Part shown: in pieces, positions 1-64,000 of the stretch
Layout: each line of letters begins with the position of its first letter
Numbering within the stretch: position 1 is the stretch's first letter
NCBI RefSeq assembly: GCF_013201705.1
Contig: NZ_CP053838.1
Span: 62,001 to 126,000 of the forward strand
Reading direction: 5' to 3'
Source of the DNA: Aliarcobacter faecis
Lineage (GTDB): Bacteria; Campylobacterota; Campylobacteria; Campylobacterales; Arcobacteraceae
Length of the DNA: 64,000 nt
Position numbers and translations under genes: made by a program
Notes under the pieces: model-generated
What the model was told of the DNA's origin: nothing
Database searches by the model: none
What the model saw: only the letters and a program-made list of their open reading frames with translations

Positions 1-609
1 ACCAATATCTATGTTTGGTTCATTTTCTCTGTCTTTTAAATATGTTTCAAACTCTTGTAAAATATTTGGAATATTTGATTGCATTGATATAACTTCATTT
101 GTAACATCAACTATTTTAAAAAGTTGATTTATATCTAGTTCATCATCTCTTATATATTCATTATTTATATGAATTACATTTGCACTTTTTATTTTAAAGC
201 CTAAATTTTTAAGTACATAGTATTGAATAGATACATCATGTAAATATATATCTTTAACTTCTGTTGAGCTTTTGACTTCATAGATAGATACTTCATTATT
301 AGAAATAGTTAAAATATCTACCATAACTAAGATGCCTAAGAAATTAAAAGTAGCTTCATAGATATTTTCTACTCCCTCTTCAATCCATTGTTTTGTAATA
401 GATATCATCTCATCATAGTTTTTTTAATATGGAACTTCTTTTCCATCTGGAAATAGCTGACAAGCAAAATCTCCCACTATATTTCCAGTATCAAATACTG
501 CAAGAGCAGATTCATCTGGTGGTGTTAATACACTTGGCTTATATTTTTTAAGCCAAAGTGCTTTGGGACATTGGATGCATTTTGTGTAGAGGGATTTAGA
601 TAGGTTCAC
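1..609 (-). pseudogene. DUF2779-family protein, 5' part, interrupted by an in-frame stop; runs off the left edge
   Basis: Reading leftwards from a GTG at 607-609, the protein opens with NLSKSLYTKCIQCPKALWL, the usual start of DUF2779 proteins, including the CxxCP-like pair. After 61 codons, ending GKEVPY, there is a TAA at 424-426. The same frame then stays open to base 1 with typical family sequence (IYEVKSS, YLHDVSIQYYVL, VIHINNEY). The lesion is therefore a single nonsense codon, probably GAA to TAA, not a frameshift. DUF2779 proteins have a nuclease-like region around the EVKSS motif; their role is not established. The 5' end overlaps the stop of the PLD gene by 14 bases. A read error at one base cannot be excluded. 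Confidence 0.75.
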
Positions 610-1921
610 TTGAATATTCTTCAATATTTTTTAAAATCTCTCTTCTATCATTTAAAAATGTACCCCTTTCTTTTCTTTTCGCTCTATTTATATCTCCTTT
701 AAAGGATGTCCAATTAAAACTTGTTGTAATCATCCAATCCCTATCACAAATTAATATTTTAGAATGATCAGGTACTTTACGTGTAATATATACTAATAGG
801 TTATTATATTTAGCTCTCATTTTATCAAAGAATTCTTTTGATTCTATATCTAAATCTTTTATTTCTCCCATACCATAATTAAAAGTAATTCTTACATTTC
901 TTTTTAATGCATCTTCTATATAGTATTTTTTTTCCTTTATTACGTTCCAATTGATCCAAGGGGAAACTATTACAACTTCTTTTTTTGAATATTTAAATGC
1001 ATAATCAAAAAACTTAGGATGTTCATATGTACCTAATTGTGTTCCGTTAGCTAGATTATCAATTTCAGAATATTCTTTTATAGTCTTATCTTTTAATAGT
1101 TCATCATGTTCTTTTTTAGCTTCTTTTGATAAATCAAATAAACTCTTTCCTTCTTGTTCAAAATCACTAACTATATTAGTTAAATAATCATTTGGCTCAC
1201 CATTATTTAAAATCAATACTTTTTTAGGGTTATTTTCATTCTTAAAAAAAAGTGCATAATATTTTTTATGAAATTTATATGTATCTAATATTTCTTTTAT
1301 TTCATATATTTCTTTTTCTTTATTATTTGTACTTTTTATATTTTCAAATAATACTGTCTGCAATGCTTTATTATTAACATTTTTATCCAATGTTTCAGTT
1401 TTAGGATAAGGTATTTGTACTCTTAAATTGTTTTTATTTTTAGATTTATCTTGTTTTTTTTCATCCGTCGTATCTATAGATACAGAAGTACCAAAAATAC
1501 CATCTAAAATTACATATTTTTCATCTTCTTGGGTTGTAAGTATTCCACTATCATTCAGTACTTTAATACCGACATCTGTTAAAGTTAAAATAGGTGTTTC
1601 TACAAAAAGTTTATCAATATGTAAACGTGCAGCTAATTCTTCAAATACTTCTTTATCAATGGCTAAAAAAGTCTCAAGTTCTTTTAAATCATTAATCCCC
1701 TCTTTTATAGCTGTTAAAAAAATCTCTTCTATTATTGATAATTCTGTCTTTTCTCTAAAAATACAATTACACTTGATTTTAAAATAAGGGTAATAAAACT
1801 CTTGAATATCATACAACTCATATTTTTCATCATAATAGTACTCATAATATTTTCTTGCAAGTATTTCTTTATATTCGATGGAATTTTGTACATTATTCAT
1901 AAATAACCTCTTTAATTTCAT
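596..1921 (-). CDS. mkoB: PLD-family nuclease, MkoB-like (Mokosh type I)
   Basis: A 441-residue protein. Its C-terminal third carries one phospholipase D HKD motif (DHSKILICDRD, about residue 385-395), followed by a TSFNW segment typical of PLD nucleases. The N-terminal part is charged and has no recognised catalytic motif. It overlaps the end of the upstream kinase-helicase gene by 29 bases on the same strand, so the two are almost certainly co-translated. A PLD protein paired with a kinase-COG1112 helicase is the known type I Mokosh antiphage composition; the symbol is assigned from that pairing and from the domains, not from alignment. The last residues (SSEPI) lie in DNA that also encodes the start of the DUF2779 gene, which suggests the tail was acquired at an insertion junction. 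Confidence 0.75.
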   Translation of the reverse strand: MKLKRLFMNNVQNSIEYKEILARKYYEYYYDEKYELYDIQEFYYPYFKIKCNCIFREKTELSIIEEIFLTAIKEGINDLKELETFLAIDKEVFEELAARLHIDKLFVETPILTLTDVGIKVLNDSGILTTQEDEKYVILDGIFGTSVSIDTTDEKKQDKSKNKNNLRVQIPYPKTETLDKNVNNKALQTVLFENIKSTNNKEKEIYEIKEILDTYKFHKKYYALFFKNENNPKKVLILNNGEPNDYLTNIVSDFEQEGKSLFDLSKEAKKEHDELLKDKTIKEYSEIDNLANGTQLGTYEHPKFFDYAFKYSKKEVVIVSPWINWNVIKEKKYYIEDALKRNVRITFNYGMGEIKDLDIESKEFFDKMRAKYNNLLVYITRKVPDHSKILICDRDWMITTSFNWTSFKGDINRAKRKERGTFLNDRREILKNIEEYSSEPI

Positions 1922-4900
1922 AGTAATCTTTATTTTGATTAATCAATTCAATAATTTTTTTAAATGGATTATCTCCTTCTTTTACATTACAACTATAAAT
2001 AAACTTTACATCTCCAACTAAAAATAATAACTCTTTTGTTCTTGAAAGCGCTACATTTAACCTCTTTTCATCAGCAATAAAATCTATATTTACTTTTGAA
2101 TCAGATTGACTTCGTACCATATCATAAATAATTATATCTCTATCGCTTCCTTGAAATGCATCTACTGAATTAATAGCAATATCTAATTTATCAAATTTTG
2201 ATTTTAATTGTCCAATAGAAGATCTTAAATTATCCCTTTGAACCAAATAGGGTGTAATAATTCCCACAGATTTATATTTATCACATTTAGTTGCATTTAA
2301 TTGAAGTTCTTCTAAAATTTTTATAATAACTTTTTTATTTGCATCATTAATTTTCCCTGTACCAATTTGTTTATCAAATTTATCTTCAATATTTGATGTA
2401 CTATATAAGTAAACTTTCTTTTCAAAGTCTAGCTGATGTTCTCTAACTAAATCATCTTTAGTTTCAATATTTCCATCATAAAAAACTTCACTGTACAATT
2501 TAGCAATACTTGAATGTGAACGATAATTATATTTTAAAAAATGTTTAAAATCATTATGCTCTATTTTTTTATATAATTCTTCAAAAAGTGTTGTTTCTAA
2601 ATCTTTTTTGTTGTAGTCTGTCATTTTTGATAGAACGGTATTATCAACAATTGGTGGCAATTGTTGATGATCCCCTACCAAAATAAATTTTTTTGCTTTT
2701 CTAAGTGGTATCATCAACTCAGGCAAAGTTGCTCTACCTGCTTCATCAACAATAATATAATCAAACTCTATACTTCTAAAATCTTGCCAACTACTTATTC
2801 CAACTAAAGTTCCAAAAATTACTCTTATTTTTTTAAATAACAGTGTTTTTAACTCATCATCACCTTGAAGTATAGTACTCTTCCATTTTTTGTGAAGAGA
2901 ATCTAGTTTTTCTCCTTTTAAAAAGTAATTTGTATTATCACTTTCCAACCTTTTTTTAATTTCTTGTAAATAACTATAAAAAACTGATTCTTCATGATAT
3001 TTTAGTGCTGTATTAGAAAATTTACTTTTATCATTACCAAATCTAACAATTTTATTTTCATTTTCACATATTTTTTCCAATACATTATCTACTGCTTGAT
3101 TAGATTGAGAAGTAACCAAAATTTTAGCTAACTTATTTCTTTTCAAAATTTGTTGAATTATTTCTGTTATTACTGTAGTTTTACCTGTTCCTGGAGGTCC
3201 TTGAATAACAAGGTATTCACCCATTTCTAAACTAAGAGCTTTTTCAACTGCTTCTTTTTGATTTTCGTCTAATCTTTTATTAATAAGAGTGTCTATATCT
3301 ATTTTAGGAATTTCTCTTTTTGGTGCAAGAGAGTTTGGATTAGAAATCTTACCCAGTAAGTTATCAATAATCGTATTATTACTTTTTAAATCATTTATTG
3401 AATATTCTTGTTTATTTAATACTCCACTATTGCGAGCATAATCAAAAGATATTTTTATTTCATCAGGAATTTTTGATATCTCATTATCATGTTTTAAATT
3501 TATTTCTTTTTTTATAATATTTATATTTTGTATATAACATTTCTGAGTAAACTTATTTTTTTTATTTACTCCTTCAACTATTACATCATCATTTTGTTCA
3601 AAAAATTTATCCTCTTCTTTTTGCTTGATTAAATACTCTGGATACATAAAAAATAATAAACTTGCATTAAATTCAAGTTTTTTCATATTACTTTTAATCT
3701 CTTCATATTTTGATATTAATATATTCTTTACAACTTCTTGTTCTTTTTTTTGAATAATTGAAAGTTTTTTTGCTATATCATTTTTATTATTTTCAAAAAA
3801 GAAATTTTCAATTAAACTATTTAATAATTTAAGTAAATCTTGGTTATTTGGATCATCAATAAAACCATCATCAAATAGTTTATGTACTAATTTTTCCTCT
3901 ATTGTACTTTTTAAATGCTCTTTTCTAATCTTAATATTAGATTGATTAATAACCTTCGCTGTAAACTCTTTTTTTGCCTTTTTTATATCTTTTGTAAATG
4001 CATATAAAGAAATATTCTTTTTATCTAAAATTGCTCTTTCAATTTTTAATTGTTTTACTGTTTTTGTTAAAAAATCTTTTTTTTCTTTTCTTTCTTCTTT
4101 TTCTTTTGTTTCTTTTTTATCTAATCTAATTAACTTATTAATTAATTCATCAGTTGAATTATATTTAGATAAAGGATGCCCTTCTGATAATATAAATTTA
4201 TCTTCTAGTATATGCCCATTTTGTTTAATCGAATCTGGTACTCTCTGTGAATATCCAACAACATAAAAATGATCATTACTTTTAATTCCACAATAAAATA
4301 CTAAATCTTTTGTACATATTTTTACTTGTTTTCTATCTTCTTTATCTTTACCATATTCTATATATTTTATTTCATTATTAAGTTTCTCATTTATAAATTC
4401 TAATATATCCCAAGGATATTTATTATAGTCTTCAATTAATTGATTTTTTACTGTTTCACTAAGATTTAACTCATATTCATTTTCAAAATTAAAGAAACTC
4501 AAAATATTGTTTATACGAGTAATAATTTCTTTAGCATTGTCAAACCTATGACTTCTATCTTCATAAGTCATTTGTTTTAAAATATTTATTAATTCTTCAT
4601 TTTTACCATCTGCAAAAAAAGCTATACTATCTATTAACTTTTCTATAGATATTTTATTTTCTATGAACTTATGAAATAATTGTTCTTCTACTAAAGTTTC
4701 AATTATTGTAATACCCAAAGAATAAAAATCTGAACGTAAATCTACATCTAAATTATTCTTTTGTTCAGGACTTGCATACCATAGTGATAATTCACTTACT
4801 GATTTAGTGATAGTATTTGAAATAGTTGCTGTCCCAAAATCTAATATAAAAGGTTCTTTATTGTAATTTACTATTATATTATTTGGTTTTATATCATTAT

Positions 4901-5255
4901 GAGTATAATTATTCAAATGAATATAATTTAATGCATCTAATATTTTATTTATAGTTTTTAAAAAACGATATTTTTCTTTATCATTATTTAAATTTCTAAA
5001 TGCAGAATAAATAGTTTCACCTTGAATAAACTTAAATAATAAATAATAATAATCTTCATCTTCCTCTGATCTTTCAATTTTCACTACATTTGGATGAAAA
5101 AGTTTTTCTAAAGCTTTTATCTCATGAAGGTAAATTGTAGAGTATTCATTATTATTTTTTGGATATACTTTTACTATTAACTGCTCGTCTTTAAAATTTT
5201 TTACTAATAATACATTATCTTTTATTTTTTTAATTAGTTCATAACTTTTTAACAA
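1893..5255 (-). CDS. mkoA: Ser/Thr kinase-SF1 helicase fusion, MkoA-like (Mokosh type I)
   Basis: A 1120-residue two-part protein. Residues 1 to about 260 form a protein kinase: VK lysine at 29, catalytic loop HNDIKPNN at 119-126, DFG at 139-141, and SPEQ at 162-165. A lysine-rich coiled middle follows. The last 450 residues are a DNA2/NAM7 (COG1112) superfamily 1 helicase: Walker A GPPGTGKT near residue 687, VDEAGRA, GDHQQLPP, YNYRSH, DAFQGSD and NVALSRTK. This kinase-helicase architecture together with a PLD nuclease gene defines type I Mokosh. The start is ATG at 5255, a short distance from the DUF2779 fragment upstream. An alternative label is a generic kinase-helicase defence protein, but the neighbour makes Mokosh more likely. 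Confidence 0.82.
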   Translation of the reverse strand: MLKSYELIKKIKDNVLLVKNFKDEQLIVKVYPKNNNEYSTIYLHEIKALEKLFHPNVVKIERSEEDEDYYYLLFKFIQGETIYSAFRNLNNDKEKYRFLKTINKILDALNYIHLNNYTHNDIKPNNIIVNYNKEPFILDFGTATISNTITKSVSELSLWYASPEQKNNLDVDLRSDFYSLGITIIETLVEEQLFHKFIENKISIEKLIDSIAFFADGKNEELINILKQMTYEDRSHRFDNAKEIITRINNILSFFNFENEYELNLSETVKNQLIEDYNKYPWDILEFINEKLNNEIKYIEYGKDKEDRKQVKICTKDLVFYCGIKSNDHFYVVGYSQRVPDSIKQNGHILEDKFILSEGHPLSKYNSTDELINKLIRLDKKETKEKEERKEKKDFLTKTVKQLKIERAILDKKNISLYAFTKDIKKAKKEFTAKVINQSNIKIRKEHLKSTIEEKLVHKLFDDGFIDDPNNQDLLKLLNSLIENFFFENNKNDIAKKLSIIQKKEQEVVKNILISKYEEIKSNMKKLEFNASLLFFMYPEYLIKQKEEDKFFEQNDDVIVEGVNKKNKFTQKCYIQNINIIKKEINLKHDNEISKIPDEIKISFDYARNSGVLNKQEYSINDLKSNNTIIDNLLGKISNPNSLAPKREIPKIDIDTLINKRLDENQKEAVEKALSLEMGEYLVIQGPPGTGKTTVITEIIQQILKRNKLAKILVTSQSNQAVDNVLEKICENENKIVRFGNDKSKFSNTALKYHEESVFYSYLQEIKKRLESDNTNYFLKGEKLDSLHKKWKSTILQGDDELKTLLFKKIRVIFGTLVGISSWQDFRSIEFDYIIVDEAGRATLPELMIPLRKAKKFILVGDHQQLPPIVDNTVLSKMTDYNKKDLETTLFEELYKKIEHNDFKHFLKYNYRSHSSIAKLYSEVFYDGNIETKDDLVREHQLDFEKKVYLYSTSNIEDKFDKQIGTGKINDANKKVIIKILEELQLNATKCDKYKSVGIITPYLVQRDNLRSSIGQLKSKFDKLDIAINSVDAFQGSDRDIIIYDMVRSQSDSKVNIDFIADEKRLNVALSRTKELLFLVGDVKFIYSCNVKEGDNPFKKIIELINQNKDYYEIKEVIYE

Positions 5256-5275
5256 AACTTTGTCCTTTCTTTATT

Positions 5276-5359
5276 TTATATTCTTGGCTTGTATTTTTTA
5301 AACCAAAGTGCTTTTGGGCATTGGATGCCTTTTGTGTAGAAGGATTTAGAGAGGTTCAT
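5276..5359 (-). pseudogene. Orphan 5' fragment of a DUF2779 gene (duplicated)
   Basis: An ATG at 5357-5359 opens a 27-codon frame (MNLSKSFYTKGIQCPKALWF, then KKYKPRI and stop). It matches the start of the DUF2779 gene at 533-609. About 77 bases align with roughly 8 differences, mostly at third positions, and similarity then ends abruptly. The fragment lies between the DUF6602 gene, which it overlaps by 14 bases, and the kinase-helicase gene. The Mokosh pair is thus flanked by imperfect direct copies of the same gene start. I read this as the scar of an insertion or replacement at the 5' end of DUF2779. Confidence 0.75.
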
Positions 5360-6125
5360 CAATTCTTCTACTATCAGATAAATAAGGTTCTTTTGTTCCA
5401 GAGGGGAACCATAATCTATCATTTTTATTAATAAAAAAAGTGATTAAATTATATATAAAATAACCCATTGCCAAATTATCATCAAATTTATACAAGTGCC
5501 ACTTATAGTAATTATTATCTTGCACATAAGCTGGATTATATTCCCAAAACTTTACAAACTTATTACTTCCTAAACAAATGTGATTTATTACATTATTTAA
5601 ATCTTTTTTTGTATTATTTTGAATTTGGTCTAAAAGATTTTCTTCATTAGGTAAAGATACTTCGTATGCAAATATTCCTGAATATATTTTTTTATCTTTT
5701 TGCAAATTAATTTTTGATATGTTTTTTTTAAATTTATCAATAATATCATCAACCTTATCAGATCTCAAATTTGCCTTTACTTCAATTATACCCTTAACTG
5801 AGTGAACATCAACTATAACTAAATTATCTGATTTATATAGTGTAGGTCTTGTTTTATCATATAATAAAATGTCAAGCTCATTACTATTATATTCTAAGTT
5901 ATTTCTTATTGTTTCATAATTATTATCTTGTCTTTGATTAAATACTACAAAACCTCTAGATATCCCTATATTTTCTGGTAAATATCTAGCTATAAAGTCT
6001 TTTAGTAAAGCTTCTTTATATCCACCAGTTGTTGAATGATGTGTATAACCTATTAAATAGGTAATTCTCTCTTTTAGAGCCATAAATTCATTATTTATAC
6101 TTTCATAATATAATTTCATTGACAT
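5346..6125 (-). CDS. DUF6602-type predicted nuclease, third gene of the SIR2-HerA operon
   Basis: 259 residues. The region around residues 10-120 looks like DUF6602: a YxxINNEF helix, GGYKEALLKDFI, LDILLYD, and then GIIEVKANL. D85 with E115-x-K117 fits a PD-(D/E)xK nuclease core, so a DNase role is plausible, though inferred. It lies 8 bases downstream of the HerA gene and 1.7 kb from the SIR2 gene on the same strand, forming a compact operon. The protein ends in DEPL inside the duplicated DUF2779 start. The known SIR2-HerA and DUF4297-HerA defence modules have two genes, so this third member is unusual. It could instead be a separate defence gene. Confidence 0.6.
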   Translation of the reverse strand: MSMKLYYESINNEFMALKERITYLIGYTHHSTTGGYKEALLKDFIARYLPENIGISRGFVVFNQRQDNNYETIRNNLEYNSNELDILLYDKTRPTLYKSDNLVIVDVHSVKGIIEVKANLRSDKVDDIIDKFKKNISKINLQKDKKIYSGIFAYEVSLPNEENLLDQIQNNTKKDLNNVINHICLGSNKFVKFWEYNPAYVQDNNYYKWHLYKFDDNLAMGYFIYNLITFFINKNDRLWFPSGTKEPYLSDSRRIDEPL

Positions 6126-6133
6126 AATTTATC

Positions 6134-7864
6134 CTAATTAATATTTTGTTTTCGCCAATTATTAACGGCATTACTAACTCGATTAGATTTAACATCTTTC
6201 TGCCATTCATCCCAAAAGTCAACTGTACCACTATCAGGAGTTTTTAATGGTTTATCAATTCTAATTCTACTAGGTAATAAACTTGCATCACCTACAACTA
6301 AAGCTTCCCCTGTATCAAGTATAGGTAAAATATCGCCAAATCCACCAAGATTATCTGGAAGTAATTTTTTTATAACCATTTGATCATCAGTATTTGTAAG
6401 TCTCATAGCAATAAAATTACTACATTGACTTAAAACAGTCCTATTTACTTCGGATGGTCTTTGACTAATTACAACTAAACTTAATCCATATTTCCGTCCT
6501 TCTTTTGCAATTCTTTCAAATATACTCAAAGATATTTCATCACTTGAACTTGAACTACTTTTATTAGGAATGTATAAATGAGCTTCATCACATAAAAGTG
6601 CTATTGGATGTCTTTCTTTTGATTTAGTCCATTGTTGAACGGAAAAAGATAATCTCGCTATTAAACTAACTATTAAAGGTAAAATATCAGATGGTACTTC
6701 TGAGAAATCAACTATTTTTATTCCCGCCTTACTATTTTCACTATTAACCCCAATAAGAGTTTCTACTAACTTATTGAGCCAATCAAATTCCATTACAACC
6801 TCTCCACCTCCAAATAAAAACCCCATTCTTTTATCTGATATTTTATTTTCTAATCTGGAAATCATACGACTTAATTTACCATTAAAATCACCTGCTTTTT
6901 CTGCACCCGCTCTTGCTCCTGGTACCATTTCAGAATTTATAGCATTTAATTTTTCTAATAAACTTTCCAAAGAAAACGGTATAGGACTATCAATTGTAAA
7001 ATTAGCTAAAATATCATTTTGTTCTTTTTCTTCTAAATACTCTTTTTTTACATTTCTAATTTCTCTTGATATTACCATTGACTGATTTGGTGCATTTTGA
7101 TCACTTCTATCGACAAACATAGAAACTAATGCTTCATAAGTCAATAGCCAATATGGTATATGCAATACATTATCTGAAAGTCCTTTATTTTGTTCAATAT
7201 CAGAGGGTCCAGCAATTTTGTAATACTCAATATTATCAATATCTTTTAATGGCTTATATTCACCATGTAAATCAAAAATTATTGAATTTACATTATTTAA
7301 TTTAGCCATTTGTTCTATAATTTTAGCAGTTGTCCATGATTTACCAGAACCTGTACTTCCACCAATAAAAGCATGTCTTTGAAATAACTTATTACCATTT
7401 ATATATGCTTTTGCATTATCATCTAAAGTATATGTACCAAGAGATAATGAATTTTCTCCATCACTTAATTGTGAAATAACTTGCATAAAATTTGTTAATT
7501 TATCATGTTCAAGAGCAAAGCAATTTGCATCTATTTCAGGTACTGTTTCTAAAGTTCTTCTAAAAACATTATTTTGAAGACCTTCTTTATTTTTAAATGT
7601 CCCTATTAGTGTAATTTTACATAAGTTTTCTTCTAAAAAATTATCCTCATTTTCTAGTGAATCATCAAAAATCTTTTTTCTAACCAATTTTTCAATTAAA
7701 CCTATTAAAAATTGTTCTGCCTTAGAACTTTGTAATACAACCAATCGATTTACTTGTAAACTTTTTAATTTCTCTATGTCTAATACTTCTACAATAACTG
7801 AACTAGTATCAACTGATATAACTTTACCTAATGCTTCTATATCATCATAATCAAATAAACTCAT
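6134..7864 (-). CDS. HerA-like FtsK/HerA superfamily ATPase (DUF87)
   Basis: 576 residues, the usual size for HerA relatives in defence islands. An N-terminal beta-barrel region (about 1-110) precedes a P-loop ATPase with Walker A GGSTGSGKSW at 168-177, Walker B LLCDEAHLY near residue 430, and the sensor-like SQRPSEV and LRLTN stretches. HerA proteins form hexameric rings and in defence modules act with a SIR2 or nuclease partner. The gene lies between the SIR2 gene (13-base gap) and the DUF6602 gene (8-base gap), so the three are probably one transcript. ATG at 7864 is preceded by AAAGGTATTT. Confidence 0.85.
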   Translation of the reverse strand: MSLFDYDDIEALGKVISVDTSSVIVEVLDIEKLKSLQVNRLVVLQSSKAEQFLIGLIEKLVRKKIFDDSLENEDNFLEENLCKITLIGTFKNKEGLQNNVFRRTLETVPEIDANCFALEHDKLTNFMQVISQLSDGENSLSLGTYTLDDNAKAYINGNKLFQRHAFIGGSTGSGKSWTTAKIIEQMAKLNNVNSIIFDLHGEYKPLKDIDNIEYYKIAGPSDIEQNKGLSDNVLHIPYWLLTYEALVSMFVDRSDQNAPNQSMVISREIRNVKKEYLEEKEQNDILANFTIDSPIPFSLESLLEKLNAINSEMVPGARAGAEKAGDFNGKLSRMISRLENKISDKRMGFLFGGGEVVMEFDWLNKLVETLIGVNSENSKAGIKIVDFSEVPSDILPLIVSLIARLSFSVQQWTKSKERHPIALLCDEAHLYIPNKSSSSSSDEISLSIFERIAKEGRKYGLSLVVISQRPSEVNRTVLSQCSNFIAMRLTNTDDQMVIKKLLPDNLGGFGDILPILDTGEALVVGDASLLPSRIRIDKPLKTPDSGTVDFWDEWQKDVKSNRVSNAVNNWRKQNIN

Positions 7865-7877
7865 TTTAAATACCTTT

Positions 7878-8876
7878 TTATATTAATTTTAAAAAACCAT
7901 CTAATGTCCAATAATCACTTTCAGGAATGATAAATTCCCCCTTTAAGGATGAGTATACTTTTGTATCTTTGTCCCCTGATTTTTCAAAAGCTAAATAATT
8001 TTTACAACCTTGTTTATTTATAAATTTTTTAGTTGCTTCTGTTAGAGTTCTAGTAAGTATTAATAAAGTAGAATTGTTATAAACACATTTATTTACTAAT
8101 TTTGTTTGAATATGTTCATCATTAAATCCATATCCAATACATAAATAACTATTATTATTTTCAAGTGCTAAATCTGCTTTCTGAATTATTGTTCTATAAG
8201 GTTCTTGATATGTTTTTTTATATTTTTCATTACCAGGTGTAACAATTTCAGGTATAAAATCTTCAGGAATTTTTGATGTATTAGATAAACCTATTAACAA
8301 ATTGTCTTTACTTCTAAACCAATCTAATGAACCATGTACTTTTAATATATTGACTCTTCTTCTTATATTAATAGGATCTTCAATAACTTTAGTTCTCAAA
8401 AAACCTGTACTAAAGCCTGTAAAATGATATATATTCTTTTTTTCACAAGCATATTCGGCTAATCTATCATAATTTGTTGTTATTATGTTTAACTCAGTTG
8501 ATGTACTTAAAAATAATTTACCAATTAAATTTGATAAAGAATAAAAATTTGGATTCTGTAAACTTTTAAAAAAAACTTCTATATCAATTGGGTTAATTAA
8601 ATTCCATGTTTCTTTTATTATTTGAGTTGTAACTTCTTCATTTAATGTGATTTTTTGTAAAGCAGTTTCTAAATCAGTACCGTCATCTAATAGTTTTATA
8701 AAATCACTCCAGTTAGAATCAGATTCTCCATTTACATTATCTTTTAAATGTTTAGATAAAACACCCATTGTTGGCAATCCATAAGATACTGAAGCACCAC
8801 TACCCAAAACAATAACTGGTACATTTTCAATATATTTCTGTGCCTGAACTGCTATACTATTCAATTTTTCTTTCAT
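7878..8876 (-). CDS. SIR2-family NADase-like effector
   Basis: 332 residues. SIR2 hallmarks in order: GSGAS at 25-29 for NAD binding, TTNYDR at 133-138, KVHGSLDW with candidate catalytic H181, and CIGYGFND at 247-253. It follows a short N-terminal helix. In SIR2-HerA antiphage modules this protein depletes NAD+ when the pair senses infection. The HerA gene follows 13 bases downstream. It lies 8 bases after SbcC on the same strand, so transcription may read in from sbcDC. The defence function is inferred from family and neighbours. Confidence 0.85.
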   Translation of the reverse strand: MKEKLNSIAVQAQKYIENVPVIVLGSGASVSYGLPTMGVLSKHLKDNVNGESDSNWSDFIKLLDDGTDLETALQKITLNEEVTTQIIKETWNLINPIDIEVFFKSLQNPNFYSLSNLIGKLFLSTSTELNIITTNYDRLAEYACEKKNIYHFTGFSTGFLRTKVIEDPINIRRRVNILKVHGSLDWFRSKDNLLIGLSNTSKIPEDFIPEIVTPGNEKYKKTYQEPYRTIIQKADLALENNNSYLCIGYGFNDEHIQTKLVNKCVYNNSTLLILTRTLTEATKKFINKQGCKNYLAFEKSGDKDTKVYSSLKGEFIIPESDYWTLDGFLKLI

Positions 8877-8884
8877 TTCTTTTC

Positions 8885-11800
8885 CTATATTAAATTACTC
8901 AAATTCAAAACACTTGTCCCATCTCCTTTAGGCGTAACCCTAATCTGTAATGAAATTCGCTCTTTTAGTGCTTCCACATGGGAAATCACACCTACCATTT
9001 TTCCTGAACTTTGTAACTGATTTAGCGCGTTTAATGCTAACTCTAAACTATCACTATCTAGTGTTCCAAATCCTTCATCTAAGAAAAGTGAATCTATACT
9101 TATCTTTTGACTTGCGAGTGCAGAAAGTCCAAGGGCTAATGAAAGACTTACTATGAAGCTTTCACCACCGGAAAGTGTACTTACAGGTCTTACTACATCC
9201 CCTTGAAAACCATCTATTATTTCTATTTCTAGTAGCTTACTTGAATCACTACTTCTTTGAAGTTCATATCTTGGACTCAATATTTGTAAATGTTTATTTG
9301 CTAGATAGATTAGTTGGTCTAAAGTGATACCTTGGGCAAATTTTGCAAATTTATCACCACTTGCTGAACCTATCATTTCATTTAGTTTTATCCATACTTT
9401 AAAGGCTTCTTTTTTATTTTCTAATTCTTTGATTTTATCTTCATGTTTTTTCATATTTGAAGCATTGATTTCAAGCTCTTTTTCTAAACTTCCTATTGAT
9501 TTTTGAAGTTCATCAATAGAAGTTTGCAACTCTTTTAACTCTTCATTTAAAGTTTGAAGTTCTTTATCTGTTAAGTTTAACTCTTTTTGTTCAGATAGTT
9601 TTTTTGCTGTATCTATTTTTAAAGTTTCAACTTGAGTATATTTTTCTTCTAGATCTTTGCACCTCATAGATAACTCTTCTCTTAACTCTTTTGATAAAAG
9701 TGCTTTTTCAAACTCTTCTTTTGAACTGAAACTATTTTCTGCTAGGGCATTATTGAATTTTTGTGTTATCTCTTCAAATTTTATATTATCATTAATTTGT
9801 TTTTGATTTAACTCTTTTATTTGAGTATTTAGTGATTCATTTTTTGAATTTATATTTATTAGCTCTTTTAATAAAGAGTTATATCTTTCATTAATAGTAT
9901 TAAATTTACTTGTTATATCTTTTTCAAAGATATTTAAATCAGATACATCTAAAATAGCTTTACTTTGAGTTTGTAATTCTATTGTTTCATTAGAGATTTT
10001 AGAAAGTTGTTCATCATCAGTTTTTAAATTTGATTCTATTGATTTGATTTTTGTATCAAACTCTTTTAGTTGTATTGTCAAACTTTGAAGTTTAGCATCA
10101 AGTTCTTTTTTCGATGTTTCATTTTTAATAAAACTATCTTTTTTTGCAACTAAATTTCTAAAGCTTTCTTCAAACTTTTCATCAAATATGAACTCATATT
10201 TACTATAAACTTTTGAAAGTTCTTCTTCTAAACTTTGTTTTTTAGATATATTTTGAATTTGTTCATTTTGTAATTGTTCTATTGAACTTTTTAGTTTATA
10301 AAGTTCTTGTTCATTTTGTAAAACAAAAGTTTGTTTAGTATTTAGCTCTTTTTGAAGATTATCTCTTTGAATTAAAACTTTCTCTTTTTCATCTCTAATT
10401 TTTACTATATTCCTTAACTCATCTTCTAAAAGTTGCTTTTCTTCTTCTAAGTTTGTTTTAGAATCATCTGTTAAAACAAAATTCAATGAACTAAATACTT
10501 GTTCTATATCTTCTTTATTTTTTGATAATTTATTTAATTCTAAAGTAGAACTCTCTATTTTAGTTTCAAGTTTTGATAAGTTTAATTCAATAGTTCGTAA
10601 AGCTCTGTTTTCCTCATCAAATATCTGCTTCTTTTGAGCGATTATTGAAGTTGTTTCATCAGTATTTACACTTATTTTATGATTTACAAATGGATGTTCT
10701 TTCGAACCACATAAGAAACACTCTTCACCCTCTTTTAGATTTGCTCTATCACTCTCGTATTTTGCTATTAAAAGTTCTGCTTCTCTTTTATCATTTAGAG
10801 TTTGTATATGTGTTTGAATTTCAGTTATTAGTTTTGTTTTTTCTTCTATATTTGTTTTTATAGTTTTTAATTCATCTTTTGAAGAAGATATGATATTTTC
10901 TTCTTTTAAAATAGATTCCAACAATCTTTTATATTCATCTATAGAAATAATTAGTTTTTCAATACTTTTTAATCTATCCCTATTATTTAATTCTTTTTTA
11001 TTGAAATTTGAAGCTTGAATTTCTAAATCTTTATACTCTTTATCTTTAGAATCAAATAGTACTTTTATCTCATCAAACTCTTTTTTTGCCTTAGTAAAAC
11101 TATCTTGTAAAGTCTTTTCATCTAAACTGTTATTTTGAATTTTTTCTTCTATTTGTTTTAAAAGTTTTAGTACATCTTTATAATCATTTACATTTTTTGA
11201 GATTAAAGATATCTCTTCTTTTAATGATTCATCATCTTTATTTTTAATTAGATAATCATTTATAGTTTTTAACTCATTATCAATCTTCTCTTGATTTATT
11301 TTTAGAACTTTCAAATCTTCATTTAGTTTAGTTTTTTGTTCATTTTGAGAGCTTATTTTATTATCTAACTCTTTGATATTTTGAAGTTTTGATTCTATTT
11401 TAGTTTGTAGTGTTCTTACTTCTTGAAGCTTTTTAGAGTTTGTATCAAATGAAACTTTTTCTTTATCTAGTTCATCTTTTGATTTTAAAGATTCATTAGT
11501 TTTTAACTCTAATTGCTGCTTTAACTCTATTAGTTCTTTTTGAAGTTTTTCTAGTTTTTCTTTATCTTGATTTATTATTTGAGTTAAAGAGTTCTTTTCT
11601 TGATAAATTGGTTGAACATTTAAAGCTTTATTTGCTAAATCTAATTTTATAAACTCTTCTTTTTTATTCTCTTTTTCAAGACTGATTTGCTCAAACTCTT
11701 GAATATACTTAGTATTATCAGCTTCTAATTTTTGTAAATTTTCAAGCCAATTAATTACTTTTTTTAGCTCATTTCCTTTAGAATCAAATTCAAGTTTTTG

Positions 11801-12475
11801 AGCTTTTGAACTATTTAAAATTGATGTCTTTTCACTAACAACTTCATTTGACAATAATTCAATATTTCCTAATAAATTTTCATCTAATTTAATCTCATCA
11901 TTTTTTCTAGTATAAGTTTGATATATTTCTTGTGATATTTGTTTATAAATTTGTGTTCCAGTAATATTTTCAAGTAAAGTTGATCGTTCATTTATATCAG
12001 CTTTTAAAAATGCATCAAAACTTCCTTGAGATAACATCATTGATTTAGAAAATCTTTTAAAATCAAGACCACATAAATCTTCTATATATTTGGGTACTTT
12101 TGAAATAAGTGATTCTAAAATTTTCCCTGATTCAACAACACTCAATTCCATTTTAGCACTTTGAAAAGCTCCTTCAGGACTTTTTCTAGCTCTTTTTTGA
12201 CTCCAAGAACTTCTATAAACTTTTCCTTTTACTTCAAATTCAACTTCACATAGACATTCACCTGTGTGTCTACTCATAAGTTCATTTGGATTTGTAAGTC
12301 TTGCAGTTCTTCCATATAAAGCACAAGTAATTACATCTAAAATTGTACTTTTCCCAGCACCAGTTGGTCCAGTAATAGCAAATAAAGATTCATCTTTTAA
12401 AAACTTTTCAAAGTCTACTTCAAACTCACCTTTTAGTGAGTTAATATTTAATGATTTTACTTTTAATATTTTCAT
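8885..12475 (-). CDS. sbcC: Exonuclease subunit SbcC (Rad50-like SMC ATPase)
   Basis: 1196 residues with the full Rad50/SbcC layout: Walker A GPTGAGKST near the N-terminus, long coiled coils, a central zinc hook CFLCGSKEHP, the ABC signature LSGGESF and Walker B LFLDEGFGTLD near the C-terminus. With SbcD it forms an ATP-dependent DNA end and hairpin nuclease. Its start overlaps the end of sbcD by 4 bases, which fits translational coupling. The gene looks intact and is of normal family length. Confidence 0.95.
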   Translation of the reverse strand: MKILKVKSLNINSLKGEFEVDFEKFLKDESLFAITGPTGAGKSTILDVITCALYGRTARLTNPNELMSRHTGECLCEVEFEVKGKVYRSSWSQKRARKSPEGAFQSAKMELSVVESGKILESLISKVPKYIEDLCGLDFKRFSKSMMLSQGSFDAFLKADINERSTLLENITGTQIYKQISQEIYQTYTRKNDEIKLDENLLGNIELLSNEVVSEKTSILNSSKAQKLEFDSKGNELKKVINWLENLQKLEADNTKYIQEFEQISLEKENKKEEFIKLDLANKALNVQPIYQEKNSLTQIINQDKEKLEKLQKELIELKQQLELKTNESLKSKDELDKEKVSFDTNSKKLQEVRTLQTKIESKLQNIKELDNKISSQNEQKTKLNEDLKVLKINQEKIDNELKTINDYLIKNKDDESLKEEISLISKNVNDYKDVLKLLKQIEEKIQNNSLDEKTLQDSFTKAKKEFDEIKVLFDSKDKEYKDLEIQASNFNKKELNNRDRLKSIEKLIISIDEYKRLLESILKEENIISSSKDELKTIKTNIEEKTKLITEIQTHIQTLNDKREAELLIAKYESDRANLKEGEECFLCGSKEHPFVNHKISVNTDETTSIIAQKKQIFDEENRALRTIELNLSKLETKIESSTLELNKLSKNKEDIEQVFSSLNFVLTDDSKTNLEEEKQLLEDELRNIVKIRDEKEKVLIQRDNLQKELNTKQTFVLQNEQELYKLKSSIEQLQNEQIQNISKKQSLEEELSKVYSKYEFIFDEKFEESFRNLVAKKDSFIKNETSKKELDAKLQSLTIQLKEFDTKIKSIESNLKTDDEQLSKISNETIELQTQSKAILDVSDLNIFEKDITSKFNTINERYNSLLKELININSKNESLNTQIKELNQKQINDNIKFEEITQKFNNALAENSFSSKEEFEKALLSKELREELSMRCKDLEEKYTQVETLKIDTAKKLSEQKELNLTDKELQTLNEELKELQTSIDELQKSIGSLEKELEINASNMKKHEDKIKELENKKEAFKVWIKLNEMIGSASGDKFAKFAQGITLDQLIYLANKHLQILSPRYELQRSSDSSKLLEIEIIDGFQGDVVRPVSTLSGGESFIVSLSLALGLSALASQKISIDSLFLDEGFGTLDSDSLELALNALNQLQSSGKMVGVISHVEALKERISLQIRVTPKGDGTSVLNLSNLI

Positions 12476-13665
12476 AGGCTTTGAACCTTAGAAACGACTT
12501 CTTTAAAGTTTAAAAGTAGTTCTTTTTCAAACTCTTTATCTTCTATGTTTTCAAGTTCTAATCTTTTTTCAAATACTTGTTCAACTGATAATTCATCTAA
12601 ACTTATAACTTTTAAATCATTAGCTTTTAATTGCTTTTCACTTTTATCTATTTTTACAGCAAGTAGTGTTAGTTCAAGTTTTGAAGCAAGTTGTCTGATT
12701 TCATTATTTGCATACATTGCGTTATCATCAGATATATGAACTTCTATCCAAGAGTTTTTATCTTCTATTTTAGTAAGTTCATTTTTTATAGTTTCATAAT
12801 TACCTTTAATGACAATTAGTTTTCTACAAAGCGAAACTTCTATTTCTTCTATACTCACTTCATTTTGAGTAAAAGATACAAGATTTACTTTTTGACTGTT
12901 TTTAGATTCAGAAAAACTAAGAGGTATTGGAGAACCTGAATATCTAACATGTTCATTATTTCCAACTATTTGATTTATATGAAGATGCCCTAAAGCAACA
13001 TAATCAAACATACTAGCTAAATAATCTCCACCAATATCAATAGTTCCACCAATATAAATATCTCTTTCACTTTGAGAACTTCTGCTTCCAACAGTTGTTA
13101 AGTGTCCCATCGCAACTATTGGGATATTTTTATCTTCTTTTAGTTCAAGCGCTTTTTTGTAACAATTTTCATAATAAGCTTTAATACCACTATTTGCTAA
13201 TTTCTCTTTTTCACTTATTGTTTTTCCACTAAGAGATTGTCTAATAACACTATCTCTTAAAAATGGAACAGCACAAACAATAGATATTAAATCATCATTT
13301 TTATTTATAGGAATAATTACATTTTCATCTTCATCACCAGTTGTTATAACATGAACATTTAAAACTTCTAAAAGTTGTTTTGGTGCTTTTAGAGTTGAAA
13401 CTGAATCATGATTTCCAGCAGTTATAATTGTAGTAATCAGTGTTTTTATACTTGATAATTCTTTTAAAAAATTATAATAAAGTTCTAAAGCATAGTTTGG
13501 TGGAGTTCCTGTATCAAAGATATCTCCAGATACAAGTAATACTTCTATCTCTTTTTCTATTATAATTTCTAAAAGCCAAAAAAGAAAAGCTTCATGCTCT
13601 TCAGCCCTACTTTTCCCCATAAAATTTTGACCAAGGTGCCAGTCAGATGTATGTAAAATTTTCAT
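12472..13665 (-). CDS. sbcD: Exonuclease subunit SbcD (Mre11-like)
   Basis: 397 residues. Calcineurin-like phosphoesterase motifs are clear: HTSDWHLGQ at the N-terminus, SGDIFD, TAGNHDS, GHLT and ALGHLHINQ for metal binding. A C-terminal capping domain follows, as expected for SbcD. It is the nuclease subunit partnered by SbcC and is first in the minus-strand array. Everything down to the DUF2779 gene may be downstream in the same transcription unit, since gaps are small apart from the DUF2779 fragment. Confidence 0.95.
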   Translation of the reverse strand: MKILHTSDWHLGQNFMGKSRAEEHEAFLFWLLEIIIEKEIEVLLVSGDIFDTGTPPNYALELYYNFLKELSSIKTLITTIITAGNHDSVSTLKAPKQLLEVLNVHVITTGDEDENVIIPINKNDDLISIVCAVPFLRDSVIRQSLSGKTISEKEKLANSGIKAYYENCYKKALELKEDKNIPIVAMGHLTTVGSRSSQSERDIYIGGTIDIGGDYLASMFDYVALGHLHINQIVGNNEHVRYSGSPIPLSFSESKNSQKVNLVSFTQNEVSIEEIEVSLCRKLIVIKGNYETIKNELTKIEDKNSWIEVHISDDNAMYANNEIRQLASKLELTLLAVKIDKSEKQLKANDLKVISLDELSVEQVFEKRLELENIEDKEFEKELLLNFKEVVSKVQSL

Positions 13666-13990
13666 TATATTGTCTTATTTAATAAATTTATTTTATTATA
13701 TATAAATTATGTCACATTCTTGTCACATTTCAATGTTTATTTAATTTATATTATTGGTGATTTCCAATTATTAATTTTTTTATTAAATAATTTTTTACCA
13801 ATAAAGATTCTTACTCTACAAAAAATTAGGAGAAAATAAAGAATATATGATGTTAAAATAGAAAACAGTTCATCAAAAGAAAATTATCTGAAGTTAGGAT
13901 AGCCATTAATTAAAATAATTCAAGCTTTATTCAAATTTTGATATCGTTGCACACACATAAAACATAATAAATTAAATAAAGGAATGAATT
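13666..13990. other. Intergenic region between sbcD and the RelA/SpoT-like gene
   Basis: About 325 bases without a supported gene. Just upstream of sbcD (read on the minus strand) are two copies of TGTGACA 11 bases apart (around 13711-13728), next to an AT-rich stretch that could hold its promoter. AAAGGA at 13978-13983 is a good ribosome binding site for the damaged RelA/SpoT gene to the right. Nothing else is evident. Confidence 0.4.
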
Positions 13991-15133
13991 ATAAAAAAAT
14001 ACTCAACTAATCAAATTAAAAATGCTGGTAAAACTCTTATTGGTCCAGATAATGAAAATATTGAAGCTTTGGAAATTTTATCGTATTAGCGTACAAGTCA
14101 CGCTAGTGCTTTAGAATACGCTTTTGACTTACTTGAAAACATAACTAATAAAATAGATAAATATGCTCTTCTTGCTAAAAGATTAAAAAGAACCCCTTCA
14201 ATTGTAAATAAATTAAAAAGATTTAATTCAAAAGGTATGCAATTATCAACAATGCAAGATATAGGTGGATGTAGAATCATTCTATCTAATTTAAAAAATG
14301 TAGATAGATTAATTAAAACTTTAAAGAAAGAAAGATTGTTTGAATTAAGAAATGATTATATAAGAAATCCTAAAGAAGATGGCTATAAAAGTATCCACCT
14401 TATAGGTAAGTTTAAAAACTCTGAAGGTGAATTAAGAAGTATTGAACTACAAATTAGAACAAAAGTTCAACACTCTTGGGCTACAGCAGTTGAAATTGTT
14501 GATTTGTTTACAAATCAATCTCTTAAATCAAATTCAGGAAAAACTATTTGGAAAGATTTTTTTAAATATACAAGTCATCAATTTTCACTTTTAGAAAACA
14601 GTATATACTTGAACTCCTCAGATACTAGATTAATTTTTAAGGGCTTTCTTGAAGAATTTAGAAAATCAAAGAAAAAATCTCTAACTTATAGTGCATTTAA
14701 AGTTTTTGACTCTTGTAATAAATTAGACATTACAAAAAAATTCTCTCTTTTTGCTAGCTCTTTGCAAGTAACAAGTGAACAGTTAAAAAATAATACTTCA
14801 AACGGATATATTTTAATTATTGTTGAAATAATTGAAGGAAACACATTTGGAATTAACTCTATTTACTATAATGAAAACGAAGTAGTTGAAGCAAATAATG
14901 ACTACTTGATTCAAGAAAAAAAGGCATTTGAAAACCATAGTATAGTTGCTCTTGTATCAACTAATGCAATTGGTGGTGTGAAAGAAGCTTATCCTAACTA
15001 TTTTGCTGATTCTGAAGATTTTATAAAATATTTACATATAATAAATTCATCATATTTAAAATTAAATCCTGGATTTTTTAGATTGTGGAATAAATTTATT
15101 TATAAGTTTAAGAAACCATTAGTTATCAATTAA
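13991..15133 (+). pseudogene. RelA/SpoT-domain (p)ppGpp synthetase-like gene, start codon lost and one nonsense codon
   Basis: In one frame, ATA AAA AAA TAC at 13991 follows a good AAAGGA site and reads KKYSTNQIKNAGKTLIGPDN, then EILSY, a TAG at 14087-14089 and RTSHASALEYAFDLL. The frame continues without interruption to 15133 (380 codons). Related proteins have YWR at that point, so TGG has become TAG; the expected ATG start is ATA. Both are G-to-A changes. The RelA/SpoT nucleotidyltransferase core is recognisable: GGCRII, EDGYKSIHLI, ELQIRTKVQHSWA. An internal ATG at 14237 could still give a 298-residue fragment, but it would lack the first part of the fold. The small-alarmone or CapRel-like role is inferred only. 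Confidence 0.75.
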
Positions 15134-15427
15134 CATATATGATGATTTCTTTATCATATATATTAATGACTATTTCTTCTACCTTTAGATATCGCCAAAA
15201 CTGATTCTTAATTTGATAAACTAAAAATAGATAATTTTTTTTATCTTAATAAAATCTTTTAAAAGCTAAGTTGCTTTTTTGGTATTAATAATTATAAAAC
15301 TAGCTGAAATTTTATTAATTTTTTAATTCTTTTTATATCATTATCTACAACATAGACTAAAATAAATTTTAATTAGAATATATATATTCTAATATAGTTA
15401 TAAATCAAGCAAAAATTGTAAAAAAAT

Positions 15428-15455
15428 AATTTACTCGTTACATAACGAGTAAATT
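15428..15455. promoter_or_regulatory. Palindrome copy 1, putative parS or par operator
   Basis: A 28-base perfect inverted repeat: AATTTACTCGTTA and its complement separated by CA. Its core recurs at 15526-15547 and 20308-20329. A repeated perfect palindrome next to parA and near rep fits a ParB-binding centromere (parS) or an autoregulatory operator. Confidence 0.65.
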
Positions 15456-15525
15456 TTAATAATATTTAAAATATGTCAAGTATTACTTGAAATATATTTA
15501 TAATTTAGATACAATAAATTAAATA

Positions 15526-15547
15526 TTACTCGTTACATAACGAATAA
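15526..15547. promoter_or_regulatory. Palindrome copy 2, immediately upstream of parA
   Basis: TTACTCGTTA-CA-TAACGAATAA, one base pair short of perfect symmetry, ending on the A of the parA ribosome binding site (AAAGGA at 15546-15551). A protein bound here would block parA translation or transcription start. This supports autoregulation by ParA or ParB. Confidence 0.65.
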
Positions 15548-15556
15548 AGGATTAAA

Positions 15557-16471
15557 ATGACAAAAAAACTAGGTGATGTTATTGGTGTTACAGTCCAAAA
15601 AGGTGGTGTTGGGAAATCAACTTTTTCTCAAGCAATAGCATACTCATATGCTAATAAAGGTTTTAAAACTGCATTAATTGATCTTGATCCTCAATCAACA
15701 CTCTCTGGTGCATTTTTTGGTTATTCTTATGGTGCATTTACATATACTGAAGAGAATGGTGTTCTAAAATATGACGTAAGTAATATTACAAATATATTTA
15801 GAAATGAAAAAGTTACTCCAATTACTATTAAAACTACAAAATATTTAGATAATCCTAATAAAGGAAAAATGTTACAACCTCACTATCTTGAAGATAGTTT
15901 AGAAATTGATTTTTACCCATCAAATTTTCAATTATTAAATTTAACAGAATCTGATGAATTTAAAAGAGATGAAAAAATCAATATTTTATCAAACTTTATT
16001 GAAAGTTTAAAATCGAAATATGATAAAATAATTATAGATGCCCCACCCTCTTTTGGAATAATTACAACTTCTATTCTAAAATGTGCAAAATCAATTTTAA
16101 TACCAATTCCAACTAAAAACGTTGATACAGACGGAATGGTTGGTTTTTTTAGAACTTTAGATAAAATATTTGTTACAGAAAATTTAGAAAATTTGGAAAA
16201 AATTGTTTTAGTACCAAATATGTTTGATAAAAGAATTACTGATGCAAAAGAGACTCTTGCTGAAATAAAAAGAATCCCTACTCTACTTCATGAAACACAA
16301 AACTTAAGAAATTTAAATTGCAAAGTTATGAATCCATTCCCACAAAAATCTTGTGTTCAAGAAGCCCCTAGTTTAAAATATTTTTTAGTTCCTTATATTA
16401 TGGATTTCCAAAGATCACAAAATCAAGATTTAATTTTAATGATTGATAATATTGCAGATGAATTAAATTAA
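15557..16471 (+). CDS. parA: Plasmid partition ATPase ParA
   Basis: 304 residues. The deviant Walker A KGGVGKST lies at 15-22, followed by LIDLDPQST and IIDAPPSFG, which are typical of ParA-type partition ATPases. No N-terminal DNA-binding helix-turn-helix is present, so this is a short ParA and any autoregulation would need ParB or another protein. ATG at 15557 sits 5 bases after AAAGGA. parB follows after 9 bases. The ATPase would drive segregation of the replicon together with ParB and the nearby palindromes. Confidence 0.92.
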   Translation: MTKKLGDVIGVTVQKGGVGKSTFSQAIAYSYANKGFKTALIDLDPQSTLSGAFFGYSYGAFTYTEENGVLKYDVSNITNIFRNEKVTPITIKTTKYLDNPNKGKMLQPHYLEDSLEIDFYPSNFQLLNLTESDEFKRDEKINILSNFIESLKSKYDKIIIDAPPSFGIITTSILKCAKSILIPIPTKNVDTDGMVGFFRTLDKIFVTENLENLEKIVLVPNMFDKRITDAKETLAEIKRIPTLLHETQNLRNLNCKVMNPFPQKSCVQEAPSLKYFLVPYIMDFQRSQNQDLILMIDNIADELN

Positions 16472-16480
16472 GGATTAAAT

Positions 16481-17497
16481 ATGGCAAAAGTTAAACCTCA
16501 AAGAATAACTTCAATTAATAACACAATTGATGAATTAAAAGCAGAACAAGATATATTATTAAAAAACAATACAAATATTATATTGGTTGATATTGATTCA
16601 ATTTCTGAATTAAAATTAGACAATGATATATTAATGCACAATAGAATATCTTATTCAAAATCAAAATTACTTGAACTAGCAGAAAATATTTCGAAACTAG
16701 CAGAAGTTGATGCTGGTATTTTAGGTACAGGATTACTTAATCCTGTAATGTTAAGAAAAAAAGATGGAAAATTAGAAAGAATTCATGGCGAAAATAGAAT
16801 TAGAGCTTTAAAATTAAATGGTTCAAAACAAGTACCAGCAATAATTTTAGAAAATGTAAGTGATGAATTGGCTAGATTTATGAGATCTAGTGAAAACTTA
16901 AATAGGGAAGATTTAAATACATATGATGAAACTCTATCTATTCTAGAACATATTCAATTAGCTTGTAATTTTAGTGATATTGAGAGTGTAAAAAGTTTTT
17001 TAAATAAAGTAAAAAATTTCCAAGCGGGGAAAAGTAGTTTAAATGAAGAAGAAAAAGTTTTACATAAAAATGTAAGTAATGTTTTTGAAAAAATAGGGCG
17101 ATTTGATATTATTACATTTGTTGATAGATTATCTGTTTTAAAACTTGATCCATTGATTAAACAAGCATTAATTGATGAACAAATAACTTATAGCCAAGCA
17201 AAAGTTATAAAATCTAAATTAAAAACTCCAGCTGAAATAACAAAAATTTTAGAAGTACTCAAAAACAAAAAATTATCTGTAAATGAATTAAAAGTTTATA
17301 TAGATAATTTAAAAAAATCTACTACTAAAGATGAGCCTTTAAATAAAAATATATTTGATAAGGTAAGTTTTTATTCAAAGAAATTATCTAAAAAAGTTTA
17401 TTCAGGATTATCAAATGAAGATAAATTTTTTATTGATAGTAAATTAAAAGATATTGAAAAATTATATCTTGAAATAAACTCTAAAATTAAAGAATGA
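16481..17497 (+). CDS. parB: Partition protein ParB
   Basis: 338 residues. The ParB/Spo0J N-terminal nuclease-like fold is visible at about 60-130 (GLLNPVMLRKKDG, then IHGENRIRALKLNG, the GxxRxxA box), followed by a helical HTH region (TYSQAKVIKSK) and a lysine-rich C-terminus for dimerisation. It lies directly after parA and ends at a terminator hairpin. It probably binds the TTACTCGTTA palindromes, though this cannot be read from sequence. Confidence 0.88.
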   Translation: MAKVKPQRITSINNTIDELKAEQDILLKNNTNIILVDIDSISELKLDNDILMHNRISYSKSKLLELAENISKLAEVDAGILGTGLLNPVMLRKKDGKLERIHGENRIRALKLNGSKQVPAIILENVSDELARFMRSSENLNREDLNTYDETLSILEHIQLACNFSDIESVKSFLNKVKNFQAGKSSLNEEEKVLHKNVSNVFEKIGRFDIITFVDRLSVLKLDPLIKQALIDEQITYSQAKVIKSKLKTPAEITKILEVLKNKKLSVNELKVYIDNLKKSTTKDEPLNKNIFDKVSFYSKKLSKKVYSGLSNEDKFFIDSKLKDIEKLYLEINSKIKE

Positions 17498-17498
17498 T

Positions 17499-17533
17499 CT
17501 CTCTTTTCTTTAAGAGAGTTTATTCCTTTTTAT
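17499..17533 (+). terminator. Rho-independent terminator after parB
   Basis: CTCTCTT at 17499-17505 pairs with AAGAGAG at 17512-17518, followed by TTTATTCCTTTTT. It lies directly after the parB stop. Confidence 0.75.
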
Positions 17534-17683
17534 AAGTATTTTTATTAAAGTTTATAAGAACTCCTCAAAGCACGAAGAAATAGCCATTTGAATAGCATTA
17601 GCTGCATATGAAATGAGAAATATAACACCTCATTTGAGATGTTATGACTTAAAAATAGAGAACTATTGAATCTCAAAGTATAT

Positions 17684-18709
17684 GATATAACATATAAAAA
17701 GAGAACTTTTAGACAAAATAGCAGAAATATAGAGATAATGAATAGTTTTTCTCAATTTATATGTCAAAGGTATGAATAGACATAAGAAATGAGAACTTTA
17801 TAGTTAAATATCCAATATAATCGAAGCTATAGAATTTATAAAGGTATGAGAAGAATATACAAATCCCCTACTTTGTGGTAAGTAATTGAAAATAGCAAGA
17901 AGTAAATTATAGATATAACATATAAAAAGAGAACTTTTAGACAAAATAGCAGAAATATAGAGATAATGAATAGTTTTTCTCAATTTATATGTCAAAGGTA
18001 TGAATAGACATAAGAAATGAGAACTTTATAGTTAAATATCCAATATAATCGAAGCTATAGAATTTATAAAGGTATGAGAAGAATATACAAATCCCCTACT
18101 TTGTGGTAAGTAATTGAAAATAGCAAGAAGTAAATTATAGATATAACATATAAAAAGAGAACTTTTAGACAAAATAGCAGAAATATAGAGATAATGAATA
18201 GTTTTTCTCAATTTATATGTCAAAGGTATGAATAGACATAAGAAATGAGAACTTTATAGTTAAATATCCAATATAATCGAAGCTATAGAATTTATAAAGG
18301 TATGAGAAGAATATACAAATCCCCTACTTTGTGGTAAGTAATTGAAAATAGCAAGAAGTAAATTATAGATATAACATATAAAAAGAGAACTTTTAGACAA
18401 AATAGCAGAAATATAGAGATAATGAATAGTTTTTCTCAATTTATATGTCAAAGGTATGAATAGACATAAGAAATGAGAACTTTATAGTTAAATATCCAAT
18501 ATAATCGAAGCTATAGAATTTATAAAGGTATGAGAAGAATATACAAATCCCCTACTTTGTGGTAAGTAATTGAAAATAGCAAGAAGTAAATTATAGATAT
18601 AACATATAAAAAGAGAACTTTTAGACAAAATAGCAGAAATATAGAGATAATGAATAGTTTTTCTCAATTTATATGTCAAAGGTATAAATAGACATAAGAA
18701 ATGAGAACT
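17684..18709. repeat. 228-bp tandem repeats, 4.5 copies; putative origin of replication
   Basis: The unit beginning GATATAACATATAAAAAGAG recurs at 17684, 17912, 18140, 18368 and 18596, exactly 228 bases apart. The copies look identical apart from one base near the end of the last copy, which is cut short around 18709. Each unit contains GAGAACT twice (in AAAGAGAACTTTTA and AATGAGAACTTTA), like short iterons nested in a long repeat. More GAGAACT-like words occur just before the array (around 17652). The array ends about 110 bases before the Rep gene, the usual place for an iteron origin. Four identical 63-codon frames on the minus strand are by-products of the repeat. Confidence 0.8.
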
Positions 18710-18820
18710 AATATATCAAAAACCAGTTTTAAGAGAAATTTTAAAGCCAATAGCATAACTTTTGAGAAATTTAAGTAATATATGATAATATACAAGAACT
18801 TTTATTTAAGAAGAGAAAAG

Positions 18821-20329
18821 ATGAAAAAAGATAGTTTGATGACTAAGCAGCAATTGATTGCAGAGGAACAAAAAAGACTTTTTAAAAATAGAAAAGTTGT
18901 ACAACTTAATAAATTTATTAAAGGTGATGTGTCTCCATTTACTGTTAATGATTTGAAAATCTTTAAATTAATTATTTCAAAAGTAGATAGTAAAGATTCT
19001 TTATTTCAAGATTTTTATGAGATTACAACAGATGAGATAAGACATTTAAATATAAATGAAAAGCATTTATATAGTGAAACAAAAAAGTCTTTAAAAAGAT
19101 TAGCCAATATATATATTACATTTGAAGAAAATGATAGCTTTAGAGAAGTAGGGCTTATAAGAAATGATTTTAGATTTGATAAGTATTCAAAAAAAATATT
19201 AATTAATTTTAATGATGATATGGGTGAATATTTAATAAATCTTAAAAAGAATTTTTTTATGTACGATTTAATCGATATTGTAAATTTTAAATATAAACAT
19301 ACTTTAAAATTATATGAATATTTTAAATCAAATTCTTTAAATGTTGTTAAATTAAAAGTTGATACTATAAAAGATATTTTAGATTTAAAAAATAAATATA
19401 TAAGATACACAAACTTTAAAAAAGATGTGATTGAAGTTATAATTGATGAAATTAATTCTAGCTCAAACACTTTATATTTAAAATATAGTGAAGAAAAAAT
19501 AGGACCTAAAGTTGAATATATTATTTTTCATGTAACTAGAATTAAAAGCGATTCTATACTTGAAGGTGCTATTAGTGAAAATATGGCATATTCTCATTTA
19601 TATGGAAAAGAGTGTAATTATTTAGGTAAATATTATACTATCGAAGATATTAATATAGATAATTTATTAATAGTTTTAAAAGAACAGTATTCTAATAATC
19701 GTACAAATATTGTAAATGAGAGTAAAGAAAAGTTAGAGCAACAGCTTAAGAAATTACTACCAGATGATTTTGCTAAGAAAAAAACAAGTGAAATACAATT
19801 AGACGAAATTGGAAGATTAACTGCAGTAAATGATTTTAAATCATTTAAAACAAAAGTTATAGAAAAATATAGAGGAAAAGATCTTGGTAATTATATGCCA
19901 GGTTTTGATGAAGAAGTTATTATAAAAGTTGATGAAGAGAGTAGTTACCTATATGATACAACAGCTAAAAAAATCATATCAAAAGAAGAGAGCTTAGAAA
20001 TTTGGAAATATCTATATAAAAATAGAGATAAAGTTGGTAAAGTTATCAAAAAAGAGCCTGTCAATTTAATTGAACAGTTTATAAATAAGATAATATTTAT
20101 TACTAAAAATGATTCTTTTGGAAATAAAGAGATTATAAAATATATTGTAACGGATATTAAAGAAGAGACAGATAGTAAAGGAATTATTAAATATAGACTT
20201 CATATTAATAATTTAGAAGACCCAACACAAGATGTAGAGAAATCAAAAACACTATTAACATTTGAGCAAATTAAGCTTTTTATTGAAGAAAATAGTGTTG
20301 AAAAAGATTACTCGTTACATAACGAATAA
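18821..20329 (+). CDS. Replication initiator, Rep_3/RepB family
   Basis: About 502 residues from ATG 18821, chosen because AAGAAGAG precedes it; an in-frame ATG at 18782 has no such site. The first 270 residues have the look of Rep_3 initiators (winged-helix pair: FTVNDLKIFKLIISKV, YSETKKSLKRLANIYI, YKHTLKLYEYFKS). The C-terminal 230 residues are an extension of unknown role, longer than in typical Rep_3 proteins (about 250-350). The tandem-repeat array just upstream is the likely binding site. The last codons (DYSLHNE and stop) are spelled by a third copy of the par palindrome. Confidence 0.82.
   Translation: MKKDSLMTKQQLIAEEQKRLFKNRKVVQLNKFIKGDVSPFTVNDLKIFKLIISKVDSKDSLFQDFYEITTDEIRHLNINEKHLYSETKKSLKRLANIYITFEENDSFREVGLIRNDFRFDKYSKKILINFNDDMGEYLINLKKNFFMYDLIDIVNFKYKHTLKLYEYFKSNSLNVVKLKVDTIKDILDLKNKYIRYTNFKKDVIEVIIDEINSSSNTLYLKYSEEKIGPKVEYIIFHVTRIKSDSILEGAISENMAYSHLYGKECNYLGKYYTIEDINIDNLLIVLKEQYSNNRTNIVNESKEKLEQQLKKLLPDDFAKKKTSEIQLDEIGRLTAVNDFKSFKTKVIEKYRGKDLGNYMPGFDEEVIIKVDEESSYLYDTTAKKIISKEESLEIWKYLYKNRDKVGKVIKKEPVNLIEQFINKIIFITKNDSFGNKEIIKYIVTDIKEETDSKGIIKYRLHINNLEDPTQDVEKSKTLLTFEQIKLFIEENSVEKDYSLHNE
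20308..20329. promoter_or_regulatory. Palindrome copy 3, inside the rep 3' end and just before the helicase gene
   Basis: Same TTACTCGTTA-CA-TAACGAATAA sequence as at 15526-15547. Here it encodes the final codons of rep, including its TAA. It lies 14 bases before the TTG start of the DnaB-like gene, so it could act as a second parS or as an operator for the helicase. Confidence 0.6.
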
Positions 20330-20343
20330 AAATAGGGGATATT

Positions 20344-21669
20344 TTGAATTTTATAAATATATTAAATATTGAAAGATTAGTTTTAAGTTCTATATTCTTT
20401 GATTATGAGCAAATTTTTGAAGTTTCTTTAATATTAAAAAAAGATGATTTTTACTTAAAGGCTCATCAAGATATATATCAAGTTATGTTAGCTTTACATG
20501 ATGAAGGTTTACCAATAGATGAAGATTTCATTAGAAATAGGGTGCCTAAAGAAGACTTTAATGATAATGTATTAATAGAAATACTTAGTGCAAAACCTAT
20601 TGTTAATACAGAAGCATATTGTCTTGAGATTAAAGAGAGCTCAAAACTGAGAAAATTAGAGCAACTTTCAAAAAATATTATATTTAATGTAAGTAATGAC
20701 AAAAATAGTCAAGATATAATTACTAATATTCAAGTTAATATTGAAAACATTGAAAATGAGACTTTACAACAAATACCTACAATTAGAGATACGATAAAAG
20801 AATTTAAAGCTGATATGCAAAAGGCATTAGATGGTGGAGCAAAAATATTAGGTCAAAGTAGTGGACTTGAAGCTTTAGATAATATTATAGGAGCATTTGA
20901 AGATGGTGATTTAATTGTAATTGCTGCAAGGCCTTCGATGGGTAAAACTAGTATAATTTCAACTATTGCAACAAAAGCTTTAGAAGAGGGCAGGGGAGTT
21001 CTAATAGAGAGTCTAGAGATGCCTAGAAAAAAAATAGTTAGTAGATTGATAGCTGCAAGATCTCAAGAGAGTTTAACAGACTTAAAAAGAGGATTAGTAA
21101 AAAATAAAGATAAATTTAATGAAGCTGTAGAATTTTTTGAAAATTCAAATTTAATAATTCATGATAAAGCATATCCAACAATTTTAGAATTACAAAATAG
21201 AATAAAAGCAACTATAAGAAGAAATCCTGATATTAAAAATATTTTTGTTGATCATACAGGAAAAATTCAATTACTTGGTAAAACAAGAGAAGATATAGAA
21301 ATAGGGCATATTAGCGCTATGCTAAAAAAAATTGCTAGAGATTATAATATTAGAGTATTTTTACTTCAACAGTTAAATAGATCATTAGAATCAAGAGAAA
21401 ATAAAAGGCCAATGTTAAGTGATTTAAAAAATTCTGGAAATATAGAAGAAGATGCTGATATAGTATTAGGTCTTTACAGAGATTCATATTATAAAAAAGA
21501 CAAAGATAAACCTACTATGTTAAGTCATGATATTATAGAGGATGCGGAAATCTTAGTTTTAAAAAATAGAGATGGTAGAGTAGGGGTTGCAAAAGTTTCT
21601 TTTGAAGGAAAATCAGCAAGATTTTTAAATAGAGTTAATAATGAACCAACAATTATTGAATTTGAATAA
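20344..21669 (+). CDS. DnaB-like replicative helicase, plasmid-borne
   Basis: 441 residues. An N-terminal DnaB-type helical domain (1-110) precedes a RecA-fold helicase with Walker A ARPSMGKTS near 200, VDHTGKIQLL (Walker B region), LLQQLNRSLE and the arginine-rich LSDLKNSGNIEEDADIVLGL. It uses TTG as start, 14 bases after the rep stop, with AGGGGA before it. A dedicated helicase next to rep lets a replicon load its own helicase. The first domain is slightly degenerate relative to chromosomal DnaB. Confidence 0.88.
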   Translation: MNFINILNIERLVLSSIFFDYEQIFEVSLILKKDDFYLKAHQDIYQVMLALHDEGLPIDEDFIRNRVPKEDFNDNVLIEILSAKPIVNTEAYCLEIKESSKLRKLEQLSKNIIFNVSNDKNSQDIITNIQVNIENIENETLQQIPTIRDTIKEFKADMQKALDGGAKILGQSSGLEALDNIIGAFEDGDLIVIAARPSMGKTSIISTIATKALEEGRGVLIESLEMPRKKIVSRLIAARSQESLTDLKRGLVKNKDKFNEAVEFFENSNLIIHDKAYPTILELQNRIKATIRRNPDIKNIFVDHTGKIQLLGKTREDIEIGHISAMLKKIARDYNIRVFLLQQLNRSLESRENKRPMLSDLKNSGNIEEDADIVLGLYRDSYYKKDKDKPTMLSHDIIEDAEILVLKNRDGRVGVAKVSFEGKSARFLNRVNNEPTIIEFE

Positions 21670-21684
21670 GGAGAATTAACTTCT

Positions 21685-22656
21685 ATGCAAAAAATTGAAA
21701 AGATAAATTATTTTGATTTGATAGAAGTAAATAAAATGATAAATAATCCATTTTCTAGAGAGATTTTTATATCTACAATAAAAAAAGAATATGGTAGCGG
21801 ATATACAATCTTTTATGATTTAGGAAATGGTATAGCTGTTTATATTAGAAATTTTACTACCAATAAAGATTTATTGCTTGTAGAAGAGTGTAATGTTTCA
21901 GGAGGAAGTTTAATATTCAATTTGGGTGATGATATCAACTTCTTATATAGAAATTCTGAAAAATATACTTTGAAAAAAGAATCTTTACTCTTAGGCTTAT
22001 CATCGAATAATTTTTATGTCGAAGTTCCTTTAAAAAAAAATAAAAAACTTATAACATTTTCAATCGGAATGAAAGAAGAACTTTTCTTAGAAATCACTTC
22101 TCCTATTGATAATATAAAGAGTTATATGAAAGAAGCACATAAAAAAAGCTATTCTATTTTTGATACTTTGCAAATTGATACTTTGCAACATGAAATAATT
22201 AATTATTTTCAAGATAAAGATTCATTTAAAAATATTTTAAAAACAATATATTTAGAATCTAAAACTACTGATTTAATTCATTACACCATACAAAAAATTT
22301 CAAAATCTTTAAATAAATCAACTAATACTAAAAGTAGAGCTTCTTCTTTGGAAAGGGCAAAAGAAATTATTATGCAAGAATATAGCTCAAATTTATCTAT
22401 AAAAAATATTGCTTACAAATCTGCAATAAACGAATGTTATTTAAAAAAAGATTTTAAAGAATTTTATAATATGACTATTTTAGAAATGCTACAAAAAAGA
22501 AGGTTAGAAGTAGCAAAAGAATTGTTAAAAGATGAATTTAATGTAAATGAAGTTGCTAGAAAAGTTGGTTATAAGAACTCAGGATATTTTAGTAAGCTTT
22601 TTATTAATTATTTTAAGATTTCACCTGTTCAGTACAAAAAACAATTTAAATACTAG
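21685..22656 (+). CDS. AraC-family transcriptional regulator
   Basis: 323 residues. The C-terminal 100 residues carry the two AraC helix-turn-helix motifs (LSIKNIAYKSAINECYLKKDF and VNEVARKVGYKNSGYFSKLF), ending with the family PVQYKK tail. The N-terminal half resembles the PchR type of siderophore-responsive regulators but has no diagnostic residue. It lies directly upstream of, and codirectional with, a TonB-dependent receptor gene, so control of ferric-siderophore uptake is likely. An AAGGAG site precedes the ATG by 11 bases. Confidence 0.85.
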   Translation: MQKIEKINYFDLIEVNKMINNPFSREIFISTIKKEYGSGYTIFYDLGNGIAVYIRNFTTNKDLLLVEECNVSGGSLIFNLGDDINFLYRNSEKYTLKKESLLLGLSSNNFYVEVPLKKNKKLITFSIGMKEELFLEITSPIDNIKSYMKEAHKKSYSIFDTLQIDTLQHEIINYFQDKDSFKNILKTIYLESKTTDLIHYTIQKISKSLNKSTNTKSRASSLERAKEIIMQEYSSNLSIKNIAYKSAINECYLKKDFKEFYNMTILEMLQKRRLEVAKELLKDEFNVNEVARKVGYKNSGYFSKLFINYFKISPVQYKKQFKY

Positions 22657-22704
22657 TATTTTCCTTTTATTAGCATAATTTTTCCCTATAGTAACATTTT
22701 ATTA

Positions 22705-22721
22705 TTGATAATTAATATCAA
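22705..22721. promoter_or_regulatory. Fur-box-like inverted repeat upstream of the TonB receptor
   Basis: TTGATA-ATTAA-TATCAA lies 36 bases before the receptor start, in the only non-coding gap between regulator and receptor. The half sites resemble the GATAAT/ATTATC logic of Fur boxes. It could equally be the AraC regulator's operator. Confidence 0.45.
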
Positions 22722-22757
22722 ATTATATACTATTCCTAAAATTTAATAGGAGTCGTA

Positions 22758-24830
22758 ATGAAAGATAATTTTTTTAATAAAAAAATATCAATTAATTTTT
22801 GTATGCTTTTAATATCGGGTTCTTCATTGTTTGGAGAAGATATTACAAAGCTAGAAGAGATAACAGTAAATGAAGTAGCTTATTCAAAATATCAAAATGA
22901 AGCTAAGCCTGAATTAAACAGAACTCAAATATCAAAAAATGATACTGCAAAATCAATACAAACATTCAATAAATCGTTTATAGAAGAAGCTGCGCTTCAA
23001 AATGTTGAAGATATTATAGAAATGTCATCAAACACAGTTTATACTGGAGATAATCATGGCAGAACAAATGATATATCAATGAGAGGATTTTCAGGAGTTC
23101 CAATACTTTTTGATGGAGTAAGAATTACAAATAAATTAGCACATCCAGAAGTTTATAATCTTGAGTCAGTCGAAGTATTAAAAGGTCCTGATAGTTTACA
23201 ATATGGACAATCAAGTCCAGGAGGGCTTGTAAACTTAGTTACAAAAAAACCAATAAAAGAATCTTTAGCTAAAATAGATTTTGATGCAACAGATAATCCT
23301 TCTTATAGCCCAAAGATAGATATAGGAGGAGCACTTAATACAAAAAAATCATTATATTTTAGATTAACTTCTGTTTTTAAATATGATGAAGGTTGGACAA
23401 ATTCTAATACAGATACAAATAGATTATTTATTGCTCCTTCATTAGCTTATGAGATAAATGATAATAATGTTATAACTTTGGTTAGTGAATATACAGATGA
23501 AAAAACTCCTTCAAATTTTGGAACTTATGTTAATAGTAATGGTAAACTAGCAGCTCCTACAAAAAATATGAGTTCGCATCCTGATGAAAAATTTAAAAAA
23601 ACACAAAAAATTGTAGGATTTGATATAGATAGTATTTATGATACATGGAACTCAAATTTTAAATATAGATACATTGATTATAAAGGTGAAAATGGAAATG
23701 TTATGTTTCCTTTTATGTATCAAGAATCGACAGGTAATTTATCAAGATTTTTTGCTATTCAAAATCAAGAACATCAAGAACATGCCTTACAATATACCTT
23801 GAATAAAGAATTTGATATTTTAGGGTTTAAGAATAGATTTACGATAGGAAGTGATTATAATAAATCTTATTCCGAAATAGCTATGTTTGCAGATATGACT
23901 CAATTTTCATCTATAAAATTAGCCAATCCAAACTATGGAAGACTTAGTGACTTAAAAGACCACTCAAATGCAAAAGATATGTCATCACCAAAAACATTTG
24001 TTGAAAACTATGGAATATTTTTACAAGATAATATAAATCTAACTGATAGTCTGATTTTTAGTACTGGGATTAGATATGATGAAGTAAAACCAAAAAATGG
24101 ACAAAAAAGTGATGCTACAACTCCACAATTTGGTTTAGTTTATCATCTAAATCCTCAAACAACATTTTTTACAAATTACTCTGAATCTTTTACGCCAACG
24201 ACTAGACAAGATAGAAATGGAAAAATATTAGATCCAGAAAAAGGAAAAGGTTATGAAATTGGAGTTAAACAAAAATTATTTGAAGATAGATTTGACTTAA
24301 CTTCATCAATATTTAAAATAGAAAAAGAAAATGTTGCAACACTTGATATAAATGGTGGAAATACATTTGTATATAAAGCAAGTGGTAAACAAGAAAGCCA
24401 AGGATTTGAAATTGATTTAAATGGAGATATTACATCAAATTTATCTCTTATTGCTTCTTATGGATATACAACTACAGAAAACAAAGAGATTAGTAATAAA
24501 GAATTAACAAATGTTCCACACCATACAGCAAATATTTTTGCAACTTACAAACTTTCTTCAATCAATCTTCCAGATTATTATATTGGAGGAGGGACTAGAT
24601 TTATAGGAGGAAAATATGCAGATGAAGCAAACAATATTAAACTAGATTCTGCACTTATTTACAATGCAACAGTGGGTTATAAAAAAGGAAATTGGAGAGC
24701 AAATTTAAGTGTACAAAACTTAACTAATGAAGAATATGTTGATGGTGCACTTATAAGTGATGCAAGAGGAACAAGAGTATATGCAGGAACTCCTAGAACT
24801 TTTTTAGCATCGGTTTCTTATAAATTTTAA
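22758..24830 (+). CDS. TonB-dependent siderophore receptor
   Basis: 690 residues. A signal peptide (hydrophobic to about residue 26, FGED) and TonB-box-like KLEEITVNE precede a plug (TISMRGF-type DISMRGFSG, GVRITNKLAHPE, VEVLKGPDSLQYGQSSPGGLVNLVTK) and a 22-strand barrel ending in aromatic SVSYKF. The plug signature is that of the FhuA/FpvA-type siderophore subclass. It would import a ferric siderophore across the outer membrane using TonB energy. A PepSY protein and two small partners follow. The ligand cannot be deduced. Confidence 0.93.
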   Translation: MKDNFFNKKISINFCMLLISGSSLFGEDITKLEEITVNEVAYSKYQNEAKPELNRTQISKNDTAKSIQTFNKSFIEEAALQNVEDIIEMSSNTVYTGDNHGRTNDISMRGFSGVPILFDGVRITNKLAHPEVYNLESVEVLKGPDSLQYGQSSPGGLVNLVTKKPIKESLAKIDFDATDNPSYSPKIDIGGALNTKKSLYFRLTSVFKYDEGWTNSNTDTNRLFIAPSLAYEINDNNVITLVSEYTDEKTPSNFGTYVNSNGKLAAPTKNMSSHPDEKFKKTQKIVGFDIDSIYDTWNSNFKYRYIDYKGENGNVMFPFMYQESTGNLSRFFAIQNQEHQEHALQYTLNKEFDILGFKNRFTIGSDYNKSYSEIAMFADMTQFSSIKLANPNYGRLSDLKDHSNAKDMSSPKTFVENYGIFLQDNINLTDSLIFSTGIRYDEVKPKNGQKSDATTPQFGLVYHLNPQTTFFTNYSESFTPTTRQDRNGKILDPEKGKGYEIGVKQKLFEDRFDLTSSIFKIEKENVATLDINGGNTFVYKASGKQESQGFEIDLNGDITSNLSLIASYGYTTTENKEISNKELTNVPHHTANIFATYKLSSINLPDYYIGGGTRFIGGKYADEANNIKLDSALIYNATVGYKKGNWRANLSVQNLTNEEYVDGALISDARGTRVYAGTPRTFLASVSYKF

Positions 24831-24850
24831 TATATTTAAATAGAAAAATT

Positions 24851-24882
24851 AGATATCTCTAAATAACAATTTAGAGATATCT
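24851..24882 (+). terminator. Strong hairpin between receptor and PepSY genes
   Basis: AGATATCTCTAAAT and its complement around an AACA loop, 20 bases after the receptor stop. The U-tract is weak (TAATAATT), so it may partly terminate or stabilise the receptor mRNA and set its level above that of the genes downstream. Confidence 0.6.
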
Positions 24883-24912
24883 TAATAATTAATTTTAGGA
24901 GTAAACAATTAT

Positions 24913-26502
24913 ATGAATATAGATAAATCTTTGAAACAAGAAGATGAAAGACTTTTTAAGCAAAGGCTACAAAGAGTACATGCAATAACTGGAATAATAT
25001 TTTCTTTATTTATGTATATAGCATTATTTTTTGGAATATTTGCTATTTTACTGCCATTTATACAAAATTGGGAAAAGCCCTCAAGACATTATAAAATGCC
25101 AGATATTACAAAAATAGATTATAACTCATTAATAGAACCTATACTAGAAGACCCTAATTATCCAAAAATTAATCCAATTACTATAACCCTTCCTGGAAAT
25201 ATGCAAGATCCTAGTTTAAAAATATCAACAGATTTTGTTGAACCATTGACAATTAATCCAAATACAAATGAGATATTTATAGATAATGAAAAAATATCTA
25301 ATTTGGCTATGTTTTTAAATCATATGCATTATGGAAAACCTTTGGGTGAGTTTGGACTTTATATGTTTGGATTTGTTGCAGTAGGAGTGTTATTTTTAGT
25401 TATAGGAGGTGTATTATTAATACTAAAAATAAAGTATAAAAATAATTCAAATACAAAAGTAGGTTTATTTTCAAAATATCATAGAAAAATATTTATTTGG
25501 ACTTTTGCACCATTTATAATTATAACCCTAACTGGGGCTATGTTTAATTTAGGTTTAAAAAATTCTGGATTTATGACTCATATAGTTTCAAAAGGAGAAG
25601 CTTCTCATCATGCTCAAATAGCATATCCATATTTATTTCCTAAACCAACTATGAGTACATTGAATAATGAAAAAACAAAAATGCTTCCAATTAACGAATT
25701 AATAATAAAAGCTAAAGAAATAGCTCCAGAAGTTGATTATCAAAAAATTAAGATAATAAATTATGGAGATTCTAGTGCTTTGTTTATACTAGAAGGATAT
25801 AACCCTTATATGCCTTTTTTAAATGGTATTTCAAATAAACCTCATGTTGTATTAAGTGGAGTAGATGGAAAATTAATATACCAAGAAAAAGTTTTAGATA
25901 GACATTGGAGTGCAATATTTTTGGACATGATATTATTTTTGCATTTTTTATTTGGAGTGGATATTTTCACAAGATTGTTTATTGTCATTTTGATGTTATT
26001 TTCAACATTTGCAGTAGGCTTTGGAGTATTACTATATTTAGAAAAAAATTCTAGAAAATTTCCAAAAGAAATACCAATATATCAAGGTTTTGGAAAATTA
26101 TCTTTAGCTGTTATGATTGGAGTTATTCCAGCTACTGGACTTTTATTTGTTTTACAATGGTTACTTCCTTTTGATATGGAAAATAGAGTATTAATTCAAA
26201 AAGGTTTATTTGCAACTCTTTGGATAGCTACTTTAACTTATAGCTTCTATAAACTAAATTCTTATAAAACAGCCAAAGAGTTTTTATATCTTGGTGGAAT
26301 TTTATTTCTTTTAAGTCCAATAATACATTTTATAAATAGTGGATTTAGCCCAATAAATTTATATTTAAATGAAATGTATACCATACTAAGTGTTGATATT
26401 GGATTATTTATATTTGGTTTAATTTTACTTTTTGTTGCTTATAAATTACCAACAAATAGAGAAAAGATTCAAGAGTTTTGGACAAAAAGAGGCGTTAAAT
26501 GA
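24913..26502 (+). CDS. PepSY-associated TM helix protein, siderophore utilisation
   Basis: 529 residues. The layout is typical of PepSY_TM iron-utilisation proteins: a cytoplasmic start, a TM helix around 30-55, a periplasmic domain, a TM around 155-175, a second TM around 195-215, a large PepSY region, and four or more C-terminal helices. Such inner-membrane proteins work with siderophore receptors, probably in periplasmic reduction or release of iron. It follows the receptor gene by 82 bases and overlaps the next small gene by 4 bases. Confidence 0.85.
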   Translation: MNIDKSLKQEDERLFKQRLQRVHAITGIIFSLFMYIALFFGIFAILLPFIQNWEKPSRHYKMPDITKIDYNSLIEPILEDPNYPKINPITITLPGNMQDPSLKISTDFVEPLTINPNTNEIFIDNEKISNLAMFLNHMHYGKPLGEFGLYMFGFVAVGVLFLVIGGVLLILKIKYKNNSNTKVGLFSKYHRKIFIWTFAPFIIITLTGAMFNLGLKNSGFMTHIVSKGEASHHAQIAYPYLFPKPTMSTLNNEKTKMLPINELIIKAKEIAPEVDYQKIKIINYGDSSALFILEGYNPYMPFLNGISNKPHVVLSGVDGKLIYQEKVLDRHWSAIFLDMILFLHFLFGVDIFTRLFIVILMLFSTFAVGFGVLLYLEKNSRKFPKEIPIYQGFGKLSLAVMIGVIPATGLLFVLQWLLPFDMENRVLIQKGLFATLWIATLTYSFYKLNSYKTAKEFLYLGGILFLLSPIIHFINSGFSPINLYLNEMYTILSVDIGLFIFGLILLFVAYKLPTNREKIQEFWTKRGVK

Positions 26503-26804
26503 AAAAGTATCTTAATCAACTCAAAGTTGCTGAAACTAGTGGTACGAAAATAGGATTATTTAGAACTATATGTTCTATTTTTGGTGGATTAATGGTTGCA
26601 TATTTAGGTATGACTCTTTTAGTATTTATTATCCCAGGAACTGCTGGTGAATCTATCATAGTTTCACTTTTACTAAATACTTTAACTTGGGCAATTATTG
26701 CTTTGTGGATTAGTTTATCAAAAACAAAATACATAGCACTTTTAAGATGTATAGTTCCAACTTTGATATTTGGAATACTTTTAATAATACTTTATAATAT
26801 TTAA
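26499..26804 (+). CDS. Small inner-membrane protein of the iron-uptake operon
   Basis: 101 residues with three predicted membrane helices (about 24-46, 53-73, 80-100). Size and position resemble the DUF3649/DUF3325 small proteins that accompany PepSY proteins in siderophore operons. I cannot assign the family firmly. The ATG overlaps the PepSY stop (ATGA), which shows coupling. Confidence 0.7.
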   Translation: MKKYLNQLKVAETSGTKIGLFRTICSIFGGLMVAYLGMTLLVFIIPGTAGESIIVSLLLNTLTWAIIALWISLSKTKYIALLRCIVPTLIFGILLIILYNI

Positions 26805-26819
26805 TAGGAGAATAAGAAG

Positions 26820-27266
26820 ATGATAAAAAAGATATTTATATTTTTTATTTTTAATATAAGTTTATTGGCACATGATGAATTCACTTTGGAGATAATAGAT
26901 AATAAAAATAATACAATAACCATAATTGGGGATGAGGAGCATAAGCAAGGACTAGCAGGAGCTTTAATAAAAGTTGAATCACTTATAAGTGGAGAAATAT
27001 TGTTTAAAGATAGATTACCAAAAGAGAGTAAAATTACAATTGATATTCCAAAAGAACCATATCAAGTAGTTCTTGATACCCATGAAGAAATTGTAGTAAA
27101 AATTGGAATTGCTCCAATAGAAGGATTTACTAGTGAGCATAAAACAAAGACAGAAGAGGTAATATTAAAATTATCAAAAGAAAAACATGGGGATGAAGAA
27201 TGGAGTAGCTTAACTTTAATATTTTACTCTATGTCTAATTTTATTTTTATTAACAATTTATTTTAG
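26820..27266 (+). CDS. Exported small protein of the iron-uptake operon, C-terminus probably frameshifted
   Basis: 148 residues as read. It has a signal peptide (KKIFIFFIFNISLLAHDE), a periplasmic beta-rich domain with paired HEEI/EEVIL acidic stretches, and an odd end (SMSNFIFINNLF). One base less in the T run near 27221-27225 would continue the frame to TAA 27322-27324 with a proper membrane helix (TLCLILFLLTIYF) and a basic tail (NKNTNKLIKEFKIKDKER). The intact form thus looks like a single-pass anchored protein. It sits 15 bases after the previous gene with an AGGAG site. The function is not known. The lesion could be a sequencing error at a homopolymer. Confidence 0.65.
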   Translation: MIKKIFIFFIFNISLLAHDEFTLEIIDNKNNTITIIGDEEHKQGLAGALIKVESLISGEILFKDRLPKESKITIDIPKEPYQVVLDTHEEIVVKIGIAPIEGFTSEHKTKTEEVILKLSKEKHGDEEWSSLTLIFYSMSNFIFINNLF

Positions 27267-27585
27267 TAATAAAAATACAAATAAGCTTATAAAAGAATTT
27301 AAAATTAAAGATAAAGAGAGATAATTTTATATTGGAATAAGCTGAACCTAGAGCTAATAAATAAAGTTGTATTAGAGTTATAAGAGTATTAATAAAATAC
27401 TAATATCCATTCAGATATTTATAAGTTTGGAGCAAAATCTTCAATTAAAATAGTAGAAAAAGTAGAGGTGGATTAAGTTTCGAAAAGTAACTTTTTTTAA
27501 ATTTAACTGCCAAGTTAGCACTTCGTTTAACAGTTATGCAAGAGTTATCAATGATGTTTTATTTTTTTCAGATACATTTCAATCT

Positions 27586-27702
27586 CTACGCTACTGTTAC
27601 TGAGTGTAATATTTCTATCTTTTCTTCAAATTTAACTGGTGATAATCGATTTAAATAGATATGAGATCTAACTCTATTATAAAACAGTTCAATATATTTT
27701 AA
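27586..27702 (-). pseudogene. Remnant of an IS3-family transposase (OrfB C-terminus)
   Basis: Reading leftwards, the frame gives YIELFYNRVRSHIYLNRL, SPVKFEE and a stop at 27586-27588. The FYNxxRxHxxLxxxSPxxFE pattern is the end of IS3/IS150-type transposases. A TGA interrupts the frame just upstream (around 27710), and the rest of the element is absent. No terminal repeats were found. Confidence 0.75.
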
Positions 27703-27878
27703 AATTAGTCAAAGCGTAGAAGATATATGAGAAAGATTAATCACTCAGAAGAGTTTAAATCCAACCGAACTTTATCTAATATTTTGATTGTATTTAGTTC
27801 ACTTTTTGGATTATCTGACTATTATAGTTTCTATTATCACTTATTAAATCTAGTAAGTCATCTAGTTTTAGAGCAATT

Positions 27879-28028
27879 AGAGTTGACTTAGTATTTGGTT
27901 ATAATTCTCAACTAAGAGCAATTGTTGAGATTTGTGCTCAAGAAAATTCAAAAGAAAATTTTGTAAACCATTTTATTGCAGCTTGGACAAAAGTTATGAA
28001 TCTTGATAGATTTGATTTAAAAAAGTAA
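27879..28028 (+). pseudogene. katG: 3' stub of a catalase-peroxidase gene (katG)
   Basis: Fifty codons in frame, reading [20 protein letters not shown] through [16 protein letters not shown] and stop, match the conserved C-terminus of KatG. The other 650-odd residues are missing. The stub begins about 180 bases after the IS3 remnant, so a transposition-linked deletion is the likely cause. It lies just upstream of the peroxiredoxin gene. Confidence 0.85.
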
Positions 28029-28173
28029 AAGGGTTTTCTTTTTATTAAAATCTATTTTATTCTACAAACGATAAAATTTTTCTTTTAATAAAAATATTAA
28101 TTTAGTTTTAAGTATATTATATTTATAATTCCATCACAAAATTAAAAATTAATAAATAAAAAAAGGATTAAAA

Positions 28174-28770
28174 ATGTTAGTAACAAAAAAAGCTCCAGAT
28201 TTTACAGCTACAGCTGTATTAGCAGATGGTTCAATTTCAGAAGATTTTAACTTATATAAAAATATTGGTACAAAAGGTGCAGTATTGTTTTTCTGGCCAT
28301 TAGATTTTACATTTGTATGTCCATCAGAAATTATTGCATTCTCAAATAGAGTTAAAGAGTTTGAAGATAGAGGAATCCAAGTAATTGGTTGTTCAGTTGA
28401 TTCTCAATTCTCACACTTTGCATGGAGAGAAACTCCAGTTGAAAATGGTGGAATTGGAAGAGTTAAATTTCCAATGGTAGCAGATATTACAAAACAAATT
28501 GCAAAAGATTATGATGTATTATTTGGTGATTCAGTTGCATTAAGAGGTTCATTCTTAATTGATAAAGATGGAACAGTAAGACATGCAGTTATCAACGATT
28601 TACCACTAGGAAGAAATATTGATGAGATGATTAGAATGGTTGATACTATGTTATTTACAAATGAACATGGTGAAGTTTGTCCAGCTGGTTGGTCAAAAGG
28701 TGATGAAGGAATGAAAGCAGATAAATCTGGTGTTGCTGAATATTTAGCTAAAAATCAAGATAAATTATAA
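28174..28770 (+). CDS. 2-Cys peroxiredoxin (AhpC/TSA family)
   Basis: 198 residues. The peroxidatic cysteine is C49 in FTFVCPSE, and the resolving cysteine is near residue 170 in GEVCPAGW; both are present, so this is a typical 2-Cys enzyme. It reduces hydrogen peroxide and organic peroxides in the cytoplasm. Thioredoxin, its likely reductant, is encoded 12 bases downstream. Codon use is smoother and less AT-biased than in the neighbouring accessory genes, consistent with high expression. Confidence 0.95.
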   Translation: MLVTKKAPDFTATAVLADGSISEDFNLYKNIGTKGAVLFFWPLDFTFVCPSEIIAFSNRVKEFEDRGIQVIGCSVDSQFSHFAWRETPVENGGIGRVKFPMVADITKQIAKDYDVLFGDSVALRGSFLIDKDGTVRHAVINDLPLGRNIDEMIRMVDTMLFTNEHGEVCPAGWSKGDEGMKADKSGVAEYLAKNQDKL

Positions 28771-28782
28771 AAGGAATTTAAA

Positions 28783-29100
28783 ATGGGAAAATATATAGAA
28801 TTAAATCAAACAAATATGGAAGAAACTATTAAAGAAGGTGTTGTATTAGTAGACTTTTGGGCACCTTGGTGTGGACCTTGTAGAATGCTTGCTCCAGCAA
28901 TTGATCAATTAGCACAAGAGTTTGAAGGTAAAGCAAAAATTTGTAAAGTAAATACTGAAGCTGAACCAGATTTAACAGCTAAATATGAAATAAGATCTAT
29001 TCCTACTATACTATATTTTAAAGATGGTAAGATTGTAGATCAAACAATTGGTGCTACTACAAAAGCTAAAATTGAAGAAAAATTAAATAGCTTAATATAA
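28783..29100 (+). CDS. Thioredoxin
   Basis: 105 residues with the active site WAPWCGPC (C30, C33), the cis-proline SIPTI segment and the usual length. It forms a pair with the peroxiredoxin just upstream and probably supplies its electrons. AAGGAA precedes the start. A strong hairpin directly follows. Confidence 0.96.
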   Translation: MGKYIELNQTNMEETIKEGVVLVDFWAPWCGPCRMLAPAIDQLAQEFEGKAKICKVNTEAEPDLTAKYEIRSIPTILYFKDGKIVDQTIGATTKAKIEEKLNSLI

Positions 29101-29103
29101 TAA

Positions 29104-29127
29104 ATACCTGACTAGATAGTCAGGTAT
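29104..29127 (+). terminator. Terminator after thioredoxin
   Basis: ATACCTGACT pairs perfectly with AGTCAGGTAT around an AGAT loop, followed by ATTACTTTAT. It also faces the small minus-strand gene, so it may serve both directions. Confidence 0.75.
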
Positions 29128-29133
29128 ATTACT

Positions 29134-29289
29134 TTATAGTTGCTTATTTGAGCAATTTGCATAACACTCACTACAATCTTTTATACCCATAATTTTTACA
29201 TATTCATCATATACACAAGAGATATATCTTTTAGAGCAAATAAATGGGATATTTCTTTTTTTAGCTTCATTTTTATATTCTTTTGCCAT
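29134..29289 (-). CDS. Small cysteine-rich protein (51 aa), unknown
   Basis: ATG at 29287-29289 is preceded by AGGATAATTA. The peptide is basic at the start (MAKEYKNEAKKRN) and carries five cysteines (18, 25, 39, 42, 46), the last three as CSECYANC, a possible metal site. Its upstream region is the same DNA that precedes the HTH gene at 46009 in the other copy of the inverted repeat. It thus sits exactly where that regulator would be and shares its promoter. I do not know a family. Confidence 0.5.
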   Translation of the reverse strand: MAKEYKNEAKKRNIPFICSKRYISCVYDEYVKIMGIKDCSECYANCSNKQL

Positions 29290-29338
29290 TAATTATCCTA
29301 TTTATTATCTAATATAGTTTTAATTATATCATTAATTT

Positions 29339-29413
29339 ATCTATTTTAGATTATATTTCTTGACACAATATCCTTTTTAGTATATAATAAATTAAATAAT
29401 ATCTATTTTAGAT
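29339..29413 (+). promoter_or_regulatory. Promoter and paired operators of the small-membrane-protein operon, copy 1
   Basis: TTGACA at 29360-29365 and TATAAT at 29383-29388, 17 bases apart, form a consensus sigma-70 promoter. It is bracketed by two identical palindromes ATCTA-TTT-TAGAT at 29339-29351 and 29401-29413. A looser copy (ATCTA-ATA-TAG) lies at 29307-29317, towards the divergent gene. The small HTH proteins at 46009 and 35904 are the obvious candidates to bind here. Confidence 0.7.
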
Positions 29414-29429
29414 AATACAAGGAGACAAT

Positions 29430-29711
29430 ATGGAACAAGATATTACTTGTAAAAAAGAGAAAGAACTATTTTTCTCATATTTAGGAAGTTTAGGACTTGG
29501 CGCATTACTATTACTACTTATAGCTTTTTTATATTTTTATAATAATTATAAAAAAGAGAAAATTTATGAAGCTTTTGTAAATAATCAAGAATTAATATGT
29601 AAGAACAATATTGTTTCAAAAGATTTAGCTTATGAATTTGATAAAAAAAGAGCTTATCAAATATCTAATGGTGTAAATATATTTACAATCTATAATTGTG
29701 ATATTAAATAA
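29430..29711 (+). CDS. Small membrane protein A, copy 1 (single TM, Cys-paired outer domain)
   Basis: 93 residues: a short acidic start with a Lys/Glu patch, one strong helix (about 19-38), then about 55 outer residues. These hold ELICKNNIVSK and end in IYNCDIK, giving two cysteines that could form a disulfide. The third gene of the operon shares this LIC..VSK..C pattern, so the two are paralogues. AAGGAGA precedes the ATG. It is identical to the gene at 45587-45868. The family is not recognised. Confidence 0.7.
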   Translation: MEQDITCKKEKELFFSYLGSLGLGALLLLLIAFLYFYNNYKKEKIYEAFVNNQELICKNNIVSKDLAYEFDKKRAYQISNGVNIFTIYNCDIK

Positions 29712-29723
29712 AGGGGAGATAGC

Positions 29724-30002
29724 ATGTGTAATTTTTATAAAATAGGTAATAAAACTATTTGTAGACTTGGAGAATTTCTTTTTGTAATATCTATTTTAGT
29801 TTTAGTAGGTTCACTTTTATTTGTTATGGTTTATGCACTTTTCTTTAATAATGAATATGAATATTTTGATTTTAATAATGGACTCTTATATATTGCATTT
29901 TGGGCTGTATTACTAACTTCTGCAGTAAAAATTGTTCATAAGAGTCCAGATAGTTTTTTAAAATCAAATAGTAAAGAAAATAAATCTAAGAAAGAAGAAT
30001 AG
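29724..30002 (+). CDS. Small membrane protein B, copy 1 (two TM)
   Basis: 92 residues with helices at about 17-42 and 55-70, and a lysine/serine-rich cytoplasmic tail (SNSKENKSKKEE). It starts 12 bases after gene A with GGGGAG. Identical to 45296-45574. A decayed relative lies at 36646-36929. No known family. Confidence 0.65.
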   Translation: MCNFYKIGNKTICRLGEFLFVISILVLVGSLLFVMVYALFFNNEYEYFDFNNGLLYIAFWAVLLTSAVKIVHKSPDSFLKSNSKENKSKKEE

Positions 30003-30006
30003 AGTT

Positions 30007-30291
30007 ATGAATGAAAAGAGATTAAAAAAATATGAATATCTATCAGAAAAAATAAGAACACAATTTTTTATACTATTAGTTATATTCTTATTTCCATTTA
30101 TAGTTTTATATTTTCATCTAAATGAAAGAGCTAATTTAATAGATGATTTTAATAACAATAAAGAGCTTATTTGTAATATGAGTTCTTTAAAGATTGATGT
30201 CTCAAAAGCTGATAATTGGAGTGTAGATAAAAATAGTTTTTTTAAAGGCTCAACTACTATACCAGTTACAAAATGTGAAATAAAGGATTAA
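30007..30291 (+). CDS. Small membrane protein C, copy 1 (paralogue of A)
   Basis: 94 residues: a basic N-terminus, one helix (about 20-38), then an outer domain with ELICNMSSLKIDVSK and a terminal TKCEIKD. The spacing of the two cysteines mirrors gene A, so A and C probably arose by duplication and may pair. It starts 4 bases after gene B. Identical to 45007-45291; the relative at 36916-37203 is intact. Confidence 0.65.
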   Translation: MNEKRLKKYEYLSEKIRTQFFILLVIFLFPFIVLYFHLNERANLIDDFNNNKELICNMSSLKIDVSKADNWSVDKNSFFKGSTTIPVTKCEIKD

Positions 30292-30293
30292 AA

Positions 30294-30566
30294 ATGTTAC
30301 CAATAAATAGATTAGATAAATTTTTATTTATTTGTTTATATAATTTTGCAAATTCATTTAAATTATATATTTATATTTTAGCTATCTATATTGCAACAAA
30401 TATATATTTTGGAATAAATGATGGACAAATAGCTATAGCTTTTGTATTTTGTTTTATGATGTTAATACTTCTAGCAATTGACTTAAATGATAAATTTAAA
30501 CGAGAGTTTAACAGATATAAAAAATATCTAAAAATTAAAAGAATCAGATCATATAAAGGAAGATAA
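30294..30566 (+). CDS. Small membrane protein D, copy 1 (two TM, basic tail)
   Basis: 90 residues with two hydrophobic segments (about 20-38 and 47-63) and a strongly basic cytoplasmic tail (RYKKYLKIKRIRSYKGR). AAGGATTAAAA precedes the start, 2 bases after gene C. Identical to 44732-45004 and related to 37208-37489, where the FYIAT and RYKKYL elements recur. Unknown role. Confidence 0.65.
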   Translation: MLPINRLDKFLFICLYNFANSFKLYIYILAIYIATNIYFGINDGQIAIAFVFCFMMLILLAIDLNDKFKREFNRYKKYLKIKRIRSYKGR

Positions 30567-30567
30567 A

Positions 30568-30684
30568 ATGGTTAATGAAACTCAAGGACTAATAGCATTA
30601 GGAACATTTACTACAATTGTAGCTTTAATTCCAATATTAATGAATATCTTTATGAAAGCTCCAAAGAAAAAAACAAAGAAATGA
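30568..30684 (+). CDS. Tiny single-TM peptide (38 aa)
   Basis: MVNETQGLIALGTFTTIVAL continues the helix to IFMKAPKKKTKK: a short outer start, one membrane helix and a lysine-rich tail. It starts one base after the stop of gene D (TAA-A-ATG). The right-hand operon copy has a different 36-residue tiny peptide at the same place and spacing, so this slot of the operon holds a variable membrane peptide. Confidence 0.5.
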   Translation: MVNETQGLIALGTFTTIVALIPILMNIFMKAPKKKTKK

Positions 30685-30854
30685 GTTGCTATTCTTTGAA
30701 TATCAATACGAATTAAGTCTTCAAGATAATTAATTCTTGAAATCTCATCGTACTTAACCCACAACTTAGAAGTAAACTAGAATTAATAGAAAAATTCATC
30801 AATTAAAATCTAGTAAAAATTGATAACAGTGAAATATACGAAAGTCAAATAATT

Positions 30855-30877
30855 TTTTCGACACATATGTCGGAAAA
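30855..30877. terminator. Hairpin in the 30685-30953 gap, possible two-way terminator
   Basis: CGACA-CATA-TGTCG with flanking T and A runs (one mismatch) lies between the convergent small-protein operon and the primase-helicase gene. Shorter palindromes (TTCGTACGAA near 30892) follow. No gene is seen in this 270-base gap. Confidence 0.5.
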
Positions 30878-30953
30878 TCATATCTCTATTTTCGTACGAA
30901 TTTTTATCTATAAGTTTATTTGATAATTTAGAAACATATATAGAAATTATTTT

Positions 30954-33151
30954 TTAAAATAAACCTTTTCCATTTGTTGGAACGTAACCCATCTTCTTAT
31001 ATCCTCTTTGTCTTTTGTGAAAACTTGATCTTAATATTGGAGTATTTTCATCAAAAAAATCAATTGCTACACAATCTTGTCCATTCCTTCCAATTCTTCC
31101 AAGATATTGAACTATTCTTCCCCAATATGAAATAGGCATAGCAAGAACAATAGCATCTAAATGAGAAAAATCTATTCCCTCGCCAATAAAAGAACTAGTG
31201 GATAAAATAATTGAAGAGCTGTTTGCTTCTTTTAAAAACTCTTTTTTCATTTTTGATTTTAACCCACCATGTATAAGAGTTGATTTTATCTTTTTTGCAT
31301 CTAATAGATGATATAAAATATTTAAATGCTCAATTCTTTCGCTAAGTACTAAAATATTTCTATCTTTTAATTTTTCAATTTCAGATATTATGAGATTATT
31401 TCTATCAAAATTTTCAACCATTTCATTTAAAATTAGTGAAAAATCATCACTTAATGCTTCAAATGTAGAAATAACTGTTTTTAATGTATGTACTTTTTTA
31501 ATCTCTTTTTTAGATTCATAAGCAATTTCTCCACATTGCATAAACATAATTTGATGCATTCCATCTTGCCTTGCAGGTGTTGCACTAAGTCCTAAAATAA
31601 ATTTACCTTTAAATCTTTTAAGAGGAACTTCAAATGAAACAGCTGGAATATGATGAACTTCATCAATAATAATTTGAGAATAATCTTCAATTAGTTCAGG
31701 TTTATTTTTTAGTGATTGCAAGGTGGCTATATCTAGACTTGAATTTAGTTTTTTCTTTCCATTTCCAAGTTTTCCTATGGTTTTAATATCAATCTGAAAA
31801 TACTCACAAAGTCGCTCAATCCATTGATCAAGTAAATTGCTTTTATTTACCAAAATTAATGTGTTAACTTTTTTTTTTCAATTACTGCAGCTGCAATAGC
31901 AGTCTTACCAAATCCTGGAGGTGCAATTAAAATTGAATAATCTTGAATGAGTATTTTTCCTAAAGCTAGTTTTTGTTCATCTTTTAAAGTAAGTGTGAAA
32001 TTTAATTTATGAATAGATTTTATAAATCGCTTGTCTTCAATAGTAAGCTGTGCTTTATTAGAATTAAAAAGATTAATGATTTTTTGAGTAAGCCCTCTTG
32101 GAACAATAATGTATTTTTCATTTATATCAAAGGATGTAATTATTCTTGGAGTATTAAAGGTTGATTTTCGTAAATTTTGCAATACAAAAAACTCTGGATT
32201 TGAAAAGCTTGATAATCTTTGAAGTTTGTTTAATACTTCTTTTGAGAGATTTTGTTTTTCAATATATAAAGCATCATATAAAATTGCTTTTGTTATTTTT
32301 GGAAATACTAAAGGCTTTTCTTGTTTGATTTCCCAAGGCATTAAGGTTTCATCATAGTTTGAATTTAGTAAATGCTCTTTTAAAATTGCTGATACTTGAT
32401 AAAATGATATTTTTGAAAGATTTTGTAATTCTTCCCATTGATTCTCAAAGGGTTGCATAGTATTAATGTCTATAAAAACCGTTTTATTTTCACATCTTGA
32501 GCCGTAGTGCAATGGAAGCGCTACTAAATTCCCTAATGCATCAGGTGATACAAAATCTTGATTTGGAAACATTCTATCATAGCTTGTCATATCAATCCCA
32601 CTACTTGAATCCATAGCTTTTGTAATAATTATATCACCTAATTTTCTAGCATCTTTTGCTTTGATTGGTAACTCAAAGAAGTACCAAATGTGTATTCCAT
32701 TTCCTGATTTAGAAAGTTCAATTAATGGTTTTAATCCAAGACTATGTGATATTTTATTTATAGCTCTTGAATCTTCAATAAAACTTGCTTTATCTAAATC
32801 AATTACTAAAAACTTAACAAAAGTTTGATTAACTACAACATAGGTACCAAGTCTAATTTTTCCTTGAAGGTGTTGTTGAATAATCTGATTTGAAATTGGA
32901 ATATAATCACTTCCTTTAAAAGTGTAAGTTGTTGGGGAATAACCTTTTTTTAATCCATCAGAACTTATCCAATATTTTGCGAAAACATCATATCTACCAA
33001 TAAAAAGAGATTTAAAAAGTTCTATCTTTTGTTCTTTTGAAAAAGGTGATAACTTTTCTATCTCTCTTTTTGTTTGTAGAATCTCATTATCTAAATTAAT
33101 TCTTTGCGATTCTAAATGTTGTAGTTTTTCTCTAAGTTCAAAAAGAGTCAT
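30954..33151 (-). CDS. TOTE-type primase-helicase, split by a frameshift at an A10 tract
   Basis: Two abutting frames make one protein. The first (31856-33151, 431 aa) has a coiled start, an archaeo-eukaryotic primase domain (VIDLD with D118 and D120, SKSGNGIHIW with H154, DMTSYDRMFP) as in TOTE conflict systems, then the P-loop APPGFGKTAIAAAVIEKKK. The second (30954-31853, 299 aa) continues the helicase: IIDEVHHIP, LSATPARQDG, ILVLSERIEHL, STSSFIGEGIDFSHL, YLGRIGRNG. The break lies in ten A residues (31869-31878, T10 on the plus strand). One more A restores the frame through KKVNTLILVNKS. It could be phase variation, transcriptional slippage, decay or a read error. Confidence 0.75.
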
Positions 33152-33157
33152 TTAAAT

Positions 33158-34045
33158 TTATTTTACTTTTATATTTTCAATTACAGCTACAAAAAACTCT
33201 TTTGACCAAAGTTCAATTTCTTTTATATCTTTTATAAAGGGCTGAACATCACTTTTTGCTTTTTCAACATCAAGAGTTTCTAACCTTTCTAGTAATAACT
33301 CTTTGATATTCTCTTTTGTAAGAGTATCTTGAATTTTTATTTCATTAGACTCTAAATATTTGCAACTTTGAGATAATCTCGCTTTTAAATGAATAGAATC
33401 AAGTTCAAGACTGTTTGCAATATACCAAATTAAATCATACCAATCTCTTCCTTTTGGTCTTGTACTCCAAGCCCTACATAAAATTGCATGCATTTTTCCT
33501 GCATATAAAGAATCTAATGTGAAAGCATTTATAGAAAATGGTCTTGGTGTTAATCTAATAATATTTTGTGTTTGAAAATTTAAAGGTGGATTTGTATCAA
33601 CTTCTAATTTAATTTTTACTGTTTGATCTTTATGAATTTTATTTGTTATATCTTTTGGAGCATTTATATTTAATAGATGCTCAATTGTATTTCCTTTTAC
33701 AAAAGCAGAAGCTATTGTACTATTTGAACTCTTATCTTTAATTTCTATAGTTATATCAAATCCAAATGATTTTAATGTATCAATAATAGCTTCTTGAAAT
33801 GGTTTTAAATCAAAATTTGGGTTTACTTCAAGAAGTGAAAAGTCTAAATCTTCTGAAAATCTTGGAAGATTGTGTAAAATTCTCAAAGCAGTTCCACCAT
33901 AAAAAGCAGCATGTTTGAAAAATCCTGCATCATAAAGTCCAAGGAGTACTATTTCTTGTAGTATCTCTCTTAAAGCATCGTAACTACTATTTGAATTTGT
34001 TAAATCATATTTTTCTAACATTTTTAAAAGTGCTGGATGAGTCAT
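33158..34045 (-). CDS. abiEii: AbiEii-type nucleotidyltransferase toxin
   Basis: 295 residues of the AbiEii/AbiGii family. The nucleotidyltransferase core FYGGTALRIL with SEDLDFSL lies near residues 47-70, KLEVDTNPPL follows, and DSLYAGKMHAIL occurs later. In type IV AbiE systems this protein inactivates tRNA or other targets by adding nucleotides and causes abortive infection. Its start overlaps the antitoxin gene by 4 bases. The primase-helicase gene follows 6 bases downstream and may be co-transcribed. Confidence 0.88.
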   Translation of the reverse strand: MTHPALLKMLEKYDLTNSNSSYDALREILQEIVLLGLYDAGFFKHAAFYGGTALRILHNLPRFSEDLDFSLLEVNPNFDLKPFQEAIIDTLKSFGFDITIEIKDKSSNSTIASAFVKGNTIEHLLNINAPKDITNKIHKDQTVKIKLEVDTNPPLNFQTQNIIRLTPRPFSINAFTLDSLYAGKMHAILCRAWSTRPKGRDWYDLIWYIANSLELDSIHLKARLSQSCKYLESNEIKIQDTLTKENIKELLLERLETLDVEKAKSDVQPFIKDIKEIELWSKEFFVAVIENIKVK

Positions 34046-34680
34046 ATTTTACCTTTTTTTACTAATGTGGCTAATGTTTTTAAATTTCTTGATTTATATG
34101 CTTTTGCAATTATCTCTATAAGTTCATAATTTAAAGGTTTTGTGATATCAAGTCTTAAATCATATTTTAAATATTCACTCATTGAAGTTTGAGTTAAAGT
34201 TCCAATGCCTCTATCATATTTTATTTTATCACATAATGCTTTTTCAGGGGTTGCTATAAATTTTCCACCTTCAATATCATCATAAATCCAATCAACGCCT
34301 AAAGAGTAAGCTTCAATACTTACTTTTTTATAACTAAATCTTCCTATTGGTGTTTCAAAAAGTTTTTCGTTTTTACTTGTAGCGGATGTAATTTCACTAA
34401 CTCGCTCAGGTATCATTCCATAAAAACTTAGTGCATAATCAAAAGATACATAAGAAGGAGTATATAAACTGTTTGCAACACTTATTAAATCAATTGGTTT
34501 TGTTTGATATGGTTTAGAAAATGTATAAAAGCCTTTTTTTAATCTTATTAAATCACCATTTCTAATAAGATTTGATATCTTTTCATTTACATTACTAAAT
34601 GATTTTTCAAGTATTGAAGATACCATCTCATGTGAAAATATACTCAATGGTAAAGCATTTTTTAGTTCTATTGTTTTCAT
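34042..34680 (-). CDS. abiEi: AbiEi-type antitoxin
   Basis: 212 residues. An N-terminal winged-helix (LIRNGDLIRLKKGFYTFS) precedes the AbiEi body (SYVSFDYALSFYGMIPE, TPEKALCDKI). It represses its own operon and neutralises AbiEii in characterised systems. It is first in a minus-strand unit with the toxin. The gap to the right (34681-34810) is AT-rich and should contain the promoter, but I see no clear boxes. Confidence 0.85.
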   Translation of the reverse strand: MKTIELKNALPLSIFSHEMVSSILEKSFSNVNEKISNLIRNGDLIRLKKGFYTFSKPYQTKPIDLISVANSLYTPSYVSFDYALSFYGMIPERVSEITSATSKNEKLFETPIGRFSYKKVSIEAYSLGVDWIYDDIEGGKFIATPEKALCDKIKYDRGIGTLTQTSMSEYLKYDLRLDITKPLNYELIEIIAKAYKSRNLKTLATLVKKGKI

Positions 34681-34810
34681 AAATATAATTTTACCATAAA
34701 ATGCATTATATTATATAGATAATCCACATTATACGTTTTAAATATATGAAATAATGATCATCTTTTTAAAAAATATATGTTTTATAGAATAAATATTATT
34801 AAATAAAAAT

Positions 34811-35095
34811 TTAAATTTCATTATCTAAATGTTCATTATGATGCATTTCTAGCATAAAATTTATTTTTTCATAAATTTCTTCAGCTTCTTTATCATTTAA
34901 TTGATTATTATCAATTGTTTTTAATATAGTTTGAAGTTCTTCTAAAAAATATTCCATATCTTTTTTTGCCTCTAAATCATCATCAGTTGAAGTATTATTA
35001 TTTATCATTTCATCCAATTCATTTAAAAAAGTTTTAGATTCTGGAATCATTATTTTTTCAATAATATCTTTTAATTTCATTTGTATAGTAATCAA
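34811..35095 (-). CDS. Acidic helical protein of unknown function (94 aa)
   Basis: Rich in E, D and N, apparently all-helical (ELDEMINNN, DMEYFLEELQTILKT, EAEEIYEKINFMLEM), with a His/Asn tail. TTG at 35095 is taken as start because AAGGAC lies 5 bases before it; ATG 15 bases later is the alternative. No family recognised. It follows the acetyltransferase gene by about 100 bases on the same strand. Confidence 0.5.
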   Translation of the reverse strand: MITIQMKLKDIIEKIMIPESKTFLNELDEMINNNTSTDDDLEAKKDMEYFLEELQTILKTIDNNQLNDKEAEEIYEKINFMLEMHHNEHLDNEI

Positions 35096-35201
35096 ATATT
35101 GTCCTTAATTTTTAAAGTCTCGTATTGTACAAAATAAATCTTATAAAAAGTACTTATATAACTTATATTTAGTTTATATAAAATATTTAAAAATTATGAA
35201 G

Positions 35202-35774
35202 TTACAATTTTTTTGTATAAATTATAGCTGAACATAAACATGGAGGCTTTCCACAAGCTGTACAATCAAAGTTGAATTTAATACTATCTTCTTTCCAGAA
35301 ATCTTCAATTATAAACTCTTCTTTGAATCCTTCTTTTATAGCTAATTTTTTAATATTAACTTGGTCTTTGTTTATCCAGCCAGCCATTATTGCAAATCCT
35401 ATTTTATGTTCTCTTAATTTAGAAATTGTATCTTTAAGCAGTAAAGTTCCAATACCATAACCTGAATAATTTTCATCAACAGCAATTGAATCAATATATC
35501 CTATTTTTTGATATCCTTCATCTAAATGTAACTTCTTATCTCTTATAATTTTTTTTAAATAATCTAAATCTATAAATTTTGTAGTTGCATAAGCAACTAT
35601 TTCTTCATCTATTTTTACACATAAGTTTATATCATTGTCCAATATGTCTTCATTAACAAATGAGCTTCCTAATGTTATAGAAGCTATTTGTGAAACTTCA
35701 CATAACATTGATTTATCCATTTTAACTATAAGGATATTTTTATTATCTATTTTATTTGTACTAATATTCTTCAT
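35202..35774 (-). CDS. GNAT-family N-acetyltransferase with cysteine-rich tail
   Basis: 190 residues. The acetyl-CoA loop is YSGYGIGTLLL after IDSIAVDENY, the standard GNAT motif A. The last 25 residues carry DCTACGKPPCLCSAII, four cysteines that look like a metal site and are not part of the usual fold. Substrate unknown. It sits downstream of a tiny membrane peptide and an HTH regulator on the same strand. Confidence 0.8.
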   Translation of the reverse strand: MKNISTNKIDNKNILIVKMDKSMLCEVSQIASITLGSSFVNEDILDNDINLCVKIDEEIVAYATTKFIDLDYLKKIIRDKKLHLDEGYQKIGYIDSIAVDENYSGYGIGTLLLKDTISKLREHKIGFAIMAGWINKDQVNIKKLAIKEGFKEEFIIEDFWKEDSIKFNFDCTACGKPPCLCSAIIYTKKL

Positions 35775-35810
35775 TCTAATTATTTTATTAGGAATTTTTT
35801 AACCTAAAGC

Positions 35811-35900
35811 TTATTTTCTCAAACTTCTTTCATAATCATACTTACCAATAGCTAATATTGTTCCTAGTATTAAAACTGAAATTGCAATTACTTCTAACAT
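35811..35900 (-). CDS. Tiny single-TM peptide (29 aa)
   Basis: MLEVIAISVLILGTILAIGK and then YDYERSLRK: one membrane helix followed by a GKYDYE motif. The same ending (GKFDYEKD, GKYSYEKD) occurs in peptides at 44620-44730 and 41717-41845, so these three form a family. It starts 3 bases after the stop of the HTH gene with AAGGATT before it. Confidence 0.5.
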   Translation of the reverse strand: MLEVIAISVLILGTILAIGKYDYERSLRK

Positions 35901-35903
35901 TTT

Positions 35904-36176
35904 TTAATCCTTATTTTGATTTGTTGAATTTTGTTTTCTTTGTTTCATCTCTTCTAATAATAGTTGAACGACTTGTTTTTTTACTTTATCATATTTTATA
36001 GATTGACTATAATGCTTTAAAAAAGGCTCTACCCACGTTGGAACTTGTATTATTTTACCATTAGCCATACAACCCCAATTATTTAGGGTTGAGTAAGGTA
36101 CGTGTGCAATCTCTGCAAAATCTTTTTGTGTAAGATTTAACTCTTTTAATCTAATACAAAACTCTTCTTTTGTCAT
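35904..36176 (-). CDS. Small HTH regulator of the diverged small-membrane operon (90 aa)
   Basis: The N-terminal half matches the regulator at 46009-46227 (TKEEFC.RLK..NLTQK.F.EI..VPYSTLNNWG): a Cro/C1-like helix-turn-helix whose recognition helix begins SYSTLNN-like. The tail is Gln/Lys/Asn-rich. It is divergent from the operon starting at 36324, with palindrome-rich DNA between, so it is probably that operon's repressor. Confidence 0.75.
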   Translation of the reverse strand: MTKEEFCIRLKELNLTQKDFAEIAHVPYSTLNNWGCMANGKIIQVPTWVEPFLKHYSQSIKYDKVKKQVVQLLLEEMKQRKQNSTNQNKD

Positions 36177-36225
36177 TTATTATTCTCTTTATATACTAAT
36201 TTAGAGCATATTATAGCATTAAATT

Positions 36226-36320
36226 AACTATTTTAGCTTGTAGGTATTGCTTTAATACCTAATTTAGATTATAATACAAGTATTAAATTCCTATTTTGGA
36301 TAAGTAAATCATAAGGATAA
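36226..36320 (+). promoter_or_regulatory. Divergent control region of the diverged operon
   Basis: Variants of the operator word occur here: ACTATTTTAGCTT near 36230, CTAATTTAGAT near 36269, and TCCTATTTTGGAT near 36291. TATAAT near 36274 is the likely -10, with TTGCTT upstream as a -35. The layout (regulator, operators, operon) is the same as at 45870-46008. Confidence 0.5.
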
Positions 36321-36323
36321 GAT

Positions 36324-36626
36324 ATGAAAAATCAAGATTTTTTAACAGATGATTGTAAAAAAGATAAAGAACTATTTAATTCTTATGTTAGAGCTTTAAT
36401 CCTTCCTATTATTTTTCTTATTTTTATAGTAGTAGTTTTTTATGTTGCTCAAGAGGAGAGAAAAGAGATTTATAATGCTTTTATAAATGGAGAAGAAATT
36501 ATATGTGATAACTTTATTGTTTCTAAAAAACTAGGGTTCAAATTTGATAAAAATAGTAATCATAGAGTTAGTGATGATAAAAATTCATTTATTTTATATA
36601 ACTGTATATCTAAAAAAACAGAGTAA
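36324..36626 (+). CDS. Small membrane protein A, diverged copy (100 aa)
   Basis: Shares the plan of the A proteins at 29430 and 45587: a charged start with CKKDKELFNSY, one helix (about 27-46), then YNAFINGEEIICDNFIVSKKL and a closing LYNCISKK. Both outer cysteines are kept while most other positions differ, so the cysteine pair is under selection. ATG is preceded by AAGGATAAG. Confidence 0.65.
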   Translation: MKNQDFLTDDCKKDKELFNSYVRALILPIIFLIFIVVVFYVAQEERKEIYNAFINGEEIICDNFIVSKKLGFKFDKNSNHRVSDDKNSFILYNCISKKTE

Positions 36627-36645
36627 AAAATATAAAAGGAAGTAT

Positions 36646-36929
36646 ATGTGTAAATTTTATAAAAATATGAATCACTTTTTTCATAGCTTTGGTATATTTT
36701 AACAGTTATATCAATATTAGTTTTAATAGGCTCTTTTATATATGGCTTTTTTTATACTATGTTTTTTCAAGATAATGATTATGTAGATTTTAATAGTTTT
36801 TTAATTTATATTGCATTTTTGGCTATATTATTTGCAACTGGAAAATCAATGGCTTCTAAATCTTCTAATAGTCTATTTGAACTTGAAAATAATAAAAAGG
36901 GTAGTGGTATTGCAAATGAATCAAAATAG
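36646..36929 (+). pseudogene. Small membrane protein B, diverged copy, frameshifted
   Basis: It starts MCKFYKI like gene B, then meets a TGA. The rest is recognisable only by changing frame at least twice within the first 80 bases, the second time in the T run at 36720-36724. From 36723 the frame is clean to TAG 36927-36929 (LIGSFIYGFFYTMFF, IYIAFLAILFATGKS). Neighbouring A, C and D copies are intact. Confidence 0.65.
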
Positions 36930-37203
36930 ATTAGATAAATACAGTAAAACAAATGAAAAAATAGTTCCTTGGACACTATTTATAATATTTTTAATTTCAA
37001 TTCCAATTCTATATATACTTTCGATTGAAAAGGTTAGATTTGATATTACAAATGATTTTAATAGTAATAAAACTATTATTTGTAAAATACATGATATAAA
37101 AATAGAAGTCTCAAAAGATGATGGCTGGATAATTGATGATAGTTATAAATTTGTTAAAGGTCCAACAAGACTAATAATTTCTAGATGTGAAACTAAGGAG
37201 TAA
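36916..37203 (+). CDS. Small membrane protein C, diverged copy (95 aa)
   Basis: It begins MNQNRLDKYSKTNEK at ATG 36916. An earlier in-frame start is possible but would add residues with no counterpart in the other C proteins. One helix (about 18-36), then NKTIICKIHDIKIEVSKDDG and a terminal ISRCETKE. The Cys pair and VSKxDxW pattern match copy 1. It overlaps the decayed B gene by 14 bases. Confidence 0.65.
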   Translation: MNQNRLDKYSKTNEKIVPWTLFIIFLISIPILYILSIEKVRFDITNDFNSNKTIICKIHDIKIEVSKDDGWIIDDSYKFVKGPTRLIISRCETKE

Positions 37204-37207
37204 AAAT

Positions 37208-37489
37208 ATGATACCAAGAGGATTTTTCTATAAATATATGTTTTTATTCCTAATATGCTTTTTAAAAGGTAAATTGTTACTATGGGTATTTATTTTTTAT
37301 ATAGCAACTGCATTTTACTATAATTCAAATGATGGAACAGTTTTAGTAAGCTTTATGGCAATACTTTTCTTTTTATTTGGTATTAAATTTTATTTAGAGG
37401 ATAATTTAAAAGAAGAGCTTTATAGATATAAAAAATATTTAGTACTAAAAAGAAAAAGAGCTAATAAAATTAAAGTTGTAAATAAATAA
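37208..37489 (+). CDS. Small membrane protein D, diverged copy (93 aa)
   Basis: ATG 37208 is chosen because AAGGAG lies 7 bases upstream. Two helices, a central FYIATAFYYNSNDGT that parallels IYIATNIYFGINDGQ in copy 1, and a basic tail RYKKYLVLKRKRANK. The conserved NDG turn between helices and the RYKKYL tail define the D family. Confidence 0.65.
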   Translation: MIPRGFFYKYMFLFLICFLKGKLLLWVFIFYIATAFYYNSNDGTVLVSFMAILFFLFGIKFYLEDNLKEELYRYKKYLVLKRKRANKIKVVNK

Positions 37490-37501
37490 AATGATTCTTC
37501 T

Positions 37502-37864
37502 ATGCAAATAACAGTAATAATATTTTTAACTCTAATTACTCTATTTGAGTTAAAAATTTATAAATCAAATATTAAAAGCTTAAAAAGTTATATAGGTTAT
37601 TATAAATTTATCAAAAGTAATAAAAATATAAAATTTAAAAAAGATGAAAAAATATCAATTATAAACTCAAAAAATAAAATAGTAAAAACTAGTTCAAACT
37701 CATTTGTAGTTTCAATTGCTATATTGATTTTTATACTCTATTTAAATATAAGTCTTTTAGTAAATATACTTTTAATTTTACTATTTATACTTTCAATATT
37801 AAAATATATAAAAATAAAAAAATATGGTAATTATGTTTATAATTACTATAAAAATCAACCTTAA
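37502..37864 (+). CDS. Membrane protein of unknown function (120 aa)
   Basis: An N-terminal helix, about 45 basic cytoplasmic residues (SNKNIKFKKDEKISII), then two closely spaced helices (about 67-100) and a YxxYYK tail. It has no counterpart in the copies at 29430 and 44732, so the diverged operon is longer. No family recognised. Confidence 0.55.
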   Translation: MQITVIIFLTLITLFELKIYKSNIKSLKSYIGYYKFIKSNKNIKFKKDEKISIINSKNKIVKTSSNSFVVSIAILIFILYLNISLLVNILLILLFILSILKYIKIKKYGNYVYNYYKNQP

Positions 37865-37873
37865 GGATAAAAC

Positions 37874-38059
37874 TTGAAAAATTATATACTCATAATACTA
37901 TTTTTAATCATTCCATCGATAATACTATTTTTTAGCAATATAAATGACTCAAAAGAAGCAGCTATATTTTTATTTATTGGTGGATTATTTGTAAGCTTTT
38001 TAAATTATAAAAAAGATAAAGATGAAAGAGTTATGAAATTTTTAAATAAATGGTTTTAA
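37874..38059 (+). CDS. Small membrane protein (61 aa)
   Basis: It starts at TTG 37874, 6 bases after AAGGAT, and follows the preceding gene by 9 bases. Two helices (about 4-20 and 28-44) are joined by NINDSKEA, with a KKDKDERVMKFLNKWF tail. It is probably the last gene of the diverged small-membrane operon. Confidence 0.5.
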   Translation: MKNYILIILFLIIPSIILFFSNINDSKEAAIFLFIGGLFVSFLNYKKDKDERVMKFLNKWF

Positions 38060-38114
38060 AGATTACATACAAATTATTTTATAAAAATATTAAAAGAAAG
38101 TAATAAATAATAAT

Positions 38115-38366
38115 TTATTTAAATAGATCTTCAATATTTATATTTAAAGATTTTGATATCTTGTATAAATGCTCTAAATTAAAGTGTTTTTGATATCTAT
38201 TACTTTCACAGTTTGAATAAAATGCAATCGATTTAACACCAATATCAAGTGCTAACTTTTCTTGAGACAATCCTTTTTCTAATCTATATTTTTTAATATT
38301 TTTAGATATTTTTTTATAAAAAATTTCAATTTCTTTTTTAGAACTGTTACTAAAATCTACTTCCAT
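38115..38366 (-). CDS. XRE-family transcriptional regulator (83 aa)
   Basis: A classic HTH_3 domain: KNIKKYRLEKGLSQEKLALD followed by IGVKSIAFYSNCESNRY and DLFK at the end. It is divergent from a lipoprotein gene at 38470. The intervening 100 bases hold two TTTATCCTAT-type palindromes, one near each gene, so autoregulation and control of the lipoprotein genes is likely. Confidence 0.82.
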   Translation of the reverse strand: MEVDFSNSSKKEIEIFYKKISKNIKKYRLEKGLSQEKLALDIGVKSIAFYSNCESNRYQKHFNLEHLYKISKSLNINIEDLFK

Positions 38367-38371
38367 ATATA

Positions 38372-38446
38372 TTTATCCTATAGGTTAAAATTAATATAAA
38401 CTTTATTAAGATAGAATCATTTAGTCTTTATCCTATGGGATAAAAT
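38372..38446. promoter_or_regulatory. Paired operators between the XRE gene and the lipoprotein operon
   Basis: TTTATCCTATAGGTTAAAATT (from 38372) and TTTATCCTATGGGATAAAATT (from 38428) are near-identical. The second is a perfect palindrome (TTTATCC-TATG-GGATAAA). Each lies close to one of the divergent start codons. Confidence 0.65.
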
Positions 38447-38469
38447 TAATAAAATAAAAAAGGGAAAAA

Positions 38470-39018
38470 ATGAAAAGAATTCTATTATTAAGCTCAAGTG
38501 TTGCATTAGCAACTTTATTGTTTACAGGTTGTGGTATAAAAACTACAGAGTATAATCCATCTGCTGATAATGTACAAACATTAAGAGATTTTAAAGATCT
38601 TAAATTAAATGTTTCAAATTTTACTTCTACAAATAAAGGTGAAAGTAGTGTTTTGTGTAGATTAGCAGAAACAGTATCTACGCCAAAAGGTGAACCGTTT
38701 TCTACATATATTGAAAATGCACTACTAAGTGAACTTAAAATGGCTGGAAATTATGATAAAAATTCAAATATAAACTTAAGTGGAAATATAAATAAAGTAT
38801 ATGGAAGCTCTATGTTTGGAAATGCTTATTGGGAAATTAATGCAACTATAAAATCTTCAAATGGAAAATCATTAACTGTAAATACAAAAAGAGATTATCC
38901 ATCAGCATATTTAGCTTCAACAGCTTGTAATAATATGGGAACATCATTTGAACCAACTGTAAATCAATTAGTTAGTGATATTTTAAATCACAAAGATTTT
39001 CCAGAGCTTATTAAATAA
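38470..39018 (+). CDS. Lipoprotein, unknown function (182 aa)
   Basis: The lipobox LLFTGC puts the lipidated cysteine at 21. The mature part has a YxPSADNVQTLRDFK start, CRLAETVSTPKGEPFSTYI and a Ser/Asn-rich beta pattern, consistent with an outer-membrane-associated lipoprotein. GGGAAAAA precedes the ATG. It is first of four envelope genes in a row. Family not recognised. Confidence 0.75.
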   Translation: MKRILLLSSSVALATLLFTGCGIKTTEYNPSADNVQTLRDFKDLKLNVSNFTSTNKGESSVLCRLAETVSTPKGEPFSTYIENALLSELKMAGNYDKNSNINLSGNINKVYGSSMFGNAYWEINATIKSSNGKSLTVNTKRDYPSAYLASTACNNMGTSFEPTVNQLVSDILNHKDFPELIK

Positions 39019-39028
39019 GTAGACTATT

Positions 39029-39304
39029 ATGAAAATGAAAAATTTAAAAATATTATTATCAACAATATTAATAGGAACAGCTTTTATAGGCTGTTCTTCT
39101 ACTCCAGATGACAAAACTGTTAAATCTTTAGCTGTCTTATATAATATTAAATCAGCTCAAGAAAATGATATAAAAATAGTAAAATCTTTTGAAAAAGATG
39201 GAAAATTAGTATATATTTTACAAATTAAAGGAATGATTTGTGAAATGCCAATGATTGAAATAGATAAACAGTGGAATGCTATTGGTATTAAATGTGGTGG
39301 GTAA
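39029..39304 (+). CDS. Small lipoprotein (91 aa)
   Basis: Lipobox FIGCSS with the lipidated cysteine at 22, followed by about 70 residues containing two further cysteines (MICEMPMIEI and IKCGG) that may pair. It lies 10 bases after the previous lipoprotein gene and is probably in the same operon. Function unknown. Confidence 0.65.
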   Translation: MKMKNLKILLSTILIGTAFIGCSSTPDDKTVKSLAVLYNIKSAQENDIKIVKSFEKDGKLVYILQIKGMICEMPMIEIDKQWNAIGIKCGG

Positions 39305-39362
39305 TAAAGTTTTAATGAAAAATTCAAAATAATTAATATGAAAAAATGTATAAAGCCTTAAT

Positions 39363-40103
39363 TTGAAAAAGTTGCTTGTATCTTTTTTACTAATGAATAG
39401 CATTTTATTTGCATTTACTGATGAAGAAAGAAGATTTTGGGAAAGAGTTAATCCTGAACAATTGAAGAAATGGGAAAAAGTTAGAAGCCAAATGGGAAGC
39501 AGTGCTAACGAAGACCAAACAAGTAAACAAAAAGAAGATAATGAAAATGAAATAGTTGGATATTTAGGCAATAACCTACCAATTACAAAAGCAGATATGA
39601 AGTGGAGAGTAACAATGAACTCTTTATCGGCATCTAACTCTAAAGAGTGGGGAAAAGTCGTAACTATGCCAGATAATTGTAAAAGTGGACTAGATAATAA
39701 GTTATATGACATTATGGCTATATCTACAAATATTTTAAATCAACACCCAAAAGATTGGTTAAATGGAAAATATTTAGAGTTTGTTAATAGTAGATGTAGT
39801 CTTGTTGGAACATATACTCTTATAGATACAACTAAAGAAGATTTTGATAAATTAGTATATCAAAGTCATATTGAATTACCAAAAGAACAAAAAGATTTTT
39901 TCCTGAAAACAATTAAGCAAGAAGAAAACAATTCTTATGTTTTTCAAATTTTATTATATATAATGATTCCAGTTATATTATTTAGATTATATCAAAGAGA
40001 TAAAGAGCCTAGAAGAGAATTTCCTAGAATAGACAAACCATTTTCTTTTTGGAGTGTATTTTTTTGGTGGAGTATCTGGAATAATCAAAATGATAAACAT
40101 TAA
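39363..40103 (+). CDS. Exported protein with C-terminal membrane anchor (246 aa)
   Basis: It starts at TTG 39363. A signal peptide (KKLLVSFLLMNSILFAF) is followed by a Glu/Lys-rich segment, a domain with CKSGL and SRCSLVGTY, a membrane helix at about 195-212 and a short aromatic, basic tail. The ribosome site is weak. No family recognised. It lies within the lipoprotein cluster. Confidence 0.6.
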   Translation: MKKLLVSFLLMNSILFAFTDEERRFWERVNPEQLKKWEKVRSQMGSSANEDQTSKQKEDNENEIVGYLGNNLPITKADMKWRVTMNSLSASNSKEWGKVVTMPDNCKSGLDNKLYDIMAISTNILNQHPKDWLNGKYLEFVNSRCSLVGTYTLIDTTKEDFDKLVYQSHIELPKEQKDFFLKTIKQEENNSYVFQILLYIMIPVILFRLYQRDKEPRREFPRIDKPFSFWSVFFWWSIWNNQNDKH

Positions 40104-40110
40104 TAATACA

Positions 40111-40130
40111 AAAAAAAGGGGGGAGGGAGG
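40111..40130 (+). promoter_or_regulatory. A8-G6 polypurine leader of the next lipoprotein gene
   Basis: Eight A residues run into GGGGGGAGGGAGG, ending 9 bases before the ATG at 40139. It includes a strong Shine-Dalgarno core but is far more G-rich than anything nearby. Length change in the G6 or A8 run would alter ribosome-site spacing. Confidence 0.5.
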
Positions 40131-40138
40131 AAAAAGAG

Positions 40139-41251
40139 ATGAAAAATCTAATTATGAAAATAGTAACACTTGCTGCTATTATATTTGGTTTAAGTGGTTG
40201 TAGTTCTACTACAATTAATGGTTTATCATTAAACAATGACTCAGTTTTAAAAGATAATAGTAAAACAAAAATTTACTATGAAGATTTAAGTGAGAAATTT
40301 GTTGTTGAAGCAAATAAAAAAATAGTTGAAGATCTAAATAGTTCTGATATTATTCCAATAAAATGGTACACTCTAGCTAATCAAAAAGAAGCAACAGGCA
40401 TTACTAATTCAAAATATACTTCAACTGTGAATGACTTAAGAAAAAAAGTTGAGGATGGAAAGTTTAAAGTATCTAATGATGGTACAAAAATAGTTTTTGA
40501 AAAGCAATATACTGATTTAGTAGCTCAACTTGAAGATATTCAAAATATTTATTCTTATCTAAATTTCTCACTTATAACAGATAAAGATATTGAAACTTCA
40601 TTTAATAAAAGAGATACATATTTAACTGCTTCAATATATTTTGACAAAGAAAATTCAAATATGCAAGAACTTGTATTTTTCACTAGATATTCTTTTTTTC
40701 ATGACTTAGTAAAAAATGGCATTAAGAAACAAATTGAACTAGGTTCATGGGAAATGGTGGATAGTCCAGAAAAAGCAGATAAAGAGATTTATTTTGAATT
40801 ATCAAGAGATTATTTTCCTGCAGAGCTTAAATATTTAAGAAAAAATAAAAAAGGAATTAAATTTGTTTCTTTGGATTCAGGAAATAAATTTAATATAGAG
40901 GCAAATAATAAAGGTAAAAATAATAGTAGCCATATTGGTGTAGGACAATCTGCTATGAATCTGGCAAGTAGTTCAAATGGTGATTTAACATCAGCTGCTA
41001 TTGGTTTAGCTGTTGCTGGAGTATTTTCTTTGTTTGAAGATACACCTAAAAAAGAGAATACAATTATAAATGAGTATTCAGGAGTTTTTGCTTCTATAAG
41101 AGTTATAGATAAAATTAAAAATATAGATAATTTAAAACTATACGATACTTATATTAATAATGATATGTTTGATACAAGAAATAACTTGTTTAAAAAAATA
41201 CATGAAACTATCAATATTGATCCAGATAGTAAAAAGTATAATATTAATTGA
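40139..41251 (+). CDS. Large lipoprotein, unknown function (370 aa)
   Basis: Lipobox LSGC with the lipidated cysteine at 21. A long mature domain follows, with a Ser/Gly/Ala-rich hydrophobic stretch at about 265-305 (GVGQSAMNLA, AAIGLAVAGVFSLF) that could associate with membrane, somewhat like surface-exclusion lipoproteins. No firm family. A strong hairpin follows about 65 bases after the stop. Confidence 0.65.
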   Translation: MKNLIMKIVTLAAIIFGLSGCSSTTINGLSLNNDSVLKDNSKTKIYYEDLSEKFVVEANKKIVEDLNSSDIIPIKWYTLANQKEATGITNSKYTSTVNDLRKKVEDGKFKVSNDGTKIVFEKQYTDLVAQLEDIQNIYSYLNFSLITDKDIETSFNKRDTYLTASIYFDKENSNMQELVFFTRYSFFHDLVKNGIKKQIELGSWEMVDSPEKADKEIYFELSRDYFPAELKYLRKNKKGIKFVSLDSGNKFNIEANNKGKNNSSHIGVGQSAMNLASSSNGDLTSAAIGLAVAGVFSLFEDTPKKENTIINEYSGVFASIRVIDKIKNIDNLKLYDTYINNDMFDTRNNLFKKIHETINIDPDSKKYNIN

Positions 41252-41316
41252 TATAACAACTTTCGATTATATAAAGAAATTTTAAATTATTTTTACTACT
41301 TTAATGCAAGTTTATA

Positions 41317-41347
41317 ACTAGCACAAAAATGATTTTTATGTGCTAGT
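41317..41347 (+). terminator. Hairpin after the lipoprotein cluster
   Basis: ACTAGCACA and TGTGCTAGT pair perfectly around an A/T-rich loop that extends the stem. No long U-tract follows. Confidence 0.55.
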
Positions 41348-41439
41348 GCTTACACTAACTTTATAATAAATCCTTTTTTGTGTTAGTTATTTAAAAATCG
41401 TTTCTAAAGAAACAAACTAACATCAAAGGAGGTGCAAAC

Positions 41440-41652
41440 ATGGCATATTTAATGTATGTATTTTTACTAACATTTTTTATAATTTTAATTAATGTTAAAA
41501 CATTAGATAAATACTCAAAAAAAGTTTGGTTAAAACTAAAATCTTCTAAAAATTTTATAGCAGGATTACTTGCTAGTTTAGGAATTAGTAATTTAGCCAA
41601 TAAAATTGATTATCTTGTCTATTGGGATATAGTAAAAATAAAAGAGTTATGA
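41440..41652 (+). CDS. Small membrane protein (70 aa)
   Basis: A near-consensus AAAGGAGGTG site lies 7 bases before the ATG, unusually strong for this window. One helix (about 4-22), a basic linker, and a second amphipathic segment (IAGLLASLGISNLANKI). No known family. Confidence 0.6.
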   Translation: MAYLMYVFLLTFFIILINVKTLDKYSKKVWLKLKSSKNFIAGLLASLGISNLANKIDYLVYWDIVKIKEL

Positions 41653-41716
41653 TTTTCAATAATTTTGGTATAATGCTAATACCTATTGGATTATATTTAA
41701 TTGATAAGGAGAAATA

Positions 41717-41845
41717 ATGGAAATTCCAATTAATCCAGGTTCTATTACTATGATGATAATATTAGCGGGAGCAATATTCCTTGCTTATGGAAAATACTCA
41801 TACGAAAAAGACTTAAAAAATAAAAAAAATAAAAAATCTTGCTAA
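41717..41845 (+). CDS. Tiny single-TM peptide (42 aa)
   Basis: MEIPINPGSITMMIILAGAI, then FLAYGKYSYEKDLKNKKNKK: one helix followed by the GKYSYEKD motif shared with the peptides at 35811 and 44620. AAGGAG precedes the ATG. Confidence 0.5.
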   Translation: MEIPINPGSITMMIILAGAIFLAYGKYSYEKDLKNKKNKKSC

Positions 41846-42158
41846 AGTCTTAGCGAACTAATCTATAAATAATTTATTGTTTAAATTAGTTTCCAGTTAA
41901 TTCTGGATGGATTCTTAATTTGCTGAAAATTAAATTAAAAAATATATGAAACTAGATATAACTTAAGTGACATAAACTAGATAGTGATATAATCAAAATA
42001 ACAGTTATTGCATTGATAGGAATATTGCTACTTGTATGTAAATATTTTTATTAACAAGATTTAAAAACTAAAAAACAAAATTAAAAATACAAAAAAATTA
42101 AATATTCAATAGTTAATTTTTAAAAACTATTATATTATTTTAAAAAAGGAAAAGACAT

Positions 42159-42272
42159 ATGACAACAACAATAGTAAGTGGAATATTTTTATTTCTTCCA
42201 ATTGTTTTAGGAATTGTAGGAGTTGCAATTTTTTCAGCGAAAAAAAATGTTGAGAGTAAAAATAATTGAGTA
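42159..42272 (+). CDS. Tiny single-TM peptide (37 aa)
   Basis: MTTTIVSGIFLFLPIVLGIV, then GVAIFSAKKMLRVKIIE: one long helix and a basic end. AAAAGGAAAAG precedes the ATG. It lacks the GKxxYE motif of the related peptides. The gap 41846-42158 to the left holds only a short hydrophobic frame (ending at 42053) without a start. Confidence 0.4.
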
Positions 42273-42337
42273 AGTTTATCTCTTGAAACTTGTAAAACTA
42301 TTTCGCCAACATAATTTCCAAATTTATTTCACAAATG

Positions 42338-42437
42338 TTTCAAAAAATGGAAACATAAAAGTAAAATAGCTGAAAACAAGTTAGTGAAACATGTGGAAAC
42401 TTATTTGTGAAATGGGTGGAAACATGCGTGTGAAATC
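42338..42437. repeat. GAAAC repeat block before the 42424 gene
   Basis: Repeated GTGGAAAC, GTGAAAC and GTGAAAT words (42384, 42393, 42407, 42416, 42430), plus a perfect hairpin ATGTTTC/GAAACAT at 42337-42356. The gene to the right starts within this block. Complementary GTTTC words recur downstream at 42808-42859. Confidence 0.55.
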
Positions 42438-42732
42438 TCTAGATGCTTATGATATTAAAAATGATATTGCAGATGTAAACAGTAAAGAGATTTTAACGCA
42501 GTCTAATAATATAATTTATGAAAAAATAAAATCACATTTTAAAATAAATCCAAAATATTATGGTTTAAATATTAATCATTACACAAATGAAGAAGATGAA
42601 TATTTAGAATCTTTAGAGATTACAAATATTATAAAAAAAAGATCAATAAATAAAAATGAATCTACAAAAATGATTACTCAAGATCAGATGTTAAATTATT
42701 TAGAGAATAAATTAAAATCATCTACAATATAA
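42424..42732 (+). CDS. Unknown protein between GAAAC repeats (102 aa)
   Basis: It begins MRVKSLDAYDIKNDI at ATG 42424, preceded by GGTGGA; in-frame ATGs at 42391 and 42412 are alternatives. Hydrophilic, helical, with paired acidic stretches (NEEDEYLESLEI) and a basic turn (IIKKRSINK). No family seen. Being flanked on both sides by the same short repeat suggests a DNA-binding or replication-linked role, but that is speculation. Confidence 0.5.
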   Translation: MRVKSLDAYDIKNDIADVNSKEILTQSNNIIYEKIKSHFKINPKYYGLNINHYTNEEDEYLESLEITNIIKKRSINKNESTKMITQDQMLNYLENKLKSSTI

Positions 42733-42807
42733 CTATTATTTTTTAAAATAAAATCTCTTTTCAAACTCAAAAATCTATAAAAATTTACAAAAAAGTTAGC
42801 TCTTACT

Positions 42808-42859
42808 GTTTCTAAACTGTTTCTTTTGGTGTTTCCTAAGTGTTTCTTTTACTGTTTCT
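42808..42859. repeat. Five GTTTC words spaced 11/12/11/12 bases
   Basis: GTTTCT or GTTTCC starts at 42808, 42819, 42831, 42842 and 42854, a 23-base double unit of about 2.3 copies, placing every word on the same face of the helix. This is typical of iterons or cooperative operator arrays. The remaining gap to 43341 is AT-rich with no gene found; AAGGAG before 43342 serves the recombinase. Confidence 0.7.
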
Positions 42860-43341
42860 TATTAAAAAATCAACACTTTATAAAAGCCTTATTTTAAGCT
42901 TATTTGCTCAAGTTTATTAAAAAAAAGGAAACCGTAGCAAATTTTTTAACTATAAAAAAAATTAACCTAAAAGCAATAAACAAAAATCTATGTTACAATT
43001 TTCTAATTTTAACTTTTTAAATAATTAACTTGTAAGATTTTTGCAAGTTTGCTACAGCATATATTTTTTAAATATATGAAAACGATAGATACTATATCTT
43101 CAAAAAATATCTATTATTCCTTATCTTTTTATAATTTGTAAAAGCACAATTACTTTTAATAAACTAAAAAGAAAAACATAAAATATAATCCTGACCTCTA
43201 CGGAGATCCTTTAACGCCTTATTCCAAAAATTCATATGCAAGAATTTAAAAAAAAGCAGATTGACTCAACAAAAAATTGCTTCAGATAGGAGCTGAATCT
43301 ATCATCAAAAATAAAAAAAATTTCATACAAAGGAGAAAGAA

Positions 43342-44262
43342 ATGAGAGGAAGTGTTTACTACCAAAGCTCACAGTTAGTAAAACAAATATTTCAAGAAGG
43401 AGCAAAAAAAGAAGATAAAATAAATCCAAATCATGAATACTACCAAATTGTTTCAAGCTATAAAACCATGGAGAGTTACAGAAGAGTTTGGAACAATTTT
43501 TTTAACTATTTAAAAGAGCATTGGAAGATAAAAGATTTTGAGAAAATTAGTTCAGAACATGTTCATGCTTACATGGATTATAAGATTGAATACTATCCTT
43601 CAAAACAATATCTTGAAAAAATTTCAGCTGCACTTGGAAAACTAGAAATTGCATTAAAAAACTTTTCAAAAAATATTCACAAGATAGAAAAATATTATGA
43701 TTTTTCAATTAGGCAAACTATTTTAAATGAAGCAAGAGATTTAAAACTTGTAGCAAATAATTATCATAATCGTGCATATAAAAAACCAATGCTTTTAATT
43801 TCAAATTTAAAAAATCCTATTAATCAACTTGCAGCTAAAATTCAACTTGAAGGTGGAGCTAGAATTGAAGGAGTTGCATTAATAAAACCTGAACAACTTC
43901 TTAGAATTAAAATTGATAAAGTAACACAAGTTGAAAAAGGAATTATCTATACAAAGGAAAAAGGTGGAAAGCAAGGTGAAGTCTTAGTATCACTTAAAAC
44001 TTATGCTGAATTAGAAAATTATCTATCATTAAATTCAAAATTTAAAATCAATCGACAAGATTATTATAACGATATAAAACAAGCAGCACTTATTTCAAAA
44101 GAAGTTTCTGAAGGAAGTCATGGTCTTAGATGGAACTTTGCAAAAAGAAGAATGTTTGAATATGGAAAAGCTGATTACACTTATTCTGATTCACTTCAAC
44201 AAGTTAGTTATGAGATGAAGCATAATAGAGCTAGTATTACTGAACACTATTTGGGAGGATGA
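43342..44262 (+). CDS. Tyrosine recombinase/integrase
   Basis: 306 residues. An N-terminal SAM-like core-binding domain (SYRRVWNNFFNYLKEHW, FEKISSEHVHAYMDY) is followed by the catalytic domain: R174 in GGARIEG, H260-x-x-R263 in SHGLRW, H294 in MKHNR and nucleophile Y303 in EHYLGG. All catalytic positions except a clear lysine can be seen, so it is probably active. It lies between the two inverted repeat arms. I found no att duplication. Confidence 0.85.
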   Translation: MRGSVYYQSSQLVKQIFQEGAKKEDKINPNHEYYQIVSSYKTMESYRRVWNNFFNYLKEHWKIKDFEKISSEHVHAYMDYKIEYYPSKQYLEKISAALGKLEIALKNFSKNIHKIEKYYDFSIRQTILNEARDLKLVANNYHNRAYKKPMLLISNLKNPINQLAAKIQLEGGARIEGVALIKPEQLLRIKIDKVTQVEKGIIYTKEKGGKQGEVLVSLKTYAELENYLSLNSKFKINRQDYYNDIKQAALISKEVSEGSHGLRWNFAKRRMFEYGKADYTYSDSLQQVSYEMKHNRASITEHYLGG

Positions 44263-44440
44263 TTTTTATTTTCTTTAAAAAAGTTCTTATATTATAAAAA
44301 TATTAACCTTTGATTTTACAAATAAAATTTACAATTCGTTTTAAAAATATTTTGTTTGATGATATAAAGATTTTGTAATATTTGATAGCTTTGCTATAAT
44401 TAACACAGAAAATTTATTGATACATAAACTAGGAGAAAAT

Positions 44441-44542
44441 TTGGAAGAGTTAAGATTTTCATTAGTCGCACTGTTTGCATTTTTTGTACTTTATCTATCT
44501 TTTAAAGTAAAAAAGAAAAATGAAAATAAAAGCACTAAGTAA
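44441..44542 (+). CDS. Tiny single-TM peptide (33 aa)
   Basis: It starts at TTG 44441, 7 bases after AGGAG. One helix (LRFSLVALFAFFVLYLSF) and a lysine/asparagine tail (KVKKKNENKSTK). It converges with the small-membrane operon across a terminator. Confidence 0.45.
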   Translation: MEELRFSLVALFAFFVLYLSFKVKKKNENKSTK

Positions 44543-44565
44543 TTTTTTTAATCTCTAAAAATAAT

Positions 44566-44598
44566 AAATCCCTGTTACTTATAAATAAACAGGGATTT
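44566..44598. terminator. Bidirectional terminator
   Basis: AAATCCCTGTT and AACAGGGATTT pair perfectly, with T and A runs on either side. It separates two convergent genes. Confidence 0.8.
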
Positions 44599-44619
44599 TA
44601 TAAAATATTAAAATTACTT

Positions 44620-44730
44620 TTATTTTAAATTTTTATCTTTTTCATAATCAAATTTGCCAACTGCTAAAATTATTCCAATTACCAACATTGTAAGTAGTAT
44701 AATTGTTACTGTATTAAATTCTAATTGCAT
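44620..44730 (-). CDS. Tiny single-TM peptide (36 aa), end of operon copy 3
   Basis: MQLEFNTVTIILLTMLVIGI, then ILAVGKFDYEKDKNLK: one helix and the GKFDYEKD motif shared with the peptides at 35811 and 41717. It starts one base after the stop of gene D, exactly as the unrelated peptide at 30568 does in the other arm. It lies just outside the identical repeat. Confidence 0.5.
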   Translation of the reverse strand: MQLEFNTVTIILLTMLVIGIILAVGKFDYEKDKNLK

Positions 44731-44731
44731 T

Positions 44732-45004
44732 TTATCGTCCTTTATATGATCTGATTCTTTTAATTTTTAGATATTTTTTATATCTGTTAAACTCTCGTTT
44801 AAATTTATCATTTAAGTCAATTGCTAGAAGTATTAACATCATAAAACAAAATACAAAAGCTATAGCTATTTGTCCATCATTTATTCCAAAATATATATTT
44901 GTTGCAATATAGATAGCTAAAATATAAATATATAATTTAAATGAATTTGCAAAATTATATAAACAAATAAATAAAAATTTATCTAATCTATTTATTGGTA
45001 ACAT
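44732..45004 (-). CDS. Small membrane protein D, copy 3
   Basis: 90 residues, identical in protein sequence to the gene at 30294-30566. The arms first differ in its penultimate codon (AGA against CGA, both Arg). Two helices, NDG turn and RYKKYLKIKRIR tail. Last of the four repeated genes. Confidence 0.65.
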   Translation of the reverse strand: MLPINRLDKFLFICLYNFANSFKLYIYILAIYIATNIYFGINDGQIAIAFVFCFMMLILLAIDLNDKFKREFNRYKKYLKIKRIRSYKGR

Positions 45005-45006
45005 TT

Positions 45007-45291
45007 TTAATCCTTTATTTCACATTTTGTAACTGGTATAGTAGTTGAGCCTTTAAAAAAACTATTTTTATCTACACTCCAATTATCAGCTTTTGAGACA
45101 TCAATCTTTAAAGAACTCATATTACAAATAAGCTCTTTATTGTTATTAAAATCATCTATTAAATTAGCTCTTTCATTTAGATGAAAATATAAAACTATAA
45201 ATGGAAATAAGAATATAACTAATAGTATAAAAAATTGTGTTCTTATTTTTTCTGATAGATATTCATATTTTTTTAATCTCTTTTCATTCAT
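45007..45291 (-). CDS. Small membrane protein C, copy 3
   Basis: 94 residues, identical to 30007-30291. One helix and an outer domain with the ELIC/VSK/KCEI cysteine pattern shared with protein A. It lies 2 bases from gene D. Confidence 0.65.
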   Translation of the reverse strand: MNEKRLKKYEYLSEKIRTQFFILLVIFLFPFIVLYFHLNERANLIDDFNNNKELICNMSSLKIDVSKADNWSVDKNSFFKGSTTIPVTKCEIKD

Positions 45292-45295
45292 AACT

Positions 45296-45574
45296 CTATT
45301 CTTCTTTCTTAGATTTATTTTCTTTACTATTTGATTTTAAAAAACTATCTGGACTCTTATGAACAATTTTTACTGCAGAAGTTAGTAATACAGCCCAAAA
45401 TGCAATATATAAGAGTCCATTATTAAAATCAAAATATTCATATTCATTATTAAAGAAAAGTGCATAAACCATAACAAATAAAAGTGAACCTACTAAAACT
45501 AAAATAGATATTACAAAAAGAAATTCTCCAAGTCTACAAATAGTTTTATTACCTATTTTATAAAAATTACACAT
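45296..45574 (-). CDS. Small membrane protein B, copy 3
   Basis: 92 residues, identical to 29724-30002. Two helices and a SNSKENKSKKEE tail. Here, unlike at 36646, it is intact, which supports the idea that B is a functional part of the set. Confidence 0.65.
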   Translation of the reverse strand: MCNFYKIGNKTICRLGEFLFVISILVLVGSLLFVMVYALFFNNEYEYFDFNNGLLYIAFWAVLLTSAVKIVHKSPDSFLKSNSKENKSKKEE

Positions 45575-45586
45575 GCTATCTCCCCT

Positions 45587-45868
45587 TTATTTAATATCAC
45601 AATTATAGATTGTAAATATATTTACACCATTAGATATTTGATAAGCTCTTTTTTTATCAAATTCATAAGCTAAATCTTTTGAAACAATATTGTTCTTACA
45701 TATTAATTCTTGATTATTTACAAAAGCTTCATAAATTTTCTCTTTTTTATAATTATTATAAAAATATAAAAAAGCTATAAGTAGTAATAGTAATGCGCCA
45801 AGTCCTAAACTTCCTAAATATGAGAAAAATAGTTCTTTCTCTTTTTTACAAGTAATATCTTGTTCCAT
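45587..45868 (-). CDS. Small membrane protein A, copy 3
   Basis: 93 residues, identical to 29430-29711, and first gene of the operon. The promoter (TTGACA-17-TATAAT) and both ATCTATTTTAGAT palindromes are also duplicated here. They face the divergent HTH gene at 46009, which is the complete arrangement of regulator, operators and operon. Confidence 0.7.
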   Translation of the reverse strand: MEQDITCKKEKELFFSYLGSLGLGALLLLLIAFLYFYNNYKKEKIYEAFVNNQELICKNNIVSKDLAYEFDKKRAYQISNGVNIFTIYNCDIK

Positions 45869-46008
45869 ATTGTCTCCTTGTATTATCTAAAATAGATATT
45901 ATTTAATTTATTATATACTAAAAAGGATATTGTGTCAAGAAATATAATCTAAAATAGATAAATTAATGATATAATTAAAACTATATTAGATAATAAATAG
46001 GATAATTT

Positions 46009-46227
46009 ATGACAAAAGAAGAGTTTTGTAAAAGATTAAAAGATATTAATCTAACACAAAAAGAGTTTTCAGAAATAACCAATGTCCCATATTCAACACT
46101 TAATAATTGGGGATTCCATGATATACAAGTTCCAAAATGGGTAGGTCCATTTATTGAACATTATGAGAAATCTAAAAAGTATGATTCAATTAGAAAGTTA
46201 ATATTAGAGTCTAAAGAGATATTGTAG
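46009..46227 (+). CDS. Small HTH regulator of the small-membrane operon (72 aa)
   Basis: A homologue of the 35904-36176 regulator: TKEEFCKRLKDINLTQKEFS, then EITNVPYSTLNNWG, then a VPKWVGPFIEHY helix. It is a Cro/C1-like helix-turn-helix and divergent from gene A at 45868. It probably acts on the ATCTATTTTAGAT palindromes, and in trans on the identical promoter at 29339. Confidence 0.75.
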   Translation: MTKEEFCKRLKDINLTQKEFSEITNVPYSTLNNWGFHDIQVPKWVGPFIEHYEKSKKYDSIRKLILESKEIL

Positions 46228-46285
46228 AAATATAATAAAGGTTTTTTACTACAGTTTGAAATTTAAATTGTATTTAAAAACCTAC

Positions 46286-46321
46286 AGTAACTACAAAATT
46301 ATATTTGATTTTGTAGTTACT
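46286..46321. terminator. Strong bidirectional terminator
   Basis: AGTAACTACAAAA and TTTTGTAGTTACT pair perfectly around ten bases. It lies between the convergent HTH gene and the 205-residue gene on the minus strand. Confidence 0.8.
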
Positions 46322-46333
46322 ATAATTAGCAGG

Positions 46334-46951
46334 TTATAATAATTTTTTATTGTTCAAAACTCGAAGTAATCTTCTATTATTATGTAATATTTCAGCTTCC
46401 TTTTTTAACTCATTTTCAATTAAATTAAAAATAAACTCAAAACTATTATTTCTTGAATTTATTGCATTTATATAGCCATTTGTAATTTTATCTTCAATGC
46501 ATTTATTTAATCTACTAGGATATCTAAATCTGCAATGGTAAGAAGATTTTTTCAAAAAAATAATCAAAGTTGCAAATAGTAATTTCTCAAGCGCAAAAAT
46601 AGGAAGAGAATATTTTTTTTCTATGATAGCTTCTAGTATTTTACAAATTGAAGCATTAAGCGGAATAACTGCAACACTTAAACTTGTATCATGATTTTTT
46701 GAAGAGTAAATACTATAACATTCAGACAAGATTTCCGAGGTATATTGGTTTAATTTAATCAAAAAATAAAAAAGATCTCTCATAAAAATATCTGAAAAAT
46801 CAACTTCATTTTTATAAATAAATTTTAAAAAATCATATGTTTCCCAAAACCTATACTTATTACTAACTTTATTATAAATAATTTTTTGAGCTTTATTTAG
46901 CAAAGAAGTATTAATTTCAAATACTTCCGATTTAACTATTTTTCTTGCCAT
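46334..46951 (-). CDS. Unknown protein (205 aa)
   Basis: Hydrophilic and helical, rich in Lys, Asn, Ile and Tyr, with a cysteine-containing middle (SAC-like ASICKILEAII, HCRFRYPSRLNKCIE). It overlaps the preceding gene by 20 bases, so the two are coupled. No family recognised. Position next to a plasmid-type accessory region gives no further clue. Confidence 0.55.
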   Translation of the reverse strand: MARKIVKSEVFEINTSLLNKAQKIIYNKVSNKYRFWETYDFLKFIYKNEVDFSDIFMRDLFYFLIKLNQYTSEILSECYSIYSSKNHDTSLSVAVIPLNASICKILEAIIEKKYSLPIFALEKLLFATLIIFLKKSSYHCRFRYPSRLNKCIEDKITNGYINAINSRNNSFEFIFNLIENELKKEAEILHNNRRLLRVLNNKKLL

Positions 46952-47375
46952 TTTTCAGGTCTCCTTCAATTTTGTTCCAAATTTTACATATATAAGATTG
47001 CTCTACTTTAAAACCAAATTTTTCGTACAGATTTTTAGCTATTATTCTAAAACTTAATTTTTTCTCCAATTTAGATTTCCTAATATATGACCAACGTTCC
47101 ATTAGCATTCTCTCTACATTACCTTGCCGAATAAAACACTCTTCTGTAGGAATTAATTTAATGTACTCTCTAATTGCAATCACTAGAGAGCATTGAGATA
47201 GTGTCTCATTGCTATAGTCTTTATGTAATTCTTTTAATTTATGAAAATGCGTTCTTTGCATTTTAAACATCTCATTTCTTGCATCAATATCAAAATTAGC
47301 AAAATCTTTAAAAGCTTTTTTGATCCCCTTTACATTTAGTTTTGTGAGTGTTTCACAAATTTTTACATTGTCCAT
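46932..47375 (-). CDS. Unknown protein (147 aa), possible DNA-binding
   Basis: The start at 47375 is chosen because AGGATAAAA precedes that ATG. A longer frame to 47444 exists but lacks a ribosome site. The C-terminal LSFRIIAKNLYEKFGF, EQSYICKIWNKI could be a helix-turn-helix, which is a guess. It is basic throughout. Confidence 0.5.
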   Translation of the reverse strand: MDNVKICETLTKLNVKGIKKAFKDFANFDIDARNEMFKMQRTHFHKLKELHKDYSNETLSQCSLVIAIREYIKLIPTEECFIRQGNVERMLMERWSYIRKSKLEKKLSFRIIAKNLYEKFGFKVEQSYICKIWNKIEGDLKNGKKNS

Positions 47376-47505
47376 TTTTATCCTTTGATATAATTTTAGA
47401 TATATTTGTTTTTTATTAAAAAATATATCTCTACTTATATTCATAATTTTTCAATTTTTAGAAATTATGAATATAGATTACAAAATAAAAAAGGAGTATT
47501 TTAAA

Positions 47506-47718
47506 ATGCAAGTTCAAAATGAAAAAGAGTTAATTCAAATTCCAATAGATATTTTTTATGATGAGTTTACAGTTTATGAAAGTAATGAAAGAGTTGCGTT
47601 TGAAAATTTTAGTGAAAACAAAAGATATATAATTGAATATCAAGACAATGATAATGTTTATGTATATAAACCAACAATGCAGGATTTAATAAAAATAATG
47701 GAAGGAAATTTTAAATAA
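47506..47718 (+). CDS. Small unknown protein upstream of hsdR (70 aa)
   Basis: ATG 47506 is chosen because AAGGAG lies 9 bases before it. An in-frame ATG at 47467 lacks such a site. Acidic (DIFYDEFTVYESNERVAF, IIEYQDNDNVYVY), probably mostly beta. It lies 88 bases before hsdR on the same strand. Acidic DNA-mimic or regulatory roles are imaginable but unsupported. Confidence 0.5.
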   Translation: MQVQNEKELIQIPIDIFYDEFTVYESNERVAFENFSENKRYIIEYQDNDNVYVYKPTMQDLIKIMEGNFK

Positions 47719-47806
47719 TAAAATATAAATGTTTAAATATCTGATTTTTTATTAACATTTAGATAATATCTAATATATTTTTAAAAATAGAGTCTTAGGG
47801 GAAAAT

Positions 47807-50188
47807 ATGTCATCAAAAAAAGAGTTAACAGAAAGAGATATTTGTACAAAATATATCAATCCTGCTTTAACCCAAGCTGGCTGGAATTTACAAACACAAA
47901 TTAGAGAAGAAGTTTATTTTACTGATGGAAAAATTTATGTAAAAGGAAATAAATCAAAAAGAGCTAAGGGTAAAAAGGCAGATTATATTCTTTACTACAA
48001 ACCAAATATTCCTGTAGCAATTATAGAGGCAAAAGATAATAATCATAGAGTTCAAGATGGAATCCAACAAGGCTTAGAATATGCAAATATTTTAGATATA
48101 CCAGTCGTCTTTTCAAGTAATGGAGATGAATTTTATGAACATGATAAAACTTTATCTAATGGTATTGTAGAACGAAAAATCTCATTAAATAATTTTCCAA
48201 CCCCAGATGAACTTTGGGAAAGATATAAAAAATATAAAAAAATAGAGACACAAGAAGAGGAAAGAATTATTTCTCAAGACTATTTTTTCGATGCTCAAGG
48301 AAGATTTCCTAGATACTATCAACAAATTGCAATAAACAGAACTGTTGAAGCAATTGCTAAAGGACAAAATAGAATACTACTTGTAATGGCAACAGGAACA
48401 GGTAAAACATATACAGCTTTTCAGATTATTCATAGACTTTGGAAAAGTGGTGCAAAAAAAAGAATTTTATTTTTAGCAGATAGAAATGCTTTAATCGATC
48501 AAACAAAAAAAGGTGATTTTAGACACTTCAAAGACAAGATGACGGTTATTAGAAAAAAACATATAGATAAATCGTATGAAATATATTTAGCTCTTTATCA
48601 AGGACTTACAAATTACGATGAGGATAAAGATGCATATAAAGAGTTTAGCTCTGATTTTTTTGATTTAATTGTAATAGATGAGGCTCATAGAGGAAGTGCA
48701 TCAGAAGATAGTTCTTGGAGAGAGATACTTGATTATTTTTCAAGTGCTACTCAAATAGGACTTACTGCTACACCAAAAGAGACAAAAACTATTTCAAATA
48801 TCGAGTATTTTGGAGAATCTGTTTATACTTATACTCTTAAAGAAGGAATTGATGATGGATTTTTGGCTCCATACAAAGTATTGAGAGTTGGATTAAATGT
48901 TGATTTGGAAGATTATGAACCTGAAATTGGTAAAAAAGATAAAGATGGAAATGAAATAGAGCAAAGAATATACAATAGAAAAGATTTTGATAGAAGTTTA
49001 GTAATAGATGAACGAACTTATATGGTAGCACAAAGAGTTACGGAATTTTTAAAAGCTACTGATAGATTTAGTAAAACTATTATCTTTTGTACAGATATAG
49101 ACCATGCAAGTAGAATGCGAAGTGCTATAGCAAATTTAAATAGTGATCTTGTTGCTAAAAATTCAAAATATGTAATGCAAATAACTGGAGATAATGATGA
49201 AGGGAAGAGAGAATTAGATAATTTTATAAACCCTCAAGAAACATATCCAGTAATTGCTACAACTTCTAAATTAATGACAACAGGAGTAGATGCTCAAACT
49301 TGTAAATTAATAGTTCTTGATAGCAATATAGGTTCTATGACAGAATTTAAGCAGATAATTGGTCGAGGAACTAGAATAAACGAAGAGTATGGTAAAACAT
49401 TTTTTACAATAATGGATTTTAGAGGAGCAACTGATAAATTTGCTGATCCTGACTTTGATGGTGAATCTGTAATGATAAAAGATATTTTTGATGGGGATGA
49501 AATTTTAAATCCAGAAGAAGAAAAGATTGATTCAATAATTGATGAAAATGGTGAAGAAATAATATTTGAACCTTTTAATATTCCAGATGCTGGAGAAATA
49601 GAAGATATTGAAAAGAAAAAAAGAGAAAAAGTATATATTAATGGTGTAGATGTAACTATCCTGAATGAAAGAGTACAAATAAGAAATTCTGAAGGAAAAT
49701 TAATTACAACTAGCTACAAAGAGTACTCAAAACAAAAAGTTCATGAAGAATTTTCTTCACTTGATGATTTTTTAAACAGATGGTCAAGCAGTGAAAAGAA
49801 ACAAGTTATTATTGATGAGCTTTATGAAAAAGATATTTTATTTGAAGAGTTAAAGGTTGATATAGGCAAAGATATGGATATTTTTGATTTAATTTGTCAT
49901 ATTGCTTATGATAAACCACCACTAACTAGAAAAGAAAGAGCAAATAGTGTTCAAAAAAGAGACTATTTTAACAAATATGAAGGAAAAGCAAAAGAAATTT
50001 TGAAAGCTTTATTAGAGAAATACTCAGATGAAGGAATAGAAACTATTGAAACTATAGAGGTATTAAAACTTCCAGAATTTAGCTCTTTTGGAACAGCAAT
50101 TGAAATAGTTAATACTTTTGGTGGTAGAGATAAATATTTAGAAGCTATAAAAGATTTAGAAAATGAGATATATAAGGGAGTTGCTTAA
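47807..50188 (+). CDS. hsdR: Type I restriction enzyme, R subunit
   Basis: 793 residues. An N-terminal PD-(D/E)xK nuclease (KADYILYY, AIIEAKD) precedes a superfamily 2 translocase with Walker A MATGTGKTYT, VIDEAHRGS, LTATPKET, TTGVDAQTCKLIVLD and IGRGTRI, then an EcoEI-type C-terminal domain. It cleaves unmodified DNA after translocation, in complex with HsdM and HsdS. GGGGA precedes the start. hsdM follows after 3 bases. Confidence 0.95.
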   Translation: MSSKKELTERDICTKYINPALTQAGWNLQTQIREEVYFTDGKIYVKGNKSKRAKGKKADYILYYKPNIPVAIIEAKDNNHRVQDGIQQGLEYANILDIPVVFSSNGDEFYEHDKTLSNGIVERKISLNNFPTPDELWERYKKYKKIETQEEERIISQDYFFDAQGRFPRYYQQIAINRTVEAIAKGQNRILLVMATGTGKTYTAFQIIHRLWKSGAKKRILFLADRNALIDQTKKGDFRHFKDKMTVIRKKHIDKSYEIYLALYQGLTNYDEDKDAYKEFSSDFFDLIVIDEAHRGSASEDSSWREILDYFSSATQIGLTATPKETKTISNIEYFGESVYTYTLKEGIDDGFLAPYKVLRVGLNVDLEDYEPEIGKKDKDGNEIEQRIYNRKDFDRSLVIDERTYMVAQRVTEFLKATDRFSKTIIFCTDIDHASRMRSAIANLNSDLVAKNSKYVMQITGDNDEGKRELDNFINPQETYPVIATTSKLMTTGVDAQTCKLIVLDSNIGSMTEFKQIIGRGTRINEEYGKTFFTIMDFRGATDKFADPDFDGESVMIKDIFDGDEILNPEEEKIDSIIDENGEEIIFEPFNIPDAGEIEDIEKKKREKVYINGVDVTILNERVQIRNSEGKLITTSYKEYSKQKVHEEFSSLDDFLNRWSSSEKKQVIIDELYEKDILFEELKVDIGKDMDIFDLICHIAYDKPPLTRKERANSVQKRDYFNKYEGKAKEILKALLEKYSDEGIETIETIEVLKLPEFSSFGTAIEIVNTFGGRDKYLEAIKDLENEIYKGVA

Positions 50189-50191
50189 TAT

Positions 50192-51625
50192 ATGAGCCAT
50201 AATATAAGTGGAGTTATAAAATCTATTCAAAAGATCATGAGAAATGATAGAGGATTAAATGGAGATGCTCAAAGAATAGAGCAATTAGGATGGATGATAT
50301 TTTTAAAGATTTTTGATGATAAAGATTTAGAAATAGAGTTAATAAAAGATGATTACATATCACCAATTCCTAGTAATTTACAATGGCGAAATTGGGCTAA
50401 AGATGATGAAGGAATTACAGGAGATGAACTTTTAGATTTTATTGATAATAAACTTTTTACAACTTTAAAAAATCTTCCGACTGCAGCAACAAATAAAAGA
50501 GCTTTACTTATAAGAGAAGTATTTGAAGGTAATAACAATTATATGAAGTCTGGAACTATTATAAGGCAAGTTTTAAATAAAATAAATGAAATAGATTTTA
50601 ATAATAGTGAAGATAGGCACCTTTTTGGAGATATTTATGAAACTATTTTAAAAGAGCTTCAAAGTGCTGGAAATAGTGGAGAATTTTATACTCCAAGAGC
50701 AATAACTCAATTTATAACTCAAATGATAGATCCAAAATTAAATGAAATTACTTTAGATCCTGCTTGTGGAACTGGTGGATTTTTAGTGAATACTATAGAT
50801 CATATAAAATCAAATGGGGAAGTTAAAACTCCAGAAGATAGATTAACATTACAGCAAAATATTAGAGGAGTAGAGTTAAAACCACTTCCTCATATGTTAG
50901 CACTTACAAATCTAATTTTACATGATATAGAAATTCCAAATATTATATATGATGATGCACTTTCAAAAGAGATTTCAAGCATATCAAAAAAAGATAAAGT
51001 TGATTGTATTTTGGCAAATCCCCCTTTTGGTGGAGTTGTAACCGATGGTATGGAGACAAATTTTCCTGCAAACTTTAGAACTAAAGAGAGTGCTGATCTA
51101 TTTTTAATTCTTATGATAAATTACCTAAAAGATGGTGGAAGAGCTGGAATAGTACTTCCAGATGGAAGCCTTACTGGTGATGGAGTAAAACAAAGAATTA
51201 GAGAAAAGCTACTGGCTGATTGTAGCCTTCATACAATTGTACGACTTCCAAACTCAGTATTTCAACCCTATGCTTCAGTGGCTACAAATCTTCTGTTTTT
51301 TACAAAAGGAACTCCAACAAAAGAGATTTGGTATTATGAACATAAATTACCAGAGGGGCAAAAAGCATATAGTAAAACAAAACCTATAAAGCTTGAAGAG
51401 TTTGAACTTCTTAAATTATGGTGGAATAATAGAATTGAAAATGAGCAAGCTTGGAAAGTAAATATTGAAACTATCAAAACAAATGGATACAATCTTGATA
51501 TTAAAAATCCTCACAAAGAGGAAGTAGAACACACTTACTCATCATCTGAACTTCTTGAGATGTTATCAAGCTCTTTTGCAAAAAGTAATACACTTTTAGA
51601 AAAGTTAAAAAGTGAGCTTTCATGA
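50192..51625 (+). CDS. hsdM: Type I modification methyltransferase, M subunit
   Basis: 477 residues. An N-terminal HsdM_N helical domain (RNDRGLNGDAQRIEQLGWM) precedes an adenine-N6 methyltransferase with SAM motif LDPACGTGGFL and catalytic NPPFGG. It forms the modification core with HsdS. It overlaps the next gene by 4 bases (ATGA). Confidence 0.95.
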   Translation: MSHNISGVIKSIQKIMRNDRGLNGDAQRIEQLGWMIFLKIFDDKDLEIELIKDDYISPIPSNLQWRNWAKDDEGITGDELLDFIDNKLFTTLKNLPTAATNKRALLIREVFEGNNNYMKSGTIIRQVLNKINEIDFNNSEDRHLFGDIYETILKELQSAGNSGEFYTPRAITQFITQMIDPKLNEITLDPACGTGGFLVNTIDHIKSNGEVKTPEDRLTLQQNIRGVELKPLPHMLALTNLILHDIEIPNIIYDDALSKEISSISKKDKVDCILANPPFGGVVTDGMETNFPANFRTKESADLFLILMINYLKDGGRAGIVLPDGSLTGDGVKQRIREKLLADCSLHTIVRLPNSVFQPYASVATNLLFFTKGTPTKEIWYYEHKLPEGQKAYSKTKPIKLEEFELLKLWWNNRIENEQAWKVNIETIKTNGYNLDIKNPHKEEVEHTYSSSELLEMLSSSFAKSNTLLEKLKSELS

Positions 51626-53088
51626 TAGTAAGAAGCACAGACTATATCAAATCTCTTGTAAATGAGATTATAAAACTTCCTAATGAAACTGAATGGATAG
51701 AGTTCAAACACAACAACGAAGATCCTCAAATGATAGGCGAATACATTAGTGCTCTTTCAAACTCAGCTGCACTCAATGGTAAAACAAATGGCTATATTAT
51801 TTGGGGTGTAGATGATACTACTCATGAGATTTTAGGTACGACTTTTACTCCATCATCTGCAAAGAAAGGTGGAGAAGCACTAGAAAACTGGATATTACGA
51901 CTTCTTGAACCAAAAATTGATTTCAAATTTTATGAAATAGAAATAGATGAAAAAAGTATCGTTTTACTTGAAATAGCACCTGCATATAGACACCCAGTGA
52001 CATTTTCAGGTACAGAATATATAAGACTCGGCTCTCACAAAAAAAAGCTTAAAGAGTTAGCAGAAAAAGAGAGAGAACTTTGGAGGATATTTGACAAAGT
52101 ACCTTTTGAGAAACAAATTGCAGTAGATAACATAGATGCTAGTGAAGTACTAGGATATCTTGAATATACTAAATATTTTGAGCTATTAAACATACCGTTA
52201 CCAGAAAATAGAAATGCTATCTTAGAAGCACTTATAGCTGATAATATGGTCAATAAACTTGATAATGCAAAATATGCCATCACAAACTTAGGAGCTATTC
52301 TTTTTGCAAAAGATTTATCAAAGTTTAATAACCTCAAAAGAAAAGCCATAAGGGTTATCCAATACAAAGATAATACAAAATTTCAAACTACAAAAGAGAT
52401 AGTTGGCAATAAAGGTTATGCTGTTGGATTTGAAGGACTTATAGAATACATCAACAATATGCTTCCATCAAACGAAGTAATAAAACAAGCATTTCGTGAA
52501 AACAAAACAATGTATCCAGAACTCTCAATAAGAGAGGTCGTTGCAAATGCTATTATCCATCAAGATTTCTTTGCTACTGGAAGCTCAGTGATGATAGAAA
52601 TTTTTTCAAACCGTTTTGAAGTAACAAATCCAGGAACTCCTCTTGTAGATACTGAAAGATTTTTGGACTCTCCGCCAAAATCAAGAAATGAAGCAATCGC
52701 ATCATTTATGCGAAGAATCGGTATTTGTGAAGAGCGAGGAAGTGGTGTAGATAAGATAGTAATCCAAACAGAACTTTATCAGCTTCCTGCACCGATATTT
52801 GAAACAAATGGTGATCATACAGTAGCGATACTTTTTGCACATAAAGAGCTAAAAGATATGGACAAAGCAGATAAAATCAGAGCTTGTTATTTGCATGCAA
52901 GCTTAAGATATATCCAACATGACTATATGACAAACACATCTCTTAGAGAGAGATTTAACATTGATGTCAAAAATCGTTCAATGGTTTCAAAAATCATCAA
53001 TGATGCAATTGAAGCGAACAAAATAGCTATCTATGATGAAAATGTAGGAACAAAAGCAAGAACTTATATACCAAGTTGGGCAAGATGA
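51622..53088 (+). CDS. AlbA_2/Schlafen-like putative DNA- or RNA-binding protein inside the hsd operon
   Basis: 488 residues. The N-terminal AlbA_2 (Schlafen AlbA) domain reads ETEWIEFKHNNEDP and GKTNGYIIWGVDD. A GHKL/ATPase-like C-terminal half contains REVVANAIIHQDF, RFEVTNPG and RGSGVDKIV, as in COG2865 regulators. Such genes are often found between hsdM and hsdS; their role is unclear (regulation, or protection against RNA attack). Start and stop are coupled to hsdM. Confidence 0.85.
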   Translation: MIVRSTDYIKSLVNEIIKLPNETEWIEFKHNNEDPQMIGEYISALSNSAALNGKTNGYIIWGVDDTTHEILGTTFTPSSAKKGGEALENWILRLLEPKIDFKFYEIEIDEKSIVLLEIAPAYRHPVTFSGTEYIRLGSHKKKLKELAEKERELWRIFDKVPFEKQIAVDNIDASEVLGYLEYTKYFELLNIPLPENRNAILEALIADNMVNKLDNAKYAITNLGAILFAKDLSKFNNLKRKAIRVIQYKDNTKFQTTKEIVGNKGYAVGFEGLIEYINNMLPSNEVIKQAFRENKTMYPELSIREVVANAIIHQDFFATGSSVMIEIFSNRFEVTNPGTPLVDTERFLDSPPKSRNEAIASFMRRIGICEERGSGVDKIVIQTELYQLPAPIFETNGDHTVAILFAHKELKDMDKADKIRACYLHASLRYIQHDYMTNTSLRERFNIDVKNRSMVSKIINDAIEANKIAIYDENVGTKARTYIPSWAR

Positions 53089-53091
53089 TGA

Positions 53092-53205
53092 AAATTTGCT
53101 TCACCGTTGCTTCACTGAATACTTATAATAGACTTAAAAATATTGGAGAAACCCTTTATTATAGGGCTTTCCCTTCTCAAAATTTGTTTGACCGTTGTTT
53201 GACTG
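53092..53205. repeat. Pair of 24-base near-repeats flanking a hairpin between the AlbA gene and hsdS
   Basis: AATTTGCTTCACCGTTGCTT... (53092) and AATTTGTTTGACCGTTGTTT... (about 53180) differ mainly by C/T and C/G swaps. Each is itself an imperfect double of TTCACCG/TTCACTG type. Between them, AAACCC and GGGCTTT (53149-53170) form a stem. It may be a regulatory or recombination-prone spacer. Confidence 0.45.
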
Positions 53206-53217
53206 ATGGGGAAATAT

Positions 53218-54534
53218 ATGAGTAATTGGCAAAAAGTAACCCTTGATAAATTATGTTTTTTTGAAAAGGGTAAGACAGGATTGGCAAAAGCTATACCAGG
53301 TGATTATCCTTTAGTAACAACTTCAGCAGAAAGAAAAACAAATGATTCTTACCAGTTTGATACAAAAGCCGTTTGTATTCCATTAGTTTCATCAACTGGA
53401 CATGGTCATGCAAGTTTAAACTATGTACATTATCAAGAAGGAAAATTTGCTCTTGGAACAATATTAGTAGCCTTAATTCCAAAAGATGAAACAATCTTAA
53501 ATGCTCAATTTTTGCATTTATATCTATCAAGATTAAAAGATATAATTTTAGTGCCATTAATGTCTGGAGCTGCAAATGTATCTTTATCTATATCAAAAAT
53601 CAAAACAGTTGAAATACCTTTACCACCTATAGATGAACAACTAAAAATTGTTGAACTATTTAAAAACTTAGTGAATGAAAACAATGAATTAGTAGAAGAA
53701 ATCAATACACAATCATCTCTTTTAAAACAACTAAAACAAACTATTTTACAAGAAGCGATTGAAGGTAAACTCACAGAAAAATGGAGAGTTAAAAATCCTG
53801 ATATCGGCACAGTCAAAGAACTTTTAGAGCAGATAAAAACAGAAAAAGAGAAACTTGTAAAAGATAAAAAAATTAAACCATCCAAACCACTGGCACCAAT
53901 AAATGAAGATGAAATTCCATTTGATATTCCACAAAACTGGGAATGGTGTAGGTTTCAAGATATTACAACTGTAATTACATGTGGAATAGCAAGTACTCCA
54001 ACATATTATGAAAGTGGAAGAATTTTCTTATCTGCTAAAAATGTTAAACCTTTTAAATTTATGCCTGATGAACATAAATATATTAATGAAGATACATATC
54101 AAAAAATTATTGCAAATGCTAAACCTGATTTGAATGATATTTTACTTACCAGAGTTGGTGCAGGTATAGGAGAAGCAGCAGTAATTGATCAAGAAATTGA
54201 TTTTGCTTATTATGTTAGTTTGACACTGATCAAACCATTACATTTATACATTAATTCTAAATTTATTTTGAATTTTCTTAATTCTGAACAAGGGATTAAA
54301 AATGCAATTAGTTATACATCTGGTAAAGATAGCTCTCAAGGTAATTTAAATGTTAATAATGTTAGAACATTCTTAATTCCAATTCCACCCCTTGAAGAAC
54401 AAAAAGAGATAGTAGCCACAATAGAAAAACTTTTTGCGATTTGCGATGAACTTGAGGGCGAAATCAACCAAAACAAAACCACAGTTGACAACCTAATGGC
54501 AACAGTCCTTAAAGAGGCGTTTGAACAACAATGA
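53218..54534 (+). CDS. hsdS: Type I specificity subunit
   Basis: 438 residues from ATG 53218, preceded by GGGGA; ATG 53206, four codons earlier, is the alternative. Two target recognition domains (about 1-140 and 215-390), each followed by a conserved helical spacer (PLPPIDEQLKIVELF, PIPPLEEQKEIVATIEKL), set the recognised DNA half-sites. Full length and intact. The DUF4297 gene follows after only 11 bases. Confidence 0.93.
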   Translation: MSNWQKVTLDKLCFFEKGKTGLAKAIPGDYPLVTTSAERKTNDSYQFDTKAVCIPLVSSTGHGHASLNYVHYQEGKFALGTILVALIPKDETILNAQFLHLYLSRLKDIILVPLMSGAANVSLSISKIKTVEIPLPPIDEQLKIVELFKNLVNENNELVEEINTQSSLLKQLKQTILQEAIEGKLTEKWRVKNPDIGTVKELLEQIKTEKEKLVKDKKIKPSKPLAPINEDEIPFDIPQNWEWCRFQDITTVITCGIASTPTYYESGRIFLSAKNVKPFKFMPDEHKYINEDTYQKIIANAKPDLNDILLTRVGAGIGEAAVIDQEIDFAYYVSLTLIKPLHLYINSKFILNFLNSEQGIKNAISYTSGKDSSQGNLNVNNVRTFLIPIPPLEEQKEIVATIEKLFAICDELEGEINQNKTTVDNLMATVLKEAFEQQ

Positions 54535-54545
54535 AAAGGTAAAAT

Positions 54546-55613
54546 ATGGCAAATTCTAATCCTTTATACACTCCTCAACGAGAAAAAGCTGGTGCCCAAA
54601 CATTTGGTAAATACATGTATCAATATCATTGGGCATTATATAGAATCTTTAAGGAGCATGAGTCAGAAAAAGAATATGCTGTATTTATTGAGCTTCACGA
54701 AGATGTTGTATTGGCTGATTCATTAGAAGTTGCTCAAGTAAAATTTGAATTTAATCAAGTAAAAACTACAACTGGAAAATATACTGATAAAAAATTAATT
54801 AAACAAGATCCAAAAACAAAAAGCTCAACTTTAGGGAAGTTAATTTCAAGTGGTACAAATCCAGCTTATTTTGACAAAGTTGATTCAATCAATCTTGTTG
54901 CAAGCAATGGATTTAGTATTCCACTAAAAACAAAAGGAATCGATTTACAAAATATATCTATAAATTACATTTCAGATGATTGTTTAAAATCAATGTCAGA
55001 TGCTATCACAAAGGAATTATCATCTAATAGTTTTCCGATAAATCTACATTTCATAGTACCTGATTTACCAGAGAAATCATTTGAACAAACTATTATAGGA
55101 CATATCACAGAGGTTATTTTGAAGCTTTATCCTGGTGCAACAATTAATGCACAAAATATTTATAGAGCATTGATAGATGAATTAACTCGTAAAGGTAGAT
55201 TAACTTTCGATTTTACAAATTGGGATAAGTTTATAAAAGAAAAAGCATTGACCTCATTGACAGTGACACAAGTAATAAACGAACACACAAATAGAAAGCA
55301 AGATATTAAAGTTTATGAAGAGCTAGATATTTTTATGAATGATCTGGGATTAAAGTCATTAGAAAAAAGAAATTGGAAAAAATCTTTTGAAAGATATTAT
55401 CTTCAAAGAGTTGGTAACAAGGCTACAAACCAATTTGATATTAGTAGTGACATAAAAACAACTATTTCAAAATATTTACCAAATAGTAATGACGATATTA
55501 CTCTTTTATTGTCGCAAGCGATAGATAGTTTATCCGAAAAGACAAAAAAGAAATTTGACAATGATATGGATATAAAATGTGCGATTTTATGTGAACTCAT
55601 ACTTGAGGATTAA
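54546..55613 (+). CDS. DUF4297-type (Cap4-like) dsDNA nuclease effector
   Basis: 355 residues. The N-terminal nuclease domain shows the DUF4297 pattern: QRKAGAQTFGKY-like QREKAGAQTFGKYMYQYHWA, then FIELHEDVV and FNQVKTT, giving E49, D53 and Q71-x-K73 as likely metal and catalytic residues. The C-terminal 200 residues are helical and probably bind partners. DUF4297 nucleases are effectors of CBASS, HerA and ABC-three-component systems. Here the ATPase gene 57 bases downstream suggests the last. It follows hsdS by 11 bases and may be co-transcribed. Confidence 0.75.
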   Translation: MANSNPLYTPQREKAGAQTFGKYMYQYHWALYRIFKEHESEKEYAVFIELHEDVVLADSLEVAQVKFEFNQVKTTTGKYTDKKLIKQDPKTKSSTLGKLISSGTNPAYFDKVDSINLVASNGFSIPLKTKGIDLQNISINYISDDCLKSMSDAITKELSSNSFPINLHFIVPDLPEKSFEQTIIGHITEVILKLYPGATINAQNIYRALIDELTRKGRLTFDFTNWDKFIKEKALTSLTVTQVINEHTNRKQDIKVYEELDIFMNDLGLKSLEKRNWKKSFERYYLQRVGNKATNQFDISSDIKTTISKYLPNSNDDITLLLSQAIDSLSEKTKKKFDNDMDIKCAILCELILED

Positions 55614-55670
55614 ATATGAATAAACAAGATAACTACAAACTTTTGATAAGAAATTTGAGGAAAAAATACA

Positions 55671-57383
55671 ATGAAAAACTTACAATTCAAACAACTGCTT
55701 CTACTATCAGATACACAAAAAAAAGCAAATCAATTCCTGTTTCAAAAGAGATTCAATCTAATAACAGCTGACGATAATAGTGTTGGAAAATCTACATTAG
55801 CAAAACTTTTGCTTTGGACTTTTGGATGTGAACCTGATTTTGATTCAACTTGGAAAAGTACAGATTGTAAATGTTTAGTTGATTTTTCAATAGATGGTAC
55901 GAACTATAAAATTTTACGATATCAGAATTTCATTTCTTTAAAAGAAGAAAATCAAGAAATCCTCAAATATACTAATATCGGTGGAGATTATTCAAAAAAG
56001 TTCGCTGAACTAGTTGACTTTAAAGTATTATTGCCGAAACGAGGAAGTGATGAAACAGAACTTGTTACACCTCCACCAGCATATTATTTTTTACCATTTT
56101 ATATGGATCAAAAAAATAGCTGGAGTAAAACATGGAATAGCTTTGGTAAATTAGGTCAATTTGACAGCTGGCAAAAAACTGTAATCAAATATCATTTAGG
56201 ATATTTAAGTCCTAAGCACTTTGAGCTTGAACAAGATTTATCAGATAATAAAAGACAAATAAATGAATTAAATCAAGAAGTTGAAAAAATTGGATATGCA
56301 TTGGATGTAGTAAAAAATCATATTCCAAATAACGAAATCACTATTAATGAAGAACAATTCCAAATAATTACAAAAGAGATTCAAGAAGAATTAGCTGAAT
56401 TATCAAAATTACAAGAACAATTTTTAAATGAACTATCAAATCTCACATCTGATAAAGTTTATTTAGAACATCAAAAAACTATTGCTGAACATCTTATCAA
56501 AGAGCTAGAAAGTGATTATGTTTTTAGCGTAGAAAACATAGAAGACGATGATATTGAATGTCCATTATGTGGGACAATTCATGAAAATTCAATAGTAAAT
56601 AGAAGCTCTATCTTGGTAGATAAACAACAAGCTGTTAATCAACTTCATTCTATTGATACTCAACTCCAAAATCTTGTTAAAAAAGCAGAAAAAACTCAAA
56701 AAGAATACGAGCAAATCAAAGAAAAAATCAATCATATTAATGCAAAATATAAATTAGAAGATAATTCACAATCAATTCCACTAAATGAAGTTATTGAGAA
56801 ATTTGCATATAAATCTATAAATGACAATATAACCAATACAAAAAAAGAGAAACTTTTAAAAATTGATGATTATAAGAACGGGCAAAAAGAGATTAAAAAA
56901 GAACAAAATGCTTTGTTAACTAAAGAAGAAAGACAAAAACTTGATGATGCTTTTTTAGAGTTACTTCATACTTATATTAAACTACTCAATGCAGAAGGTA
57001 TAAATCTCTCAAGTATAAAAACTCCACTTGATTATAATAAAATCGTTAAAGAAGGTGGAGCAGCAGAAGGCACGAGAGGTATTCTTTCTTACTATTTAGC
57101 AATTTTTTCTATGATTAACATTTATGGTAGTGAAATAAATGCTCCTTTAGTAATAGACACCCCAAATCAACAAGAGCAATCTGATAAAAACTATGAAAAT
57201 ATCGTTAACTTGATAACTCAAAAAATACCTGACACCGAACAAATAATTATTTGTGCAATGGAAAATGATAAATTGAAAGAATATAAAAAAGATGCAAATG
57301 TTATTAAATTGAACAAAGACAAACTTTTACAAGCTTCTAAATATGATGAAGTTAAGCAAATATTTGATGAAATGGAAAAATAA
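55671..57383 (+). CDS. SMC/Rad50-like AAA ATPase with zinc hook (ABC-three-component type)
   Basis: 570 residues. The P-loop at 33-42 reads ADDNSVGKST, with the usual first glycine replaced by aspartate. A coiled coil carries a CPLCGT hook-like motif near residue 297 and a single partner half. The C-terminal ABC half has LVIDTPNQQEQSDKN as Walker B. It is short for SbcC and matches the ATPases of DUF3732-like three-component conflict systems. It has GAGG 10 bases before the start, and its stop overlaps the next start by one base. Confidence 0.75.
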   Translation: MKNLQFKQLLLLSDTQKKANQFLFQKRFNLITADDNSVGKSTLAKLLLWTFGCEPDFDSTWKSTDCKCLVDFSIDGTNYKILRYQNFISLKEENQEILKYTNIGGDYSKKFAELVDFKVLLPKRGSDETELVTPPPAYYFLPFYMDQKNSWSKTWNSFGKLGQFDSWQKTVIKYHLGYLSPKHFELEQDLSDNKRQINELNQEVEKIGYALDVVKNHIPNNEITINEEQFQIITKEIQEELAELSKLQEQFLNELSNLTSDKVYLEHQKTIAEHLIKELESDYVFSVENIEDDDIECPLCGTIHENSIVNRSSILVDKQQAVNQLHSIDTQLQNLVKKAEKTQKEYEQIKEKINHINAKYKLEDNSQSIPLNEVIEKFAYKSINDNITNTKKEKLLKIDDYKNGQKEIKKEQNALLTKEERQKLDDAFLELLHTYIKLLNAEGINLSSIKTPLDYNKIVKEGGAAEGTRGILSYYLAIFSMINIYGSEINAPLVIDTPNQQEQSDKNYENIVNLITQKIPDTEQIIICAMENDKLKEYKKDANVIKLNKDKLLQASKYDEVKQIFDEMEK

Positions 57384-58297
57384 TGAAAATTCCATCAGAC
57401 CTATTCGAAAATAAGCAGTTAAAACTATCTCCACTATTAATAAAATCATATATTGATAAATTAAATGTACTTGGTAAATTTGAAGAGTCAAAAGTAAATT
57501 TGCAAGGTTCAATAGGTGGGAATGAAGAAGATGAAGCAATAAATCATTTTGTAGGAAGATTTCCAAATGGTGCTGTAAGATCACAGTATGTTGTCATAAA
57601 TCCAGATGGAGATTTAAATCATATTGCATCACAATTAGCTACTGTATTTTCAGATAAAACCTTAAAGATATTATATTTGCCGTGCGGAAGCGGTGCAGGA
57701 TTGGTTGGTTTACTTACTACTTTTTTTACATTAAGACAACACAAGTATTATCCGTCTTTGCCATTAAATATTGAAATTATAGGTGCTGATTATTCAAGTG
57801 ATGCTTTAAGTATTTTTACTGAAATGATGAATTCAATATCAAAAGAGTTTTTGAAAGTTGGGATTAATATATCATACTCAACACAACAGTGGGATGCCAC
57901 AAGTAACACTGAGACAATGAAATTAATGCATCAATTTTTTGCTACACAAGCAGATGAACATTTTGTATTTTTTTCTAATTTTTCAGGTGCTACAGGTACG
58001 AATAATAATTTTAATGATTCATTCCGCACTGTTTTGGACTATGTTGCTACTATCGGAAAAAATTCTACTATTTTGTGGATAGAACCTGGAAATTTTAAAA
58101 AAGCAGAAAGGTTATTTGTAAAAATTGGAATGTTAATCGATTCAATCAAAAAACTTTGGGCACAATTTACTGATTCAAATAGCGATGCATGTGAAATTTC
58201 AACAAGAGAATTTAAATTTATTCATCCAACTTCTTTAAATGAACTACGAGGAAATATATCTGGATTAAGATTAATTATAGACGGGCAAGATAGATGA
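57383..58297 (+). CDS. SAM-methyltransferase-like protein paired with a reverse transcriptase
   Basis: 304 residues. Rossmann-type motif I is ILYLPCGSGAGLVGLL (96-111), followed by EIIGADYSSDAL with an acidic residue for ribose binding, and STQQWDAT as a motif III-like turn. Motif IV (VFFSNFSG) lacks an NPPY-type catalytic set, so it may be a non-DNA methyltransferase or only a ligand-binding fold. It starts on the last base of the ATPase stop (TAATG) and overlaps the reverse transcriptase start by 4 bases (ATGA), which is tight coupling. I do not know a named family. Confidence 0.65.
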   Translation: MKIPSDLFENKQLKLSPLLIKSYIDKLNVLGKFEESKVNLQGSIGGNEEDEAINHFVGRFPNGAVRSQYVVINPDGDLNHIASQLATVFSDKTLKILYLPCGSGAGLVGLLTTFFTLRQHKYYPSLPLNIEIIGADYSSDALSIFTEMMNSISKEFLKVGINISYSTQQWDATSNTETMKLMHQFFATQADEHFVFFSNFSGATGTNNNFNDSFRTVLDYVATIGKNSTILWIEPGNFKKAERLFVKIGMLIDSIKKLWAQFTDSNSDACEISTREFKFIHPTSLNELRGNISGLRLIIDGQDR

Positions 58298-60027
58298 TAG
58301 ATATAAAGAAAATAGCACTTAGAGCCATTAATTCAAGCAGACGAACTTCTCCATCTACATATATAGCTCTTAGGTTATTACTTGATAATCAACACAACTT
58401 AAAATGGCTACAAAACTATTGTGAACGAAAACTAACTACAACATCAAAATGGTCTTATTTTGAATATCAATGGTTTAAAAAGATTGATGAAAAAGATAAG
58501 CCAAATCATCGTACTTTTTATATAGGGAGTCCTACAACTCTACTTGTGGAAGCATATATTTTGTCTATATTATCAAAAGAGGAAATATTTAAAAATAATT
58601 CACAAAATTTTAGCTATTACCTTGCAGAAGATTATGCTAGTTATAATTATTCATACTACTATAAAGGTTATCGCAACAGAAATATTTCTATCTCTAATAA
58701 ATTAACAGAAGACAAAAATCTAAGGGCTTTTGTTTTTGATTTGAGTAATTATTATCCTAGTATGGACAAATCTTTTGTTTATGAAAATTTTTCTAACTAT
58801 ATCGAACAAACTAATATTGATGAAAAAATCAAAAATGGTATTTTAGATTTTATCAAATCATCTCTTGATGTTACAGTATCAGGAATACCTGTAAATCCTG
58901 ATATTGGTCATCTTTTAGGTAGTATCACTTTAAAATCATTTGATAATGAAATGTATGAAATTTTTGGAGATAGATATTTTAGATATGTCGATGATATTGT
59001 AATTATTGACAAGGAAGATAATGTCAAAGATGTAAAAGCTATTTTAGATGAAAAAATACCTAAAAGTAAAGGTGCTATTTTAAATCAAGAAAAATATCAA
59101 GAATTAGATTTAGCAGAATGGAAGATTCTTACTAGCGAAATTGGTCATAATGATGAATTTATTAACTTGCTCAATGACATGCAACTCTACTTATCCATGC
59201 AAGATACTGCATCAGAAATACAAAAACAACTAAAAGACAATAAAATTTCACTTCCTGTTTATAAACTTTACATAAACTCAAGATATGGTGGCTGGCAATC
59301 TTTTGTAAAGTGGCTAAATTATTATAATCCTTTAAAAAGTTATAGAAAATCTTTGACTGTTGAAAAGCTTGTAAATAGAGCTATAAATTTGAAGAAATTT
59401 TATATTGAAAGTTTAAAATCTTTGAATAAAGTTGCTACATCTGAACAAAATGTGAATCAAAAAGTATTGCTTAAAAAGTATCATTTCTATATAAATAGGC
59501 TTATTTATTTATTTGATGTAAGTGAATTTGAGGATAAGCTATTACCTTTAATACCTACGACAAAAGAGTTTTTTGAAACAAAATCTGTCATTGAGGCTTT
59601 AATAATAAATGATATTTCAAATATATTAAGTATTGGTGGTAAATCTATTTTAACATTTGTAGAGATATCTAAAGCAAATTCTTTATCTTTTCCAAAAATT
59701 AACAAAAAATTATTAAAAGCTTATGATAACACACAGCTGTACTCATTAGGTGTATTATCTTTATATGGATTAATTCTATTGAATAAAAGTATAGAAATTG
59801 AACAAATAGAAAACAATCAGATAAAAAACTTTCTCCAATTTTGTGATATACAAGCCCCCATAGAAAGATTATTAAATGATTTCTCTTACAATGATGAAAT
59901 ATTGTCATTAAGATTAAATATATCGCATGAGCATATGCTTAAAAAACTGTTTAGTAAATATGATAGTAAAGAAAAATTGTATTTAGCTGGTTTGACTTTG
60001 GATGAAAAGGATTATTTCTCACTTTAG
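58294..60027 (+). CDS. Reverse transcriptase, defence-associated (unknown-group) type
   Basis: 577 residues. Reverse transcriptase motifs: FDLSNYYPSMD at 148-158 (motif A), SGIPVNPDIGHLLGS at 196-210 (motif B with P instead of QG) and FRYVDDIVI with YVDD at 231-234 (motif C). The remaining 340 residues are helical and unrelated to group II intron maturases. There is no intron structure, msr/msd candidate or thumb-X typical of group II. It resembles the UG/DRT and AbiK-like defence reverse transcriptases, but I cannot place it in a numbered type. Confidence 0.82.
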   Translation: MIDIKKIALRAINSSRRTSPSTYIALRLLLDNQHNLKWLQNYCERKLTTTSKWSYFEYQWFKKIDEKDKPNHRTFYIGSPTTLLVEAYILSILSKEEIFKNNSQNFSYYLAEDYASYNYSYYYKGYRNRNISISNKLTEDKNLRAFVFDLSNYYPSMDKSFVYENFSNYIEQTNIDEKIKNGILDFIKSSLDVTVSGIPVNPDIGHLLGSITLKSFDNEMYEIFGDRYFRYVDDIVIIDKEDNVKDVKAILDEKIPKSKGAILNQEKYQELDLAEWKILTSEIGHNDEFINLLNDMQLYLSMQDTASEIQKQLKDNKISLPVYKLYINSRYGGWQSFVKWLNYYNPLKSYRKSLTVEKLVNRAINLKKFYIESLKSLNKVATSEQNVNQKVLLKKYHFYINRLIYLFDVSEFEDKLLPLIPTTKEFFETKSVIEALIINDISNILSIGGKSILTFVEISKANSLSFPKINKKLLKAYDNTQLYSLGVLSLYGLILLNKSIEIEQIENNQIKNFLQFCDIQAPIERLLNDFSYNDEILSLRLNISHEHMLKKLFSKYDSKEKLYLAGLTLDEKDYFSL

Positions 60028-60371
60028 TCTATAAGTACAAAAAATTATAGAATACCTATTAGTTTAATAAAAAAATAATTATTTTAATTAATATTTATTA
60101 AGTGTAATAAATTTAATATGCTATTACATATTAAACTTTAACTAACATTTTATTAAATATATTTAATTCATTTTCTAAAATATATTTAAGTTCAGTTGTG
60201 TTGGAAATAATTTCAAGAATTGAGGCATTGTCTAATTCATTTATTATCCAAACGATTAACCTATCTTTATCTACATTTTTTAGTTCAAATGAAGCAAACT
60301 TAGCATTTTTGATTTTTAGGGTGTTTTATGTATAATGTATGTTCAGTAAATAGTTAAGAATAGGGAAAATT
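60028..60371. other. Gap after the reverse transcriptase with a possible gene fragment
   Basis: 344 bases, very AT-rich. On the minus strand a frame of about 65 codons ends at 60131 (KNVDKDRLIVWIINELDNAS and NMLVKV-like tail) but has no start, so it may be the end of a lost gene. The left 100 bases could hold a non-coding RNA for the reverse transcriptase, though I see no convincing fold. TATAATG near 60331 probably belongs to the promoter of the HEPN gene. Confidence 0.3.
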
Positions 60372-61190
60372 ATGAGTAAAAGTATAGCTAAAATACATAT
60401 TTTAATGAAAAATTATCGTAAGAAATTACGTCATATTTGGGAAGAGTATTCTTTTATTGAATACTATGCACCATATTTACACGAAAATATTAAAAATGGA
60501 ACTTTGCCACCTTATGAATTTGAACCATTTTTGAACAACAGACAATTAAGAAAAACAACAAAAAGAACTTCATTAAGTGCATTAGATCAAGTTTTAAAAA
60601 ACTCAATCAAAAATAGAGTTTTATTGGATTCTATTGGTATATTTGAGGATTATATATGTAATTTAGCTGAAATTGTTTATACAGATTATCCTGAAAAATT
60701 AAAGAACAATAATAAAGGTCAAACTGAAAAGGAAGAACAAAAATATATAAATTTCATTATGGACTCCGATACAAAAGAAGAAATGATATCAAAAATTATT
60801 GAAGAAAAATTACGCTCTATTTTTTATGGTAATCCATTAGATATTTTCGAAAAAGATAAAGTTCAACTCTCATTTGGAAAATATTTTACTGATAATTATC
60901 AGCATGTTTTAGATGAATATAAAGAAATCACAGCCACTAGAAATGTAATTATTCATAATAATGGTAAAGTAGATAGAAAATATCTTAGAGAAGTAGTTGG
61001 CACTAGTTATAACTTAAGAAATAGAATAATTTTAGAGAGACAATATCTTAAAAAAACTTTATCTATTTTAGAAGGTCTTGCGGCAATCTCTTCAAAACTT
61101 GTAGTGGAAAATATATACAATGGCATTCCTCGAGGTAAATTGGAAAATTCTATTAAAAGCTTTAAAAATGGTGTTGGAAAAACAGTTTAA
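60372..61190 (+). CDS. HEPN-domain protein (RiboL-PSP-like)
   Basis: 272 residues. The HEPN signature R-x4-H is RNVIIH at 190-195, followed by helices (LRNRIILERQYLKKTLSIL). An upstream helical region includes FEDYICNLAEIVYTDYP. HEPN proteins are commonly RNases in toxin or defence settings. AGGGAAAAT precedes the ATG. The order HEPN, then VPA1262-like gene suggests one defence locus. Confidence 0.75.
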   Translation: MSKSIAKIHILMKNYRKKLRHIWEEYSFIEYYAPYLHENIKNGTLPPYEFEPFLNNRQLRKTTKRTSLSALDQVLKNSIKNRVLLDSIGIFEDYICNLAEIVYTDYPEKLKNNNKGQTEKEEQKYINFIMDSDTKEEMISKIIEEKLRSIFYGNPLDIFEKDKVQLSFGKYFTDNYQHVLDEYKEITATRNVIIHNNGKVDRKYLREVVGTSYNLRNRIILERQYLKKTLSILEGLAAISSKLVVENIYNGIPRGKLENSIKSFKNGVGKTV

Positions 61191-61205
61191 CAAATCATTG
61201 GAGAG

Positions 61206-61234
61206 AAATATTTGACCCCACGGCTCAAATATTT
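61206..61234 (+). terminator. Hairpin after the HEPN gene
   Basis: AAATATTTGA and TCAAATATTT around CCCCACGGC, 15 bases after the stop, with a short T run. Termination strength is uncertain. Confidence 0.55.
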
Positions 61235-61272
61235 TCAACTTAACCGTTAGACAAATTTAAAAGGAAGATGAT

Positions 61273-62994
61273 ATTAGTTCTAAATTAGATTTTTTACTTA
61301 ATCAGGCAAATATTGGAAATTATAATAAGTGTGAAATTATTGAAATCTTTGGTTTTGATAAAGAAAAAAAAGAAGCATTCAATATTTTCACCTTAGTTGT
61401 TTTTGAAAATACAAAACAAGTAGACAAAAAAGAGTTAATGACTAAAAAGCTACAGCCATTTAAAGGTCATAAAAACCTATTTTGGGGTATTCAAAGAAGA
61501 ATTGTTGATATTGAAGTAGCACACAAACTTTATCTTCAACTTCTACAAACCAATCAATTTGAAATAGATGAACCATTAAGCATTGGAGAAGTTCAATTAT
61601 TACAAGAACAATATGTTCTTCCAAGAGAAGATATGCATCATGAAGTACAGTTAAATAATATATTGAAAAATAACTTCAAGAATGGGTCATATATTTTAGA
61701 GTTCTTTGATGAAGTAAAAAATAAGGTTCAATTTTTATTAGATAATCCACCTTTATTGAATCAGTTTAGTGAAGAAATCAGTAGTATATTGCCTATTAAA
61801 GTAGGGACTGTATCGGATAGATTAGGAAATATTATTTTTCAATTTCCAATAAATAATTTTGAACTATATCACGACAGGATAACAGTCAAAAACAAACAAT
61901 GGGTTCAAAAATATCAAGGGATTAAACTTGCAATTATCTCAAAATCAAAAACTTTTAATATCCAAAACTTAGTAGCTCGATTATATGAAGAAGATACCGA
62001 CAAACTTATTACAAGACAAAGATTCATTAATATTGATAGCACTGTGACAGATATAGCTTTTGATGATTGTTTCGGTACACATATTGAAATAATTGATAAA
62101 ACGACTTCTCTGCTTTTATACAAATATAAATTCTCCATTATCAAACAAATGTATTCCAATATAAGTGTCATAGAACTTCAAAATAGAGTTTTTAAGATTG
62201 ATGGAAATATTCATAAGATTAAGGTATCTACAAATGCAAGTCGCTCTATTTATGGAAAAGAAAAAAATAAGTCTTTTGATGAATGGATTAGAAATAGAAA
62301 ATATGAGCAGGAATTAAAAGAGTTAGAAAAAAGTAAGGCATTTGTTCAATATTTCGGAAATGAAAAAAAGTATATTCTACTTAATAAAATAAAATGGTCA
62401 ATATCAAATAATAAAAATATACTAGATTATAAATCTTATAAAAAACAACAAGGGCTTATTGCATCTAGTATCACAAAAGCTATGAAAGATGTGAGAGAAA
62501 TTATTAATAAACATGGAAATGAAGGAGTTTATCTTTGGGATCCTTATTTAAATGCTAAAGATATTAAAAACACATTGTATTTCTGCCAACATACATATGT
62601 GCCAATGAGAGCAATTACATCATTTAGTGAAATACAATTACAAAGAAATATATCTTGTCCAAAGTGCGGTGAGCCTCTTGAAAGTAAAAATACTACCGAA
62701 AAAGCTAAAACAAATATGACCAAAGAATTAGAATGCGATGATGAAAAATTCCTTTTTATGAATTTAGAAGTGAGAGGAAAAATCAAGCAATATGGTTATA
62801 AATTTCATGATAGGTTTTTAATATTTCCTTTAGAGCAGCCAAAAGTTTGGTCACTTGGTATTTCTGTAAATCAATTAGGTGCATCACATCATATTTTGTA
62901 AGAGGTTAAAAATGCTCAGCACATCTTAAATGCTTTTAATAAGTTGTGGGATGAGTTAAATCATGAGGAGTGTTTAGTGTGGAAGAGCAAATGA
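61273..62994 (+). pseudogene. VPA1262-like protein, damaged at both ends
   Basis: The longest clean frame from an ATG is 61438-62901 (487 aa), but coding similarity extends both ways. Upstream the same frame is open to 61273 (ISSKLDFLLNQANIGNYNKC) with AAAGGAAG at 61260-61267 and an ATG at 61268 that is out of frame by one base, suggesting a deletion after the start. At the other end, TAA at 62899-62901 interrupts SHHIL-EVKNAQHILNAFNKL, which runs on to TGA 62992-62994. The body has a zinc-ribbon CPKCGEPL and a PLD-like HDRFLIFP. VPA1262 proteins occur in defence-type loci; function is unclear. Confidence 0.6.
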
Positions 62995-64000
62995 GCCTTT
63001 TAGATAAATACTTTCAATTATATGAAGATAAACACTATAAAGAAAAAATATATGAGTTTTCATATGCTTCTATGATTGGTCATTTTATTGAATATAAAAT
63101 TTATAAATACGATGAAGGCAATTTACCAGATCAAGATATGATTAACAAGGAATTTGAAAAAACTATTTTCGAAATTAAAGACTTTAGATTAAAATCTAAA
63201 CTAATTCCTTTGATTCTATTTCTTGGTGAAGAGTATTGGAAGCATTTAATGGAAGTGAATTACTTTGATGACATACACTTAATCTTGTTAGATGACTTCA
63301 AATCATTGTCTTTTAAAATCGACTTTAATCAAATAAATGAATTCTCACATATTTATGAAAGTCATCAAGACATGATAAAGGGTATTCAAAAAAAAGAGTT
63401 TCAAAAAATAATTGACTTTAATACGAACCAAAACATGGGTAATCATCAGTACAATCATTTTATTTATTTAATTGCAAATAAATTTTTTTTTGACGAGTAT
63501 TGTCAAGCTTTAGACAAAAAAGATGATTTCACTTTTTTATTTTTCTTAAGTAGTTTAGAAAATGGTCGAACAAAAGGGTTTGATAAAAGGTTAAGAATAT
63601 TAGATCATCTTAATAGCAATCGAAGTCTGCTACAAATCAACTTACTAGAAGATATCTTACTACATGGTGATAATGAAGATTTTATTTGTAAAACTACAAT
63701 AGATTTTTCTATAAGCCTGGAGTTGTGGCAACAATTTATAAGTTTCTATTTAGAGTATCCATCGCGATATCCTCAACTCTTTAAAGCACTCTCAAAAGCA
63801 ATAATTCAATTAGATGAAAAAAGTGTAGATTTACTGCTTCATGGTATCAAATTAAGTAAATTTTTATCGAATGAGAGTAAGGAAGCTCTAAATAGTTGTT
63901 TCTTAAATATTCAAAAAGATGAGATACAAAAATATTGTTTGGAAACTTTGTTCCTAAGGTGGCTAGATTTCATAGGTACTTCCAGTGATTATTTTGGAAG
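62979..64000 (+). CDS. Unknown protein, partial at the right edge
   Basis: GTG 62979 with GAGGAG 8 bases upstream opens a frame (VEEQMSLLDKYFQLYEDKHY) that stays open for 340 codons to the end of the window. It is helical, with repeated LL/LF helices as in armadillo- or TPR-like scaffolds. It overlaps the true end of the VPA1262-like frame by 16 bases, indicating the same operon. No family recognised. Confidence 0.7.
   Translation, partial: MEEQMSLLDKYFQLYEDKHYKEKIYEFSYASMIGHFIEYKIYKYDEGNLPDQDMINKEFEKTIFEIKDFRLKSKLIPLILFLGEEYWKHLMEVNYFDDIHLILLDDFKSLSFKIDFNQINEFSHIYESHQDMIKGIQKKEFQKIIDFNTNQNMGNHQYNHFIYLIANKFFFDEYCQALDKKDDFTFLFFLSSLENGRTKGFDKRLRILDHLNSNRSLLQINLLEDILLHGDNEDFICKTTIDFSISLELWQQFISFYLEYPSRYPQLFKALSKAIIQLDEKSVDLLLHGIKLSKFLSNESKEALNSCFLNIQKDEIQKYCLETLFLRWLDFIGTSSDYFG

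Follow-up and report, generated by a model that had tools for sequence, protein, structure and literature searches.

Two probable defence modules, a two-gene Lamassu and a methyltransferase-like protein with a UG36 reverse transcriptase, in one gene run behind type I RM genes of Aliarcobacter faecis

The window analysed here is a 64,000-nucleotide stretch of Aliarcobacter faecis DNA (contig NZ_CP053838.1, positions 62,001 to 126,000). Four tightly spaced genes occupy positions 54546-60027 on its + strand, and the ORF list and gap lengths confirm the arrangement described in an earlier, sequence-only reading, with gaps of +57, -1 and -4 bp between genes 1-4. They are preceded on the same strand, at close spacing, by HsdR (47807-50188), HsdM (50192-51625), an AlbA_2/HATPase protein (51622-53088) and HsdS (53206-54534), identified by Pfam, PADLOC and NCBIfam matches, so the run comprises eight genes and extends from 47807 to 60027. 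The gaps are 3 bp (HsdR/HsdM), -4 bp (HsdM/AlbA_2), 117 bp (AlbA_2/HsdS) and 11 bp (HsdS/gene 1). This far-upstream start of the packed run was missing from the earlier reading. The type I RM genes (HsdR to HsdS, 47807-54534) are context only and lie outside both modules discussed below. The run is probably located on a plasmid of about 140 kb from an Arcobacteraceae bacterium.

Gene 1 (54546-55613, + strand, 355 aa) encodes an LmuA-like Cap4/DUF4297 nuclease, which matches PADLOC LmuA in full length (PDLC00240, 1.5e-130) and Pfam Cap4_nuclease (9.3e-52), with E49, D53 and two QVK triplets between residues 64 and 73. Gene 2 (55671-57383, + strand, 570 aa) encodes an LmuB-like SMC/Rad50-type ATPase, also matched in full length (PDLC00257, 2.8e-232), with DDNSVGKST at 34-42 and a CPLC hook at 297-300. 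The earlier proposal of a nuclease and SMC-like ATPase pair of the Lamassu/ABC-three-component kind is thus supported by both profiles, and the motifs claimed for nuclease, ATPase and reverse transcriptase are present in genes 1, 2 and 4. The 57 bp between LmuA and LmuB hold no gene, so LmuC is missing there; some Lamassu systems are described without LmuC in excerpts of PMC10586767. Among 104 genomes of the family Arcobacteraceae, LmuB was found in only one. Relatives exist in 30 plasmid and 13 phage records, mostly near-copies from Klebsiella, and four plasmid loci inspected are all LmuA-LmuB pairs in the same order as here, while a viral scan with LmuB gave no confirmed relative. The window pair differs from Lamassu in its place, a type I RM slot, and in the unrelated pair of genes behind it. 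Module 1 is best read as a Lamassu of two genes whose nuclease is of the Cap4 kind, inserted immediately after hsdS at a site with variable content. LmuB would sense aberrant DNA structures and free the LmuA nuclease, by which the infection would be aborted; a role in sensing DNA structures is ascribed to LmuB-type proteins (excerpts of PMC10586767).

The variability of this slot is seen in a sister locus (L018), in which the 3' end of hsdS and the counterparts of genes 3 and 4 are 91% and 96% identical in DNA to the window, respectively. By blastn, the block 54538-57373 (+ strand) has no match in L018 although both flanks match, and L018 carries Olokun and one further gene in place of LmuAB. 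Generally, in seven readable type I RM loci of Arcobacteraceae, the genes right behind hsdS belong to Lamassu, Olokun, Kiwa or PtuA-like ATPases or are unknown genes, and the distance from the hsdS stop to the next gene is about -17 to +63 bp. From these loci, the position behind hsdS is a cassette slot for exchangeable, sometimes complete, defence systems. Tight overlap behind Arcobacteraceae type I RM genes therefore says little about joint function: defence systems with no relation to each other lie equally close together there. The rlo/mlo genes of Campylobacter jejuni, a member of the same bacterial order, are likewise additional ORFs within type I RM loci (PMC5183652 and PMC4619093, in the excerpts citing Miller 2005), but what follows hsdS in the present loci includes recognised, whole defence systems.

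The second module consists of gene 3 (57383-58297, + strand, 304 aa), encoding a methyltransferase-like protein (MT), and gene 4 (58294-60027, + strand, 577 aa), encoding a reverse transcriptase (RT). The UG type proposed earlier for this RT is upheld and can now be named, as residues 5-573 match PADLOC RT_UG36 (PDLC03775, 2.1e-119), followed by UG17 at 2.2e-14. Its motif is YFRYVDD (228-234). MT and RT were found as neighbours in seven distinct loci, all from Campylobacterota; all seven RTs match the UG36 profile in full length (best 2e-162), and D149, D233 and D234 are invariant, leaving the catalytic aspartates intact. PADLOC lists the RT model of UG36, whereas the constant MT partner was observed in this analysis. 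No DRT number is known to us for UG36.

Further searches returned several RTs that were set aside. The UG36 model matched nine of 298 genomes, in full length in only two (the window genome and G294), and the other seven matches (L007-L013) are regarded as other RTs, judging from the short stretches examined. In a separate search, four of 100 genomes matched, and the two weak matches (L003, L004) were not retained. RT relatives at 18 loci on viral contigs match around the catalytic core only, at profile positions of about 124-350, and none of their ORFs of at least 80 aa is an MT; they were read as other RT groups. Neither plasmids nor phages gave a match to the window RT, and the RT of locus L015 has six weak plasmid matches, three of them annotated drt3a. 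No plasmid match was found for the MT of L015, and a viral scan with MT gave no confirmed relative.

The coupling of MT and RT claimed from the window is borne out, since the two genes adjoin each other at all seven loci and their trees have the same topology. The sequence-only reading had also joined them with the nuclease-ATPase pair into one combination, to be refuted if most relatives had the MT-RT pair without nuclease and ATPase. All four stand together in one of the seven MT-RT loci and LmuAB is missing at the other six, so that this combination is not supported, and the counts favour the other option raised there, two juxtaposed systems. A single system of four cooperating proteins would fit the 1 and 4 bp overlaps on a single strand, but LmuAB is also replaced as a block in L018 and close packing behind hsdS is usual in Arcobacteraceae, making this reading extremely improbable. 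Could MT be the missing LmuC? This was rejected, because LmuB is absent at 6 of 7 MT loci; that RT adjoins every MT match in two genome searches (matches in 4 and 5 genomes) also counts against it. The same type I RM locus precedes three of the seven MT-RT loci, and therefore a functional tie to RM is possible.

A different relation connects MT and RT with UG35. The window MT matches positions 74-164 of the 938-position RT_UG35 model (PADLOC, 6.1e-9), and the N-terminal part of this model is matched by MT in all seven members, with RT parts matching further along. The UG35 model matched 37 of 397 genomes, and in G503, the one genome taken further, both parts are matched (MT at 22-181, RT parts at 423-593). 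In contrast to UG35, MT and RT are here two overlapping genes rather than one protein, and the RTs match UG36 best. On these comparisons, MT-UG36 is a conserved, self-standing pair of genes, with MT and RT each corresponding to a different part of the UG35 model. Because homologous parts of both proteins lie in one UG35 model, we propose that MT and RT would form one complex. No description of the MT-UG36 pair was found in the literature searched, a scope without the founding UG survey (Mestre 2022), and the word “methyltransferase” is absent from the main text of the DRT papers searched for it.

The label “methyltransferase-like” is tentative. The window protein itself has no Pfam methyltransferase match and no useful match in PDB. 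Pfam methyltransferase matches occur in two of the seven members only (L015 and L020; Methyltransf_31/25 and CheR, below cut-off), and weak DNA-methylase profile matches occur in three, including mad2 in these two (best 0.00024) and MTase_II in one (0.0032). The label thus leans on sub-threshold matches of relatives and on conserved motif positions, and is weak for the window protein. G102, G104 and D136, which resemble SAM-site residues, are invariant across the seven members, while the acid position of motif I is Tyr in the MTs of the window, L018 and L019. A protective DNA methylase is unlikely; motif IV of DNA adenine methylases was not seen in MT, but the weak DNA-methylase matches of three members point the other way. 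MT might instead lack enzyme activity and serve the RT as a folded scaffold or a regulator, as the missing Pfam match and the Tyr in motif I suggest; the invariant residues and the relatives' methyltransferase and mad2 matches speak against this, and we hold it to be rather unlikely. Tentatively, and with less than even odds for an effector or switch, MT may act enzymatically as the partner of the RT, whose DNA synthesis would gate the activity of MT on some substrate.

The UG36 RT would make DNA and would probably be self-primed. Rather than working untemplated it may, like class 2 DRTs, use an RNA template hidden in the coding sequence or encoded elsewhere, a possibility to which we give less than even odds. 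Next-best profiles include UG17 (DRT10) and Drt3a, the latter also being the best PDB match (3.7e-11), and both are class 2 in print. However, no flank that could hold a class 2 DRT ncRNA is conserved across the seven MT-RT loci, a scan of synonymous changes (a weak test) gave no clear cold spot, and the single Rfam match is far below cut-off and within hsdS. The cross-match connects this RT with DRT10 (UG17) and DRT3 (UG3 + UG8), whereas DRT10 has a SLATT protein and an ncRNA according to excerpts of PMC12632851, and here the partner is MT-like and the search for an ncRNA gave none. It is somewhat doubtful that MT-UG36 is an undescribed DRT type with two proteins, no flanking ncRNA and a SAM-dependent methyltransferase effector or switch controlled by RT synthesis.

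Taken together, the eight-gene run most likely carries two separate defence modules, LmuAB and MT-UG36, stacked one behind the other (probability about 0.9). This reading is favoured because MT and RT stay together with concordant trees while LmuAB adjoins them once, the cassette is exchanged with its flanks kept, and other complete systems occupy the same slot; because none of the 43 plasmid and phage records with LmuB relatives has an RT match and the plasmid loci inspected hold LmuA-LmuB pairs; and because every MT matches the N-terminal part of UG35 and every RT matches UG36. Against it stands the 1-bp overlap of LmuB with MT, through which their expression is probably linked in the window strain. 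A functional link there, in which the DNA product of the RT is a ligand arming or tuning the LmuB sensor, would suit this overlap and the DNA-structure sensing ascribed to LmuB-type proteins, but no second locus has both modules and the sister locus pairs the same MT-RT with Olokun, so we consider it very unlikely.

Reading the run as two modules guards against experiments on a false four-gene “system”, and it isolates a small constant unit, MT with a UG36 RT, that is directly testable. Through MT-UG36, the range of proteins that accompany defence reverse transcriptases would come to include a methyltransferase-like one.

The four ORFs lie on the + strand at 54546–55613, 55671–57383, 57383–58297 and 58294–60027, separated by +57, −1 and −4 bp, and their proteins contain the motifs E49, D53, QVK, DDNSVGKST, CPLC and YVDD, as the sequence-only reading had described. 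Gene 1 encodes a Cap4/DUF4297 nuclease with a near full-length match to the LmuA profile, genes 2 and 4 match the LmuB and RT_UG36 profiles over their full length, and gene 3, the methyltransferase-like protein (MT), matches positions 74–164 of the 938-position RT_UG35 model. The window LmuB has a Thr next to its Walker B-like Asp (VIDTP, residues 494–498). The tight run does contain these four genes, but it starts further upstream, where HsdR, HsdM, an AlbA_2/HATPase protein and HsdS (gaps of 3, −4 and 117 bp) stand ahead of gene 1, 11 bp from the end of HsdS. A pattern scan of 47300–60600 detected one terminator-like site, on the − strand (mean of 3.3 in shuffles), which is no proof of a single transcript. 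The contig, of which the window covers bases 62001–126000, has 140,289 bp in a 2.45 Mb genome of two contigs, and its Rep_3 initiator and DnaB-type gene suggest that it is a plasmid.

The four genes had been proposed to form one system, which is not supported by their co-occurrence. Seven distinct loci with MT and the reverse transcriptase (RT) were found: the window, L018 (Arcobacteraceae isolate STC_79; place identical to G494), L019/L014 (Arcobacter vandammei, G012), L020/L048 (Campylobacterales MAG, G453), L015 (G294), L069 (G503) and L077 (G490). MT is directly 5' of RT in all seven (gaps of −4, −4, −4, −8, −8, +1 and +4 bp, with start codons picked by us where several were possible), while neighbours matching LmuA or LmuB occur in the window only (1 of 7; judged by BLAST with the window's proteins in L018, L019, L020, L048 and L077, and by eye from the ORF lists of L015 and L069). 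As for the searches, the RT protein had matches in 4 of 100 relatives (2 weak), the MT alignment in 4 of 348 genomes of the order and, with six rows, in 5 of 104 family genomes, and the RT alignment, at 1e-30, in 4 of the 397 genomes of the phylum; a scan of genome contigs gave 3 loci. No type I restriction-modification (RM) locus was found beside the pair within the fetched stretches of L015, L020, L069 and L077. By eye, the neighbours there look household-like; toxin-antitoxin-like genes lie close to L020, and a gene resembling a transposase lies close to L069. All seven RTs match the UG36 profile (best 2e-162), so the RT falls in a named group, and all seven MTs match the UG35 profile (best 2.3e-13). 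The MT and RT trees have identical topology (FastTree, seven loci; support 0.95–1.0), and the pairwise identities of the two proteins give a Spearman coefficient of 0.71 over 21 pairs, which are not independent.

The LmuA-LmuB pair is of an already known kind, Lamassu. At 1e-5, relatives of LmuB were found in 30 plasmid records (20 from Klebsiella) and 13 phage records (12 from Klebsiella), with at most 43% identity among the matches listed. A nuclease gene is directly 5' of the LmuB gene in all four of the 30 plasmid loci that were examined, and neither MT nor RT is annotated there, in an incomplete gene table. Because neither the plasmid nor the phage collection contains a match to the window RT at 1e-5, none of the 43 LmuB records carries this RT at that threshold. 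Among the 104 family genomes, LmuB at 1e-20 was found only in the window's own.

Window 51694–53954 matches L018 at 94.7%, the second part of hsdS, which comes next, is divergent, 54373–54537 matches at 90.9%, 54538–57373 (LmuAB) has no match in L018, and 57374–60026 matches at 96.1%. In place of LmuAB, L018 contains OloA (1.5e-52), OloB (7.8e-149) and a 292-aa gene (L018 6215–7093) without PADLOC or Pfam match, lying between Olokun and MT and overlapping the latter by 4 bp; L019 has two genes without PADLOC match at this position. From this pattern of matches, the flanking DNA is kept and the gene sets differ; the borders lie where hsdS ends and MT begins. The L018 genome (G494) is labelled as another genus than the window's, so the 96% identity of the MT-RT DNA suggests that it was transferred recently.

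Relatives of HsdM at 1e-100 occur at nine places in 8 of 104 family genomes. Two are unreadable (G025, whose contig ends within hsdS, L087; and G037, at a contig edge), and in the other seven we read what follows hsdS, which in L090 and L091 means the hsdM-hsdS fusion. These places hold LmuAB (window), Olokun with the 292-aa gene (L018), a 280/302-aa pair whose first member is also listed as 316 aa (L019), Kiwa (L088; KwaA 1.8e-43, KwaB 7.4e-68), uncharacterised genes of 282, 145 and 202 aa (L089; profile scan of the first two), a PtuA-like ATPase (4e-54) with 470-aa and 1230-aa proteins (L090), and a 631-aa protein resembling the L090 ATPase by eye with relatives of the L019 pair (L091). MT-RT comes next in three of the seven, whereas L088–L091 gave no match to either MT or RT. 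The distance from the hsdS stop to the next gene start is about −17 to +63 bp in the seven places, so close packing is general in these loci. A known precedent is the presence of extra ORFs (rlo, mlo) within C. jejuni type I RM loci, reported in Miller 2005 according to passages in PMC5183652 and PMC4619093. The two-gene cassette behind the RM genes of two genomes (L019 5325–7081, L091 6969–8739; 60% and 51% identity; no PADLOC match), once with MT-RT and once without, is a candidate new defence pair.

Other features of the window include further defence-like genes on the − strand at 1893–8876, namely an MkoA-like kinase-helicase (Mokosh; 7.3e-186), a NucC-like nuclease (4.2e-11), HerA (3.3e-245) and SIR2 (1.7e-127). 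At 8885–13665, a large SMC-like ATPase (weak LmuB match, 9.2e-19) and its 397-aa neighbour look by eye like an SbcC/SbcD pair. A perfect 1293-nt inverted repeat (29278–30570 and 44728–46020) has arms 14,157 nt apart, and the segment between them could invert. An AbiEi/AbiEii pair (2.5e-63, 6.6e-107) adjoins a TOTE-type primase (1.5e-68) and helicase at 30954–34680, and a VPA1262-family N-terminal-domain protein (NF040700, 178.6 bits) is encoded at 61438–62901, behind a 272-aa gene without clear match.

Across the seven MT-RT pairs, every RT has D149, D233, D234 and the YFRYVDD block, and every MT keeps G102, G104, D136 and IEP at 233–235. The two proteins may be bound in one complex, in which RT synthesis would be self-primed and MT would be effector or switch. 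Next-best profiles of the RTs include UG17 and Drt3a, and the best PDB match is Drt3a (3.7e-11). Passages of PMC12632851 and PMC13174585 assign UG17 (DRT10) and UG3 (DRT3a) to class 2, whose studied members rely on ncRNA in cis; in parts of PMC13275509, class 1 and DRT1/DRT5 are described as making protein-primed DNA without template. Alternatively, the template may be an RNA that is hidden within a coding region or encoded at another site. The seven loci have no conserved flank in common, and coding sequence lies 5' of MT in the three RM-linked ones. Shared flank stretches above 28 nt are 110 bp upstream in L015/L020 and 182 bp downstream in window/L019 (window 60129–60310, 3' of RT; 90% identity). 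In L019 the latter stretch is where a 245-aa gene ends, and the window has no intact copy of this gene; shorter matches (E 0.007–0.1) look like chance. No clear cold spot of synonymous change was seen, the test being weak at such divergence.

PMC13275509, PMC13174585 and PMC12632851 do not use the word "methyltransferase" in their main text, and the search for UG36 reverse transcriptases returned only papers on other subjects, judged by title. No paper was found on Lamassu, reverse transcriptase and DUF4297 together, nor, in the literature searched, a constant MT partner of the UG36 RT, which Mestre et al. 2022 may have noticed earlier. The MT-UG36 pair is judged to be a modest variant of the DRT kind that can be tested.
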